The notes beneath the pieces were generated by a model. That model was not told where the DNA came from and searched no databases. It saw only the letters and a list, made by a program, of their open reading frames with translations. This document shows, piece after piece, positions 1-64,000 of a stretch of 64,000 nt of DNA. The number at the start of each line of letters is the position of its first letter. Within the stretch, counting starts at the first letter, position 1. The stretch comes from Norana najaformis (Eukaryota > Annelida > Clitellata > Crassiclitellata > Hormogastridae). The stretch is taken from positions 3,463,438 through 3,527,437 of the forward strand of contig OZ029920.1 in the NCBI GenBank assembly GCA_964023275.1. Direction: 5' to 3'. The translations under genes and the position numbers were made by a program.

Positions 1-149
1 TATACGAGTCATCTTGCGCTGTTTTGTTTAACTAATCCACTGACCTGTGATAGTTCGATTGCTAAAGCCGATCGTAGTCGACGTTTAGGAAGACTGGATG
101 TAAAAAATAAATATTTTTCTAACATAAAATATTGCTACAGTATAATAAA

Positions 150-310
150 CGATTTATAAAGCGAACGTATGGCCTCGACCATGCTCAATTTTCAATGAAA
201 TTATCGGGTGCGATCCTTCACCACCGGCGCCCGTTTTAATAGGTGACACGCTATTTACGGTTCCAGTATATGGACCGTGGAACCGCGAGATTGAGCCCTG
301 CAGGAACGGT
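150..310 (-). mobile_element. SINE S1 copy, minus strand, head missing
   Basis: Read on the minus strand this matches the body of the tRNA-headed S1 SINE seen at 3,806-4,045 and 32,052-32,257. Shared parts are a GCGCC box, the GGTGAAGGATC stretch and the ending in GAGGCCATACG. The tRNA-like head is not recognisable. Bases 1-150 before it and 310-440 after it show nothing I recognise. Confidence 0.6.
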
Positions 311-439
311 GTCCTAATCGGTATCCTTATGCACAGAGGCCCCGTGAAGCCGGTCACTGGGTCTTCTGCGCCCTCGGACAAAGGTCAAAATCTGCGTCCC
401 TACATACAAAGTCTAAGCTAACAAATTTTAAAATAAAGA

Positions 440-690
440 CGTGTAATTACTATTTTGCTCCGTCACTTTACGTCCACTGAGCCTTGCGCATATGGGACAA
501 CTGTTGCTCCGGCCAACCTCCCCCTACGACTCTGACTTTCTCGCGTGAAGGGCTTAGCTTCAAAGAACGATCGTACATAGGTCATAGGTCACCCATGCTC
601 ATCCTTAGCCAAATTGTTCAATTCTTGTGGATTCCAGCAGAGGTCGTTCATCCACGAACATCGAACTTCGCAGTAGCCCAAACACACGCT
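440..690 (+). mobile_element. LTR-like family L, 5' portion only
   Basis: It aligns by eye with 46,845-47,085, the start of the longest L copy. Shared blocks include CGCATATGGGACAA, ACATAGGTCATAGGTCA and TTCTTGTGGATTC. The TATA and polyadenylation half of the family is missing. A 99-codon open frame crosses it (484-783) but matches nothing and lies inside the repeat, so I do not call it a gene. Confidence 0.5.
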
Positions 691-894
691 TCGATGGGGA
701 TTTTTGCACGTTTGGGAGAATCGTCAAATTCTCTCGCTTTTTCTGTAATGAAAGGTGAGCAACCGGAAAAGCTGTTTTGTTAATTATCGCTGCTTAAATG
801 TCTGCTCTACAAGCCGCAAATAATATGTTCGTAACCGAAATAAAACTCTGTAGTATGCACAAACGTTCGCAAAATCACAACTGAAATTAATCTA

Positions 895-1350
895 GTATTA
901 GTAGTGTTCATTGTTTAACGACATCTTCTGGCTGGCAGGGCCATTGACGCCGACTATCTTCATATCAAACAATTAGATGATGCAATCTACTAGTAGTAGT
1001 TCCGCAGTTTAACGACAGCTTATGGCATCAAAGGCCGTTGCGGTCGTCCTCCTTCTTTATCTAGGGTTGGTTGGGGCAGGCAACGATCTACTAGACGAGA
1101 ACGAGTAATTTTATATCATCTTAAAATGCGAAATAAAGGTGTGTAAGCGTAGTCAAATATTTTCTATCTCATTGAGTGTTTAATTGCATCTTGTGGCTGC
1201 CAGAACCATTGACTCGTCCTCGTAATACTGTGAAAATTACTAGCAATTGTAGTTCCAATGCTTAACGATATCTTATGGCATTAAAGGCCGTTGACGTCGC
1301 CCTCCTACCTTGGGACTGGCGCCACACGACTAGAGACAGTGGTTTAGTTG
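895..1350 (+). repeat. Array of A and B modules
   Basis: A B-type hairpin core lies at about 915-960. An A module of the GACAGC subtype is at about 1,011-1,085, a B AAAGGTGTG site at 1,134, a further B core at about 1,180-1,215, and an A module of the GATATC subtype at 1,262-1,350. The A tails are degraded. No coding frame here looks like a known protein. Confidence 0.7.
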
Positions 1351-1369
1351 ACTTAATAGATTTGACGCC

Positions 1370-2035
1370 ATAGGGCATTTCAAAGGAAACTTTCAGTGTT
1401 TTAAAGGTGTAACAGAACCGTTTTAAGTATGGAGGAACCTTAGCACGAATTTCTAAATGCATAAGCATAAATTCGTAAGAAAGCGTGCTTAGCATAAATA
1501 TAAATGGGTAGGGGTTAATTAGTGGGCTGGTGAGTAGGCCTACAGTCCTATAAAAGACACGTTATAATTATATTCGCAACCTGCCATTTCTACCATCGAT
1601 ATGCTAACTATAGTCCTACACATAGAAGCCTATGAGTTCTACCTAAGCAGTTTAATGGCATATAGTATAAAAATAACTGCATTATTTACATTAAAAGTAA
1701 CATTGGGGATAAGGAAAGTGTACACGGCTACCCAGTAACAAATAAAAGTATTAGATGATATATTGTTACAGTTCGTAAAATGTTTTTCAGCATTGTCATA
1801 ATTAGCCTAAGTATGACACTGAAAATTAATAAACAGTTTAGCCTAAATTTGAGCGATTTTTCCCCGAAATAATTAAAAAAATTAATTAAGTTCGAATTAG
1901 TTTTTTATCGTTTTTTGGCTGTCTATATTAAGGTCAAATTATGCCACCGGTCAATTTCATAACCTCCCTGATTTAAAAAATACTCCTTACATTTCTAAAT
2001 GATAGTACATATATTTTAAATTATTTAGCGCGATT
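1370..2035 (+). repeat. Family G repeat, near full length
   Basis: A dispersed repeat of about 650 bp. It starts with AGGAAACTTTCAGTG, then TTTTAAAGGTGT, then blocks such as TGCTTAGCATAAATATAAAT and GGGGTTAATTAGTG, and ends in an AT-rich stretch near ATTTAAATTATTTAGC. Close relatives lie at 13,745-14,350 and 40,140-40,800, with shorter ones elsewhere. Ends, terminal repeats and coding capacity are not visible, so its class is unknown. Confidence 0.65.
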
Positions 2036-2039
2036 CGAA

Positions 2040-3085
2040 CTTACAAGTCAATAGTTTAGCATCTTCAAGTGCATCTTGAGGGCCGCCGCCTTTATTCCGG
2101 GTGGTGCCACTAAAGATAAAGATAAAGAGATAAAGGAGGAAGACGAAGACGATATATATATATAATATATATAAATAGTGTTTGTCGCCATTTACTGATT
2201 CATACTCAATAAAATAATCAGAAACTATGTATAGTCTTTATATATACCGTCTGAGTATATATATATTTGAAATAGTCGCACACCTTTATTTCGCTTTCTT
2301 CGAAGCTCTGCGCTCACAATTGCTTAGTTTAATGGCTGTCGAGCGGTCTTACAGTGTAATATATACGCATGGACTTAAGGTAACGTCAGTTCGATGTAAA
2401 TGGCTCTCATAGCCACCAGATGTCGTTAAAGATTGAAATTGCCAGGTGTTATAGATACCGTTAAGTGTTGCTCTTCTGCGATGTATTTCGTTTATATTCA
2501 ATTACCTTCGCCAATTGTAAGGTAAGATAAGGTAAAGTTGACGTAAAAAACCCTGATAGCTACATTATATATTTCTTGTTAAGTCGCGAGATTAATTCAA
2601 AGTTTACAACACCCTTTATTCGCTTTCTTTGATGCTATTTACTCTTCATTTTCGTTTTATCAAGGATAATCAAGCATCTTTTGAAATTTGAGTTAACGGC
2701 TCTTACGGCCACAAGAAGTCATTAAACATTGAATAATACTAAAAAATACTCAACTGTATTGGGTAGCTTTAAAACGTGTTACTCTTCTGCTATACATTAC
2801 ATTTACCCTCAGTTAACTCATTCACTGCCTTCAGTCAGGTAGTTCCAGTCCAAAGCCTAGAGAAAGGGGGAGACATTGCTATTCGTCTTTGTTATGGCAC
2901 AGCGTCGTTAAACACAAACAACCAGTCGTGGAATAACCTCATCCTGACAGAAATTGTGTGCATGGCTTCGGTGATGGTTGCTAAGAAAACTGAAAATAAA
3001 GCGATAAAGGCTAAGGACGAAGATAGTAATGATATTTGTTACAACAGAACGTCGTTAAACAGCAGCTACCCGTAGTAGACACCGT
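2040..3085 (-). repeat. Inverted block of A/B modules (block III, copy 1)
   Basis: All modules run on the minus strand. Reversed B cores (ACACCTTTATTTCGCTTTC) lie near 2,280 and 2,610, hairpin cores near 2,385-2,420, and two A2-type modules end at about 2,930 and 3,060 with GTCGTTAAAC. The block aligns in order with 30,480-31,430, so about 1 kb has been duplicated as a unit. A short (TA)n tract is at 2,152-2,176. The small open frames inside follow the repeat and are not genes. Confidence 0.7.
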
Positions 3086-3099
3086 CTAAACGCCGCGGC

Positions 3100-3660
3100 G
3101 GAGTTGATACTAACGTAGTAGTAGTAGTTCCTCAGATTAACGACAGCTTATGACATCAAAGACCGTTGCCGTCGCCCTCTTCTTTTATCCAGGCACTAGC
3201 GTTTGAACGAGAACCAGTTTATAGCGTTTGAAAATGAGATTTAGAGGTGTATAAACATAGTCTTCTATTTTATATCATATTTAGAATTTATCAACTTATG
3301 GCTGCAAGGGCCGTTGACGTCGATTTCATATTGCTTGAAATACCTTAAACCAATTAAGAGATTGAACGAAAACGACCTTATTTATAACACTTTGAAACAC
3401 GATTTAAAGGTGTCTAATCTAGCTTAATATTTTGCATGATGGTGCGTGTTTAGTGACATTTTGTGGCAGCCAAGTTCTTAGACGTAAACCTAACTTCATT
3501 TGCGGTGGATAAGTTTACAAAAGGTTAGGGGCATGTCAACAAATCCGTAATTAACGTCGCAGATTCATGTGACCACTGATTTTTGACATATTTCGACTGT
3601 AAAGTTTTCTTATCAACCATCATCGAAGCCATGCACACAATTTCTACCAGTATGAGGCTT
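3100..3660 (+). repeat. A and B modules
   Basis: An A module (GACAGC subtype with partner GCCGTCG) lies at about 3,130-3,205. B sites follow at about 3,244 and 3,411, each with a degraded downstream core. The section 3,480-3,660 recurs at 6,590-6,690, 7,800-7,990 and 21,840-21,890, with the phrase GGGGCATGTCA and a CCATCATCGAAGCCATG stretch. No gene is seen. Confidence 0.6.
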
Positions 3661-3669
3661 TTGGATGAT

Positions 3670-4145
3670 TGGTGAGTAGTTGCAGCTTAACGACTCTGTA
3701 CCATAACAAAGAATATAGACCTTCGCCATTCTCATTCATCCAGGCATCTACTGGTACCACCCGACTAAAGGCAGTGGCGGAGTTTAACACAAGTGAGTGT
3801 AGTACTGCCTTGGTTAGCTCAATGGTTAAAGTTTACATCGAAGCGCTCTATGCGAGAGTATGCCGATTCGCATACCGATAGTGGTCATATTTAAGATATT
3901 TGAATTTCGAGCTAGCATGGTCCTTATACGAGGATTTTAAATGGTGTGGCGCCCATTCAAACGGGCAGCGGTGATGAAGGATCTTACCGGATTAACTCAT
4001 TGCAGAATGAGCTGGGCTGAGGCCATACGTTTGCTATAGAAAACTTGTACATACATTAAATTTGTTTCTGTTGAACGACGCTGTGTTATAACAAAGATGA
4101 TTTTCGTCGCCCTCCTCCTTTATCTGGACGAGTTGTAAAGATATG
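3670..4145 (+). mobile_element. Composite A3 module - SINE S1 - A2 module
   Basis: A variant A module (A3, CGACTCTG start) occupies 3,685-3,790. SINE S1 follows at 3,806-4,045, then an A2 module from about 4,072. The S1 head looks like a tRNA promoter: an A-box-like TGGTTAGCTCAATGG at 3,811-3,825 and a B-box-like GATTCGCATACC near 3,865. The body has GGCGCCCATTCAAACGGGC. The same order recurs near 6.7, 31.9, 42.9 and 49.1 kb, so the three parts probably travelled or were duplicated together. The tRNA-like head has no convincing cloverleaf. Confidence 0.65.
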
Positions 4146-4149
4146 AGCG

Positions 4150-4640
4150 AAGAGTGTTGCCTTCTCCTTTAGTTCTCTAGTATTTCAAACAGATTCAATT
4201 CCTTCATTGAGAATTCTATGGCCATACATTCACCTGCTTTTGCAAAACATGTCTACCATTAAGCAGAAGATTTAGCAATTTTAAGTCGTCTTTTTTCTAC
4301 TTTCACTCATGTTTAGGCGACTTTTTCTCCCATGTTTTCCCATCTTAACATTCTTCGTAAATACGTAACATTTTGGTAATACTGAACATATAATACTAAA
4401 TAATGTTATTACTACAGTCAACGCCGCTTAAGGTAATACCTTCGGAACTGCCTTGAACCTATGCACTTAACCGACTTACGCACATAAGAGATGTACATAT
4501 GTACTGTGCTAAATTGGCTAACTGCACTGCTACATGTACTTAATAACAGAGATGGAGCCAACTTACTATAATGCCTTCAGAAACAATTCAGTTAAGTCAG
4601 AAGTGTAAGTGACAAATAAACTGTACGTGAAGGTGAAGTC
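4150..4640. repeat. Family F fragment, then unassigned sequence
   Basis: 4,150-4,275 resembles the family F section also seen at 43,925-44,100 (GAGAATTCTATGG and the Ctagtt-rich surroundings). 4,280-4,390 is pyrimidine-rich and similar in style to 44,095-44,170. I see nothing identifiable at 4,390-4,640. Confidence 0.4.
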
Positions 4641-4929
4641 CAGGTTCTAACGACAGCGGAAAGAAATGTTTCTGATACTAATTGCACACTCTGGAATGTC
4701 TACCGGAAACAGTATTACGTCACCCGCTGACACGGACAACAGCGCAGAGCTCTAAGACAGACCACGTGACAGCCTGAGTCGTTTGCTGTCCGGGACGCGT
4801 ATTCTTAGACCATACAGTGCTAGAACTACAATACTATGTCGACCAATAGAATTCGAGTTATTAATAGTGTGACCTACTTTAGGTTTATTGCTGTCCCTCA
4901 AACTGCCTCGTTTTAAATTTAACAATAAA

Positions 4930-4960
<31 letters not shown>

Positions 4961-5905
4961 GTAGTAGTAGTAGTGGTAGCAGTGGTGGTAATAGTAGTAG
5001 TAGTAACTTCCAATGTGCCGATGTTTAACGCACAAGGCATAATAATAATTAGTAACTCCCTCAAACTGCCTCGTTTTAATGATAAATAATATTAGTAACT
5101 TCCAATGCGCCGATGTCTAACGCACAAGGCATCAACCCATGGTGTGCCAAAACCAAGCCACACTCAGGTCAATATCCAGAAGGTCAGTCCACAAGACAGA
5201 AATGTGGGCGGACAGGTAACTTTTAAGCTGAGAACGAAATGAAATCTTATTAGCAGAAAAATGTTAAGTGGACTGGAACTGCATAGCTAGCTCATTCGCT
5301 GTTTGTGCAGGAGCTAACCACAACGGAGATGCTAAGATATCATGCTTCAGCTTCTTTAAATTAATTTTATGCCAAGGACGAAATTTTTCAGGCAACCATT
5401 CGAAACCAGCGCCCTTGGTCGCCATTTTCGCCTAAGCTAGGTCACGCTATTTTTGGTCGACATAACCTGGTATTCCTATTGGTCGACATAGTATTGTATG
5501 GTCTAAGAATACGCGTCCGGGATCGAACTGGGGGTGGCAGGATCAACTGTTGGCGCCATATATCGCTGGTAAGGGACGACATTGCATAGACTGCCAGATA
5601 GTTCTCAGTTGTCTATGCAATTGAGCGGCGTTCATATACACAGAGGAACGCATTACGTGCCGGTAGTCGGCTATGAACATAAACGAATTATGCCCTTGTG
5701 CTATATGCTAATACACAGAGTTGTCTTCCATTCAGATACCCCGTATTAAAACGGGACCGGCCAGCTTCTGTGCACATGAGCGAATTATGCACTAAATCCG
5801 TTATGCACTTCAAACTGTGTATAAAACCATGACTGAGAGGCGGCCTTACTGAGACCTGCAACATTTTACATGGACTCGAGAATAAAGACCAGCAAACCTT
5901 ATCCA
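4640..5905 (+). mobile_element. LTR-like family L, interrupted by a DNA transposon
   Basis: The two flanks, 4,640-4,795 and 5,523-5,905, join into one L copy that follows 47,075-47,600. The 3' part has a TATA-like GTGTATAAAACC near 5,818, then ACTGAGACCTGCAA, then an AATAAA signal near 5,881 and AGCAAACC. A TATA box and a polyadenylation signal about 60 bp apart are what an LTR promoter and R region look like. No internal gag-pol is present, so it would be a solo LTR or an unrelated promoter-bearing repeat. Exact termini are not resolved. Confidence 0.55.
4796..5515. mobile_element. 720-bp non-autonomous DNA transposon with long TIRs
   Basis: The ends are inverted repeats beginning CGCGTATTCTTAGACCATAC. 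The match continues with ACTATGTCGACCAATAG and a further GTGACCTA block further in, so the arms extend about 80 bp with gaps. A perfect 7-bp duplication TCCGGGA flanks it (4,789-4,795 and 5,516-5,522). The related L copy at 47,160-47,200 lacks the insert, which gives a paralogous empty site. The interior holds (TAAA)n, (TAA)n and (TAG)n tracts at 4,925-5,005 and a repeated segment ending CGCACAAGGCAT. No open frame is present. I do not assign a superfamily. Confidence 0.8.
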
Positions 5906-6260
5906 GATTGACATCTTATTTGAATTTTATTTTATTAAAAGCGCTTGAAACCCGCGCACGTTCATTAAATCTGTATTTGAGGCGCGGATCTGTTGGCTCT
6001 CAAGGCCATAGGAAACGGTGGTAGACAGTGAAAAACTAGCGATCGATTCTAAGAGTTTAACGACATCTTGTGGCATCAAAGGCCGTTTTCGTCGAATAAA
6101 TAAGATATTCGATCGTTAAAACAGTTTGCATAAAAATTAGCAACATAATTATAACATTGGTAACGAGGGATTTAAAGGTGTCTAAACTTAACCTAATATT
6201 TCGTGTACTATCGAGGGTTTAACGACATCTTGTGACTGACATAGCTGTTTATTGTTAACC
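5905..6260 (+). repeat. Family H repeat with A/B-like cores
   Basis: Family H begins with TTTTATTTTATTAAAAGC and a degraded copy of its phrase AGTTCAGTAAATCTGAATC, then GAGGCGCGGATC, then a hairpin core at about 6,060-6,095 and a B site at 6,173. It follows L here as it also does at 32.6, 47.6 and 63.6 kb, so L plus H is a recurrent unit. Confidence 0.6.
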
Positions 6261-6700
6261 TTAAGATACTATGTTACCGCCTTGTGTTTTAGGGTATGAA
6301 AGAAAACGAGATAAAAAAGCGTCGGAAAAAAGACTCATATTTGACTCTCCTACCAAAAGCTCTCTCTTCGACATCATTCCGACATCTTTTCTGAAAGAAT
6401 GTTTGCTTGCGGGATCCTTCCCATGCCATTTCGCTCAGGGAATCTCTGAATGAACTATCGATTGATCGAAAACGAAGCTATTTATAACGACTGATAACGC
6501 GATTTCAAGGTGTCTGAACGTAGCCTAATATTTTATATACTGTTGGGTGTTCACTGACATCTTGTGGCTGCCAGGGTCGTCGATGTGTTCCTTCCCTCAT
6601 TAGTCGATCTAGAAATTTACAAAGGACAAGGGACATGTCAGCAAAACCGTACTTAAAATCGCAGATTCTTGTGACCACTGATTTTGATGAAACCGTAGTA
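6260..6700 (+). other. Unassigned sequence with one B site
   Basis: 6,270-6,480 shows no repeat or protein I recognise; a 60-codon frame there has no family features. A B site is at about 6,505, with its hairpin core near 6,555. From 6,590 the GGACATGTCAGCAAA phrase found in several other places returns. Confidence 0.4.
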
Positions 6701-6704
6701 GTTT

Positions 6705-7170
6705 CCAAGATCTAACGATATCTTATGGCATCAAAGGCCGTTGACGTTGCCCTCCTCCTTTATCCAGACTTTGGACTGGCACAACCCGACTAAAGGCAGT
6801 GGCTGAGTTTAGACCGGCGAGAGGGTAGTACTGGCCTCATTAGCTACATTGGTTGAAGCCTACGTGCGTGAGGATGTCGGCTCACATACCGTTTTGGCTT
6901 ATTTCAGATACTTGAATCTCGGGCTAGCACGGTTCGTGCACGGCAAGTTAAATGGCGTGGCGCCCATTCATACGGGTAGAAGTGTGTAGGATCTCACCAG
7001 ATCAATTCATTGCAAAATGAAAATGGTCGAGGGAATACGGTTGCCATAGAAAAACGTGTGCATAAACATTTAATTTCTTTTTAACCACGCTGGGACGTAA
7101 CAAAACGATGAATAGCGCCGTCTCCTTTATCCAGGGTTCGGACTGGCAACTCCAGACTACAGGCAATGGA
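6705..7170 (+). mobile_element. Composite A1 module - SINE S1 - A2 module
   Basis: The A1 module (GATATC variant) is at about 6,713-6,812, SINE S1 at about 6,825-7,060 and a degraded A2 core from about 7,078. The S1 B-box region is weaker than in the 32-kb copy. The layout matches 3,670-4,145. Confidence 0.6.
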
Positions 7171-8035
7171 TGAATTGACTGTCAAAAAAGAGCAAGGATA
7201 TCAAATGCAGCTGAGTATGTTTTTATTATACAGTGTTTAATGACATCTTGTGGACGCCAGGCTGCCTCTCTGTCCTGTTGACTGAACTTCAGACTATTGA
7301 CTTGATGCAGCTTGGCTTTGGCTGTTGTTGTTATCATTATCATATGGGCGTGAACTTTGATCTCATATTTCCTTACAAGATGAGGTGGATTTAATGGTGT
7401 CAATTGAACGAAACGAGGAGTTTATAGCATCTGAAAATCAGATTTCGGGGTGTGTAAACGTAGTCTATTTTTTCCTATTGAGTATTTAATCACATCTTAT
7501 GGCTGCAGGAGCCGTTGATGTCGACTTCACATTGATTCAGAACCGGGTAAATAACCATCTAGGGATTGTAGTAGTTCCTCAGTTTAACGACAGCTTATGG
7601 TATGAAAGGCCGTTACCGTCGCCCCCTCTTTTATCCAGGCTTGGGACTGGCACTACCCCGAAACAAGGCAGTGGCGGAGTTATTTAGGGATTGAATGAAA
7701 ACGAGATTATTTAAAGTGTTTTAAAACACGAGTTCAAGGTGTCTAACCGTAGCCTAATATTTTGCGTGTTATTGGGTACATACCTGCATTTTGTGGCTGC
7801 CAGGACCATCGACGTACACCCGACGTCATTAAAGGATCGACAAGTTTACAAAGGGTAAGGGGCATGTCTGTAAATCAGCACTTAACGTCGCAGTTGTTTT
7901 AGTGACCACTGATTTTTATGACCTAATTTTACTGTATAGGGGTTTAATACATCACCACCATCATCAAAGCCATCCACACAGCTTCTATCAGTATGGAGTA
8001 ATTCGACGATTGTTCAGTAGTTTTAACTTAACGAC
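7170..8035 (+). repeat. B modules and one A module
   Basis: B-type AGGTGT sites lie at about 7,446 and 7,735, with degraded cores near 7,230 and 7,490. A well-kept A module (GACAGC subtype) is at about 7,580-7,681. The stretch 7,800-8,035 repeats 3,480-3,690. A His-rich short frame near 7,950 is only the translated CATCATC repeat. Confidence 0.6.
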
Positions 8036-8039
8036 TCTT

Positions 8040-8246
8040 GCCAAAGATACCAAATATACTTTGTTCAAATTCCGTTCGAAAATTAAATATCGTTTTTATT
8101 ATAATTTTCGTTCAGTGTGTATGATTTTCGTTCTATTTCAGTTTTCGTTCGTAAAATAATTTCAGATAGCGGTACAGTTATTCTTAGCGGAATTCAGTAT
8201 TTTCAGTTTTGATTTTACACAAGGTTAATGAAAATATCACTGATGC
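8040..8246. mobile_element. Possible hAT-related remnant
   Basis: On the minus strand the stretch holds several GAACGAAAA and ACTGAAA words, like the ends of the hAT element at 53.2-55.9 kb. One edge reads CAGTGATATTTTC on the minus strand, which suits a hAT terminus. It interrupts an A3 module after CGACTCT. No convincing 8-bp duplication is visible, so this is tentative. Confidence 0.3.
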
Positions 8247-8249
8247 AGG

Positions 8250-8603
8250 GCAGATTTGGTTGTATACGGTGTGCTATAGGGTGTAGCATGGTAAGTTAGA
8301 TGAGGGTAGGGCTATGTAGGCCTAATCACCCTTCTCAAACAGCCATTTGTCATCAACAGTTCTCAGAGATGTTATCGTCTTCATCGGAGACGTATAAACT
8401 CCGACTGTCTTGTCCAGCGCAGAATAGAAAGCCAAGTCTTGCGATCGTCGTCTTAATCACGGGCGCTTAATCAACGATTAAGCGGGTGGAGTTAATCACG
8501 GTCCCTAGACAGTCTGTTTACGAAGGAAACTGTAGAGAACTTGCGAACTTAGCAACAGAAGTCGATATTATAACTGTTAGCATGAACGCACATTTTAAAT
8601 GCT
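8250..8603 (+). repeat. Family T repeat
   Basis: A dispersed repeat with the phrases GTAGGCCTAATC, AAAGCCAAGTCTTGCGATCG, GTGGAGTTAATCACGG and CTGTAGAGAACTTGC. Other copies are at 16,155-16,480, 20,570-20,810 and 24,415-24,660. Inside it, 8,464-8,484 is a perfect inverted repeat (see its own entry). No coding frame is recognised. Confidence 0.6.
8464..8484. repeat. Perfect 9-bp inverted repeat with 3-bp spacer
   Basis: CGCTTAATC, AAC, GATTAAGCG. The related T copy near 16,310 keeps only part of the symmetry (GCGTAATCATCAATTAAGC). It contains TTAATC words of the kind bound by some homeodomains, which is only suggestive. Confidence 0.6.
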
Positions 8604-9191
8604 TAACAGCTCAGCTGTTAAGCATGTAAAGACAAGGATCGGCAAGGCTGCATCAGTTTTTCAGAAAATGAGGACAGTATGGAGATCGGGAGCGTTGAGA
8701 AGAGATGCAAAGATACAGTTGTACTCAACATTGGTGTTGCCTGTGGTGTTATATGCGAGTGAGACTTGGAAGACAACGGTGAAGACAACAAAACAACTGA
8801 ATGTCTTTCATAGGAGGTGCCTACGATCCATACTGGGCATCTCATGGAGGGACCACGTCAGAAATGAGGAGGTGCTGAGGATGGCGGGAACGCAGGATCT
8901 TGAATATATCATCGCGGGGAGAAGAGGAAGGTTAGCCGGACACATTCTTAGACTACCGAAGGAGAGAATTGCGAGGACGGCGATGGATTGGTACCGGAGG
9001 GTGGAAGACGTAAAAGGGGACGGCCGAGAAACACTTGGAGGCGAGCTTTCAAGGGAGATCTAGAGCGGATGGGATTGGACTGGGACGAGGCGATGGTGAT
9101 GGCTGGTGAACGCGTGGAATGGCGAAGGCTTGTCGACCAATGCTCCGATTGGAACGGGAGGATCTAAGTCTAAGTAAGTCTAACAGCTCAG
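8604..9191 (+). mobile_element. 5'-truncated LINE insertion with 11-bp target-site duplication
   Basis: TAACAGCTCAG occurs at 8,604-8,614 and again at 9,181-9,191, bracketing a reverse-transcriptase C-terminal region and a short TAAGTC-type 3' tail (9,165-9,180). The T repeat copy at 16,455-16,480 reads straight through the same site without the insert. Such flanks are what target-primed reverse transcription leaves. The insert is in the plus orientation. Confidence 0.85.
8616..9167 (+). pseudogene. LINE reverse-transcriptase C-terminal fragment, one frameshift
   Basis: The reading frame carries signatures of the RT thumb and C-terminal region of non-LTR retrotransposons: RIGKAASVFQKM, VLYASETWKTT, FHRRCLRSILGISW, and later GRRGRLAGHILRLP. 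The catalytic YxDD core is not included because the copy is 5'-truncated. Near 9,011-9,020, at an A4G4 run, the frame must shift by one base; the other frame then gives GRPRNTWRRAF, DWDEAMVMA and a natural stop at 9,165-9,167. It cannot encode an active enzyme. Confidence 0.85.
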
Positions 9192-9199
9192 CAGTAGAA

Positions 9200-9936
9200 A
9201 CTTAGCAGACAGCATGTAGTAGTTCAAGTTTCAAGCGACCTTACCTTACACGTAATATTTGTTGAGGTATAACTTGTGATCAGCAGTAGTTTCCACTGTT
9301 ATGGCTTATGGCTGTCAGGGACGTTGACGTCGCCCTTGCCTTACCTTAAAATTGGCGAAAGTAACTGACTGTAAATGAAATACATCGCACAAGTCTAACA
9401 CATTACGTATTTTATACAGCTGATTATTTCAGTCTTTAATGACATCTAGTGTCAGAGCCGTTGACGCCGACCTTAATTTACATCAAACAAATGAATAGCA
9501 GCAGTTCCTCAGTTTAACGACAGCTTATGGCATCAAAGGTCGTTGTCGTCGCCCTCCTCCTTTATCCAGGCTTGGGACTGGCACTAACCCACACAAGGCA
9601 GCGGCGAAGTTACAAATGAACATAATCGTAATATTGCTATATATAGCGTCGAAGAAGGCGAAATAAAGGTGTGCCACATTTCGAAATAAGATCACGACTA
9701 TGTGATTTTTTATTTCACACCTCATAGTGACATAAATGATGATATATAAAGTTTTACACGAATTTTGTGGTTGAAGGGCCGTTGATATCGAACTTACGTG
9801 TGATTTTTGGTGAGCAATAACTAACGATTAGTAGTAGTTTCCTATGTTTAACGACATCTTACAGCTGCCAGTGTCGTTGATGTCGACCTTACTTTATCTT
9901 ACCTTACCTAGTATTCCTACTCAATCTACCAATTGA

Positions 9937-9940
<4 letters not shown>
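9200..9940 (+). repeat. A and B modules
   Basis: Degraded hairpin cores lie near 9,300 and 9,440. A good A module (GACAGC subtype) is at about 9,509-9,612. A B promoter-like site is at 9,640-9,670 and another core at about 9,850-9,885. No gene is seen. Confidence 0.65.
9640..9673 (+). promoter_or_regulatory. B-type TATA plus AAAGGTGTG, 25-bp spacing
   Basis: TATATAG starts at 9,640 and AAAGGTGT starts at 9,665, exactly 25 bp apart. The spacer is of the CGTCGAAGAA type, which differs from the CCTGAAAATG type in other B copies, yet the spacing is the same. A TATA box at this distance fits a start site inside or just after AAAGGTGT. No transcript is known. Confidence 0.45.

Positions 9941-10030
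<90 letters not shown>
9941..10030. repeat. (TA)n microsatellite, 90 bp
   Basis: An uninterrupted TA dinucleotide run of 45 units. Confidence 0.98.
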
Positions 10031-10031
<1 letters not shown>

Positions 10032-10039
10032 CAGTCGAA

Positions 10040-10290
10040 ATTTCACCAGTCTTGGCTCTTTTTAAACACCTTTAAATCGCTTTATGCGACGTTATTAAAG
10101 GCTCGTAAATAGCACGGAAAGATTATTCCATCACAAGGGAAGTTCGAATAAAATTAAGCTGACAGCGACAGGATGACATTAAGCGCTGAATACAATAATA
10201 ACCACAAGGAGAGCTTCAGCCTTTATTGAATGTATTGGTGGATGTTGTTATAACCCACATTTTTTTGTTCAGTTCCAAAACTCTTGTGAG
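10040..10290 (-). repeat. Reversed B site and unassigned sequence
   Basis: AACACCTTTAAATCGC at about 10,066-10,081 is a B core read on the minus strand, with TTATTAAAGGCTCG in the place of the TATA region. A second, similar copy is near 12,215. The rest to 10,290 is not recognised. Confidence 0.5.
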
Positions 10291-10728
10291 TATGGCCACA
10301 TCTCGTATTATATTCGTGACACTCTTCACTGGCTCCCCGTCCAGCAGCGTGTTGACTTTAAGATCCTCTCCCTCATGTGCAACTGTGTTCCTGGCTCTGC
10401 TCCCCTTTACCTCATTGACTTCTGCACTTTGGTCTCCTCGTTGCCGGGCCGTAGCAACCTTCGCTCGGCCACTCAAGATCTCCTGTTTGTCCCTCGCATG
10501 CGTACAGCTGCAGCCCAGTACAGAAGCTTTGCCTACGTTGGTCCCACTTGCTGGAATCGTCTCCCTCGAGTATTGCGACTTGAGCTCCTTTCTCTCCCCC
10601 TCTCAGTGTTCCGCAGGCGCCTGAAGACTGTACTGTTCAACAGTGATTTTACTTTTTCGAGTCGGAAGCACCTCTGTTGAGTTTATCCTCTAAGAGGCGC
10701 TTTATAAATCTCAAATTACAATTACAAT
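10291..10728 (+). pseudogene. LINE (CR1/L2-like) C-terminal fragment and 3' end
   Basis: From codon 10,291 an open frame runs to a stop at 10,678-10,680. It reads YGHISYYIRDTLHWLPVQQR, later VPRMRTAAAQYRSFAYVGP, then FRRRLKTVLFNSD. This is the usual tail of CR1/L2-like non-LTR reverse transcriptases. The 3' end GAGGCGCTTTATAAATC with (AATTAC)n follows at 10,695-10,728. The copy is 5'-truncated and lacks the catalytic core. The same family is at 32,718-33,566 on the other strand. Confidence 0.85.
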
Positions 10729-10729
10729 G

Positions 10730-11330
10730 CCGGAAAATCGACTAAGCGTTTGATTTTCTTCAGGAATTGAAAGAGCTGGGGATTTACAAGTTTGAGTAAT
10801 TCTGGGTAAGGAAATGTTATAGTAGGCTACATCCGTAAATATCTCGAAATATTTTTTTATAAAATGATCTGTGGAATGCTAAAGGTTTTCACTAGCCACG
10901 CACAAATTTGTGGAAATATTTTAGAGGTTAACGACGATGACGATGACGACAATGATTATGATCGAAGCAATAGGCGTGGATCTAGGTTGGATAGGGAAAC
11001 CTATTTCTGGTGTTCGACGTACTGCCATGGAGCCCCCTCCTGGAGGCGGTTACTGTGCAGAGATCTTGATGGAAGTCCCTCACTCACAATTGCTCAGCGC
11101 CATCGTCTAAATACGGATTGTATGGTCGTGTGGGCGCTTCTAAACTCTCAATTTTGTTCAATCATTGGCCTATAACCAATAATCAAATGATTAGCATTCA
11201 CAAGACGTCGCTAAAAATTCGATGCTCCAAAATATTGTGATCTATTTGGACACCTTAAAATCCGTCTCCTCAACGTTACATAATTCTCATTTTCGTCTAA
11301 TCGTTGTTCGAAGTTGGGTCGCTATTTTCA
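10730..11330. other. Unassigned sequence with short (GAC/GAT)n
   Basis: A 103-codon frame (10,864-11,175) is open, with an Asp-rich stretch from the GACGATGAC repeat at 10,931-10,955. I recognise no family in it. A reversed B-like site (GACACCTTAAAATC) is near 11,250. Confidence 0.35.
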
Positions 11331-11334
11331 GTCG

Positions 11335-11640
11335 GGTAATGCCAGTTCCAAGTCAGGATAAAGGAGGAGGGCGACGTCAACGGCCTTTGATGCCATAAGA
11401 TGTCGTTAATAATTAGAACCACTACTAATCGATAGTCGACATTTGGCTAACCGAGATATTATAAGCGAAAGTCGACTCCAACGGCTCTCAAAGTCACAAG
11501 ATGTCGTTAAAACTGGAAAATGTAATTATTGTTTGTCTTGCCTGCTCTCATTTTCTGAAAATAGACTGCTACATTAATCATAATTATTAGTAATAATAAA
11601 TTATGCTTCTACAGTACCACTGTAAAAATGCTCAAAGTCG
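11335..11640 (-). repeat. Reversed A1 module and B core
   Basis: The A module runs from about 11,415 back to 11,335: AGTTCC tail, GGATAAAGGAGG, then the hairpin core GACGTCAACGGCC with partner GATGTCG. A reversed B-type core ends near 11,505. 11,520-11,640 is AT-rich with nothing recognised. Confidence 0.65.
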
Positions 11641-12015
11641 ATGGGAGGGACACGAAAGGCAAGAGGGGGTTATTGAGTTCTTGTCAATATCTGAAAACTG
11701 TTTGAGAGATAAGTATACAGGTTATGATAGTTTTGGAAAAGCGCACAATAAACCATTTTAGAACATACATCACATGCAAAGTAACGTCTGTGTTAATGTC
11801 ACTAATTTATGGCCATATATTTCAATACACTTTTCAAAGCAACTTTCAATCGCTTTACCCTGCATTATATATTCCTCAAGTTCGTTCAATCGCCAATCCC
11901 TACTTAAGACTGTTTGCAATTAGGGACCGTCCATAAAAGACGCCGGCAAAATTCATCTACTTTTGATCCCTAGCTCCCCTTTTCCTCATTATCATCCCCA
12001 TACCCATTTGCAATC
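11640..12015 (+). repeat. Block II repeat, copy 1
   Basis: Aligns in order with 35,085-35,455. Shared phrases include GAGATAAGTATAC, GCATGCAAAGTAACGTCT (here with ACATGC), CTCAAGTTCGTTCAAT, GACTGTTTGCAATTAGGGAC and CTCCCCTTTTCCTCATTA. The two copies differ by many substitutions. No frame looks coding. Confidence 0.65.
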
Positions 12016-12019
12016 GTTC

Positions 12020-15000
12020 ACACTCAACCTGTAAATATATTTGATACCAGAAAGAGCCTTTTTGATCTTTAAAAAATGTAAAAACAGCCTTGTGGCCATG
12101 AAAAGAACCTCTAAAATAAAAAAGAGCCGATATGGTAACTTTGTATATGACGTTTTGACCGAAATGTTCCTCGCAGAAACGCACGACATTGCACTAATAT
12201 TTGGTTGCGTTTAAACACCTTCAAATCGCTTTATCCGACGTTATATAAGGCTACTTCACAGGGGCGTTCAACATATTATATAAAACCGCTTCGTGTGTAA
12301 GATTTATTCGATAGTAACTGTTCTGATATACACAAGAGGTTTTTAAATTAAGAACTGGAGATTATAGACTAAAACTATAGGCCTGCGTTTAGAAAACTTT
12401 AAATTGTTTTTCCAGTGTTACACATATTACTCATTAGCATTGAACTGGTGAAGTTTTACTCCATCACTGCCGATGATGTTTTCCGCCATGAGTTGAGGAG
12501 ATGTAGGTCGACGACAGCGGTCCTCTGGCAATCGTAAGATGTCGTTAAACACTCGATGTCACGAATCGCAGGTGACTCTGTTAGACAACTTAAAATCGTT
12601 TTTCAGATCTTATATGTTTCTCATTTACGTTCAATCGCTTGTGAAAATCCGCCTCAGCCATAACCATGTGGTGTCGGAATTTAAGAAAATGTTTTTGCTA
12701 AAGTTTAGCTGAGGACGAGGAACAGGTAAGAAGGATATGAAGAGAAAATGCAAAGATGCCACTGAATTACAACATAACAATGTTTTAATCCGTTGGTTAA
12801 TGAAGAACAAAATCGAGTTTAAATCGCACTGAACAAATTAAGCATCAGGTTATATTTAGACAACTTCCAAATCGCATTTTATCGGCATAAACTATTTGCA
12901 AAAATACATGTATATTCGTCGACGTCGAATGCCCTTTGGTGTATTAGACACCTTGAAAGTGAAGCGAGGAATAGTAGTAGTTCCAATCTTTAACGACATC
13001 TTATGGCATCTAAGGCCTTTGACGTCGCCCTCCTTCTTTACCGACAGTGCATAACCACCAGCGCCGATGACGTCGAACTTACATTACTGACAGCAGCTTA
13101 ATATGAATACTTTGGCAACTGAATTAAAAACGTGGTATACACATTGTCGTTTAAAGTGACATAAAGGTGTCGAGACTTGGCCTGATTTTGGAAGAGCTAT
13201 CGAGCGTTAAACGACTTGTATATGCTTTTTAATTTTACTTATTTTTTTTTAAATCACTAGCAACGCACGCAAGTTCAGTAAGTCTGAATCTGAGGCACGG
13301 ATCTCGTGACTGTCGAGGACATTGGCGTCGATCTTGCCCTTGGAAATGGTAGGCAGTGAAACTAGTGATGGTTTTCAACAGTTCAACGGCATCTTGTGGC
13401 TTCAAAGGCCGTTAACTTCGACAGCTAGAAATATATAAAAGACCATTAACTTTGCTCGACAATTGCATTATATAAGGTTAGAAAACAAACGTTTAAAAGG
13501 TGTCTAAAAGTAAACTAATATTTCGTGTACTATCGAGTGTTAAGCGATATCTTGTGGCTGACATCGCTGTAGACGTCAACCTCACCACAACTTAGATGAA
13601 GCCTTCATATATTAGTTAATCGTGGTTAATTTCCGGAATTTTATCGACATATTATCGTCAGACGCAGTTGCCGTCAATGCAAAAAAAAATTTTGCCAGCA
13701 GTTCTCCAACTTACTCTAGTTAAAAATATTGACGGTTGAGAGGCTTTTAAAAGGAAACTTTCTGTGTTTTAAAGGTGTCCTTGAACCATTTCAAACATCG
13801 ATAAACACTAGTACAAATTTGAAAGTAAATGCCTAAGAAAACATGCTTATCATAAATAAAAATGTGTGGGAGGGGACGCTTTGCCAAATAAGGGGTTAAT
13901 AAGTGAGCTGGTTGGTAGGCTAACAGGCCTATTCGCGCTTATTGGGCCTACATAAGTAGTTTGATGGCTTATTGCTAAAATGACCACAATATTTAAATTA
14001 AAACTAACAATAGGAATAACAATGAAAGTTTACACTGCTATCTATTTACAAATAAAGTATTACATCAGATTCTGTTACACGTCGTAATACTTTAAAATGT
14101 TTTTTTCAGGCTTGTCTTAATTGCTTTAATAGTTTTACTGAAAAGATATACTTACTATCTTTGAGCTTAACCTTGGTCCAAAATAATTAACTGCTGGCTA
14201 ATTAGTTAAGTTATAACTAGTTTTTCATAGCTTTTTGATTGTCTCTATTAAGGTCGAATTCTTCCAGCGCACACGTCAACTTTATAATCTCCCTGATTTA
14301 AAAACTGTTCCTTGCATTTCTAAATTTTAGTACATATAATTTAAATTATTTAGCAAAAAGCCAGATCACAAGTCTTTTTTTTTGCTTTTACAGTTGCGCC
14401 TTGCGCAAACTTCATCGTAAAGTAACAAATGATTTATTTGTATGTAGTTCTTTTTCAGAGGTATCCGTTCAGCGTGTTTAAGTTGGTTGTCCCCTTCCTT
14501 TGAAGGGAGGTCATGACCACGACTGGGCGGTGACCTTGGAAAAGGTCAGAAGAAGGATTGTGATGCTGGAAAAAGCAACTGAAAGAAGAGGCGAATATAT
14601 AGGTTCGGGTTAAATTATCGCCCTTTACATGAAGCGAGGCTCCTGCTAGGGTCGTCTATCGTTCTCAGATCGCATCTGTAACCTCTCTCGCACCTGTCTC
14701 ATTTGTAATCGTGACCTGTTTCGCATTCAAATTCGTGAGGGCTAGTCGCCGGAGCCATCTTATTCACAGGCGCTCAGTCAAAACAAAATCGTTAGCCAAA
14801 ATGGGTTCTGTTCCAGGTCAAGACCCCTTGGTCCAAATAGCGAAGCTCCTTGTATTAGTCATTTGTTACTGGCTTGTAAAGGTTTCACTCGTTTAGGTTG
14901 TGTTTCTTTAACTGATTAAATCCGGATTAGAGAGGAGTGGGAATTGGTTTAGAAAGCAAAATGACTACTCATTGCAGATGACAGTTTTCGCTTTCTATCT

Positions 15001-15050
15001 ACAGTTTGTGGCTGACAGGTCTGTTGACGTTAAATTTGAACCTAAATGAT
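12020..15050 (+). repeat. Block I repeat, about 3 kb, copy 1
   Basis: Aligns collinearly with 38,330-41,455. In order it holds a CTTGTGGCCATGAAAAGA section (12,085), a reversed B core (12,215), AACTGGTGAAGTTTTACTCC (12,445), an A module (12,985-13,045), an H section (13,250-13,440), a B site (13,497), family G (13,745-14,350), a nuclear-receptor-like half-site cluster (14,508-14,548) and a D section (14,757-14,930). The 3' part recurs a third time at 19,790-20,095. This is a paralogous duplication, old enough to have many differences. Confidence 0.75.
14508..14548. promoter_or_regulatory. Cluster of AGGTCA-like half-sites
   Basis: AGGTCATGACC (14,508-14,518) is an inverted pair of AGGTCA half-sites with no spacer. 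TGACCTT (14,531-14,537) and AAGGTCA (14,542-14,548) form a second inverted pair. The block I partner keeps all four at 40,944-40,985. Half-sites of this type bind nuclear receptors in animals; whether any bind here is unknown. Confidence 0.35.
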
Positions 15051-15056
15051 ATAACT

Positions 15057-15430
15057 TCCAAAGCCCTACCTGCACCTCAACGTGGTGGAAGGGTGAACAG
15101 CCAAGTAAGAGATCGCCTAGCGAAGCTATGCCATCAGTGGAGAAGGCTCAGGCCGAAGCACCACCAAGGGCGTTACGCGAGGTGGACAGGTTCGTTAGGA
15201 ACTCTGAAAACGGCTGGCCAACGCAGGCGGCGGGTGCTGGAAGGACACCCTAGGGCGTATGAGGCTCAACCTGGCCCCACCGGCTTCCTTACCCTGCCAG
15301 GAGAGGAATGGTCACCACCTGGTTACAGGACCTAGAAATCTGAACAAATGAGCCACAATTTAACAGCGTGGAGGAATTTCGTTCAGACCTCATCGTCGGC
15401 TACAGCCTGACGGACGAGAGAAAAGAAGAA
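15057..15430 (+). mobile_element. GC-rich retro-insert with 9-bp target-site duplication
   Basis: GATATAACT flanks the insert at 15,048-15,056 and 15,431-15,439. The insert is distinctly richer in G and C than its surroundings and ends in GAGAAAAGAAGAA, a purine tail. The related blocks at 41,455 and 20,095 lack it. Near the end one frame gives WRNFVQTSSSAT and then RTREKKK, which resembles the last residues of some LINE proteins, but this is weak. The longer frame through 15,335 matches nothing I know. It is most likely a 5'-truncated non-LTR element. Confidence 0.7.
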
Positions 15431-15479
15431 GATATAACTATTAGCTAGTGAAAGAAAATGTCTTATAAGTAAGGAAGAA

Positions 15480-16000
15480 AAAAGCGATTTAAAGGTGTCT
15501 AAAAACAACCTAAAAGTAGAATTTCATACTCAGTGTTTAACGCCATCTTCGGGGACCAGAGTCGTTGACGTGGACTTTACTTTGCATATTAATTATCCAC
15601 CTCATACTCGTGTGCGCGCGAGTGTGTGTGTGAGTGTGCGTGTATGCGTGCGTGTGCGTGCGTGCGTATGAGTGTGTGTGTGTGATATTTCTGTTTAACG
15701 ACGAAGTATCATAAAGCAGTTGGTTAGCGTCGCCCTACTCCTTCTTCCGGGCTTCGAAATGGCACCACCCGACTAATTGCGGTCGCAGAGTTAAGTACGT
15801 AGTCATAGTTGTCAATTTCAAGGGCAACTTATCGCTACCCGGGTCCCTGACGTCACCCTTGCCTTACAGTTGACGGAAGTAACTGAGTATAAACGAAATA
15901 TATCGAGGAAGATCAACCCTTAAAAGTATCTAATACAGTTGATCATTTCAGTCTTAAACGACATCTGGTGGCTTTCAGAGGCGTTCGCGTCGACCTTCAT
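15480..16000 (+). repeat. B module, (TG)n and A2 module
   Basis: A B site is at 15,490 with its core at about 15,540-15,575, then ACTTTGCATATT, then a (TG)n-rich tract at 15,609-15,684, then an A2 module (15,690-15,795) whose core keeps the AGCGTCG arm. Further B-type cores lie near 15,820-15,860 and 15,955-15,995. The order matches 20,290 and 24,150. Confidence 0.65.
15609..15684. repeat. (TG)n-rich microsatellite, impure
   Basis: GTGTGTG runs interrupted by CG, TA and GAG units. Purer (TG)n tracts lie at the same paralogous position at 20,431-20,484 and 24,305-24,334. Confidence 0.9.
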
Positions 16001-16004
16001 TCAC

Positions 16005-16480
16005 TTAAAAAAAGAGGGGGTAGCATATCCAGATTGCCCTTGGGTCATCCATTGGTTCCAATTTGGTTCCACAGATATGTTTAAGTGAAAACGGAAAAGC
16101 AGATCTCGACGTAGACTGCTTTATTTCGTTTTTCTCATACAAGGTCATTTGAGGTACAGGATGGAACGGTAAGACACGGCAGACTGGGTGCCTAACCACT
16201 CTTCTAAAGAGGGCATTTGTCATCATCACTTCTCTCAAATGTTATCATCTTCATCCCAGTTGTAGAATGAAAAGCCAAATCTTACGATCGCGGTCTTAAT
16301 CATGGGCGCGTAATCATCAATTAAGCGTGTGCAGTTAATCATAGACATCAGATAGTCTGTTCTCGTAGGAAGCTGTAGAGAACTTGCCTTTTTTAGACAG
16401 ATATCGTTATTATAACTGTAAGCATGAACACATGGGATATATTAAAATATATTAACCTCAATTGTAGAAACTTAACAGAG
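16005..16480 (+). repeat. Families U and T
   Basis: U is at 16,005-16,155 (CCTTGGGTCATCCATTGGTTCC, shared with 42,360-42,475). T follows to about 16,480. It ends in ATTAACCTCAATTGTAGAAAC, the empty form of the site into which the LINE at 8,604 inserted. Confidence 0.6.
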
Positions 16481-17690
16481 CACAATAGTTTCAGTTTTTA
16501 GCGGCATTTGGGGCTAAAGATGATAACATCGACCCTACATACCATGTAATCTTTTATGGAACAGGAAGCTACCGATTAGTACTCGTAGCTGTTTTCAATG
16601 TTTTACGACAACTTCTGGCATCAAAGGCCGTTGATTTCGGATGGATATTTTTTGTTAGCAGTCCTCACTGTTCTGTCATACTGTATTCCTTTCCTATATT
16701 AGTCATTCTCTGTCTGTCTATATCGTTCCAGAGTAGTGCTGTCGAAGTTGCCACTGATTAACCAGTGGCTGCTAATCAATGAAGCGATCAGCGATATTGG
16801 ACACCAGTAAAGAATATGAGCATTCGTGAATCAGAATCTAATGATTATTGCAAAATCAGAAGTCCATATTTGTGTATTTAAAAAACCTACAAGAATAATT
16901 ATATTTTACACACTAGCTATTAGGTGTATCAATTTTTAAGGGCATCTTACAGCCGTTGACGTCGACATTACATGAAAGCTTCATAGGATCAAAGCACAAC
17001 CTATTTAGCGAAACGAGATATTTATATCGTGTTAAAATTCGATTTAAAGGTGTCTAAATGTACTCTTATATTTTGTATACTATTTTGTACTAATATGTTG
17101 CCAATTATATTTGAAATCTGTATCATGCAAAACCTTCGCAAAAAACAACTGAAATTAGTCTACTTTTCTTTGTTTAACGACATCCTATGCCTGTCAACGG
17201 CGTTCACGTCGACATTATATTATTTCATACCAATACATAGCGAACAAACAAAAGCAAGTAGTTCAACGACATCTTATGGCATCAAAGGCCATTGCCGTTG
17301 TCCTCTTCCTTTATCCAGGCTTGGGACTGTCACTACCCCCAAACAAGGCAGTGGGGAGTTCCATAAAAACAGATTCAAAGCAACCGAAGAGTTTATAACA
17401 TAAGCAACGATTTAAAGGTGTCCAAGAGTAACCGAATATTTTGTACATATGGAGCGTCAGACAACGTTAGATATTTTGCCTCTTAGAGACGCTAGCCTGT
17501 GAACGAACGCGAAGTAAATGAACCGATGTAGGGATGTATAAAATGAGTAACTACATCTTGTGGCTACCTAAGCCATCGAATTTACTTTAACTCTTTGGCA
17601 GAACGAGAAGTTTACAAAGTGCACTGGAAGGTTAACCTAAGCAAAGCCGTTTATAATTTCACCGATTTAACTACGATGTAGCTTTTTTCG
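16480..17690 (+). repeat. A and B modules with unassigned spacers
   Basis: Degraded cores lie near 16,500, 16,605 and 16,935. A B promoter-like site is at 17,015-17,050, an A module at 17,263-17,360, and a B site at 17,413. The section 16,790-16,940 is shared with 52,940-53,120. The 124-codon frame at 17,029-17,403 is built from these modules and is not a gene. Confidence 0.55.
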
Positions 17691-18020
17691 AGGCTCATAT
17701 TCATTGTTTTAAAGGTGTCCTAGGAGCATTTCAAATCTCGACAAACATTAGTACAAATGTGTAAATATCTCTCTCTTTCTGGCAGGAATTTAACCCCTCC
17801 TATAAGAAAAACACGAAGGCATCAATTCATGAGAAAATGTGCCCAACATAGTTAAAAATTCGTGGGAGGGCTGACTCTATCAATTAAGGAGTTAATAAAC
17901 AACCTGCATTCTCCACAAACAATATGTTAATTGTAGTCCTATGTATGTAATTCCGGTGACCCTTCGGCGAATTAGCGCTCTTGGAATCACTGTTGTCTAA
18001 CGATACAGAAGATCATGTCA
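17690..18020 (+). repeat. Family G fragment
   Basis: It has TTTTAAAGGTGTCCTAGGA, ACATTAGTACAAATGTG and GGAGTTAATAAAC in family G order, then fades by about 17,960. Related short copies lie at 21,955-22,090 and 26,925-27,120. Confidence 0.55.
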
Positions 18021-18765
18021 AACACAATTCTTACTTTTCATTCTATTGCCATGTCTTCAAGAACATCTTCTGGGTTCGAAGGCCGTTGACGGTAACCCTA
18101 CAACTTGGTCTACAGCGATCATCACACAATTGGACAACTGGGACGATTAGTTAGTTAGTTCTTCAGTTTAACGACAGTTTACGGCATCAAAACCCGTTGC
18201 CGTCGCCATCCTCCTTTATCCAGGATTGGGACTGGCACTATTCCCAAACTGGGACGATTTAACAAAATGGGGCTTTTAGAACATCAGGATGGAACGATTT
18301 AAAGGTGTCTATAAGTAGCTCCAATGGTGAACGACATCTAATGATAACAAAGGCCGTTGACGTCGCCCACATTCTTTTTTCGAGTCTTTGAACCCGAGAA
18401 CTACAGTGGCGTAGGCGTCTAAGCGCAACCTAATTTGTTTCACTCTAATAAACCAGTTAACATGCCTGCCTGGGGTAACATTAACACTCACGATGAATTT
18501 GCACACTTTGTGGTCTAACATTTTAGTAGCAGATGCAATATTCTAGCTAATAGAATGTAACTTAACAAACTAATTAAAATGAGATTTTTATAACGCCAGG
18601 AAACAACGATTTAAACGTGTCTAACCGTCTAACATTAAAATGAGATTTTTATAACGCCAGGAAACAACGATTTAAACGTGTCTAACCGTCTAACATTTTC
18701 GTAGCAGATGTAGTGCAGAACTAAATAGAGTGTCTTATTTTTAGTGGAATCAAGATCCAGGAGTC
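18020..18765 (+). repeat. A/B modules and family F tail
   Basis: A B core is at about 18,060-18,095, an A module at about 18,162-18,250, a B site at 18,300 and a second core at 18,330. The section 18,440-18,540 resembles the end of family F (ACATTAACACTCACGATGAATTT). A perfect 61-bp tandem duplication follows at 18,573-18,694. Confidence 0.6.
18573..18694. repeat. Perfect 61-bp tandem duplication spanning a B site
   Basis: Units 18,573-18,633 and 18,634-18,694 are identical. Each carries the TATA-like TTTTATAACGCC and a variant core TTTAAACGTGTC (A to C against AAAGGTGTC). Identity of the two units implies a recent event. Confidence 0.95.
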
Positions 18766-19122
18766 ACGCAGTCAGTCAGTCGGACGGCTACGGTGGATGG
18801 TGTTTGAAACTGAAGCGAGAAGAGAGATAAGCGGAAGAGGAAGAATCAGGATAAGATTCTTGGAAAAGAAGTGTTTTCAGTCTTGAGCAAAAGACCTGCG
18901 CAGAAACTGAAAGAGGTGAAGTGTTGGTGAGTTCGTATGATGGACTAGATAATTCTCGTAATTCTGGCGGGAGTTTATTCCAGAGGGGTGGGGCAGCCAT
19001 AGCTATGGAGCGATTTCTACATTTTAAGGACGAGGTGACAGGAGGCCGAAGAAGTGTTAGGACAGATGAGGAGCGGGTTGAACGGATTGATTGGATAGAA
19101 AATAATCGACGAAGATAGGAGG
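18765..19122 (-). pseudogene. LINE (CR1/L2-like) C-terminal fragment
   Basis: On the minus strand an open frame from about 19,120 gives RSTRSSSVLTLLRPP, then CRNRSIAMAAPPLWNKLPPE, then FCSRLKTLLFQESY. These are the conserved last blocks of CR1/L2-type reverse transcriptases. The copy is 5'-truncated. Its 3' end (AAACACCATCCACCGTAGCC on the minus strand) recurs at 30,200 and 34,380. Confidence 0.85.
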
Positions 19123-19124
19123 GT

Positions 19125-19730
19125 TAGGAGTTACACAGTTTAACGACATCTTACGGCTTTAAAGGCCGCTGACGTCGCCCTATTATATTTTCTGTTAGTG
19201 TCCAGTGTTCAACATCTTATGGCTGCCAGAGCCGTTGACATCGACCTCGCATTACTTTAGAGTAACTCTAAAGATGTATCACTATCCACTGAACGTAAAC
19301 GAGGACTTTTATAACTCCTGAAGATGCGATTTAGTGGTGTCTAAACATACTCGATTTTTTATACTATTAAGTGGTGCCAAATTATTCTGCTTAGTGACAG
19401 AGGCAAACAACTTGCCCAGAGCCGTTACACGATGTCGAACTCACAATCGCGTGATCGTTGGCCAAGCGCGTTTCCAATAGACCGCCGTGCCACACACACG
19501 CACACATAAACTTGATTACCATTAGATTTCTCGATTACATTGTAAGAAGTCATCGTTTGTCCTCTTCTCCAACGTTGAAACACCTCTCGATTACATTACC
19601 TGATTCAGTTTCCTACCATCAGTTCTGTATTCTAATTAACAATTTATGTTGGCAACTGAGCCCAAAATCGGTTTTGAGATCCGACTCAATGTGACGCACA
19701 ACAAACTAACGATGCAGGGCCAAATCGTAA
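19125..19730 (+). repeat. A/B cores with unassigned sequence
   Basis: An A core without its tail lies at about 19,138-19,190, a B-type core at about 19,205-19,245, and a B site at about 19,330. From 19,400 to 19,730 I recognise nothing beyond a short CA-rich run at 19,494-19,506. Confidence 0.5.
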
Positions 19731-20100
19731 CTGTAATCGTAATTGTATGCACGAGATTTCTACAGGGCTGAACGAAAGCTAAGTCGTGGGAACAAGCTTA
19801 TTCACAGGCGCTCAGTCAAATCAAAATCGATAGGCAGGAATGGTTCGGTTCCAGGTCAAAACCTACGGGGCCAAATAACGCGGCTTTTGTAGGAGTCACT
19901 TGGCAATGGCTTATACAGTTTCCCCTCATTTAGGTTGTGTTTCTGTTGCTGATTAAATTCTGGATAATTGAGGTTAATATATTAATTAATATATTATTAG
20001 GAACTCGGCTTAAAAAGCAAACTAACTACTCGCTACAGCTGATTGATTTCCTTTTCTAATTTTTGGCTGACTGGGCCGTTGGAGTTAAATTCTGCGGAAA
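19730..20100 (-). mobile_element. LINE 3' end D plus block I 3' part
   Basis: The minus strand carries a LINE 3' end: CCCACGACTTAGC, then AGAAATCTCG, then (TTACGA)n-type tail at 19,728-19,750. D continues through CTGAGCGCCTGTGAATAAG. The remaining 19,865-20,095 aligns with 14,820-15,050. Confidence 0.55.
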
Positions 20101-20290
20101 GAGAAATTGCTTAGCTACGTATTTAAAGATATGATATCTAAATAGGGACAGGAAAAACGATTAAAAGGTGTCTGAAAGTGCTAAACGACAGTTGCGGCCG
20201 TCAGAGTCATTGACGTAGCAGTTCTGCTGACTCAACGTTACTTTAATAAATATATATTTAATAAATATAAATACTTAAATAAATATATAT
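20100..20290 (+). repeat. B site and AT-rich spacer
   Basis: A B site is at about 20,163 (TTAAAAGGTGTCTG) with a core to about 20,215. An AT-rich AAATATATATT spacer follows. Confidence 0.5.
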
Positions 20291-20440
20291 CCATCGATCT
20301 AAAGGTGTCTAAGAACAGCCTAAAAGTAGAATTAATACTCATTTTGTGGCTGCCAGAGTTGTTGACGTCGACTTTACTTTGCATATTAAATAAGGTATAT
20401 CCACCGCATAATCAGATGACTGAATGTGCGTGTGTGTGTG

Positions 20441-20486
<46 letters not shown>

Positions 20487-20900
20487 TTCCTGTTTAAGAC
20501 GCCGTGTCATAACGCAGATAATTAACGTCGTCCTCCTCCTTCATCCTCCCTTGGGACTAGCACTACCAGGCAATGTAGGCCTAATCTCTATTCTAAACAG
20601 TCTTTTGTCATCATTATTTCTTAGAGAAGTCATCATTCTCATCGAATTCGTTTAAATTTTGCGCACAATAAAAGCCAAGTCGTGCGGCCGCGATCTTCAA
20701 CGATTTAGTGTCTGGAGTTAATCATGGACCTACATGTAGGCACAGTCTCTTCATGGAAGCTGTAGAGAATTTGCCATTTCGAGACAGATGTCGTTGCTCT
20801 AACTGTTCGCAGGCGCTCAGTCAAAACAAAATCGATGGGAAGGAAGGGTTCGGTCCTAGGTCAACTCTGCGACTGCCGTTCTCGGGAGGTGCCCCTCCGA
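20290..20900 (+). repeat. Block IV, copy 1: B - (TG)n - A2 - T - D
   Basis: Order: B site 20,303 with core to about 20,372, ACTTTGCATATT, (TG)n at 20,431-20,484, A2 module at about 20,487-20,565, T at 20,570-20,810, D fragment at 20,815-20,895. The whole order repeats at 24,150-24,740. Open frames of 116 and 67 codons lie across it and have no protein features. Confidence 0.7.
20431..20484. repeat. (TG)n microsatellite
   Basis: Near-pure TG run broken by one TT, at the same paralogous position as the tracts at 15.6 and 24.3 kb. Confidence 0.95.
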
Positions 20901-21350
20901 AACCTGGATAAAGGAGGAGTGCGACGTCATCGGCCTTTGATGCCATAAGATGTCATTGAACATTGGAACTAATACTATCAATCGCTAATTATAATTACCA
21001 TTTCCCTCAACATGCTGAGAATCGGTACTAAACTCCACCACACCCTTTTTCCAGGGTATTGCCATTAAAGATAAAGATAAAGGAGGAAGACGAAGGTGAT
21101 TATCATATTTGTTATGACACAGCGTCGTTAAACAGGAACTTCAACGCAACGTAACGCGTGTATGCTGGCATCTTTTCCGCAGCTCACCCCAATATATGTG
21201 TGTATATATTAGAGTATATATAGATAATGCGTTTAGGGTATACATATAATAATGAGGTAAGGAAAACATCATCTTTAAGTACGTAATAGTTTACAAAATA
21301 TTAGACACCTTTAAATCACATTTTCAGGCGCTATAAATAATTCGTTTTTA
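20896..21350 (-). repeat. Reversed A1, A2 and B modules
   Basis: A reversed A1 core with GGATAAAGGAGG is at 20,906-20,960. A reversed A2 core (ATGACACAGCGTCGTTAAAC) ends near 21,133. A reversed B core (GACACCTTTAAATCAC) is at 21,313-21,328, with TATAAATAATTCG after it. Confidence 0.65.
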
Positions 21351-22105
21351 TCGTTGCGGAAACTATCGAGTGTTAAGCGACATCTTGTTGGTGACATCGC
21401 TCTAGACGTCAACCTCACCACACCTTAAGTGGAGACAGCGTATTTTAGTGAAGAGCGGGTAAGTTATTAAATTTTAACGACATCATAAACATCAAACGCC
21501 GTTGCCGTCATTACGAAAATATTTTGCTAGCAATTCTGCAGTTTACTCTAGTTAAAAATGTTGTCGGTAGAGGGGCTCTTTAATGGAAACCTTAATTCAC
21601 CTTAAATCCACTGGCATTGCCCAGCGGCGATTAGTAGTAGTTCCTTAGTTTAACCTCCTACTTTATCCAGGATTTGGAATGGCACTACCCCCAAACAAGC
21701 CAGTGTCGGAGTTGAAAGCAAACTAGTTATTTATATCGATTGAGGAGGCGATTTAAAGGTGTCTAATTGTACCCTATTTTTTTATACAATCTAGTGCTTA
21801 GTGACGTATATCTGAAGTCATTATCGGACCTGGAAGTTTACAATAAAGGACAAGGTGCATGTCAGAAAATCCGTACTTAACGTCTTACCTAGCCCAGTAC
21901 TGTTACTAAACCTATCGATAGAATCTTACAGTTTGACGACATATTATGGCAACACATACTCAACATAAATAAAAATGCGTGGGAGGGCTGCCTACAGCAA
22001 TTTAGGAGTTAATGAACAAACTACATTTTCTCCTATCGACATATTAATTATAGTCATATGCATGGAATCCTGGTGACCATTGTTGGATTAGCGCCCTTGG
22101 ATTCA
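21350..22105 (+). repeat. H-type tail, hairpin-less A copy, B site, G fragment
   Basis: 21,355-21,425 is the GACATCGCTCTAGACGTCAACC core seen after H. 21,637-21,713 is an A module that has lost its hairpin exactly at the base. A B site lies at 21,730-21,765 with TATA spacing of 25. A G fragment is at 21,955-22,090. Confidence 0.6.
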
Positions 22106-22190
22106 GCCTTGGGCGCCTGTGGTTCCCGTGACTTGGCTTTCGTTGGGCTCTGTTGAAATCTTCAGCTTACAATTACGATTACGATTACAT
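22105..22190 (+). mobile_element. LINE 3' end D with (TTACGA)n tail
   Basis: GTTCCCGTGACTTGGCTTTC, then GTTGGGCTCTGTTGAAATC, then a TTACGATTACGATTAC tail (22,170-22,188). It is the extreme 3' end of the LINE whose coding end is at 30,050-30,240. Confidence 0.65.
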
Positions 22191-22480
22191 TTATGGATTG
22201 CATTATCTGCTTCTGTTTCATATCTTTGCTTCTGTATCTCCTTATGCAATAGTCTCATTCTCATTTAAATTCACAACTGACTTGGCCATTGAGGCCAAAA
22301 CGGTTTTGGTTCCCCCTCGATGCGATGCATACTAAACGGACGATGCATCACCAGATTACTGTTCTAGAACCATCGTTCCACACGTCCGATTATATTACTA
22401 TTAGGCCGTATTCCTGTACCCATGCGGAAATATGGGTCCCATTTACGCCCCCACATTAGTATGCTGGCAGGGTAGTTTCA
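22190..22480. other. Unassigned sequence
   Basis: I see no module, repeat family or protein signature here. A short frame at 22,153-22,335 has no recognisable features. Confidence 0.3.
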
Positions 22481-22640
22481 AGGTTACTCATTCATGTCTG
22501 ATCGCTGGTTTCTTATTCATGACGTTTTTATACTTGATGACTTTAACATCATTTGAGCAAGCACAGAAAGCGGCTCTCATTAGGAGCTCTCGAATAGCAT
22601 CGCTCTTCAAATTTTTGATTACAATTACAATTACACACGG
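22480..22640 (+). mobile_element. LINE or SINE 3' end with (ATTACA)n tail
   Basis: GCTCTTCAAATTTTTGATTACAATTACAATTACAC at 22,603-22,637 matches the 3' ends GGCGCTTTATAAATC plus (AATTAC)n of the LINEs at 10.7 and 32.7 kb in layout. Upstream coding is not recognisable. Confidence 0.45.
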
Positions 22641-22682
22641 ATCGTTTTCTCCACTTGTTGTGAGTGTAAGTGTACACGGTGT

Positions 22683-22795
22683 TATATAGCGACCGTATGG
22701 CCTCGACCCTGCCCATTCTTCAATGCAATAATCGGGTGAGATCCTTCACCACCGCTGCCCGTTTGAATGGACGCCACGCCTTTTGTATTAGTATT
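22683..22795 (-). mobile_element. SINE S1 fragment, minus strand
   Basis: TAGCGACCGTATGGCCTCGA, then GGTGAGATCCTTCACCACCG, then GCCCGTTTGAATGGACGCC. It is the 3' body of S1 reversed, with no head. Confidence 0.65.
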
Positions 22796-24145
22796 GCGTG
22801 TCTAACGACATCTTGCGGCAGCCAGGGCCTTTGACGTCGACCTTTCCTTAAGAATCATCGTGGCATGACTAGATATTGAAGGAAATTGTGCATCTTTGTT
22901 TATTTGTTTTCTTGGGGTGTTTCAATAAAAAAGTTTACATCATTTAATTAAAACGAATTGGATTTTTATATATAGCTTCGGAATGAAACAATTTAAAGGT
23001 GTCTAAGCACAAACGAATATTTGTTTTATAAAGCATTGTTTAACGACATCTTGTGGCTGCAAGGGCCGTTGACGCTGACCTTTCGTGATAGAGCGTTTGA
23101 TTTCTCAAGCATTTGTACGAAATTAAGTTAAATAAGCGTCGGCAAACGCGATTTAAAGGTGTCTATGCGCAACATAATATTTGTAAAATGTAAATGTACA
23201 CGGGTTTATATAGCCACCGTTTGGCCTCCACCTTGTCGAGGCCTGGCACTTGGCGCTACCCAACTAAAGCAGTGTCGGAGTTACAACATATAATACCTCG
23301 AGAAACGATTTAAAGGTGTCAATGGGCAACGTTTTATTGATCAGTTAGCTGGCTTAGTATAATTTACTTTAATAAAACCTACTATTGTGAGGCAGCTAAG
23401 GACTCTGACGTCGTCTCCATTTCCCAGTTGACAAAGTTCTCCGCTGACACAAGCCTACAGTAGTAGTTCCTCAGTTTAACGGTAGCTTAAGGCATCAAAT
23501 GCCGTTGCCGTCGCCCTCCTCCTTTATCCAGGCTTGGGACTAGCACTGTCCCCAAACTAGGCAGTGGCAGAGTTACACGAGCCGACACAACGAATACCAC
23601 GAATATATAACACCAGTAAAAGCGATTTAAAGGTGTCTAAGCGTAGCCTAATGTTACTATTAACATCGAAGTTTAAGGACATCTAAAACATGCCAAGTAT
23701 ATGGAAGCCATCCATAGGCACAAATTAAAAATTAGCGGCGAATGAAAAACCCAGTAGCACACATTGGAAAAAGCGATTTAAATATGTCCGCGTCGCCTAT
23801 AATGATTGGCAATACTGTCGAGCGTCTAACGACATCTGGTGGCTGCTATGGTTGGTGACGTCGACTAAACCTAACGATTGGCCTCGCAACAAATGTAGTG
23901 CAGTTAACGCCGGGTGAACCCTAGCTACAGAAGCAGAGTGTTGGTGGCCGACAGAGCCGTTTGCGACAAATGCATGTAACGGGAATACCGCTTCACTGCT
24001 GTTAATACACAGTTCCACTGTTTAACGACATCTTATAGCATCAAAGGCCGTTGCCGTCGCCCTCTTCTTTTATCCGGCCTTAGGACTGGCACTACCCCCG
24101 GACAAGACGTTCTTCGCTGCTGTTGAAATTGACAGCTAAATAGGG
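22795..24145 (+). repeat. Array of seven B sites and two A modules
   Basis: B sites lie at about 22,995, 23,153, 23,310, 23,625 and 23,780 (the last is AAATATGTCC, degraded), most with hairpin cores (22,803; 23,040; 23,823). A modules are at 23,473-23,574 and 24,020-24,110. Spacing is about 150-300 bp, the densest run in the window. A 73-codon minus frame (23,797-24,018) has no family features. Confidence 0.65.
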
Positions 24146-24149
24146 ACGG

Positions 24150-24300
24150 AAAAGCGACTTACTGTAAAGGTGTCTACGAACAGCCAGTAACTAGAATTAA
24201 TACTCAGTGCTTAACGACATCTAGTGGGTGCCAGAGTTTGTTGACGTAGACTTTGCTTTGCATATTGAATAAGACATATCCAACGCATACTCTGACGAAG

Positions 24301-24338
<38 letters not shown>

Positions 24339-24745
24339 TTCTGTTTCACGACTCCGTGTTATAACGCAGATGATTGGCTTCGCCCTCCTCTTTCATCCGG
24401 TCTTAGGACTAGCATCACCATGCTACATAGGCCTAATCTCTCTTCTAAACAGGCTTTTGCCATCATTAATTCTCAAAGATGTCATCTTTCGTCAAAATCC
24501 GGATGTTTTATCCAACGTATAATGAAAAGCCAAGTCTTGCGACCGCGATCTTCAACGATTTTGTGTGTGGAGTTAATCATGGACCTAAACACAATCTCTT
24601 CTCGCTGGAAGCTGTAGAGAACTTGTCATTTTGAGATGGATGTCGTTACTGTAACTGTACACAGGCGCTCAGGCAAAACAAAATCATTAGACAGGAAGGG
24701 TGTGGTTCTTGGTCACTGCCGTTCTCAGGAGGTGCCAGTCGGAAG
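24150..24745 (+). repeat. Block IV, copy 2: B - (TG)n - A2 - T - D
   Basis: Same order as 20,290-20,900: B site 24,168, core to about 24,250, (TG)n 24,305-24,334, A2 core 24,350-24,390, T 24,415-24,660, D to 24,740. The A2 core keeps the inner TTAT/ATGA pairing with a wobble. Confidence 0.7.
24305..24334. repeat. (TG)n microsatellite
   Basis: Pure TG run of about 15 units in the block IV position. Confidence 0.95.
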
Positions 24746-24749
24746 CCCG

Positions 24750-25110
24750 GATAAAGGAGGAGGGCGACGTCAACGGCCCTTGATGCCATAAAATGTTGTT
24801 AAACATTGGAACTACTTGTCTTAACGGCACCTGTTTTGTACGCGATGTGTGGTTGACGTCAACAGCTTAGGCGCCAAAAGATGTAGATAAACATTAGCTA
24901 CTACTACTAATCGCTTGTTATTGCTCAAGAAAAAATCACATGTAAGGTAAGGTTTATGTGAACGACCCTTCAGCCACAAAATACTCTTAAAACTGAACTT
25001 GTTGGACTCTGTTAAGTTTCTACTACTGTTCAGTATTCTAAAACATCGCATTCAGTAATGTTAACAGTTACCCAAACTTATGAAAGGAGAACGAAATTTT
25101 TATACGGTGT
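24750..25110 (-). repeat. Reversed A1 module and weaker cores
   Basis: GGATAAAGGAGG and GACGTCAACGGCC with ATAAAATGTTG (24,750-24,805) form a reversed A1 module. Weaker reversed cores follow at about 24,855-24,895 and 24,945-24,990. Confidence 0.55.
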
Positions 25111-25310
25111 AAAAATGCGATTTTAAAGGTGTCTAAACGTAACCTTATATTCTGTATACTACTTAGCATTATGTTGCTAAATGTAATACAAGTGCGACTC
25201 TGTGGTCTACCGGTAACGCATTTGAACAGTGATCATGCGGTTGGAGTTTCGATTCCGTGTAACGATCATTGGGAAGTAGTTTCAGCACACCATGCCTTGC
25301 GTAAGTTTAC
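25110..25310 (+). mobile_element. B site followed by SINE S2, copy 1
   Basis: A B site (25,125) is followed by CTTATATTCTGTATACTAC and a tRNA-like head: an A-box-like TGGTCTACCGGT at 25,203-25,214 and a B-box-like TTTCGATTCC at 25,247-25,256. The sequence matches 25,575-25,770 and diverges after about 25,265. Confidence 0.6.
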
Positions 25311-25379
25311 ATTAGCAGAAAGTAACCGCTTGGTATTCCAGCCAGCTCGAGGTTTTCACCATAACGGAACCAACGATTT

Positions 25380-25500
25380 AGTAGTAGTTCCGCAGTTTAA
25401 CGGCAGCTTATGGCATCAAAGGCCGTTGCCGTCGCCGTCCTCCTTTTTCCAGGCTTGAGACTGGCACCACCCTCCAACAAGGCAGTGGCTGAGTTTAACC
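25380..25500 (+). repeat. A module (GCAGC subtype)
   Basis: TAGTAGTTCCGCAGTTTAAC, core with GCCGTCG arm, CCTCCTTTTTCCAGG and GGCAGTGGCTGAGTTT. Nearly complete. Confidence 0.75.
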
Positions 25501-25559
25501 AACGATTAAGCGAAATTAAGGTTATTAGTTACACAAATGCCTTACGAGAACGAAGAATT

Positions 25560-25915
25560 TATAACATGTTAAAGTGTGATTTAAAGGTGTCTAAACGTAA
25601 TCTTATATTCTGTATACTACTTAGCAATATTTTGCTAATTGTAATACAAGTGCGACTCTGGGGTCTACCGGTAACGCATTTGATCAATGATCTTGCGTTT
25701 GCAGGTTCGATTCCGTATAACGACCCTGGGCAAGTTGTTTGCGGACACCGTGACTCTGTCACCAAGCAGTAGAATTTAGTACCTGCAACGGCAAGTCCTG
25801 CGATGCACTGGCCCCGTGTCCAGGACATTGGGATTCGTCCATTGCCAGATCAAGGCCCTAAAGAAAATCAGATAAGCTCCCATACGTCTCACTTGTGAGA
25901 TATGGGGCACACTTT
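25560..25915 (+). mobile_element. B site followed by SINE S2, copy 2
   Basis: A B site is at 25,580. The S2 head has an A-box-like GGGTCTACCGGT (25,661-25,672) and a textbook B box GGTTCGATTCC (25,704-25,714). The body runs through GACTCTGTCACCAAGCAGTAG, TACCTGCAACGGCAAGTCC and CCCCGTGTCCAGGAC to about 25,910. No stable tRNA cloverleaf forms by eye, so this is a SINE and not a tRNA gene. Confidence 0.7.
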
Positions 25916-26925
25916 ACTTTTCAATTAACTGTAAAAAAACTCTTTTTGGCAAGAAACGTTCGCAATATTGTAATAGAAATGAATCTAGCAGTAGTAGTTC
26001 CCACCGTTGGCTGCCAGGGCCGTTGATGTCGACCTCTTCATTTATCCAGTCTTAGGACTGGCACTGCCCGACTACAGACAATGGCGGAGTTTAATTTTCT
26101 AGATCGTTGAAAATACGATTTAAAGGTGTCTAAACAGAGTCTAATATTTTGTATCCTATTTAATGTTTAATTACATCTATTGGCGGCCAGGGTCGTTTAG
26201 ATCGACTTTGCATTACCTCACACGAAATGCCTAGTTTTTGAAAGAAAATGCAGAGTGTAATCAAATATATTGCACAACGTAACAGTTACCACTATCTAAT
26301 ACAGCTGATTATTTCAGTCTTTAACGACATCTGGTGGCTATCATAGCCGTTGACGTCGACCTTGCTTTACCTTGCCCCTCATCCTCAACCGGTATTATGA
26401 CAACTCGACATCGATAGTAGTAGTATTTTCCAATGCTTAACGACATCTTATGGCAGCAACTGCCGCTGACGTCAATTGGAAATTTTTTTACATTTCTGGC
26501 TGTATTAAATTCTTTTCAGTAACAACCGATTTGTTTAGGGAAGTCATCTGCAATCCATGGTTGTAGTTTCAACGACATCTTATGTCATCAAAGGTGTTGG
26601 GTGGATTGGAAAAAATTACAAAGGTTTAAAGGCGTCCAAGGGTAGCCATATATTTTGTAGGCTATCGAGTATTGAACGACATCTTGACGTTAACCTTACA
26701 ATCATATATTACCGCGTGGGGCGCTAGATTTCGAGTTCCAATGTTGAACGACCTCTTATGGCATCAAGGGCCGTAGGCGTCGCCCTCCTCCTTTATCCAG
26801 GCTTGGGACAGGCACTACCTGATTTCACAGATTTTACCAAGATGTTATTTACCAAACTAAAATGTTCTATATTTTTACGACTTATTTTAGCTTAACCGGT
26901 TTTTGATGACTGTTTCAGTTTTTGG
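25915..26925 (+). repeat. A and B modules
   Basis: A core with an A tail lies at about 26,000-26,085. A B site is at 26,120 and cores are near 26,165, 26,320, 26,440 and 26,570. A B variant AAAGGCGTCC is at about 26,625 and an A module at 26,745-26,825. No gene is seen. Confidence 0.6.
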
Positions 26926-27120
26926 GGGGTTTTGACAGGTTTTTAAAGGTGTCCAAGGAACAATTCAATTATCGACACAACAATAGTACAAAAATTTGAA
27001 AATACGAACGAAAAAACAAGTAAGAAAACATGCTCAGCAAAACTAAAAATGTGTGGGAGGGCTGAATTCGGCAATAAAGGAGTTTATAAAATACCTGCAT
27101 TCTCTACTAATATTATGCGT
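26925..27120 (+). repeat. Family G fragment
   Basis: TTTTAAAGGTGTCCAAGG, ACAACAATAGTACAAA and TGTGTGGGAGGGCTG are in the G order. Confidence 0.6.
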
Positions 27121-27800
27121 GGTTTTCATTCACTCATCCGACGTTAATCCAATATCATGTTAAAGACAGTTGTTACTTTTTATAATTATTGTATTATTCA
27201 ATCTTTAACAACATCACATTGGTTCCAATGTTTTTGAAGTCGATCTTACAGCTTAACCTTTAGCGAACATGAACCAATTCGAAAAATAGTTCAATGAAGA
27301 GCGTCAAATTCTTTCTTTGCGCCATCTGTTGCCTATATTGTGCATAATAGTTAGGTCGTAATCTAACAGTTTCAGTTTCGATACAGTGTTCTACAGCGAC
27401 AGTTTCCGTAGGCTAAACACGCCTATGATTTTTGTCATGGTCTTCGCAATGTTAAAGAATCTTTTTCTGCCCTATTTTCACTTTCCGACATTTTTAACGA
27501 CCTTTCCATTCTTTATTTGATTTAGTAGTAATACAACAGCTTTTCTTTTTTCTTGACAATTTCTGTTGACAAGTCCTCTCCAAAACCGGACTGTGGCAAG
27601 AAACAATTATTATATCATTTCCCACAAAACCACGTTTGTTGGCGCCACAAGGTACCTACATTTGCCATCAGCGGAATGATGCGGCCTCGCTAACTCCAAT
27701 GAATATTACTGTATGGGTTAGCATAAGACTTACGATGAATTTAAGCAGTTTGCAGTCTAACAGTTTAGTAGCAGATGTAGAAATGAACTGAACAGAGTGT
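27120..27800 (+). repeat. Family F repeat, copy 1
   Basis: 27,290-27,800 aligns with 51,060-51,570 and 56,345-56,835. Shared phrases: AGTTTCAGTTTCGATACA, TTCTACAGCGACAGTTT, AATTTCTGTTGACAAGTCC and ACTTACGATGAATTTAA. It is about 500 bp with no coding signature. 27,120-27,290 holds only a degraded core near 27,205. Confidence 0.65.
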
Positions 27801-28265
27801 GTTATTTTTTGTAGTGTCGAGAGTCTTTGACATCGACCACACATTTTATACTCATAAAAAAATGATCTAGCGATGTCAAGAAACATGGGTTTTATAAAGC
27901 TGGGGAAGAACGATTTAAAGGTGTCTAAGCGTACCCTTACGTTTTTTATTAGTATCAAGTCTTTAACAACATCCTATGACCGCCAGGGCCATTTGACGTC
28001 AAACACATATTACTTTAGACTAGGCGCTTTCACTTGCTGCTACCGAAATCAAGATGTAGTGATTCTGGTAGTAATTCTAATGTTCAACGACATCTTACGG
28101 CGTCAAAGGCCGTTGACGTCGTCTTTTTCCTTTATACAGTATCAGGACAGCGAAGCAATTGCAGCAACGATTGCAAACGAGAGATTTATAGAGTCTGAAA
28201 ATGCGATTTAAAGGTGTCTAATAGTTTGTGCTCTATTGATGTTTAAATATGTCTTCCTTACCTCA
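27800..28265 (+). repeat. B modules and an A core
   Basis: A B site with TTTATAA at 27,891 and AAAGG at 27,917 (26 bp). A B-type core is at about 27,960-28,000, an A core with the full inner stem ACGGC/GCCGT at about 28,085-28,120, and a B site at 28,208. Confidence 0.6.
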
Positions 28266-28640
28266 TATATATCAGCGTCGTTTAACAGAAACTAAATATT
28301 GATGTACAGATTTTGTATTGCGAATGGGAATGGCTAGATCCTATGTTAATCCATACACCATAAATAATATTTATTTGTTGATTTGATTAGGAGTAATATC
28401 ATCAGCTGTGTAAGATGCATTTCAGTGAACCGTGAAAACATCGGCTTTCGCCGTTAATTCATGAAGCGTTACTGTTGAGTTTTGAAAAATATGGGTAGCA
28501 TAAGGATATCCTGCTTCGTGATAAAATCATATGATGCGATGGTTCGTATCTCTTATGGCTGCCAGGGCCATTGACGTCCACTTGACCTCACTTTACATGA
28601 AGACCTTTGACTAGAAGATGAAACAGTAGCGATTAGTAGT
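28265..28640 (+). repeat. Block VI repeat, copy 1
   Basis: Aligns with 44,955-45,315: GATGTACAGATTTTGTAT, ACACCATAAATAATATTTAT, TTGATTTGATTAGGAGTAAT and GGATATCCTGCTTCGTGATA. Confidence 0.6.
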
Positions 28641-28786
28641 TCCTTCAGTTTAACGACAGCAATAAGGCCGTTGCCGTCGCCATCCTCCTTTATCGAGGCT
28701 TGGGACTTGCACTACCCCCAAACAAGGCAGGGGCGAATTTGCACTAGATATTGAGTAATAATTAGAGCTTGGATGAAAACGGGACA

Positions 28787-28821
28787 TTTATAGCCCCTAA
28801 AAGTGCGATTTAAAGGTGTGT
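28787..28821 (+). promoter_or_regulatory. B-type TATA plus AAAGGTGTG, 25-bp spacing
   Basis: TTTATAG starts at 28,787 and AAAGGTGT at 28,812. Same spacing at 42,590/42,615, 45,883/45,908, 51,824/51,849, 52,354/52,379, 9,640/9,665 and 60,182/60,207. Spacing of 26 occurs at 27,891/27,917, 29,503/29,529 and 56,876/56,902. Confidence 0.45.
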
Positions 28822-28969
28822 TAACGTAGTCAAATACTTTAGATCCCATGTTTCCTGACATCTTCTGGCTACCAGGGTGGTCGACTTATACCATCCCTTG
28901 CTAGCGGATCAATAACATTACAAAGAACACAAATGAGTTATTAGCTATTGTAGTAGTACCAATGTTTAA

Positions 28970-29003
28970 CGACATCTTATGGCATCAAAGGCCGTTGACG
29001 TCG
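28970..29003 (+). repeat. Reference copy of the 34-nt hairpin core
   Basis: CGACATC (28,970-28,976) pairs with GACGTCG (28,997-29,003) except for one A-C mismatch. Inside, ATGGC pairs with GCCGT (one T-G wobble) around the 7-nt loop ATCAAAG. Copies elsewhere have ACGGC instead of ATGGC, restoring the pair. Confidence 0.6.
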
Positions 29004-30044
29004 CCCTCCTCCTTCGTCCAGGCTTGGGACTGGCACCACCAGAAGACGGCATTGGCGCAGTTATTAACCCGTTGAATGATAGCGTTTGAAAACACGATTT
29101 CAAGGTGTCTCACCGTAGCCCAGGTCGCTATATAAAAGCGTGTACATATGCATTCAGTTTATGTTTAACGACACAGTGTCATAAACAGATGAGTTGCGTC
29201 GCACTCCTGCCTTATCCAGGCTTCGCACTGGCAATACACGAGTACGGCAGTGGCGTAGTTATTGCTAGCAGATGTAGTGCCGAACTAGTCTATAATTTTT
29301 GTAGTATCTGATGTCTTGTGCTTGCCAATACCGTTGACATAGACCACACGTTGTAATTGGAATAAGAGTAGTTCTACGTAGTGGTAGTTCCTCAGTTTAA
29401 CGACAGCTTATGACATCAAAGGCCGTTGCCGTAGCCCTCCTCCTTTATCCAGCCTTGGGACTGGCACTACCCCTGGTTCTACGTATTAAGCGAAACATGG
29501 CTTTTATAAAGATGGGAAAGAACGATTTAAAGGTGTCTGAGGGTAACCTAATATTTTTATGGCTGCACGAGCTTTTGACGAGTATTATTTCAAAGTAGCA
29601 CGATTAATGCTGCTAGCGACTGAACGAAAACGAGAGTATTTATAGCACCTAAAGATGCGATTTAATGGTGTCTTAACTTACTCTAATAATTTGTAGACTA
29701 CTGAGTGTGTAATGACGTACACCTTAACTGATTAGCGGATCGAGAAGTTTCCAATCGGAATTAGCATCTCAGCAAATTCCATTCATAAAGTCACAGTTTT
29801 CTAGTGGCCGTTTTTAGTTTTCCGTGATTTTGATGGCCTATTTTTGCAACATGTATGTAATAGTCAACCATCATCGAAGCCATGTTCAGGGCCAAGTCAA
29901 TTGCGTAGAATCCAAGAAAATCAAGTGGTGGACAAAGATGGATCCGACCTTGCTCGACTATAAACAAATATTAAAAAATTTAAGCTTCATTCTAAATTAG
30001 CACTGTTGACGGTTTACAGATATTTTAAGAGAAACTTACATTGT

Positions 30045-30405
30045 GTTAATTACATTTTTGTTCATTCTGTCCACCCACCGTCTTCCTACCCATCCTATGA
30101 ACTCATCTTCTTGCAACAACTGAAATCACAACACCCATTTTCCATATCCTGTCCTCATTCCGCCTCTTCTTCCTCTTACGGTTTCGCCGCTCCAATTCTA
30201 AACACCATCCACCGTCGCCATCTGACTGTCTACCATTCATGATACGTGGATTTTGACCTGGAACCGAATCTGGTCTTACTCGCTAATCGATTCTGTTTTG
30301 ACTTAGCACCTGGGAATTAGCTGCTTTCCGCTGTAATTATTTGTAATAAATAATAAATAAGCTTACTTTGGGTGCTGCGAAAATCTCTTGATCATGATTA
30401 CGATT
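30045..30405 (+). mobile_element. LINE 3' part: coding end plus 3' UTR (D) and tail
   Basis: 30,050-30,235 corresponds to the coding end of the LINE at 18,765-19,122 (CATCCACCGTCGCCATCTGACTG shared at the edge). It continues into D: TGACCTGGAACCGAATC, CGATTCTGTTTTGACTTAGC, and a GATTACGATTAAG end near 30,405. A small AATAAATAAT expansion sits in D. This copy and 34,214-34,462 show that D is the 3' UTR of that LINE. Confidence 0.65.
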
Positions 30406-31440
30406 AAGACGTCGTCTCTGCCTTTCTTTTTACCCATTTACTGTTTCACTCTCTATATAATCACTAGAAACTAAATATAGCCTTTATAATATACCATCTG
30501 AAAAAAATATAAATTCCTTCTATGTCATATATCGCGTCGTTAAAGTCGTTAAATAAATACTAGGACACCGTCAGGTTATCTCAAATTGTCGCACACCTTT
30601 ATTTCGCTTTCTTCGTAGCTATATGCTCACAATTTTTATTTTAATAGCTGTCGAGTATTCATATAATGCGGGTGGATTTAAGGTAGTGTGAGATTCGACG
30701 TAAATGGCTCTGATAGCCACCAGATGTCGTTAAAGACACATAACCATCTGCATTAGATACCGTTAAGTGTTGGTCGTCTGCGGTATAGGCCTATTTCGTT
30801 TATACTCAGTTACCTCCGCCAATTTTAGGATAAAGTAAGGTAAGGTTGACGTCAACAGCCCTGGTAGCCACACTATATATTTCTCGTTCGCGTTAACTCG
30901 CAAGATTAAGTCAAGTTATACAACACCTTTACTTCGCTTTCTTTGAAGCTATTTACATTTCATTTCGTTTAATCGATGTACATTGGGTTTCCATATACTG
31001 TAAAATCGATGTTAACGTCTCTTATGCGGTAAGATCTCATTAAACACCGAATAATACTAATAATAATACTGAATACAAAAAATAATCGGCTGTATTCGGA
31101 TATCTTTAAAACGTGTTGCCCTTCTGCTATAAATTTCAGTTACACTCATTTAACTCACCCTCTGCTAGTAGGCAGGAGGTGCTAGTCCAAAGCCTGGAAA
31201 AAGGGGAAGATAGTGATATTCATCTTTGTTATGGCACAGAGTCGTTAAACACAGACAACAAATCGTGGAATAATTTCATACAGACAGAAATTGTTTGCAT
31301 GGCTTGGGTGATGGTTGCTAATAAAACTGATAATAAAGAGATAAAGGAGGAAGACGAAGACGGTAATCACATTTGTTACGATAGAGCGTCGTTAAACATC
31401 AAATACACACACTGGGTGGTAGGCTAGTAACGTCAACGCA
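30405..31440 (-). repeat. Block III, copy 2: reversed A/B modules
   Basis: From 30,480 it aligns in order with 2,200-3,080. Reversed B cores lie near 30,595 and 30,930, a hairpin core at about 30,700-30,735 with a 5-bp inner stem TGGCT/AGCCA, and reversed A2 modules end near 31,250 and 31,397. Confidence 0.7.
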
Positions 31441-31920
31441 ACGTTACACGCGTATGCTGGCATCTTTCCCGCAGCTCACAGATATATGTCCGAAAGTTAG
31501 CGATTGTAGTTCCAGTGTTTAACGACAGCTTATGGCATCAAAGGCCGTTGCCGTCGCCCTCCTCCTTTATCCAGGCTTGGGACTGGCACTACCCCCAAAC
31601 AATGCACTGGCGGAGTTAGTTAGCGATTGAACGAAACAAGTCATTTAATAGCGTTTTGGAAGCATGATTTTAAGGTGTCTAAACACAGCCTAATATTTTG
31701 ATATTGTGCATGCTGTTTGGTGTTTGCCGACATTTTGCAGTTGCAAGGGTTTTTTAGATATATCTTAACTCATCAAAGGATCGAGATGTTTACAGAGGTG
31801 CATGTCAGTGAATCAACATCGAAGATGTCTAGTGAATTTAATGATCTGTATAGTTTTAATAGGCAACAACCATCCACACAGTTCCTCCCGGCATGGGGTT
31901 ACTGAATGACTGGTGGGTAT
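31440..31920 (+). repeat. A module and B site
   Basis: A complete A module (GACAGC/GCCGTCG) is at 31,511-31,617. A B site follows at about 31,672 (TTTTAAGGTGTCT). 31,720-31,910 is the GTGCATGTCA section found after several B sites. Confidence 0.65.
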
Positions 31921-32257
31921 TTGCAGCGTGACGACTCTGTGTTAATAACGAGGAATATACTGTATACCTTCGCCACTCTCCTTTATAAAGGTTCCATACT
32001 GACACCACCCGACTAAAGGCAGGGCCGGAGTTAACACCAGTGAGAGTAGTACAGGCTTAGTTAGCTCATTGGTTAAAGCGTACGTCAAGGCGCCTTTGCG
32101 AGTTTTGATGCCGGTTCGCGTCCCGGTTGTGGCTTACTTCAGAGATTTTAATTTCAGGCTAGCACTTCCGTATATGGGGATCTTAAATGGCGTGGCGCCC
32201 ATTCAAACGGGCAGCGATGGTGAAGGATTCCACCAGGTTAATTCATTAATTCAGAAT
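31920..32257 (+). mobile_element. A3 module followed by SINE S1, best head
   Basis: The A3 module is at about 31,930-32,033. S1 starts near 32,052. Its head has an A-box-like TTAGCTCATTGGTTAAAG (32,061-32,078) and a B-box-like GGTTCGCGTCC (32,113-32,123), 52 bp apart, which fits an internal pol III promoter. The body ends near 32,257, where family L begins. Confidence 0.75.
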
Positions 32258-32261
32258 GTTC

Positions 32262-32600
32262 TAGCTGCCTATGCAAATAAACGGCGTTGATATACACAGA
32301 ACATTGCATTACGGGCCTGTAGTTGGCTAGGCACATAACCTAATTATAACATATGCGATATGCATGTGCATATGCCACATACCCGGAGTTGTCTTCTAAT
32401 CAAATGTCCTATATTAAACGGGATCGGCCAGCTTCTAGGAGAGGTCTTTCAGCCAGAAAACCAGCTTCTATAGACATAAGCGAATTATGCACGTATCAGT
32501 AATGCACTTAAGACTATATATGAAACCATGATTGAGAGGTGACTTTACTGAGACCTGCAAAATTTCACATGGATTCGAGAATAAAGACGAGCAAACAGAG
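32262..32600 (+). mobile_element. LTR-like family L, 3' portion
   Basis: It aligns with 47,270-47,600: ACGGGATCGGCCAGCTTC, CATAAGCGAATTATGCAC, ACTATATATGAAACC, TTACTGAGACCTGCAAA and AATAAAGACGAGCAAAC. Confidence 0.6.
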
Positions 32601-32717
32601 TGATATCTTATTTGATTGTTATTTTAGTTAAAGCTCTTAAAACCCGCGCGAGTTCAGTAAATCTGAACGCACTTAAAACCCGCGCAAGTTCAGTAAATCT
32701 GAATCCGAGGTGCGGTT
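32600..32717 (+). repeat. Family H start with local tandem duplication
   Basis: The phrase AAAACCCGCGCAAGTTCAG with AAATCTGAA occurs twice in a row (about 32,638-32,665 and 32,678-32,705), which is not the case in other H copies. The LINE at 32,718 interrupts H here. Confidence 0.65.
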
Positions 32718-33566
32718 GTGTTGTAATTGTAATTGTAATCTGACATTTATAAAGCGCCACTTCAAGAATAGACTCATCAGAAGCGTTCCCGACCCGAACC
32801 AGTGAGACCACTGGCAAATAATACAGACTTCAGGCGCTTGCGAAACTGCGGAAGAGACAAACTGAGGAATATTAGCCGAAGCTCTCGGGAAAGGCGATTC
32901 GAGCTATTGGGTCCAGCATAGGCAAAGCTTCTAGACTGCGCTGTAGCAGTGCGCATACGAGGGACAGTCAGAAGTCCAAGGGAGGCCGACCGGAGAGAAC
33001 CAAGGAGACCGAAATGCAGAAGTCCCTAAGATAAGATGGAGCCGAGCCAACAAGACAATTACGCATGAGCGTTAGGATCTTGAACTGGATACGCTGCTGA
33101 ATGGGAAGCCAGTGTAGAGTGTCCCGTATAAAGGAAGTTATATGGCCATACCTGGGGACGCCTCCAATAAGACGGGCAGGAGCATAGAGAACAGATTGAA
33201 GCTTGGAAATATTGGCAAGTGAGAGTCCAGCAAAGATAGCGTTACCAAAGTCCACCCTAGTGCAGATAAGGGCATGAATTAGAGTAGTAACGGCCTGAAA
33301 GGAGAGGGAGCGGCGGATGGTACGAAGCTGACGAAGGTGGTAAAAGCATGAGCGGGAGACACTGTTAACATGATCGGTCAAGGAGAGTTCCCGGTCCAGA
33401 ACAACCCCAAGATCACGGACTTTGGAACAGAATAGAATGTCTGGAAACCTCTGGCGTAAGGATGATGAACCAATCTTTGCCAGCTGAGCACGACCACCAA
33501 GCCAGATGAACTGGGTCTTAGCAGAGTTCAGTCGGAGGCGATTAGATGACATCCAGAGACCAAGGG
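32718..33566 (-). mobile_element. 5'-truncated LINE (CR1/L2-like) nested in family H
   Basis: The minus-strand 3' end GGCGCTTTATAAATG plus (ATTACA)n is at 32,718-32,760. Family H stops at GGTGCGGTTGTG before it and resumes with GCTGTCTAGGCCGTTGACG after 33,566, which matches the uninterrupted H copy near 48,050-48,075. No clear target duplication is visible. Confidence 0.8.
32755..33552 (-). pseudogene. LINE reverse-transcriptase C-terminal region, frameshifted
   Basis: A 194-codon frame from 33,552 carries SSNRLRLNSAKTQFIWLG, VRDLGVVLDRELSLTDHV, TLHWLPIQQRIQFKILTL and SAPSYLRDFC, all standard blocks after the RT catalytic core in CR1/L2-like LINEs. Near 32,985 a frameshift leads to TVPRMRTATAQSRSFAYAGP and FRKRLKSVLFASG. 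The YxDD core is missing through 5' truncation. It is the same family as 10,291-10,728. Confidence 0.85.
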
Positions 33567-33905
33567 CTGTCTAGGCCGTTGACGTCGATCTTGTCATAGC
33601 AAATGTTAGACGGTAAATCTATCGATGGATTCTAACAGTTTAGCGACATCTTTTGGCATCAACGGCCGTTTACGTCAAATAGATAAGTTCAGTTTGCATA
33701 AAAGCAACATTATTATAACGTTATTGAAGAGGGATTTAAAGGTGTCTAAACGTAATCTAATATTTCGTTTACTATCGAGTGTTTGACGACATCTTGTGAT
33801 TGACATCGCTGTTGAACTGAACCTCAGTATGCATTATGTGAATTACTATGTACCGATGTATCGTAATTAATAGCATGGATGGTCGTAATTAATAGCATGG
33901 ATGGT
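33566..33905 (+). repeat. Family H continuation with B site
   Basis: A core GGCCGTTGACGTCGATC, then an A-like core near 33,640-33,675, then a B site at 33,736 and the GACATCGCTGTTGA core. A perfect repeat CGTAATTAATAGCATGGATG occurs twice at 33,860-33,903. Confidence 0.6.
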
Positions 33906-34135
33906 GAAGGAGCTTTTCAGTGGGAACTTCACTGTCTAAAAGGTGTCCAAGGACCATTTCAGCCAAGGATAAATACTAGTACGAATTTGTAAATACGGGC
34001 GCATAAATGCTTAATAGTATAACATTCGTAGCATTAATATAAATGTGTGGGAAGGTTTACTTTGTCAATTGAGGGGTTAATAAGTGCGCTGGTGTGTAGG
34101 TTAACAGACCAATATGAGTCACGTTATAATTGAAT
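33905..34135 (+). repeat. Family G fragment
   Basis: CTAAAAGGTGTCCAAGG, ACTAGTACGAATTTGTAAAT, GAGGGGTTAATAAGTGCGC in G order. Confidence 0.6.
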
Positions 34136-34465
34136 AATACCAGATCAGTCGTAATTCCCCCGTTTAACGACATCTTATGTCATCAAAGGCCTTTGACGCC
34201 GCCCTCATCTTTTATCGTAATTGTAGTCGTAATTCACAGATTTCTACAGCGCCCAACGAAAGCCGCGCCGTGGGGTCCAGCTTATTCACAGGCGCTCAGT
34301 CAAAACAAAATCGATAGGCAAACAGGGGTTCGGTTCCACGTCAAGATGCAAAAGTCAGGCAGTGAGACAGCGTGGCAGCTACGATGGGTGATGTTTGGGA
34401 TTGGAGCGGAGAGGGAGATAAGAGGAAGAAGGGGTGTCAGAGTACGATCTGTGAAAGAGGAAGGC
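34135..34465 (-). mobile_element. A core (plus) and LINE 3' part with D (minus)
   Basis: A plus-strand A core is at 34,160-34,205. From 34,214 the minus strand reads as the LINE 3' end: tail CGTAATTGTAGTCG-like at 34,214-34,232, D to 34,345, then the coding end to about 34,462. A 163-codon plus frame crosses these joined repeats and is not a gene. Confidence 0.6.
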
Positions 34466-35085
34466 TTGGAACTGGCACTGCCCGACTACGACAGTGGCGG
34501 AGTTGCAGTTATTGAGAATCGTCGAAACCTTTTAGTATCTCTCTTTAAAAAGGTGTGCAGTCAGCAGTTTTGTTGTGTAAATCGAATCCCAAATGTCTCC
34601 TCCACAAACTGCACCAAATAATGTTTTCTAATCTGTAATAAAAGTATCTAACGCTCGCAAAGTTACAACTGAAATGACCGCAGTAATAGTTCTCTTCGTT
34701 GTATAACGACATCTTATGGCTGACAGGGCCGTTGATATCGACCAAGTATTACATCTACGGACCGAGATCGTTGATACTACCCATTGAAGAAAACGGGTTA
34801 TTCATACAGTCTGAAAATGCTATTTAAAGGTGTGTAAACGTACCCAAATATTTTGTATGCTGTTGCATGTTTACTGACACCTTCTGGCTACCAGGGTAGT
34901 AGACTTACACCATAGATCTATCAATACCGGATCAAAACTGTTTAGAAAGGACAAGTGGCATATCAGGAAATCCGTACTTAATGTTGGAGTTTCTTGTTTC
35001 CATTAATTTTGAAATATGTTTGCTGTATACTTTTAATATCAACTATCTTCCAAACCAAGCATAGAATTTCTACTACGGTTCGAAA
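34465..35085 (+). repeat. A tail, B module and spacer
   Basis: An A tail (GGAACTGGCACTGCCCGACT) is at 34,467-34,503. 34,505-34,745 is shared with 48,490-48,730, including ATCGAATCCCAAATGTCTCC. A B site is at 34,825. The remainder is the GACAAGTGGCATATCAG-type section. Confidence 0.6.
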
Positions 35086-35460
35086 GCCAAGAGGGGATGA
35101 TTAAAGAGACGAATTATTGTAGAGATCCGAAAAGTGTTTGAGAAATAAGTATACCGGTTACGATAGTTTGAGCAAAGGTGCACAATTATAAATTGTAGAA
35201 AATACGTCGCATGCAAAGTAACGTCTATGTTATTATCACTAATTTACAGCCATAGTTCGGCAACTTTTAATCGCGTTACCCCACATAATAATTGTATTCC
35301 TCAAGTTCGTTCAATAGCTAGATTCTACTGAAGACTGTTTGCAATTAGGGACCGTTCATAAAGGACGCCCGCAAAAATGATCTACTTTTGGTCGCTTGCT
35401 CCCCTTGTCCTCATTAACATCCCATTCCCATTTTCGAACGTTCCCACTCAAACGTAGCAC
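35085..35460 (+). repeat. Block II repeat, copy 2
   Basis: Aligns with 11,640-12,015 as described there. Confidence 0.65.
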
Positions 35461-36040
35461 TGGGGTGAGCGGCTTTAAGATACTGCCTCGTACCGTAATT
35501 AGGCACCGTAGTTGAAATCAACGTAATACAGATGTCTGCTGCGTCCTTTGCTATACTCGATCAATATGTGTATCGGAAAATATGTATAATCGACCATTTA
35601 ACCGAGTAATCGGATGATTACTCGACGATTTTGCTTAGCAACAACCTTCGACTGATAACTTATGCATTATAACAGTGGCGCTATGGAAGCTCTCGATTTT
35701 AATTACGAAGAATGTGACGCTTATAATCATCTACGCTATGACACAGCGTCGTTTAACAGAAGCTACCCGTAGTTGATATTATTTCTTTCTACAGTCGATG
35801 TTAATACTCAATACTTTTACAACCGTGGCAGCTACTAGATGTCGCTAAGTACTGAATAATACTAAAGTATTAACTTTATCCTGCTCTGTTTAGACACCTT
35901 TAAATCGCTTTCTCCAGTCCTATATAATGCTCATATTCGTTCGTTTAATAATTGATCACGGCAGTGTCCGTCAGTTCATATCGAATACAAATATAGTATT
36001 GCGGTTTGTAATAGTAATCGTGATCTCAAAAGTCACAGGA
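35460..36040 (-). repeat. Reversed A2 and B modules
   Basis: A reversed A2 core with perfect inner TCAT/ATGA pairing ends at about 35,757. A reversed B core (GACACCTTTAAATCGC) is at about 35,892-35,907 with a TATATAATGC stretch in the TATA position. 35,460-35,710 is not recognised. Confidence 0.55.
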
Positions 36041-36420
36041 GCTACTCAAATGCTAATGTCAAGTCAGAGGGTTGTCTGGCGATACAATCCCTCCAACAGC
36101 TTCGATCGTTGGACCAATTGCTGGCCACCAGCTGTGGAATGATGGGATCCATTGTGACCAATTAAACGTGGCTGTTTGGGTTCCACTAGGCAACCTAAAA
36201 GATCCAGTTGCCGAGAGACCAGAGCGAGGAGAGGCTCGATCGACCGAGAAGTATTCGTCAATCTTAATTGCTATAGTAACCACTGGAAATCAGAATCACC
36301 TATATTGTGCAGAGATAAAAGCCGCAAACGAAGGAAAAGTCCTCTGCGTCAAGATCAAATCAAGTCGGTTTTAGACTCGGGAATTACAACGGTTTTAAGT
36401 GATAAACTCCGATAAAGCAG
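36040..36420. other. Unidentified single-copy-looking segment
   Basis: It is richer in G and C than its neighbours and carries none of the window's repeats. Overlapping frames are open on both strands: plus 36,072-36,374 (100 codons) and minus 36,059-36,283 (74 codons). I recognise no domain in any of them. It could be a fragment of a transposon, an exon or non-coding. Confidence 0.3.
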
Positions 36421-36950
36421 TTATATTGACTCGATTTTAATAAAAAGAAATAATCGTGCAAGGCAACGCAAAGCCAATAGCCCTTACCAGCGTATGAGAT
36501 TTTTTGGACACCGGATGAGTCAATTAAGACGACTGAGTTTTACGGTAAGGTAAAAATTTGTCTGATCAATAATGAATCGCAGTTAAAACCTTTTAAAGGT
36601 GCTGGTAAGATGGAGTCGACGTCAGCCATAATTTGCTGCTCAACAATTTATATTTCTATGTATAGTCCGCTCTTTCTGGACACCTTTAACTCGTCCAATC
36701 GCTAATTGCAACTACGCCACTGCTTGTTTGCGGGTAGTGTCAGTTCCGAGACTGGATAAAGGAGGAAGGCGACGTGAACGGTCTTTGATGCCGTAAGATG
36801 TCGTTAAACTGAGGAACTACAATCGCTAGGAATGTTTCCCGGTATTACAAGGTCCACATCAACGGCTCTGGCAGCAATAAGATGTAATTAAACACTAAGT
36901 GATGTAGAAAATATTAGACAATGCTAGCACACCTTTATCTCTCATGTTTG
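36420..36950 (-). repeat. Reversed B and A modules
   Basis: Reversed B cores are near 36,676 (GGACACCTTTAACTCG) and 36,925. A nearly complete reversed A module (inner stem with both G-C pairs, ACGGT/GCCGT) occupies about 36,715-36,830. A plus-like TTTTAAAGGTGCTGG is near 36,590. Confidence 0.6.
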
Positions 36951-38078
36951 GGTGCTATAAAAAACCTAATTCTCGGAAATTAGCATATGAGTTCTGAAAA
37001 CCGTGCTTTATTTCCATGTAAAAATAATATGACAGTTTAAGACTATAATGTTATGAAAAGGAAAATATCATGAAATAGATTCTTTCCATTCGTTATGTTT
37101 ATCTTGAAGGCTTCAATATTATCATGAAAATAAATAATAATAAGATTTTGTAAATAATATTAAGACTTAATTCATATGCAGTGAAAACATAGCAACATAG
37201 AAACAAGATCTGTAAAAGAGTAAATCGAAATCGATACAGATAACTGAACGTCCATAATACATTGGCCGCATTCAACAGCTTTACAGTCTCATATAGAATT
37301 AATATACAATTCTTGACATTTTAAATATATTACTTATTTTAAAATAACTTAATTAATAAAAGACCTATGGAAATCGATGTAGTATATTGTTACTTTATTA
37401 AAATATATATTTTGGAATAAAACGACAATGAATTTTTAAGAAATATCTAGGAGAGGTGTAAATTTTAAACATCCAAACGTATTATCTTTGTAACAGTTGT
37501 ATCATCGGAATTTCTAATTGTCATCGAATAACCACCACGTGTAAATGTCGGATAAACAGCTTAATATTGATATGTAAATAAGCTCATGTTGTCTGTTCAC
37601 TTTTAACCCCACCTACCCTCCCTTCCTCACTAGTAAGACCGCTATTAGACATTCGTTTCAAACAATCGATATTAGGTCAGCACTCTGACCCAAACACCTC
37701 CCTAGGATGTTCAATGCACCGATCAAAAACATACATGCACGCGCACAAACAAACACTCTAACAAACACACAAACAAACACAATAATTACTTGTTACCATA
37801 ACACATAATAACCATACCTCTTTTCAAATAGTCATCAGATTAGTTATTAGCCTTAATTTACAAATTCACCTGATATTAAATAAAATTCTCCACTTGTAGT
37901 CATTGTAGGTACAGCAATAAATTCACAAATCACTGATAAGTCGGTCCATAGATTCGTCCCTAACTTAGACTTCAATAATCATCATCACCTTTCGCCAACA
38001 CCCTTTGTATTTAGTCTGCGTTTAATCTATTTCCAAAGGCCTATCCTTAACTTATGTATATGCCCGAATAATTTATAT

Positions 38079-38136
<58 letters not shown>

Positions 38137-38330
38137 TATATAAGTTTTCGTATATGAATAAAGCCTATTCGGAAAAGAAAAATCACTTGTATTAAATATA
38201 TAGTTTAAACTATATTGTTAATAAAGTTTTTATCAGCAAATGAATATAGTGCCCAATTTGTGTTGTGAATAACTATGATGTACATATCATGTAACTCAAA
38301 ACTTTGTAGATGTCTGTAAATATTTGTAAT
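36950..38330. other. AT-rich stretch without modules
   Basis: No A or B core, SINE, LINE or LTR signature is visible over about 1.4 kb. It holds a CA/AAAC-rich tract (37,745-37,785) and (TA)n at 38,068-38,142. No open frame of interest is present. Confidence 0.5.
38068..38142. repeat. (TA)n microsatellite, interrupted
   Basis: TA run with an AA and a GT interruption. Confidence 0.95.
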
Positions 38331-41300
38331 ACCATAAAAAGCCTTTGTGGTCTTAATTAAAAAAAAAACAGTCTTGTGGCCATGAAAAGAGCCTCTAAGG
38401 CAAAAAAGGCCGATATATTAATTTTATAAATGTCGTAATGGCCGAAAAGTTCGTAACACAAACGCACCACACTGCATTAATATTTGGTTGTGTTTAAAAA
38501 CCTTCAAATCGCTTTATCCGACATTATATATAGCTACTTGACATCGGCGTTCAACATAAAACTGCCTTGTTTAAGGGTAGTGCCAGTCCCAAGCCTGGAT
38601 AAAAGAGGACGGCGAGGGCAACGGCCTTTAATGCCAGAAGATGTCGTTAAACTGAGGAACTACTGCGTTTAACATATGCAGTCCATTTAATTTCTTCAGG
38701 TGTAAGGCGAGTTCCATATTAACTGCTCCCACATACACAAGAGGTTGTTAATTTAAAAACTGGAGCTTATTGACTAAAACTATAAACCTGCGTTTAGAAT
38801 CCTTAAAATTGTTTTTCCATTGTTACACAAATTAATCAATAGCATTCAACTGGTGAAGTTTTACTCCTTGTTTACCACTGCTGATGATGTGTTCCACCAT
38901 AAGTTATGATTAGGTCTGGCAACCGTGAGATGTCGTCAAATCTTAGATGTTACGAATCGCATTTGACTCTGTTTGACAACTTAAAATCGTTTTTCAGACT
39001 TTATATATTCCTCATTCACGTTCAATCGCAAGTGAAACTCCACTTCAGCCATAATCACGTGGTTCTTGAATTTAAGGAAGTCATTTATTTGAAGTTCAGC
39101 TGAGGACGAGGAACAGGTACAGCAGTGGGGAATGAAGAGAAAGTACAAACATGCCACTGAATTGCAACATAACAATATCTTTATCCTTTGGTTAGCGAAG
39201 AACAAAATCGAGTTCAAATCGCACTAAACAAGTAAAACATCAAGGTATATTTAGACAACTTCCAAATCGCTTTTTATCACCAAAAAATATTTGCCAAAAT
39301 ACATGTATTTACGTAGACGTGGAATGTACACTGGCCTGTTAGACACCTTGGAAAGTGGAGCGATGGATAGTAGTAGTTCCAATGTTTGTCGACATCTTAC
39401 GGCATGTAAGGCCGTTAACGTCGTTCTTCTTTACCGACATCTCATGATTACAAGCGCCGTCGACACTACATTACTGACAGCAGCGTACTAGGAATACATT
39501 GAGAATTGAAGGAAAAACGTGGTCTACACAGTGTCGTTAAAAATTATTTAAAGGTCTCGAGACCTAGCCTAATTTTGGAAATGCTATCGAGCGTTTAACG
39601 ATGTGTTTTATTTATTTATTTATTTATTTAATATTTTTTAAAATTACTAGTAAAGCATGCAATTTCAGTACCTCTGAATCTGAGGCACGGATTTTGTGAC
39701 TGTCGAGGACACTGACTTCGATCTTGCCATAAGAACTGGTAGTTAGCGAAACTAGCGATGGTTTTCAACAGTTCAACGACATCTTGTGGCTTCAAAGGCC
39801 GTTAACGTCGACAGCTAGTAAAGAGCCCTTAGTCGTTCATTAGAACTCGCACGAAAATAGCAATATTTAAGGTTAGAAAATAAACGATTAAAAGGTGTCT
39901 AAACGTAACCTAATATTTCATGTAATATCGAGTGTTAAGCGACATCTTTTGGCTGACTTCGCTGTAGACGTCAACCTCAACATACCTTAGGTGGAGCCTT
40001 AATATTTTAGTTAACAGCGGTTAAGTTCCCAAATTTTAACGACATCAAACGCAGTTGCCGTCATTACCAAAAAAATTTGTTAGCAATTTTCAATTAGCTG
40101 TAGTTAAAAATGTTGACGGTAGAGTGGATTTTCAATTTTCACTTTCAGTGTTTTAAAGGTGTTCTAGATTCATTTCAAATATCGATAAACACTAGTACGA
40201 ACTTGCAAATAAATACCTAAGATGACATGCTTATCATAAACATAAATGTGTAGGAGGGTTCGCTTTGCAAATTAAGGGGTTAATAAGTGCGCTGGTTGGT
40301 AGGCTAACAGGTCTAGGCCTATTCACGTCACGCTATAACTTCATAACAACCCATGTTCTGTACCACTGATATGCCAATTTTAGTCCAATGCATTGAAGCC
40401 TGTTAGGCCTACGTAAGTAGTTTACAGACTGATTGTTAAAATAACTGCACTATTTAAATTAAAATTAACAATAGAAATAACAGTAAAATTTCACACTGCT
40501 ATCCAATTACAAATAAAGTATTACATCAGATTTTGTTACACGTCGTAATATTTGAAGGCCTTGTCTTAATTGGCCTAAGTAGTTTATTGAAAAGATGCAC
40601 TTACTATATTTGCGCTTAACTTAGGCTCAAAATAATTAACTGTTTGCTTATTAGTTACGTTTGAACTAGGTTTTCATAGTTTTTTCGCTGTCTCTATTAA
40701 GGTAAAATTCTGCCAGCGTACATGTAAACTTTATAACGTCCCTGTTTTAAAAAATGACCCTGCAGTTCTAAATGTTGAATTTAAATTATTTAAATTATTT
40801 AGCGAAATTCCAGATGACAAGTAAATAGTTTTGCTTATACAGTTGCGCCATCGTGAAGTAACAAATGATTTATTTGTATGTAGTTCTTTTGCAGAGGTAT
40901 AAGTTCAGTGTGTCTAAGTCGGTTGTCCCCTTCATTCGAAGGGAGGTCATGACCTCAATTGGGCGGTGACCTTAGGGAAAGGTCAGAAGAAGAAGGATGA
41001 TGAGAAAGATTACGATGCTACCCAAAGAAGAGGCGAATATAAAGGGTCAGGATGACTTATCGCCTCTTACACGAAGCGAGGCACATCCGAGGGTCATTTC
41101 TCGTTTCCAAATCACATCTCCAACCTCTCTTGCACCTGTCTCATTCATTTTCGTGAAAGATAGTCGCCCGAACCAGCTTATTTACCGCCGCCTAGTCAAA
41201 ACAAAATTGATAGGTAAAAGGGTTTCGGTTTCAAGTCAAAACGTGCTGAGTGAAACAGCGGGGCTCTTTGTTGCAGCCATTGGTCACTGGTTTGTAAAGG

Positions 41301-41455
41301 TTTCATTTGTTTACGATGTGTTCCTTTAAATGATTAAATCCGGGAGCGAAAAGAGTAGAAACTCGCTTTAGAAAGCAAACTGGCTATTCGCAACAGATGG
41401 TAGATTTCATTTTCTAACAAGAGCTTTTGGCTGAGTGGCCGTTGGATTCAAATTC
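38330..41455 (+). repeat. Block I repeat, about 3.1 kb, copy 2
   Basis: Collinear with 12,020-15,050. Landmarks: GTCTTGTGGCCATGAAAAGA (38,370), reversed B core (38,501), a reversed A module here only (38,577-38,662), AACTGGTGAAGTTTTACTCC, A core (39,365-39,430), (TTTA)n at 39,607-39,632, H (39,640-39,815), B site (39,890), family G (40,140-40,800), half-site cluster (40,944-40,985), D (41,175-41,345). The inserted A module at 38.58 kb is absent from copy 1, so A modules have moved or been lost since duplication. Confidence 0.75.
40944..40985. promoter_or_regulatory. Cluster of AGGTCA-like half-sites, copy 2
   Basis: AGGTCATGACCT (40,944-40,955) is a perfect palindrome. TGACCTT (40,967-40,973) and AAAGGTCA (40,978-40,985) form a second inverted pair. 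The flanking bases differ from the copy at 14,508-14,548 but all four half-sites are kept. Confidence 0.35.
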
Positions 41456-41865
41456 TTTTATACCCGAGATCGATTCACCAGGTTGTTGTCCATGGGTTTA
41501 ACGACATCTTATGGCAACTAAGGCCGTTGACGTCTTCGACATGAAAATGTTGTTGACATTTTCCATAAGTTCATTTCTTTCTTCTTATCGTTTCCTTTAA
41601 GATTTTTGTTTCCGTAGGTAATGTATGTATTTTTTTAAAAACTGATTGCAGCACGACATGGAAGAGAGACCAAATGCAGGCGAAGGGGGTTTTTGTTGAC
41701 TGGTTGATGGCACCTTTGTCGACTTCTTGTTGGTTTTCTTCTTGTTGGAAGACTGTCCACTGTCCTTTACGGCTCTTGTGTGTCCATTAAGGGTCTTCTC
41801 AGTGGTTATAAAGCCTTTTTTTCAATATCTGATTTATACATTTTCTGTAATTTTTTTTACTTTCA
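41455..41865 (+). other. A core and pyrimidine-rich sequence
   Basis: An A-like core lies at about 41,500-41,535. The remainder is T-rich with no feature I recognise. Confidence 0.4.
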
Positions 41866-42005
41866 CTGGCCATTTCGGCTCTTTTGTAGCCGTCAGGCTC
41901 TTTTGTGGCCATTTAAGGCTCTTTTGTGGCCATCAGGCTCTTTTGTGGCCATCAGGCTCTTTTGTGGCCATCTGGTTTTTTGTCATCAGGCTCTTTTGGA
42001 TTCAC
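41866..42005 (+). repeat. Minisatellite of about 20 bp (CAGGCTCTTTTGTGGCCAT)
   Basis: Six to seven imperfect copies, the best at about 41,905-41,975. Read in frame it gives a repeated FCGHQALLWPSG-like peptide, which is a by-product. A related CTTGTGGCCATGAAAAGA occurs once each at 12,085 and 38,370 on the other strand, a possible source. Confidence 0.85.
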
Positions 42006-42009
42006 CAGG

Positions 42010-42990
42010 TTTGAACAAATTGGGATTAAGTAGCACGGAAGAAACTGAAATAAAGGTGTGCGACATTTCGAAATATGCTCACGACTGTGTAGTTTTTTAT
42101 TTAACGACGATAATGAAAACATATTAGCGGAGATCTTAGTTAATTCAAAAAAGATTTTCTTGTCCTTTTTTTCCATCTTTGCACATTTGACGACATTTTC
42201 TGAATTAGTTTTCCCATGTTCCCTCGTCTCTTTCCATTGGCAATTTTCATCACTGCGATAGTTTAGACCTAACTCACAATTTCTGTGGGCGATCCTCGCC
42301 AAAGCCGGTTTCGGGCCAACTCATCGGTCCCTTCAAAAAGGGGGGCGGCATAGTAGATTGTCCTTGGGTCATCCCTTGGTTCCAACCTAGTTCCGCAGAT
42401 ATGTTCAAGTGAAAACGGAAAAACAAATTTCGGTGTAGACTGTTTTATCTTTTTTCTCTCATACAGGGTTATTTATACTAGCGTAATTATATCTTTGTTA
42501 TTGTTATTGTTGCAACCAGGGCAATGAACTTCCTTCTTGTATTCCTCATAAAGTTTTTGCAGCATTACACATCAATGAACAAAACGATTTTTATAGCTTC
42601 TGGAAATACGATTTAAAGGTGTGTAATAATAGTCTAACTTTTGCATGCAGCTGAGTTTTTACTGGCATCTTGTTTCTGCCGTATTCAAAGATCGAGATAT
42701 TTACAAAGGGCAAGGGGCATGTCAGCAAAACCATAATTAAAGTCGCAGATTCTTATGAGCGCCGATTTTGTTGACCTATTTTTACTACACAGTTTTAATT
42801 TTAAAATCCGTCTTCCAAATCATTGACACAATTTCTGACCGCAAGTGCTCACGCGGCGTTTGGTCTGCAGCTTCTACTTATTGACTATGTGTCATTAAGA
42901 AGAGTATACACTTTCGCCATTCCCCTTGATCCAGACTCCGTACTTGCACCACCCCATTAAAGGGTATGGCGGAGTTTACTCCAGCTAGTA
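42010..42990 (+). repeat. B sites, family U and A3 module
   Basis: A B AAAGGTGTG site is at 42,052. U is at 42,325-42,475. A B promoter-like site is at 42,590-42,623. The A3 module is at about 42,880-42,980. 42,120-42,320 is not recognised. Confidence 0.55.
42590..42624 (+). promoter_or_regulatory. B-type TATA plus AAAGGTGTG, 25-bp spacing
   Basis: TTTATAG at 42,590 and AAAGGTGT at 42,615. Confidence 0.45.
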
Positions 42991-43300
42991 TATGCATACT
43001 GGCTAGATTTGATCATTGGTCAAGGCTTACATCAAGGTTCCTCTATGCGTAAGGGTTCCGATTCGCGTCCCGGTGGTGGCTATATTTCACAGATTTAAAT
43101 CGTGGATTAGCACGGTCCGTACAAGTGGAACCTTAAATGGCGTGGCGCCGATTCAAACGGGCAGCGGTGGTGAAGGATCTCACCCGATCAGTTGATCACA
43201 AAAAGAACACAGCCGAGGTCACACGATTGCTATAGAAAAACGTTGAGATTTACATTGAGATTTACGTTGAGATTTAGTTTCTTTTTTTACGACGCTGTTT
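42990..43300 (+). mobile_element. SINE S1 copy
   Basis: The head region is degraded; the B-box-like GATTCGCGTCC is at 43,060-43,070. The body (GGCGCCGATTCAAACGGGC, GGTGAAGGATCTCACCCG) ends near 43,240. GTTGAGATTTACATTGAGAT is a short tandem repeat at 43,240-43,275. A truncated A2 core follows. Confidence 0.65.
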
Positions 43301-43920
43301 CATTACAAAATATCTGAAAGTAGCAACAGCTGAGTTTTTGTAGAACTATTTAGTGTTTTAATCATTTTTTGTCATCGTCAGAGTTGCTTACGTGTACTTC
43401 ACCGTAGCGGAACATCATAATGTCATGTAAACTAACGTTCAAATGAAGATTAAGGATAAATAGCGTCGAAATAAGCGAAATAAAGCTGTGAAAAAAATTG
43501 AATTAAGTAGCGGTAGTTCCAATGCTTAGCGACATCTTATGCCATCAAAGGCCGTTGATGTTGCCCTCCTCTTTTACCCAGGCTTGAGACTGGCACTACC
43601 CCAAAGAAGGCAGTGGCGATGTTATCTGAATTAACCGAACGCGAAAGTTTTATATACAATTTTCTAAAAGTAATTGAAAGGTGAGTACAAAGAAGCTAAT
43701 ATTTTCTTAGAAGCACGAAGTGCCACCGATATCTTACGACTGGCTAATCTCATAATTTCTACCAGTATGAGGTCATTCGAAGTTAGGTTAGTAGTTCCTG
43801 TTTAACGACTCTGTGTCATAATGAAGATGACTAGTGTCGCCCTCTTCCTTTACCCTTTGCTTCGGACTGAAACCGCCAGATTAAACGCATTGGCGGGATT
43901 TGATAATTGATTGAAAGAAG
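43300..43920 (+). repeat. A modules and B-like sites
   Basis: A B-like AAAGCTGTG is at 43,490. An A1 module is at 43,525-43,622. An A2 module at 43,795-43,895 has the best-preserved fold of that subtype: inner TCAT (43,816-43,819) with ATGA (43,827-43,830) and outer arms 43,806-43,812 and 43,833-43,839. Confidence 0.65.
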
Positions 43921-44370
43921 AGTTGTGCTTTTTCCTCCCTCAGCGCCACCTTCTGCCCAGATTGAGCATAATGCGCTTCACGTAATTCGAACAGATTTGG
44001 TTTCCATTTAGAGAATTCTATGGTTAGAGACTCTGTCACTTGCCAAAAGTCTTAGTAATTTTAAGAATCCATTTTCTGTTGTTTTTCCATTTTCGCTCAT
44101 TTCTTGATATTTTCTGCCTTCCTTTTCTCATCTCCTCTGACAAATTCTTCCTGAGCTTTTGGAATTTGCCCTGACTTCACCAAATAAATATGGTTTTGGA
44201 TTGCGATTTTGACTCGAAGTGACCAGCGGCTGATGCCTTGGGCATCATGATAGCGGCGCAATAGAAATCTCTAGATCTGAGATATATTTTCATTTCCATT
44301 TCAAAATTTCTGTGGACAACTCTCGCCAAAACCGTTTATATGGACTGAAACCATTATTGCATCTGTTAAT
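43920..44370 (+). repeat. Family F fragment
   Basis: TTCAGCGCCACCTTCTGCC, GAGAATTCTATGG, TTTCTGTGGACAACTCTCGCC and AAAACCG follow the F order loosely. Confidence 0.5.
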
Positions 44371-44543
44371 CAGTGGTGGATTTAGCTATAGGCGTGGGGG
44401 TTTGGGGATTTGCCTCCCCGTGCCTCTCTTGTTTATGCCGACGCCCCTCAGACCAGAAGCGTGCATGGAGGACTACCAGAATATGGCGTCCCTCTGGAAA
44501 TGCTCTCTAACCCCCAACGCAAGCATTCGTGGAGCCGTCACTA
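44371..44543. mobile_element. hAT-like MITE, copy 1
   Basis: It starts CAGTGGTGGATTTAG and ends GGAGCCGTCACTA, a 12-14 bp inverted repeat. Flanks CTGTTAAT and CTGTTAGC agree at 6 of 8 positions, consistent with an old 8-bp duplication. The copy at 60,524-60,698 has the same flanks. Confidence 0.6.
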
Positions 44544-44549
44544 CTGTTA

Positions 44550-45320
44550 GCATGAGTACGTTCAATTTAAATACGTAACTAGAAAACATAAGCCTCTGTT
44601 TACACGCCTTTAAATCACATTTTAGGACATTATTTATTTCTCATTCGCGTTTCGTCGCGAGATTAATTCAAATTATTGAACACCTTTAATTCGCTTTCTT
44701 CGAAGCTATTTACATTTCATTTTCCTTTATTTGGTGCGTGAACGTGATTCTAGCGCCTTAAGGTAAAGTCGACGTTAACGGCCCTGGCGACCACTAGATG
44801 TCATTAAATACTCAACAATACTACAAAATACTTAGCTTCATTTGTTAATTTTTAAACGGGTTGATCTTCAGACAATTTTATTTTGTTATTAATTTGTAAT
44901 AAGACAATTGCTTTACCTCTACCTATCTATATATTTATATTTATTAATTTTTCCCATAACAGCGTCGTTTAACAGGAACTAAATGTAGATGTACAGATTT
45001 TGTATAGCGAGTGGGATTGGCTAGAACCTATATTAATCCTTACACCATAAATATTATTTATTTGTTGATTTGATTTTGAATAATATCATCAGCTGTGCAA
45101 GTTATTTAACGCTTTGGTGCATTGTCAACGAACCATGAAAACAATAGCTTTCGCAATTAATTCATGAACCACTTTTGTTGAGTTTTGTAAAAATATGGGT
45201 AGCATAAGGATATCTTGCCTCTTCATAAAATCATATGATGCAATGGTTCGCCACTGACATCGACCTTACCTCACTTTACATGAAGACCTTTGATAAGAAG
45301 TTGAAATAATAGCGATTAGT
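44550..45320 (-). repeat. Reversed B modules, then block VI copy 2
   Basis: 44,570-44,830 aligns with 60,720-60,980 and holds reversed B cores at 44,608 and 44,685 and a reversed hairpin core at about 44,770-44,810. 44,955-45,315 aligns with 28,265-28,640 on the plus strand. Confidence 0.6.
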
Positions 45321-46045
45321 ATAAAAGAAATATACCGGAGACGAGCAACACAAATACAGCCGATTATTTCAGTCTTTAACGACATCTGGTGGGTATATCA
45401 CAGCCGTCGACGCTGACAGGTTAAATTAATGAACAGCTGCAATGAAACGAAAGTAGATATTTATATATAGTTTCAAAGAAAGCAAAATAAAGGTGTGCTA
45501 CAGTTCGAAATAAGCTCGCGACTCTGTAGTTGTTTATTTAACGACGACACACATACTAGCTATAGCAAAAGCCGTGGCGGAGTGGATACTACCGACGAAT
45601 GACTTTATATCGTTTGAAACGACTTTAAAGCGTTTGAAAATGATATATAAAGAACTTTGTCTACTATTTTGTATCCCATTTAGCGTTTAATGACATCTTA
45701 AGGCTGCAAGGGCCGTTGACGTCGGGATCGTCTTACAAATAAAACATTCCTAGTGATTGTAGTAGTTCCTCAGTTTAAAGACATCTTACGGCATCAAAGG
45801 CCGTTGACGTCGACCTAACCTCACTTTGCATGAAGACCTTTCAAGGAAGATGAAGCAATAGCGATCTATGGAAAACGAGATATTTATAATGCCTGAAGAT
45901 GAGATTTAAAGGTGTCTAGACGTTCTGCTTTTGATACTGTTGAGTGTTTAAAGGCGTATACTTTAAATTACGATCTTCGCAATCATTGTTCTGGAACGAC
46001 TTCGCCAGGCAGAGAATTACTAATACACAAAGGTATACAGAATGA
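45320..46045 (+). repeat. B modules and A core
   Basis: A core at about 45,378-45,415. A B AAAGGTGTG site at 45,490 with TATATAG 25 bp upstream. Cores near 45,690 and 45,780 and a B promoter-like site at 45,883-45,916. Confidence 0.6.
45883..45917 (+). promoter_or_regulatory. B-type TATA plus AAAGGTGTC, 25-bp spacing
   Basis: TTTATAA at 45,883 and AAAGGTGTC at 45,908. Confidence 0.45.

Positions 46046-46094
<49 letters not shown>
46046..46094. repeat. (AAGT)n microsatellite
   Basis: About twelve perfect AAGT units. Confidence 0.97.
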
Positions 46095-46840
46095 TATTCT
46101 TTTCTACCAATAGCAAATCGCACATCGGTTTACAAGTATTTAAGAATATAAGGGATAAAAAAAAGAAATATTTCCTAATTTTAATTTACAAATTAGAGTT
46201 GCAGATACAAATTAGGATATTTTTCTGACACCTTTAGACACCTTTTAATCTTATTCCACGTTACCATATAATATGCATTTTTGAAAATTCCTTGTACTAA
46301 ATCTTATGTGGCTGTTTCCTACTTTTAATTTGCAGCAAGCTAAATGGCTTATATATAATAATTCTAATCTGCAAGCATATATCTTGGGTTGTCTCGTTGC
46401 ATTTCAGCAGTTTTATGTAATATTTAGGAAAGGTTCCACGCCACCCAAAATTACTAGGGAAACAGGCCGCCAGCTCGATCGTTCGTTGTCTTTTGTGATT
46501 TTCGCGACAGTTCTAAGCCTATTGTTGTTTCCAGATTTCTTTGTTTGCTATGGTTCGACGAACGATCAACTCTTCCCAGGGAGCGGATAGGGTGTTCTGC
46601 GCTCGGGGACAAAACACATACTCTGCACCCCAAAACCAAAGTCTAATTTAAACATTTTGAATTTTTGGACGGCTTATTACAATTTTAGATTTATTACACT
46701 TAGCAAAATGTTATTTGATGAATCATGTAGAGCAGACAATTACGCTTCGATTAACAAAACAGCACTGCAAAGTGCACACCTTTTTTAGAGATATAATCTC
46801 ATTAAGTAAAATTAACTCCGCAACTGCCGTACTGGGGTGA
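46095..46840. other. Mostly unassigned sequence
   Basis: One reversed B-like site (GACACCTTTAGACACC) is near 46,225. A 94-codon frame at 46,306-46,590 has a hydrophobic stretch but no family features. Otherwise I see nothing. Confidence 0.35.
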
Positions 46841-47600
46841 TGCCATTTTACTCCCTCACTTTACGCCAACTAAGCCTTACGCATATGGGACAAGTGTCGC
46901 CCTCTGTCAGCCCTCTAGCTGTGCCTTTGCTTCTTTCAAGTGCAGGGCGAAACTTCCAAGAAACACTGTACATAGGTCATAGGTCATAGGTAACCAAAGT
47001 TCATCTTAGATAACATGTTCCATTCTTGTGGATTCAGTAAAGGTCGCTCATCCACCACATATATCTCTAATTGCAGAATCCGGAATGTCTACGGTTAACA
47101 ATGTTACGTCATCTGCTGATACAGACCACGTGACAGCTGAGACAGACCACGTGAGAGCCCGTATTGTTTGCTGTCCGTGGGCGAACTGGGGTAGGGGCAA
47201 GAACAACTGTTGGTGCCATGTGTCGCTAGTAAGGGACCACATTGCCTTGTCGGCCTGAATGGTCTAAGCTGCCTATGCAATTAAGCGGCGTTGATAAATA
47301 CAGATCAACGCAAAACTGGATTGTAGTCGGCCATACACATAACCGAATTATGCACTTGTGCGATATGCATATAGCCGGAGTTGTTTTCCATTCAAATACC
47401 CTGCATTAAACAGGGTCGGCCAGCTTCCAGGAGGGATTAATTCCAGCCAGAAGTCCAGCTTCTATGCACATAAGCGAATTACGTACTCATCAGTTATGCC
47501 CTTAAGACTGCATATGAAACCATGATTGAGAGGTGACCTTACTGAGACGTGCACAAGTTTACTTGGACTCGAGAATAAAGACGAGCAAACCTTATCCAGC
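46840..47600 (+). mobile_element. LTR-like family L, longest copy
   Basis: It starts near CTCCCTCACTTTACGCC and ends near AATAAAGACGAGCAAACC. It is intact at the site (47,175-47,190) where the 4.8-kb copy carries a transposon. The promoter region is degraded (CTGCATATGAAACC), so the TATA box is lost here. AATAAA is at 47,572-47,577. No coding region. LTR identity rests on the TATA/AATAAA pair only. Confidence 0.6.
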
Positions 47601-48345
47601 GTGAAATTTTATTTACTTTTTATTTTATTAAAAGCACTTAACACTCCCTCAAGATCAGTAAATCTGAAAATGAGGCGCGGGTCTGTCGATCTTGCCATTC
47701 AAACGGGTAGACTGTGATTCTTAAAGTTTGACGACATCTTCTGGCACCAAAGACCGTTTACGTTGAAATAACAACCCTGACGAACATTGAGTTCAATTTG
47801 CTAACAGATAGAATTATAACTTTAGTAAAGATGGATTTAAAGGTGTCTAAACGTAGCAGAAGTAACATGGGTCGAACGAAAAGCATGGTCTGCACAGTGT
47901 CGCTTAAAGTGATGTAAAGGTGTCGAGACCGGACCTGATTTTCCAAATGCTACCGAATGTTAAACGACATATTATTTGCTGTTTTATTTAATTTATTCAT
48001 TAAAATCACTTATAAGGAACGTATATTCAGTAAATCTGAATCTGAGGCGCGGATCTTGTGGCTGTCGAGGCCGTTGACCTCGATCTTGGCACAGCAAATG
48101 GTAGACGGTGAAACTAGCCATGGATTCTAACAGTTTAACCACATCTTGTGGCATCATTGGCCGTTTACGTCCGATAATAGCGATGAGTACAGTTAGCATA
48201 AAATTAGCAACTAATTATATCGTTAGTAAATAGGGATTTAGAGGTGTCTAAACGTAGCCCATTATTTGTGCACCATCGGGTTTTTAACGAGATCTTGTGA
48301 CTGACATCGCTCTTGAGGTCAACCTCACGATACCTTATGTGATTT
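47600..48345 (+). repeat. Family H, two partial copies with B sites
   Basis: H begins at about 47,600 (TTTATTTTATTAAAAGC) and again at about 47,985 (TTTATTCATTAAAATCAC). Each has AGTAAATCTGAA, a GCGCGG motif and hairpin cores (47,730; 48,060; 48,130). B sites are at 47,838, 47,917 (AAAGGTGTCGAG) and 48,243. It is the reference for the uninterrupted H site that the 32.7-kb LINE split. Confidence 0.6.
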
Positions 48346-49160
48346 TCTACACATAGTAGTTAATAGCGTAGTAGATCCAATGTTTAACGACAGCGTATGG
48401 CAACAGTGGCCGTTGACATCGCCCTCCTCCTTTATCCAAGCTTGGGGCTGGCACTATCTCCAAACAAGGCAGTGGCGGAGTTGCTTTATTGCAAACTGAT
48501 TCAGATTCGTCAAAATCTTTTTCTATCTCCCTAAAAATGGTGTGCAGTCTGCAGTGTTGTTTTGTAAATCGAACCCCAAATATCTCCACTATAAACCGCA
48601 CCAAATATTGTTTTGCAATCAGTAATAAAACTATCTAAAGCTCGCACAGTTACAACTGAAATGACTTTAGTAGCAGTTTTTACATTGTATGACGACATCT
48701 TATGGCTGCAAGGGCCGTTGATACCGATCACGCATTACTACTCAAAAAGATGTTCTTGATACTAATCATTGAAGAAAACGATAAGTTTATAGAGTCAGAA
48801 AGCTATTTATAGGTGTGTAAACATACGCTAATAATTTTGTATCCTGATACATGTCTATTGACATCTTCAGGCTACCGGGGTGGTAGACTTACACCATCTC
48901 TCATTAGCGGATCGATATGTTTACAAAGGAAAAGCAAATTCATCGAAGGTTTTATTCACCACTGATTTTGATCAAATATGTTTACTCTACAGTTTTATAG
49001 ACAATCATCTTCCAAACTTTTCACAGAATTTCTGCTATGATGGTTTCCGCTTAACGACTCCATGTCATAACGAGGAATATATACCTTCGCCGTTCCCTTT
49101 TATCAAGGCACCACCCGACTAAAGGCTACGAAAGGCAGGGGGCGGAGTTTACACCAGCGA
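48345..49160 (+). repeat. A module, B site and A3 module
   Basis: A complete A module (discordant arms GACAGC/GACATCG) at 48,379-48,482. 48,490-48,730 repeats 34,505-34,745. A B site at about 48,812. The A3 module is at 49,045-49,150. Confidence 0.6.
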
Positions 49161-49480
49161 GTGTAGTGCTTGCTTGGTTAGCTCATACAGTGCGTTACAG
49201 AGCTCAAGTATGCCGGATCAAATGCCGAGAGTGGTTTATTTCAGAGATTTAAATCTCGGGCTAGCACGTTTACGGGGATTTTAAATGGCGTGGCCCGATT
49301 CAAACTTGCAACGGTGGTGAAGGATCTTACCCGATAATTTCATTGAAAACTGAACAGGGTCAAGGTCACACGGTTGCTATAGAAAACCGTGTACATTTAC
49401 ATATAGTTTCTGTTTAACGACGCCCCTCCATAATCCAGGCTTGGGAGTGGCACCACCCGACTAAAGGCTGTGGAGGAGAT
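49160..49480 (+). mobile_element. SINE S1 followed by hairpin-less A2 copy
   Basis: The S1 head is truncated (TTGGTTAGCTCATACAG). The body runs to about 49,395. The A2 module after it reads GTTTAACGACG joined to CCCCTCC (49,423-49,438), so the loop and one arm of the hairpin are missing, while the GGCTTGGGAGTGGCACC tail is intact. Confidence 0.65.
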
Positions 49481-51060
49481 AATTTGAGTATATATGATAT
49501 ATGCAGCATAAGAGCAGCATGTTTTAGAGGTACCGAATACAGTTGAATACTTTATAGCATTGTTACCTGTGTTTAATGACATCTTCTGGCCGCCATAGTC
49601 GTCAGCATCAACTTTGCCTTATAGGAATGTGATGTCTTAACGGAAACCAGCGAATTCTAAGTATTAGTTTAACGACATTTGATGGCATCAGAGGACGCTG
49701 ACATCGCTCTCCTCCTTTATCCAAGCTTGGGACTGGCACTACCCGACCAAATACAGTAGCGGAGTTTGTCTAAAGAATTCAAAGATTGAAATTTGACGTA
49801 TAATATTATGCATTCATTGTAGATCCACAGTTTAAGGACAGTTTATGACATCAAAGGCCGTTGACGTCGGCCTACTCCTTTATCCAGGCTTTGGACTGGC
49901 ACTAATCCCAAACAAGGCAGTGGCGCAGTTATAGACATTCATGAACGAGAATGAAAGTATATAACGTCGCAGAAAGCGACATAAGGGTGTGCAACAATTT
50001 GAAATAAGCTGTGTATAAACTGGGTAACTATTTATTAAACGACTCCAATAATTCTTATATGTATATGGATGTGAATGCGTGTGTTTGTTTAGCTGGCAGC
50101 AGATAAAAAAATAAAAACATCTGACTGTTTATCTGGTTTTCCCCATGCATGGTCATTAAATGTACAAAACGGAACTGTAGGCCAACAGTACGGTTTGATG
50201 TCATAGAGTAGGGTTCAGATGGGCAGAATGGGTTGGACAGGGTGTGGAAGGTTATGGCAGGGTAGGGTAGAAGGCGTTCGAAAATTTAGGTCCAGCAACC
50301 GAGAAATCCCATTCACCTTCGACCTTACCTAACCTAGCTTTATTATTGAAGATTCCGATTGACCCCAACAGTTCAACGACGTCTTATGGTATAAAAGATT
50401 CGGTAGGAAATTTTTGACAATTCTCACTGTTAGGCATGTTATCGATTAGTAGCTTCCAACGTTCAACGACATCTTATGGCAGCAATGGCCGCTGACTTCT
50501 ATTGGAAACTTATTGCGCAGTTCTGATTATATCAGACTTCTTTCAGTTCTCACCACAGGAGTCGTTGTGTAACCACTGATTTAATGAAACTGCAGTATTT
50601 ATAACGATTTAAAATCACGATATAAAGGTGTCTAAACGTAGCCGAATATTTTGTAGCCCATCGATCGTTTAATGACATCTTGACATTCAGCTTTCTATAG
50701 TACATCCCGTGTGGGTGCGCTGGCGTTTTAGCGAAATAGAGATAAATCAAGCGTTGACGGACCGCGATTTAAAGGTGTCTAAAATGAGTGACGACATCTT
50801 GTGGCTGCACGTTTACTGTCCTGGATTGGCCCTGTATTCGCATTAGAGAAATTATGGTCTTATGCTTGGAATCCCGGTGAACCTTGACGGATTGACGCCC
50901 TTAGTTTCACCCTTGTCTTATGTTGCCGAAAATCATGTCAAACATCATTCTTGTTTAATAATTGTACTATTCTGTCTTTAACAATATATGATGGGTTAAA
51001 GGGCCGTTGACGTTGACCTTACAGCTTAACATTTAGGGAGCATGACCCAAGTGGACACAT
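49480..51060 (+). repeat. A and B modules
   Basis: Cores at about 49,570 and 50,365; A modules at 49,671-49,766 and 49,830-49,930; a B AGGGTGTGC variant at about 49,986; cores at 50,465 and 50,670; B sites at 50,623 and 50,768. 50,040-50,340 is not recognised. Confidence 0.6.
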
Positions 51061-51600
51061 AATTCACTGAAAGGCGCTAAGTTCTTCCTTTGCGAAATCT
51101 ATTGCCTAGATTGTACTGTACGTAATAGTTTGCACGTAACCGAACAGTTTCAGTTTCAATATATAGTTCTACAGCCACAGTTTATGTTTACTAAACACCT
51201 CTCTGACTTTGCCAAGATCTTCGCAATGCTAAAAAGCATTTTATGTTCTCACTTTCGCACTTTTTAAAGCGACGTTTACTTCTATTTTCCTGTCGTCCGT
51301 CCTTTAAATCTTTTCACAGTATTGTAATAGTTGAGTCCTTTCTTCACAATTTCTGTTGGCAGATCTTTCCAAAACCGGTTTGTAACCAGAAGCAATCATT
51401 ATATCCGTTCCCTCGCAGCCTAGTTCACTGGAACCACACTTGGTTCATAGAGGGGCATCTAACTCTATTAACATTACTGTCTGTGTTAGCATTAACACTT
51501 ACGATGAATTTAAACACTAAGAAGTCTAACCGTTTGGTAGCAGGTGCGATATCGAACTAAGAAGAGTCTACAATTTGTTAGTAATATCGGGTGTTTTGAA
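51060..51600 (+). repeat. Family F repeat, copy 2
   Basis: Same phrases as 27,290-27,800: CAGTTTCAGTTTCAATA, TTCTACAGCCACAGTTT, CACAATTTCTGTTGGCAG, CACTTACGATGAATTTAAAC. A 105-codon frame through it (51,243-51,560) is not a recognised protein. Confidence 0.65.
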
Positions 51601-53155
51601 CCTGTCTTGAACTTTGACATGGACCACTAATTTCACAACTAGCGACCTACTGAAAATAAGGATTTTATAACGCCGGAATACAACAATTTAAAGGTGTCGA
51701 AGCGCAACATAATATTTGCATTAGTACTCAGTGTTTAATAACTTACTTTGGTTGATTTAACCTCGTATTACTGCAGAGTTTTCATTTTCAGAAAGTTCCT
51801 GACGTTGAACCAATTCGATAGCTTTTATAGCGCCTGAAGCCGCGATTTAAAGGTGTCTAAGCGCATTCCAATAATTTCCATACACGCACACGCACACAAG
51901 AATAATTGACGTCGTTTAATAAAATTGGTACACTGTTTATGTCATGTCATGTCATGCACCAACGTCGCTGCGCGACGGTTGGCTACATGAATGGACTAGA
52001 GCTCTCCACTGACGCCTATTGCGTGCAGCGGCGAGAAGATAAGAACCAGAAAGGTTAGTCCAGGAAAGAATATTGTCGATCCAGTTAATTTGGGGTTTTA
52101 TTTTTTTATTTTGTTTATACCCAGCTTAATTCAAATTTTCGAACACCTTTATTTCGCTTTCTACGACGTTATGTAGTTATGTATTTTATAAAAACAAATT
52201 ACAATAATATATTTTATAAACCAACGATAATATGTGTCAATATTTTAACGGCATCTTATGGCTGTCATGCCGTTGACCTCGACCTAACGTCCACTTACAT
52301 GAAAGCCAGACTACAGAGAATGTAAGCACTGACGATTTAGCGAAAACGAGAAATTTATAGCGTATAAAATTACAATTTAAAGGTGTCTAAAAGTACTCTA
52401 ATATTTTGTATACTGCTTCGTATTAATATGCTGCCAATTACAACTAAACTACTGTAAAACCACAAAACACAACTGTACGCAAAAAACAAATGAAATAAAT
52501 ATAGTCTTCTTTGTTTAACGACATCTTATGCCTGCCAGGGCCGTTCACTTCAACATCGTATTACTTCATTACATTACGTCCCGAATGAAGGAAAACCTAT
52601 AGCTTTATAGAGTAGTACTAGTTCCGGTGTTTAACGACAGCTTATGGCATCAAAGGCCGTTGCCGTCGCTCTCCTCCTTTATCCAGGCTTGGCACTGGCA
52701 CTACCCCGAAACAAAACAGTGGTGGAGTTATGCATTAACTAAAAGAGAATGAAAGTATATAGCATCGAAGAATCGAACACTTTTGCCTATCGATTTTGCT
52801 TCGACTGAGCAGCTGTGAATAAGCTGGTCCTCGTGACGTGGCTTTAGTTGGGCGCTGTAGATATCTCGGGATTTTACGATTACGATTACGCCAGCGAAGA
52901 TGTCACTGTATTATAAACCCCGGGGCTGCGATCAATGCAGGGACCTGTTGGATTGAATTGCGCCGAAAATTTGTTCACTTCGGCATAGAATATGAACAGG
53001 TGTGAGCTAGAATCTACTCATGATTGCAAAAATAGAAATTTACAGTTGCGTATTTTATTTAAAAAATTATTTCTAAAAATGTATTTTATACACTAACGAT
53101 TAGCAGTATCAATTCTCTAACAACATCTTATGGCCCCCAAGGTCGTTGTCGTCGA
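51600..53155 (+). repeat. B modules and one A module
   Basis: B sites at 51,690, 51,849, a reversed one near 52,140, and 52,379. Cores at about 52,245 and 52,517. The A module (GACAGC/GCCGTCG) at 52,628-52,730. LINE 3' end D with (TTACGA)n tail at 52,775-52,890. A GTCAT repeat at 51,939-51,955. The last core (53,125-53,155) is cut by the hAT element. Confidence 0.6.
52354..52388 (+). promoter_or_regulatory. B-type TATA plus AAAGGTGTC, 25-bp spacing
   Basis: TTTATAG at 52,354 and AAAGGTGTC at 52,379. A similar site lies at 51,824/51,849. Confidence 0.45.
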
Positions 53156-55939
53156 CAATGTTATACACGTAACGAAAACGAAAGCTAAAACGAAAATGTT
53201 TAGCAATTCGTTCACGCGAACTAAAACTAGAACGAAAAAGAAATTGTGAACTGAAACTATATAAAAACGAAAATGATATGGTGTTGAGCTAAATAAAAAA
53301 GGAGAACGAAAAAGAGAATTTGAACGAAGTCCTGTGAATTATCATAATGTATTAACGGCGACACACTTTACGGCGCTGGTGACTAACACTTTTCTTTTTA
53401 TCAAATTTTCCGCCGAAGCACTTTACCGGCGCTCATGGCTAACTTCCTATTGTGCTGGTCTTTCGTCATTTCTCTCGTTAATTGGCGGCTATCGAAAGGA
53501 ACAATTGATTTATTGATTTTATTAATTATTCGTATACTAAAGAATTATTTTCATTATGCGTTTAGTTAAATTACTCTCAGGAAGAAAACGTGACAGTTTT
53601 GCATGGGAATACTTTGTTTATGAAAAGGAGCAGGATAAGAGTCGTTGTATTATTCTCAACGATAAAGGAAAACCATGCAGTGTTTGTGTTGCAGGTACGT
53701 ATTTACTATGTTACTATTTACTAGCAATTTTAACCAGTAGCAATAAGCTTAAATAAAGGAATGGCCTGCTTTCGCGCATCTATTGGGCTAGAAAATTCAA
53801 AATTCAAATTTTATTAGAGCTGGTCATTTGACCTAATTTCAGCGCATTCTTCTGCATCACTTTAAGGATGATTTTTTTGGTATATTATAGGTGAAAATAC
53901 AACAAATCTAAAAATGCACATCACCCGTAATCACGCAGAAGTGCGCACTTTGTTAAATAAAAAAAAAGAAGACAAAGCGAAAATTGGAAGAGATAGAATG
54001 TCAGTCAAAGCTGCGAGAACAGACTTTGGAAGATTGTTTTTCAAAGAAAATATCAATGTATCTTTCTGACTCAGTACAATACGAGGAAAGGCTGCTTTCT
54101 GTATCAAATATGACAATTGACACTGGGTGTCCACTAGCACTTCCTTCAAAGCAATGCAACGTACATTTGATTCAAAGTTTGAGCCGCCGTGCTCTAGAAC
54201 AATAAGAAAATCAATCGTGGAACATTTCACTGCTGGCAAAACAGCATTACTTCACAAAGTGAAAGCTTGCAGAAAAGTCACTATTTGCCTAGATGGTTGG
54301 TCAAAGAAAGGTTTCTCATGCTCCTTCCTTGGAATATCTGCTTGTTTCTTTGGTGTATTGTTGAACAAAGCCATTCATGCAACACTTGCTTTACACAGAA
54401 TACAACATCCACACACAGGCCATATGATATCAGAATGCTTGTTTGCTGCTATGCAAGATTGGGACATATCACCTGATAAAGTGATGCTAGTAGTCACAGA
54501 TAACGGTGCCAACATGGTCAAGGCTGTGAAGCTGCTACAGGAAAATATCGCAGAGAACGATAATTCAGATTCTGATGAAGAAGGCCAGGAAGCAGAACAA
54601 AGAGATGAAGATGAGATGGATGTATCACTACCAGCGGACATACCATGTCACCGAATACCCTGTTTGGCACATTCACTTCAGTTGGTTATTAAAGAGGTTT
54701 ATAAATCTGATGAATACAGTCTTGTACTTGCAAGTGCTAGAAATTTAGTTTGGAAAATAAGAAAATCCTCAGTGTGTGTTGTCTCTCATTGTTCAACAAG
54801 ATGGAATAGCACTTTTCAGATGCTGAAACGGTTAGTGCTTCTAAAGAAAACTTTAACAGAGGTAATGACTGAGATGAATAAAGATACACTGATGGCTTGT
54901 GACTGGGTGAAAATTGATGAATTAGTTGATTTGCTAGAACCATTTTCAGTGCAAACTGATTTACTTCAGACAGATGCATCCTCTCTTATTATGTGTAATT
55001 CCATCTCTGCTGGATTTACAATGCCATTTGACTGAATTCAAAAAATCTAAAGAATTAGCAAAAATGATGCTGGAAAATTTAATGAACGTTTTGAGATACT
55101 TCTAAATCCACACAGCCGAACTTTCAATCCAATACCGGCTGCATCCTGATTTTTGGATGCCACTGTTGGGATTTGCCTTTTGACTCCAGACATGGCAGGG
55201 CTGCTAAAAGCAGTTAAGTTGTACATAATTTTGCAGGCAAGCAAAGAAACTGAATCCTCAACAATAGGTGTTTCAACGAGCAGAAATAATCCAGGTGCAG
55301 GTCAAAGTAATGCAGTTACTTCTTCAGTGTTAACAAATTTCCAATGCTTGGCAGTAAAACTCAGTGAGAGGAAGATTTCTGGAAATGAGTCTGAACTTGG
55401 TAATGGTCAGGTAATTCAAAATCAGTTGGACCGATACATGTCGGAGATGGCAACACTTTCTGGAAACAATGCCTTTGCATTTTGGTCAGAGCGTCGAGTT
55501 GTTTATTCAAAATTGGCTCAAATTGCCGAAGATCTGATTGCAGCTCCAGCAAGCCAAGCTTACGTGGAACGGATTTTTTCATTATGCGGTCTTCTGATTT
55601 CTGGCAGGCGGAACAGAATGTCGAAATCATTAGAGATGCATGCATTTCTAAAACTAAATTGCAACATTTTGAAATAGAGAACAATGTTTAGATTACTTCA
55701 CTAGACTTACCTTGTTTTTAGAAATACATGTAGAACTGAAACTAGAACTAAAACTAAAACTTAAATCATTTTTATAGCAGAACTAAAACTAAAACGAAAA
55801 AGATTTGGAAAATAAAAATTGAAGTAAAACCAAATTAATTGTGCTGGGAAAAATAAAATTAGAACTTGAACTAAAATGATCAGACCTGAACTAAATAAAA
55901 ACTAGAATAAAAAAGATTTCCTGAACTGTAATAACACTG
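53156..55939 (+). mobile_element. Complete hAT DNA transposon, 2,784 bp
   Basis: The 5' end starts CAATGTTATACACG and the 3' end, reversed, starts CAGTGTTATTACAG, an inverted repeat of the hAT CAGTG type. The flanks GTCGTCGA (53,148-53,155) and GTCGTCGC (55,940-55,947) agree at 7 of 8 positions, the expected 8-bp duplication. Subterminal AACTAAAAC and GAACGAAAA words cluster at both ends. Between lies a damaged transposase gene. It inserted into the 3' arm of a B-type hairpin core. Confidence 0.9.
53556..55677 (+). pseudogene. hAT transposase, one intron, several frameshifts
   Basis: The N-terminus has a BED zinc finger split by an intron: exon 1 53,556-53,694 with FAWEYFVYEKEQDKSRC and CSVC, a GT-AG intron 53,695-53,890, then NTTNLKMHITRNH supplying the two His. 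The RNase H-like DDE core follows: CLDGWS, VVTDNGANMVKA, CHRIPCLAHSLQLV and STRWNSTFQML. The dimerisation region is near the end: APASQAYVERIFSLCG and RRNRMSKSLEMHAFLKLN. Frame changes are needed near 53,965 (an A9 run), 54,145, 55,010 and 55,073, with an in-frame TGA at 55,147-55,149. It cannot be active as it stands, but damage is light enough that active relatives may exist. Confidence 0.9.
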
Positions 55940-55947
55940 GTCGTCGC

Positions 55948-56345
55948 CTTTTTAACCTGAAATTCTACACACTAAACATGACGAGGTCTTTATTACTTGT
56001 GAAATTGCGATTTAAAGGTGTCTAAACGTTGCATAATATGTATCGTAATCCATGCTTAATAAAATCTAATGGCAGCCAAGGCTGTTAACGTCAATATTTG
56101 ATTACTCACCACTATGCCGTGTAGAAGAAGGAATTATGTTACCACCGTTTGTAGTAGTTCCTCAGTATAACGACATCTTATGGCATTAAAGGCCGTTGCC
56201 GTCGCCCTCCTCCTTCATCCAGGCTTGGGACTGGCACTACCCCAAAACACGGCAGTGGCGGAGTTTTTGTAGTTCCGCAGTTTAATATTAAACAGTGTAG
56301 CCGCTTTTCAAGGGAAACTTTCAGGGTTTTAAGGTTGTCCTAGAA
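55948..56345 (+). repeat. B module and A module
   Basis: A B site is at 56,012 with a degraded core near 56,060. The A module (GACATC/GCCGTCG) is at 56,155-56,263. 56,300-56,345 is the start of G (AGGGAAACTTTCAGG). Confidence 0.65.
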
Positions 56346-56840
56346 ACATTTCAATTAAGTTCTTCCTTGCGTCGCCTGTTGTACAGATTGTTCAATATAG
56401 TTTTGCACATATTCTAACTAGTTTCAGTTTCGATACATCGCTCCACAGCGAAAGTTTGCGCTTGCTAAATACGCCTGTGACTCAGCCGATATCTTCGCAA
56501 TTTTAAGAAATCTTTTTATGTTCCCACTTCAGCACGTTTTTAAACGACATTTTGCTTCTATGCTCTTGTTTTCCGTGCTTTAAAACCTTTAGTCGTATTA
56601 TAATACTTGAGTTTTTCTTCAGAATTTCTGTTGGCAAGTCTTGGCAAATCCGGTTTTTGGCCAGAAACAATCGTTATATCTGTTCCCTCACAGCCACGTT
56701 CAGTGAAGCCACACCGAGCCATAGCTGAATATAAGCCGCCATTACTGGTATGATGTGGGGCCGCTCTTACTGTAAATAACATTACTCTCTGTGTTAGCAT
56801 TAACACTTAGAATGAATTTAACCACTGAGAGGTCGTCGAA
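56345..56840 (+). repeat. Family F repeat, copy 3
   Basis: Shared with 27,290 and 51,060: TTTCAGTTTCGATACATCG, CAGAATTTCTGTTGGCAAG, CAGCCACGTTCAGTG, TTAACACTTAGAATGAATTT. Confidence 0.65.
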
Positions 56841-58588
56841 CCGTCTATAACTAGCGTCCTAATGAAAATAAGGTTTTTATAACACCGGGAAACAACGATT
56901 TAAAGGTGTCTAGGCGTAACCTGACATTTTTATTAATATACCGCGTTAACGGCATCTTATGGCTGACGTCACTTCCGAATGCCGTGTTAAATGCGGCTTA
57001 CGATAAAGGAAACTGGGAACTTTTATGGTGCTGCAAGATACGATTTTAAAGTGTCTAAACGCACTCTAATATTTTGTATTCTATTAGGTGTTTAATGACG
57101 TATAAATCCTTACCTCATGAGTGGATCTAAAAGCTGACAAAAGAAGCAAAGGGACATGTCAGCAAACCCGAACTTAAATTCGCAGTTTTCTAGTGAGCCT
57201 TTTCGATTCACGGTATTTTTGTGACCTATTTTTAGCACAATCCTGTAAACCATACTGGAGTCCAGTCAATGGCGTGGCTTCTAAAATAATCAGGTAGCGG
57301 ACCTTGACCGCTCTGGTTACCATCAATCCTCTTTTGCTTTAACTTATTGAAAATCAAATGTCAGGCAGCGATAGTGTTTGCAGTTGCTGTTTAACGACAA
57401 TGCGCTACATCAAAGATGATTAGCGGCTTCTTCCTCCTTTTTAATGGCGCCTTCGAACCGGCTGCACCCGAATAAAGCAGCGGCGGAGTTTGACGAGCGA
57501 TTTTCGGACTTTTGATTACTAACGAAGCGTTATTGGCGATTGATAGTAGTAGTTCGTCAGTTTAACGACAGCTTATGGCATTAAAGGCCGTTGCCGTCGC
57601 CCTCCTCCTTAATCCAGGCTTGGAACTGGCACTACCCCAAACAAGGCAGCGGCGGAATTATTGGCGATTGAGCAAAACGCCGCGTTTATTATAGTAACGG
57701 AAATTCAGATTTAAAGGTGTCTAAACAAAACCGAACATCATTGGTAGTATAATGGTGCTTAGCGCCATCTGTTGCTGCCAGGGCCATTGACATCGATCGA
57801 CCTTACACCTATTTCTTCGACAGCTGGGAATATGAGAAAACGATAAGGACATGGCGTGGGAAGAAGCGATTTACCAGTTAAACGAGTTAAATACTGCTTG
57901 TAGTATTGAGCGTTTAGCGACATCTTGTGGCTTCAAGGCCTGTTGACGTTGACCTCGCCTCAGCTCACTCTCCCAGGCTTTAAGAGAACAGTTGGAATAT
58001 AGCAGCAGAACAGGTGAGTCTAAGGTATGATAACGTCAGACGACTTCAAAGGCCGTTGGCTGCAATGACGAAGCTTCTTTTGTTATTTTTTTCTATTTCA
58101 GTTGTCTTAAGAATTTTCCTTCTTTCTTTCCTGGTACTAATTTTTGTTTGATTGCTCTTTAGACGCTCTTTCTTTGTAATTGGTATTGCTCATAATGAGC
58201 ATCTGAGTCGTTGTTGTTGATAGCAGTAGCGTTGTTTTTGAATTATATTGAATTGTCTGCAATGCTGCTCTTCACTTTCTATCTTTTGATTTAGCGTCGT
58301 GGTTTACAATATATTAGAGTGCGTTTGGACACCTTTAAATCGCATTTGTTTCTTTTATATAGTCGAATAATTGTCTGTGGTTTTCCTCTAAACGACACGA
58401 GTAAATGTTCTAATGGGCGTTTAACGACATCAGATTTGCTTTTTTATTTCATTTAATAATTAAAAGCACATACAAGTTCAGTAAATCTGTTTAACGACAT
58501 CATACGGCATCAAAGGCCGTTTACATCTCCCTCCTACTTCACTCAGACTTCGGACTGACACTATCCGACTAAAGGCAGTGTCGCAGTT
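56840..58588 (+). repeat. A and B modules
   Basis: B sites at 56,902, about 57,045 and 57,712; a reversed one at 58,330. Cores near 56,945, 57,755 and 57,915. An A2-like hybrid at 57,385-57,495, A modules at 57,559-57,660 and 58,488-58,588. 58,060-58,310 is not recognised. Confidence 0.6.
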
Positions 58589-59997
58589 ATTTATTTTTTA
58601 TTTAGCGTATGCAGTTCGCGCTAAGCCAGCATGCAGCAGCCTCATCAGCAACATGGAGTGCGGATAGACCGCCCGGGAAACTAGTTATTGTACAGACATC
58701 AACAATGTGGGACATTGTTTGGATTTCTCCACAGCTGCAGAAAGGGGAGGTAGCCTGCTTCCATCGAACCTGATTCGCCGCACAGCGGCCCTGACCGGTT
58801 CTGAATTGGTTCAGAGTAGACCAGAGGCGACGTGGCAAGGTGAAACCAGGGGGCCAGACAGATGGCACGGACACGAGGGAATGGTTTACAACATCAGTTG
58901 CAGACCACTCGGAACTCCAGACCGAATTAGCCGTCATGTCCACTGGTGAGTTCAGCCACACAGGCCGTCTCGACGGTAGACGCACAGTTGGATGGAGTGC
59001 GATATCAGCGTTCAGCGGGAGACTGTCATTCAGTTGGACTTTAGCGAGTAGTCTCGCCGTCGCCTCCTGTCTTCTGAGATGTGGTGGAGGGATGTTACAT
59101 AGGACCGGAAGCCACGGCAGAGGGGTGGGACGAAGTGTGCCGGAGATGATACGCATTGATGTGTTCAGCTCTACGTCAAGCAGATGCGTGTGGCTTGAGC
59201 GAGCCCAGACAGGTGCACAATACTCAGCTGTTGAGTAGCACAGGGCCAGTGCTGAACTGCGCAGGGTCTGGGCATTGGCTCCCCAGCTTGAGCCGGCAAG
59301 TTTGCCTAGAAGGTTGTTACGAGTACCAACCTTGGCCGCTGTTTTCTTCATGTGCTCGTGATAAGTCAATGACCTGTCCAGGGTCACACCCAGGTATACC
59401 GGGTACGGCTCATGTCTGATGTGCTGCCCGTGGAGGTAGATTCTCAGCTCTCGATTGGCCTGAGCATTGTAGAGATGAAAGGCGCAGGAGACTGTCTTGG
59501 TTACACTCGGTTGGAGTCGCCACATCTTAAAGTACCCTACCAACCGCTCAACGTCCGCGTTCAGCACCTCTTCCACTTCCTCCAGAGTTTTACGTTGCAC
59601 CCCCAGGGCGATGTCATCAGCATACGCAAATTTACGAGATTGCGTTGTTGGGAGGTCATTGACATAGATGTTGAAAAGGCATGGTGATAAGACCGAGCCC
59701 TGGGGGAGCCCATTGAGTTGGATTCTCCACGAGCTGATCCTGTCGCCCAGGTGCACCCGAAAACGTCTGTTTCTGAGGAAGACCACTATCATCTCCGTGA
59801 ACCACGTTGGGAATGCCTTTGAGATCTTCAGCAGCAGCCCCGTGTGCCAAACAGTGTCGAATGCTGCTGTGAGGTCCAGGAAAACGGCTCCAGTTTTGAG
59901 GTTGTTCTGGAAGCCGTTTTCGATGTACGTTGTGAGGGCGAGGACCTGGTCACATGTGGAGCGGCCCTGCCTGAAGCCAGCTTGCAGTGTCGCAGTT
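58575..59997 (-). mobile_element. 5'-truncated LINE insertion with 14-bp target-site duplication
   Basis: GCAGTGTCGCAGTT occurs at 58,575-58,588 and 59,984-59,997, bracketing the element (58,589-59,983). The 3' end is a short A-rich TAAATAAAAAATAAATAA. The target is the end of an A module (CTAAAGGCAGTGTCGCAGTT). The long duplication is perfect and the frame open, so it is among the youngest insertions here. Confidence 0.9.
58602..59981 (-). CDS. LINE reverse transcriptase, partial (Jockey-like), open frame
   Basis: 459 codons are open with no stop from the truncation point to TAA at 58,602-58,604; an internal ATG is at 59,792. In order: AGFRQGRSTCDQVLAL, motif A FLDLTAAFDTVW, motif B GLPQGSVLSP, the catalytic FAYADDIAL, thumb blocks LGVTLDRSLTYHEHMKK and CAPVWARSSHTH, and a C-terminal RTGQGRCAANQ with a CxCx7Hx4C zinc-knuckle-like motif. 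This is the layout of Jockey-type LINEs. The endonuclease and the first RT blocks are missing, so the copy cannot move on its own. No promoter is visible. Confidence 0.85.
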   Translation of the reverse strand, partial: AGFRQGRSTCDQVLALTTYIENGFQNNLKTGAVFLDLTAAFDTVWHTGLLLKISKAFPTWFTEMIVVFLRNRRFRVHLGDRISSWRIQLNGLPQGSVLSPCLFNIYVNDLPTTQSRKFAYADDIALGVQRKTLEEVEEVLNADVERLVGYFKMWRLQPSVTKTVSCAFHLYNAQANRELRIYLHGQHIRHEPYPVYLGVTLDRSLTYHEHMKKTAAKVGTRNNLLGKLAGSSWGANAQTLRSSALALCYSTAEYCAPVWARSSHTHLLDVELNTSMRIISGTLRPTPLPWLPVLCNIPPPHLRRQEATARLLAKVQLNDSLPLNADIALHPTVRLPSRRPVWLNSPVDMTANSVWSSEWSATDVVNHSLVSVPSVWPPGFTLPRRLWSTLNQFRTGQGRCAANQVRWKQATSPFCSCGEIQTMSHIVDVCTITSFPGGLSALHVADEAAACWLSANCIR

Positions 59998-59999
59998 GA

Positions 60000-60240
60000 T
60001 GGAGCGTATAAGATTTACGTACTAAAAGCGTTACAGGTTTTTAAGGAACAGCCAAGTATTTTTAGTATTATTCATTGCTTAACGCCCATCTTGTGGCCGT
60101 TAGAGCCGATAACGTTAACCTTATCTTAAAGGAAAGCACCAGAGAAACTTCGTTAACCACTGCAGCGAAATGAAGGCTAAATATATAGCGTTGAAGAAAG
60201 CGAATTAAAGGTGTGGGACAATTTGACTCAATCTCTCCAC
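60000..60240 (+). repeat. B modules
   Basis: A core at about 60,078-60,112 and a B AAAGGTGTG site at 60,207 with TATATAG at 60,182. Confidence 0.55.
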
Positions 60241-60480
60241 TCAACGTGTACGCGATATATGCGTGAGGATGCCGGTTCGCGGCAATGTCGTGGCTATATT
60301 TCAGATTTAAATCTTGGGCTAGCACGGTCCGTACAAGTGGGGCCTTAAATGGCGTGGGGTCCATTCAAACGGGCAGTGGTAGCGAAGGGTCTCACCCAAT
60401 CAATTCATTGCAAAATGAACAGAGTCGAAGTCATATAGTCGCTATAGAAAAACGCGTATATTGAGATTTAGTTTCTGTTT
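60240..60480 (+). mobile_element. SINE S1 copy
   Basis: The B-box-like GGTTCGCGGC is at 60,276-60,285 and the A box is lost. The body (ATTCAAACGGGCAGTGG) ends near 60,440. Confidence 0.6.
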
Positions 60481-60523
60481 TAGAAAGATGGTGATATTCG
60501 AATCCATTATTAGATATGTTAGT

Positions 60524-60698
60524 CAGTGGCGGATTTAGCTATTGGTTTAGGTTTTGTGGGGGATTTGCCCCCAGCACCTCTCTTGGTTATAAGCCGGAGC
60601 CCTCAGACCAGACCATTGCATGGTGGACTACCGGAATATGGCTTCCCTCTTGAAATACTCTCGAACCCCCAACGCAAGCAATCCTGGAGCCGCCACTA
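60524..60698. mobile_element. hAT-like MITE, copy 2
   Basis: CAGTGGCGGATTTAG at one end and GGAGCCGCCACTA at the other. Flanks ATGTTAGT and TTGTTAGC agree at 6 of 8. The surroundings on both sides align with 44,330-44,830. Confidence 0.6.
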
Positions 60699-60699
60699 T

Positions 60700-61465
60700 T
60701 GTTAGCATGAATACATGCAATTTAAATGCGTAACAAGAAAATATAAGTCTATTCTTACACATCTCTAAATCAATTTTTAGGAAAGTATGTTTATCTCTTT
60801 CGATTTGATCGCGGGATTAATTCAAATCATTGAACACCTTTAATTCGTTTTCTTCCATGCTATTTAAACTTTTTCGGCAATTTGGTGCGTTCAGTGAAGG
60901 TGGTAAGTCGTCCTTAAGTCGACATTAACGGCTCTGGCAGCCGCAAGATGTCATTAAACACTTCATAATAATATAAAATACTTATCCGTATTTGGTACCT
61001 TTAAAACGTGTTACTTTTCAGGTATGATTATTTTATTATTTTCCAATAAGATAAATGCTTTATCTCAACACTTTTAGAGATTTATTTTTATAAATTAATA
61101 TTTAACAGCGTCATTAAACAGAAATTAAATGTAAATGTACAGGCCATATTATGTAGCGACTTATGGCCTCAAACCTGCTGATTTTGCAATGAATTGATCG
61201 TGTGAGATCCTTCACCACCGCTGTAAGTTTGAATGGGCGCCGGCCATTTAAGGTCCCCGTGGAAATACTACACATATAGTACTCAACTTACAGGTACTAT
61301 TATTATTACCAGTATCGAGTGTTTAACGACATCCTACGACTGCGACGAAGACCGTTCTCCTGGATTTTTCAATGCACAAGCGACATCTCTTGACCGGCAG
61401 GGCAATGACATCGACCTTACATTACTGTCAGTAGCGAACCAGAAAGACATTTCCAAAAAAACGAT
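60700..61465. repeat. Reversed B module, S1 fragment and A/B cores
   Basis: 60,720-60,980 aligns with 44,570-44,830, with a reversed B core at about 60,830. A reversed S1 fragment lies at 61,150-61,255. A plus-strand core is at 61,318-61,355. Confidence 0.55.
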
Positions 61466-61830
61466 AATTTTATTTATTCGTTAAAAGCACTAGTAATACG
61501 TGAGAGTTCAGTAAATCTGAATCCGAGTTGCGGTTCTGTTCGTTGTAGAGGCCGTTGAAGCTGACCTTGTCACAGCAAATGGTAGCCAGTGAAACTAGCG
61601 AAACTAACATTTTAGCGACATCTTGTGGCATCAACGGCCGTTTACGTCCAATCAGTACACCTCCATCGTATTACATTTTTCAGGAAAATTAGCAGGACAA
61701 TTATAACATTAGTAATAAGGGATTTAAAGGTGTCTAAACGTAACCTAATATTTTGTATACTAATGGAGTATTTAACGACATCTTCTGACTGACATCGCTG
61801 GTGACGTCAACATCACGATACCTTGTGTAA
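61465..61830 (+). repeat. Family H copy with B site
   Basis: TTTATTTATTCGTTAAAAGC, AGTTCAGTAAATCTGAATCC, a hairpin core (61,615-61,655), a B site at 61,725 and the GACATCGCTGGTGACGTC core. Confidence 0.65.
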
Positions 61831-62745
61831 ACTCCTACATAGAGTAGTTAATAGCGCGTTAACATCTCCTCAGTTTAACGACATATTACAGCATCAAAGG
61901 TCGTTGACGTCGTCCTCCTCCTTTATCCAGGCTTGGGACTGGCACTACCCTCAAACGAGTCAGCGGCGGAGTTAAACCAGCGATTAAATGAAAATCAGGA
62001 TTTTTTAACGCCGGAAAACAGCAATTTAAATTTGTCTAAGCGTAACCTTTTTGTTATTTCAAGTCTTCAACGATATCTTATTGCTGGCGTCTATCATATG
62101 TTATCAACATAAGTACGCAACTTGTTTGAATCACTGACGATTAAACGAAAACAAGGGTTTATATAGCTTCTGAAGACGCGTTTTAAAGGTGTCGAAACGT
62201 ACTCTAATATTTTGTATACTATTGAGTTTTTAAAAGACGCAGTACATATTACTTCATTAGTGGATCAAGAAATTTTCAAAGGACAAGAGGCATGTCAGCA
62301 GACCCATACTTAAAAGGGCAGTTTTCTGGATTTTTTTTTAGTTTTTGGGTATTTTGATGATCAATTTTTTTACTTCACAGTTTTAATGATCGACCATCAT
62401 GCAAACGAGGCTTGGGGCCGAAATCAATGTCGTAGGCTCCCAAAAGAACTCGAATGGTGGATCATGATCGAATTGGCTGCTCTAAAGCCGCTTTTGCTTT
62501 TCCTTTCAGACGAGCACGTGCCAAGCTCCGTTCTTTTTTAACACTGTTGACATTATCTTCACCATACCTTTGGTGAGCCTCCAGCTTGTTTCAGTTAACA
62601 GCATAGTAGTAGTTCAGTTTAACGACAGCTTATGGCATCAAAGACCATTGACGTTGCCCTCCTCCTTTATCCAGGCTTGGGACTGGCACTACCCCGAAAC
62701 TAGGCAGTGGCGGAGTTAGTTAACAGAATTGATGGTATACGTGCT
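61830..62745 (+). repeat. A and B modules
   Basis: A modules at 61,870-61,973 and 62,612-62,718. B sites at about 62,025 (degraded) and 62,187. 62,250-62,600 is the GGCATGTCAGCAGA section and unassigned sequence. Confidence 0.6.
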
Positions 62746-63350
62746 TATCAAGGAAAAGTCTCAATGTTTCAAAGGTGTCTTAGAACCATTTCAACTAGAG
62801 GTAAACTCTAGTGGGAATTTGTAAATGCGAGTGCATAAATGATTAAGAAAACATGCTTATCACAAATACAAATCAGTTGGAGGACTTGTCAATGAAGGGT
62901 TTAATAAATGCACTGGTTGGTAGGCTAATAGGTTTATACACGTCTCCTTTTAACTTCATAACACCTGCATTGTCTAGCGATATGCTAATCATAGCCCTGG
63001 AAATAGAAGCCTATTAGGTCTACCTAAGTAGTTTCATGGCTTCTAGTAACAATAGCCACAATATTAACATTAAAATTAACATTAGGACTAACAACAACAG
63101 TCCATTAGTTAGTAACGTTGGCCGTATAGGGGCTTTTCAAGGGAGACTTTCAGTGTTTCAAAGGCGTACTAGAACCATTTCCGCTATCGATAAACACTGC
63201 ATGGAATTTATACATAATTGATTAAGATAACATGCTTAGCATTATTATAAATGTGTGGAAGGGTTCGCTTTGCCAATTAAGGGGAGAATAAGTGAGCTGG
63301 TTGGTAGGTTAACAGCCCTATTCACGTCAAGTTAAAATTTCATAGAATAA
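62745..63350 (+). repeat. Family G, one longer and one partial copy in tandem
   Basis: The G order starts at 62,748 (TTTCAAAGGTGTCTTAG) and again at 63,132 (TTTCAAAGGCGTACTAG). The two are about 380 bp apart and both retain CTGGTTGGTAGG. The second core has a C in place of T (AAAGGCGT). Confidence 0.65.
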
Positions 63351-63570
63351 TGGTTAACGGGGCTGTAGTCGGCTATTGCGATATTCACATACCACTGAAA
63401 TTTCCTGCATTAAAGCGGGACCGGCCAGCTTCTATGCACATAAGCGAATTATACATTTATCTGTTATGCACTTAGGACTGTATATAAAACTATGATTGAG
63501 AGGCGACCTTACTGAAACCTGCAAAATTTTACATGGACTCTAGAATAAAGACGAGCAAACCTTCTCCAGA
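63350..63570 (+). mobile_element. LTR-like family L, 3' portion, with intact TATA
   Basis: GCGGGACCGGCCAGCTTC, CATAAGCGAATTATAC, a TATA-like CTGTATATAAAAC at 63,478-63,490, TTACTGAAACCTGC, and AATAAAGACGAGCAAACC (63,545). TATA to AATAAA is about 62 bp. Confidence 0.6.
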
Positions 63571-64000
63571 GTGAAGTCTTATTTGCTTTTTATTTTATTA
63601 AAAGCACTTAAAACCTGTGCAAGTTCAGTAAATCTGAATCCGAGGTGCGGACCAGTTGGCTACCGAGGACATGGTAAATGGTGGTAGACGGTGAAACTAG
63701 CGATGGATTCTAAGAGTTTAACGACATCTTGTGGCATCAAAGGCCGTTTACGTCGAATAAATAGACCTAAATTAGCACATTTTGCATTAGTTAGTTCCTC
63801 AGTTTAACGACAGCTTATGTCAGCAAAGGGCGTTGCCGTCGCCCTCCTCCTTTATCCAGGCTTGGACTGGCGCTACCCCAAACAAGGCATCGGCGAGTCC
63901 AATGGAATAAAATAACGTCTAAGAAAGCGAATTAAAGGTGTGGGAAAATTTCAAATAACTGAACACGAACAGACTATATACAATTTCCTGAAAGTAATTG
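63570..64000 (+). repeat. Family H, then A module and B site
   Basis: H runs to about 63,760, with AGTTCAGTAAATCTGAATCC and an A-like core (63,718-63,755). An A module (GACAGC/GCCGTCG) is at 63,797-63,897. A B AAAGGTGTG site is at 63,934 and the window ends soon after. Confidence 0.65.

Follow-up and report, generated by a model that had tools for sequence, protein, structure and literature searches.

Animal retrozymes, as two accounts describe them (PMC7229834, PMC7761336), are small, non-coding, non-LTR elements that carry a self-cleaving hammerhead motif, reach very many copies, occur as tandem monomers and are flanked by target duplications of more than 4 nt. Ribozyme-bearing tandem repeats are presumed, in the first account, to be the source form of retrozyme circles (PMC7229834). 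According to a review, promoters seem to be absent from the retrozymes of plants and metazoans, and a promoter in the LTR of a plant retrozyme is reported in a later paper (PMC9695139). A truncated twister at the 5′ end of RTE retrotransposons has been announced as 'in preparation' (PMC7761336). Nematode type-I piRNA genes are short and lie clustered in large numbers; the motif upstream of them derives from snRNA genes, and the start of the short RNA varies (PMC6436959, PMC11262695). Their loci are described in the former paper as lacking a TATA box.

Here we analyse a window of 64,000 nucleotides of contig OZ029920.1 from the annelid Norana najaformis, in which a 34-nt hairpin recurs in units of three classes, A, B and C. 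The meaning of this repeated hairpin is found on the minus strand and outside the stretch to which the original prediction assigned it; the twister-like part, promoters, retroposed copies and variable segment described below are beyond the scope of that prediction. The A element shares with the type-P1 twister (RF03160) nearly all core letters, the pairing of P2, P3 and P4 and the position of the U-A cut site; it differs in scoring below the gathering cut-off, in its incomplete P1 and in the constant hairpin that directly follows. With animal retrozymes it has in common its small size, the lack of coding capacity, a self-cleaving type of motif, very many copies, target duplications and, at one locus, tandem monomers. 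In contrast to them, its motif is twister-like, its copies were read mostly as single ones, and its source units have a PSE and a TATA box, unlike retrozymes as the review presents them. The hammerhead ribozyme was absent from Rfam searches of the window, the scanned fetched loci and the tandem locus L066; thus, the A element is not a retrozyme by definition. It resembles the RTE twister in placing a truncated twister at the 5′ end of a retroelement (PMC7761336), and differs in being a non-coding element of ~110 nt with no attached RTE reading frame seen. Like the nematode genes, the units are short and clustered in large numbers, with a snRNA-derived motif upstream and a short RNA whose start varies. 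They differ in having a TATA box, which was not found at the nematode loci described (PMC6436959), and a constant 34-nt hairpin downstream; given the TATA box, the units are not piRNA genes of the nematode type. The A, B and C units may work partly like a twister, a retrozyme and a nematode piRNA gene. Searches of the open literature turned up neither a SINE-like element headed by a twister nor hypervariable genes of SNAPc type outside nematodes.

Results

The hairpin core and its strand

A core of exactly 34 nt with 7-nt arms and three paired states at arm position 6 had been described from copies of the subtypes A1a, A1b and A2, all three of which are present where they had been placed. They belong to the following array and hairpins:

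991..63941, minus strand: array, with 89 PSE-like sites and 143 hairpins
28970..29003, minus strand: A1a hairpin, predicted RNA sense on minus (core profile searches, folding)
31523..31556, minus strand: A1b hairpin (core profile searches)
43806..43839, minus strand: A2 hairpin, with a weak match to the whole A element upstream (36.2 bits)
26320..26360, minus strand: B-type hairpin core, within the query stretch of the genome search for B units

In profile searches the window yielded 142 cores at E≤1, 122 of them on the plus strand, in the orientation first written. At E≤0.01 with the database size fixed, the window holds 114 cores (98 on plus) and twenty random 10-kb stretches of the same genome (200 kb) hold 3. 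Window hairpins at E≤0.05 number 143, and the predicted RNA sense is minus in 119 of them. The core set comprised 174 matches from the window and the fetched loci L002-L050; 15 with indels and 13 partial ones were left out, which leaves 146 that are full length and ungapped at 34 nt. The three paired states are confirmed in these cores, where arm pair 6 (6-29) is T-A in 102, G-C in 12, C-G in 5 and non-Watson-Crick in 27. A core has on average 8.0 of 12 Watson-Crick pairs, a figure that drops to 1.1-2.1 if the partner is shifted by 1-2 nt, and many of the departures from pairing are one-sided pair losses. The 7-nt arms of A1 hold on the minus strand, where all seven positions pair, one as G.U; on the plus strand they pair at 6 of 7 positions only, with an A.C mismatch at arm position 5 that is the G.U pair of the minus strand.

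Folding of both strands, as had been proposed, gave one shape shared by the four subtype consensuses on minus (7 bp, a 3/4-nt internal loop, 3 bp and a 7-nt loop) and differing shapes on plus. Stability does not decide the strand, since the mean folding energies are about equal (plus -8.0, minus -7.9 kcal/mol; minus more stable in 89 of 146 cores). From its sequence, the RNA sense of the hairpin is most likely the minus strand. An RNA hairpin of this kind is a DNA palindrome too, with nearly the same energy on either strand, and could in principle be a DNA feature such as a recombination or protein site. We regard this as very improbable: one common fold is obtained on the minus strand only, the hairpin tends to stand at certain distances from same-strand promoters and directly after a ribozyme-like part, and it is found within units copied through RNA (see below).

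The original prediction read the paired states as selection for a fold and called for a covariation analysis against a phylogenetic null. For this, 64 of 131 A rows with more than 15 gaps were dropped and the remaining 67 elements were compared, using a maximum-likelihood tree, with 400 simulated null alignments. The ten minus-strand hairpin pairs give a summed APC-G of 58.8, against 0.2 in the null (sd 14.7; p=0.0025, 1 of 400), and the best single pair, arm position 6, has an E of ~18 over all column pairs. When 128 unique cores from all classes are used, the excess is less marked (sum 68.7 vs. 2.7 in the null, sd 29.3, maximum 86.4) and the best of twelve pairs has an E of 3.1, so that no single pair is significant. 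Selection for the fold is thus supported for the helix as a whole, whose summed pairs exceed the null, but not for any pair individually. The nearly invariant twister stems show no significant covariation in the same 67 elements (P2 p 0.17, P3 0.47, P4 0.10).

A twister-like part in the A element

The A-type hairpin is the 3′ part of an element of ~110 nt whose 5′ part resembles the type-P1 twister ribozyme. The main features are:

28950..29062, minus strand: ~110-nt A element, AACTGCGCC...hairpin...TTAAACATTGG...TAC, the portion to which many of the best dispersed copies align
29000..29067, minus strand: twister-P1-like part 5′ of the A1a hairpin (39.4 bits, E 4.1e-5; gathering score 67.2)
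31552..31622, minus strand: twister-P1-like part of the A1b unit (56.9 bits, E 4.1e-10)
62655..62722, minus strand: top-scoring twister-P1 match in the window (61 bits, E 2.6e-11)

A lax Rfam search of the window returned 31 RF03160 matches at E≤5 and 27 at E≤0.02, and a hairpin directly adjoins on the right side in 29 of the former and 26 of the latter. Nothing in the window reaches an Rfam gathering score, and the twister appears in the lax search only: against a score of 67.2 for RF03160, the best matches have 61 bits in the window, 58.5 in the fetched loci and 49.1 in L066. Scores below this cut-off are why we do not file the A element as a confirmed twister. In the alignments, P2, P3, P4 and the catalytic letters are kept, with some core letters differing in L066, and nearly all core letters are present in four aligned loci, L002 having UGAAGG for UAAAGG. 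Helix P1 is incomplete, with 2 or 3 of 4 pairs in four alignments; inspected by eye, the junctions of the L066 tandem array allow a 3-bp P1 (GUC/GAC). A twister match is present in 14 of the 15 fetched loci that were scanned, the exception being L035, a 5′-truncated copy with hairpin and tail only. Upstream of the 143 window hairpins the twister part of the A element is present in 44 and missing in 99. Self-cleavage of the corresponding RNA is what we infer from this resemblance.

Locus L066 (contig C13, 3,825,600-3,826,850) consists of 7.6 head-to-tail monomers of 124 bp with 96% matches, each with a twister match and a hairpin. A TAC tail follows the last monomer only, and TATA-like sequence is found at the left end.

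Dispersed A copies

In this genome of 608 Mb and 17 contigs, the 41 matches listed for the A1a stretch (itself included; best 40 of 738 candidates scored) lie on all contigs but C10. The aligned dispersed copies begin at AACTCCGCC, where a twister would cut, although the search profile itself starts at AACTCCGCC. They end in TTAAACATTGGAACTAC, and after nine matches that were not full length had been dropped, 26 of the 32 full copies have a short TAC-type tail. Direct repeats at the ends score at least 9 in 17 of these 32 copies and in 10 of 992 swapped pairs; the target duplications are 10-13 nt long, examples being TACATTACATTA and AATCACACACTA. The features of a SINE-like retroposon are thus present: target-site duplications, a simple-repeat 3′ tail and a constant 5′ end. 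In the window, ARAGORN called no tRNA. From the three full A copies present in 195.6 kb of random DNA we estimate about 9,000 genome-wide, with a wide error.

Where the copies begin bears on whether the ribozyme or the promoter defines their 5′ end. The first A of AACTCC follows the U-A cut site named in a review, and 7 of the 17 clear duplications abut AACTCC exactly, with 3 leaving 1 nt and 7 leaving 2-16 nt. Since no more than a few nt separate the predicted start from the ribozyme cut, the copies could instead begin at a start site: the start predicted from TATA, at the 30 nt of U6 genes, falls 3-5 nt before AACTCC, and the start predicted from the U6 PSE distance ~2 nt after it. On such a reading the twister-like part would be a relic that no longer cuts, in keeping with the incomplete P1 of the single copies. 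Set against this are the twister core letters, nearly all of which are kept in the aligned copies, and the 7 duplications that end exactly at the A after the cut site; we hold this explanation to be rather unlikely.

A second question is whether the hairpin is conserved solely as a 3′ tail shared with a partner LINE. The TAC-type tails, and the truncation of L035 to hairpin and tail, fit such a history, to which we would give a limited but real chance. However, incidental inspection showed no LINE with the hairpin at its 3′ end, and B units elsewhere carry hairpin and promoter together. The nearest reverse-transcriptase frame ends beside an A unit and has its own AATA-rich end; its nearness therefore looks accidental, and it was rejected as the partner LINE on the ground that the association is probably fortuitous. 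This frame and the other protein remains of the window, which matches RVT_1, the hAT dimerisation region and, just below the cut-off, DUF659, are:

58602-59792, minus strand: LINE reverse-transcriptase frame of 396 aa, best full-length relative 71% identical
54127-55677, plus strand: remains of a hAT-type transposase (DUF659, dimerisation region)

Given these matches and a genome of 608 Mb in 17 contigs, a bacterial reading of the window was rejected. Among prokaryote genome contigs the reverse-transcriptase frame has no relative, and a 19-base pattern of the hairpin core had no match in viral contigs. The CpG observed/expected ratio is 1.01 in the window and 0.35-1.53 in random stretches.

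An upstream PSE-like motif

The motif ACACCTTTAAATCGC, often preceded by GG.TACGTTTAG, has 67 window sites at up to 2 mismatches (53 minus, 14 plus), compared with 0.1 for shuffled motifs. In 60 of 88 sites a TATA box lies downstream, its first base 27-28 nt from that of the motif. Allowing up to 3 mismatches raises the number of PSE-like sites to 89 (66 minus, 23 plus), 76 of them with TATA; 195.6 kb of random DNA has 2, one with TATA. Examples are:

29094..29108, minus strand: PSE-like motif of the A1a unit, 2 mismatches, degenerate TATA (TATCATT)
31664..31678, minus strand: PSE-like motif of the A1b unit, followed by TATA-like TATTAAA
57706..57720, minus strand: PSE-like motif of an A unit with TATA, twister match at 57597-57664, hairpin 121 nt downstream
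61719..61733, minus strand: PSE-like motif of a C-type unit without twister, hairpin at 61616-61649, 84 nt downstream

A hairpin follows within 165 nt downstream of 52 of the 89 sites (22% by chance) and a twister match within 40-110 nt of 15 (2.2% by chance). The distance from motif to hairpin is often 121-123 nt where a twister is present and mostly ~70-110 nt where it is not.

Read by eye, the 5 best of 14 U6 matches in this genome have ACCTTTATT, ACCCTTATT, ACCTTAATT or ACCTTCTTT at about -61 and TATA at -30, and the U2 genes read (6 of the 32 matches) have a ACCTTTATT-like motif near -56 with no evident TATA. The window itself has no U snRNA match in Rfam searches at gathering or lax settings. 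Because the window motif resembles these upstream motifs, it is most likely, judged by sequence, the PSE of this genome, although the window PSE matrix is significant in the U6 element of only 2 of the 5 U6 genes. The units thus share with SNAPc genes such as U6 a PSE core and a TATA box upstream of a short predicted RNA; they differ in a PSE-TATA spacing 5-6 nt shorter (27-28 nt in the window vs. 33 nt in U6) and in that T-run terminators after the hairpins are not enriched (0.31 vs. 0.34 in the background). With a PSE and TATA as in U6 genes, SNAPc probably starts transcription ~57 nt after the PSE start; transcription itself and the polymerase are predictions.

Two pairs of promoter-like units on the plus strand, 12585/38976 and 11839/35260, have similar bodies and no recognised hairpin, which raises the question of whether this promoter also drives additional classes of RNA.

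Many window units are decayed, which counts against our preferred explanation and would suit a graveyard of an old SINE-like repeat that inherited its PSE/TATA block and whose array and hairpin are functionless now. Consistent with this, window copies show indels and one-sided pair losses, the twister part of the A element is missing from 94 of 126 window hairpins of the A/B models, and stretches of several hundred bases with several units are duplicated. Single dispersed A copies argue the other way: they start at AACTCC, with a target duplication and without the promoter block, so the block did not travel with the copies. Among A copies of the fetched loci, only L025 (C17) and L028 (C11) have it, and the idea that A promoters are limited to C8 was rejected on account of these two. 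B units elsewhere, in loci chosen by their hairpin, keep PSE, TATA and hairpin with the segment between them randomised. We consider a mere graveyard possible but doubtful.

B and C units

Classes B and C have the promoter and the hairpin, other 5′ segments and no twister. A C-type query gave 47 matches (40 of 60 candidates scored); the five listed that reach past the core to the query end all lie on C8 at 3.46-3.53 Mb, and among the matches listed those on other contigs cover the hairpin core only. For a B-type query (best 40 of 214 candidates), the best matches are on C8 at 3.45-3.57 Mb, with more on several other contigs. Two candidate restrictions were rejected in view of the B units: that promoters are confined to C8, as the first five matches (all on C8) had implied, since B promoters occur on several contigs, and that dispersal is limited to twister units, since B units are dispersed as well.

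Reading of 13 B loci outside C8 gave, in 12 of them, 13 B units with the motif at up to 4 mismatches; L072 had no such unit. TATA stands at 27-28 nt in 12 of the 13 units and the hairpin is nearly constant, a constancy that is in part selected, the loci having been chosen by hairpin match; promoter and middle segment played no part in that choice. Pairwise scores per length are 0.88 for the hairpin, 0.79 for the 3′ part and 0.59 for the PSE block, and 0.14 for the segment from the predicted start to the hairpin, vs. 0.09 when shuffled. In positional profiles, identity in B and C-like units drops to ~0.25 from ~+57 to just before the hairpin (the C-like set, n=13, includes some A-type units); A units have 0.7-0.9 over the last 36 nt upstream of it.

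Three B paralogues on contig C11 (the second unit of L067, L076 and L077) have one differing base over 131 nt flanking the segment (67 before and 64 after), and their ~22-nt segments at the predicted transcript start are unrelated; L067 and L077 differ at 12 of 22 positions there. An L077 query gave 91 matches (best 40 of 2147 candidates scored), and among the matches listed the 15 near-full ones at 86% or more, including itself, all lie on C11 at 0.99-2.61 Mb. In the first 50 of these matches, the other 41 being outside the count, 31 of 31 clusters lie within 5.5 Mb of a contig end (31% expected), a limit set after the positions were seen and clusters that are not independent; among best matches the same holds for 29 of 33 clusters of the B query and 18 of 40 of the A element. 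One 19-nt variable segment, searched in the genome with up to 1 mismatch, matches only itself, so that near-perfect guide targets are unsupported.

On contig C12, at 22,862,273-22,863,230, match positions alone show six nearly full B units that repeat head to tail every 158 bp, with a partial match on either side. A tRNA-like SINE head, recognised by eye and not called by ARAGORN, and a repeat with CCCATTCAAACGGGCAG are found at 32060-32250 on the plus strand of the window; in L067, L068 and L071 the repeat also lies beside or between B units.

A broader and decidedly tentative reading, to which we attach low probability, is that the units form a dispersed, distally clustered superfamily of SNAPc-driven small-RNA genes, with a constant promoter, a hypervariable RNA 5′ end of ~20-30 nt and a constant 3′ hairpin. 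This would be a guide-like or piRNA-precursor-like repertoire outside nematodes, in one branch of which the twister replaced the variable segment and the unit then became mobile.

Discussion

We favour, as a likely explanation, that the hairpin is the 3′ domain of small noncoding RNAs transcribed from SNAPc-type promoters on the minus strand, the A units among them being twister-headed and retroposed. Our confidence is lowered because, of the 17 clear duplications, no more than 7 end exactly at the cut site, and because P1 is partly, though not entirely, missing. The hairpin would then probably be a real RNA fold in a twister-headed retroposon derived from an array of SNAPc-type small-RNA genes. 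The promoter motif with its spacing, the likeness to the twister, the 5′ ends, duplications and tails, and the common minus-strand fold were computed directly.

In the proposed mechanism, a source gene with a PSE and a TATA box at fixed, U6-like spacing would give a small noncoding RNA from the minus strand. In A units this RNA would start with the twister-like ribozyme, which would cut itself and so remove a leader of a few bases; the product would read AACUCCGCC...hairpin-UUAAAC. The reverse transcriptase of a LINE would insert copies of this ~110-nt RNA at thousands of sites, each with a target duplication and a TAC-type tail, and hairpin plus tail would be its probable landing site; the hairpin may thus act as a 3′-end or reverse-transcriptase recognition structure. 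B and C units share this promoter and hairpin but have different 5′ segments.

Should the A units work in this way, they are a minimal retroposon whose 5′ end is set by a self-cutting RNA and whose promoter-bearing source genes are visible beside it. The variable segment of the B units would matter more. Gene copies that are nearly identical except for ~22 nt at the predicted start of the transcript call for some process of diversification and for a role in target recognition.
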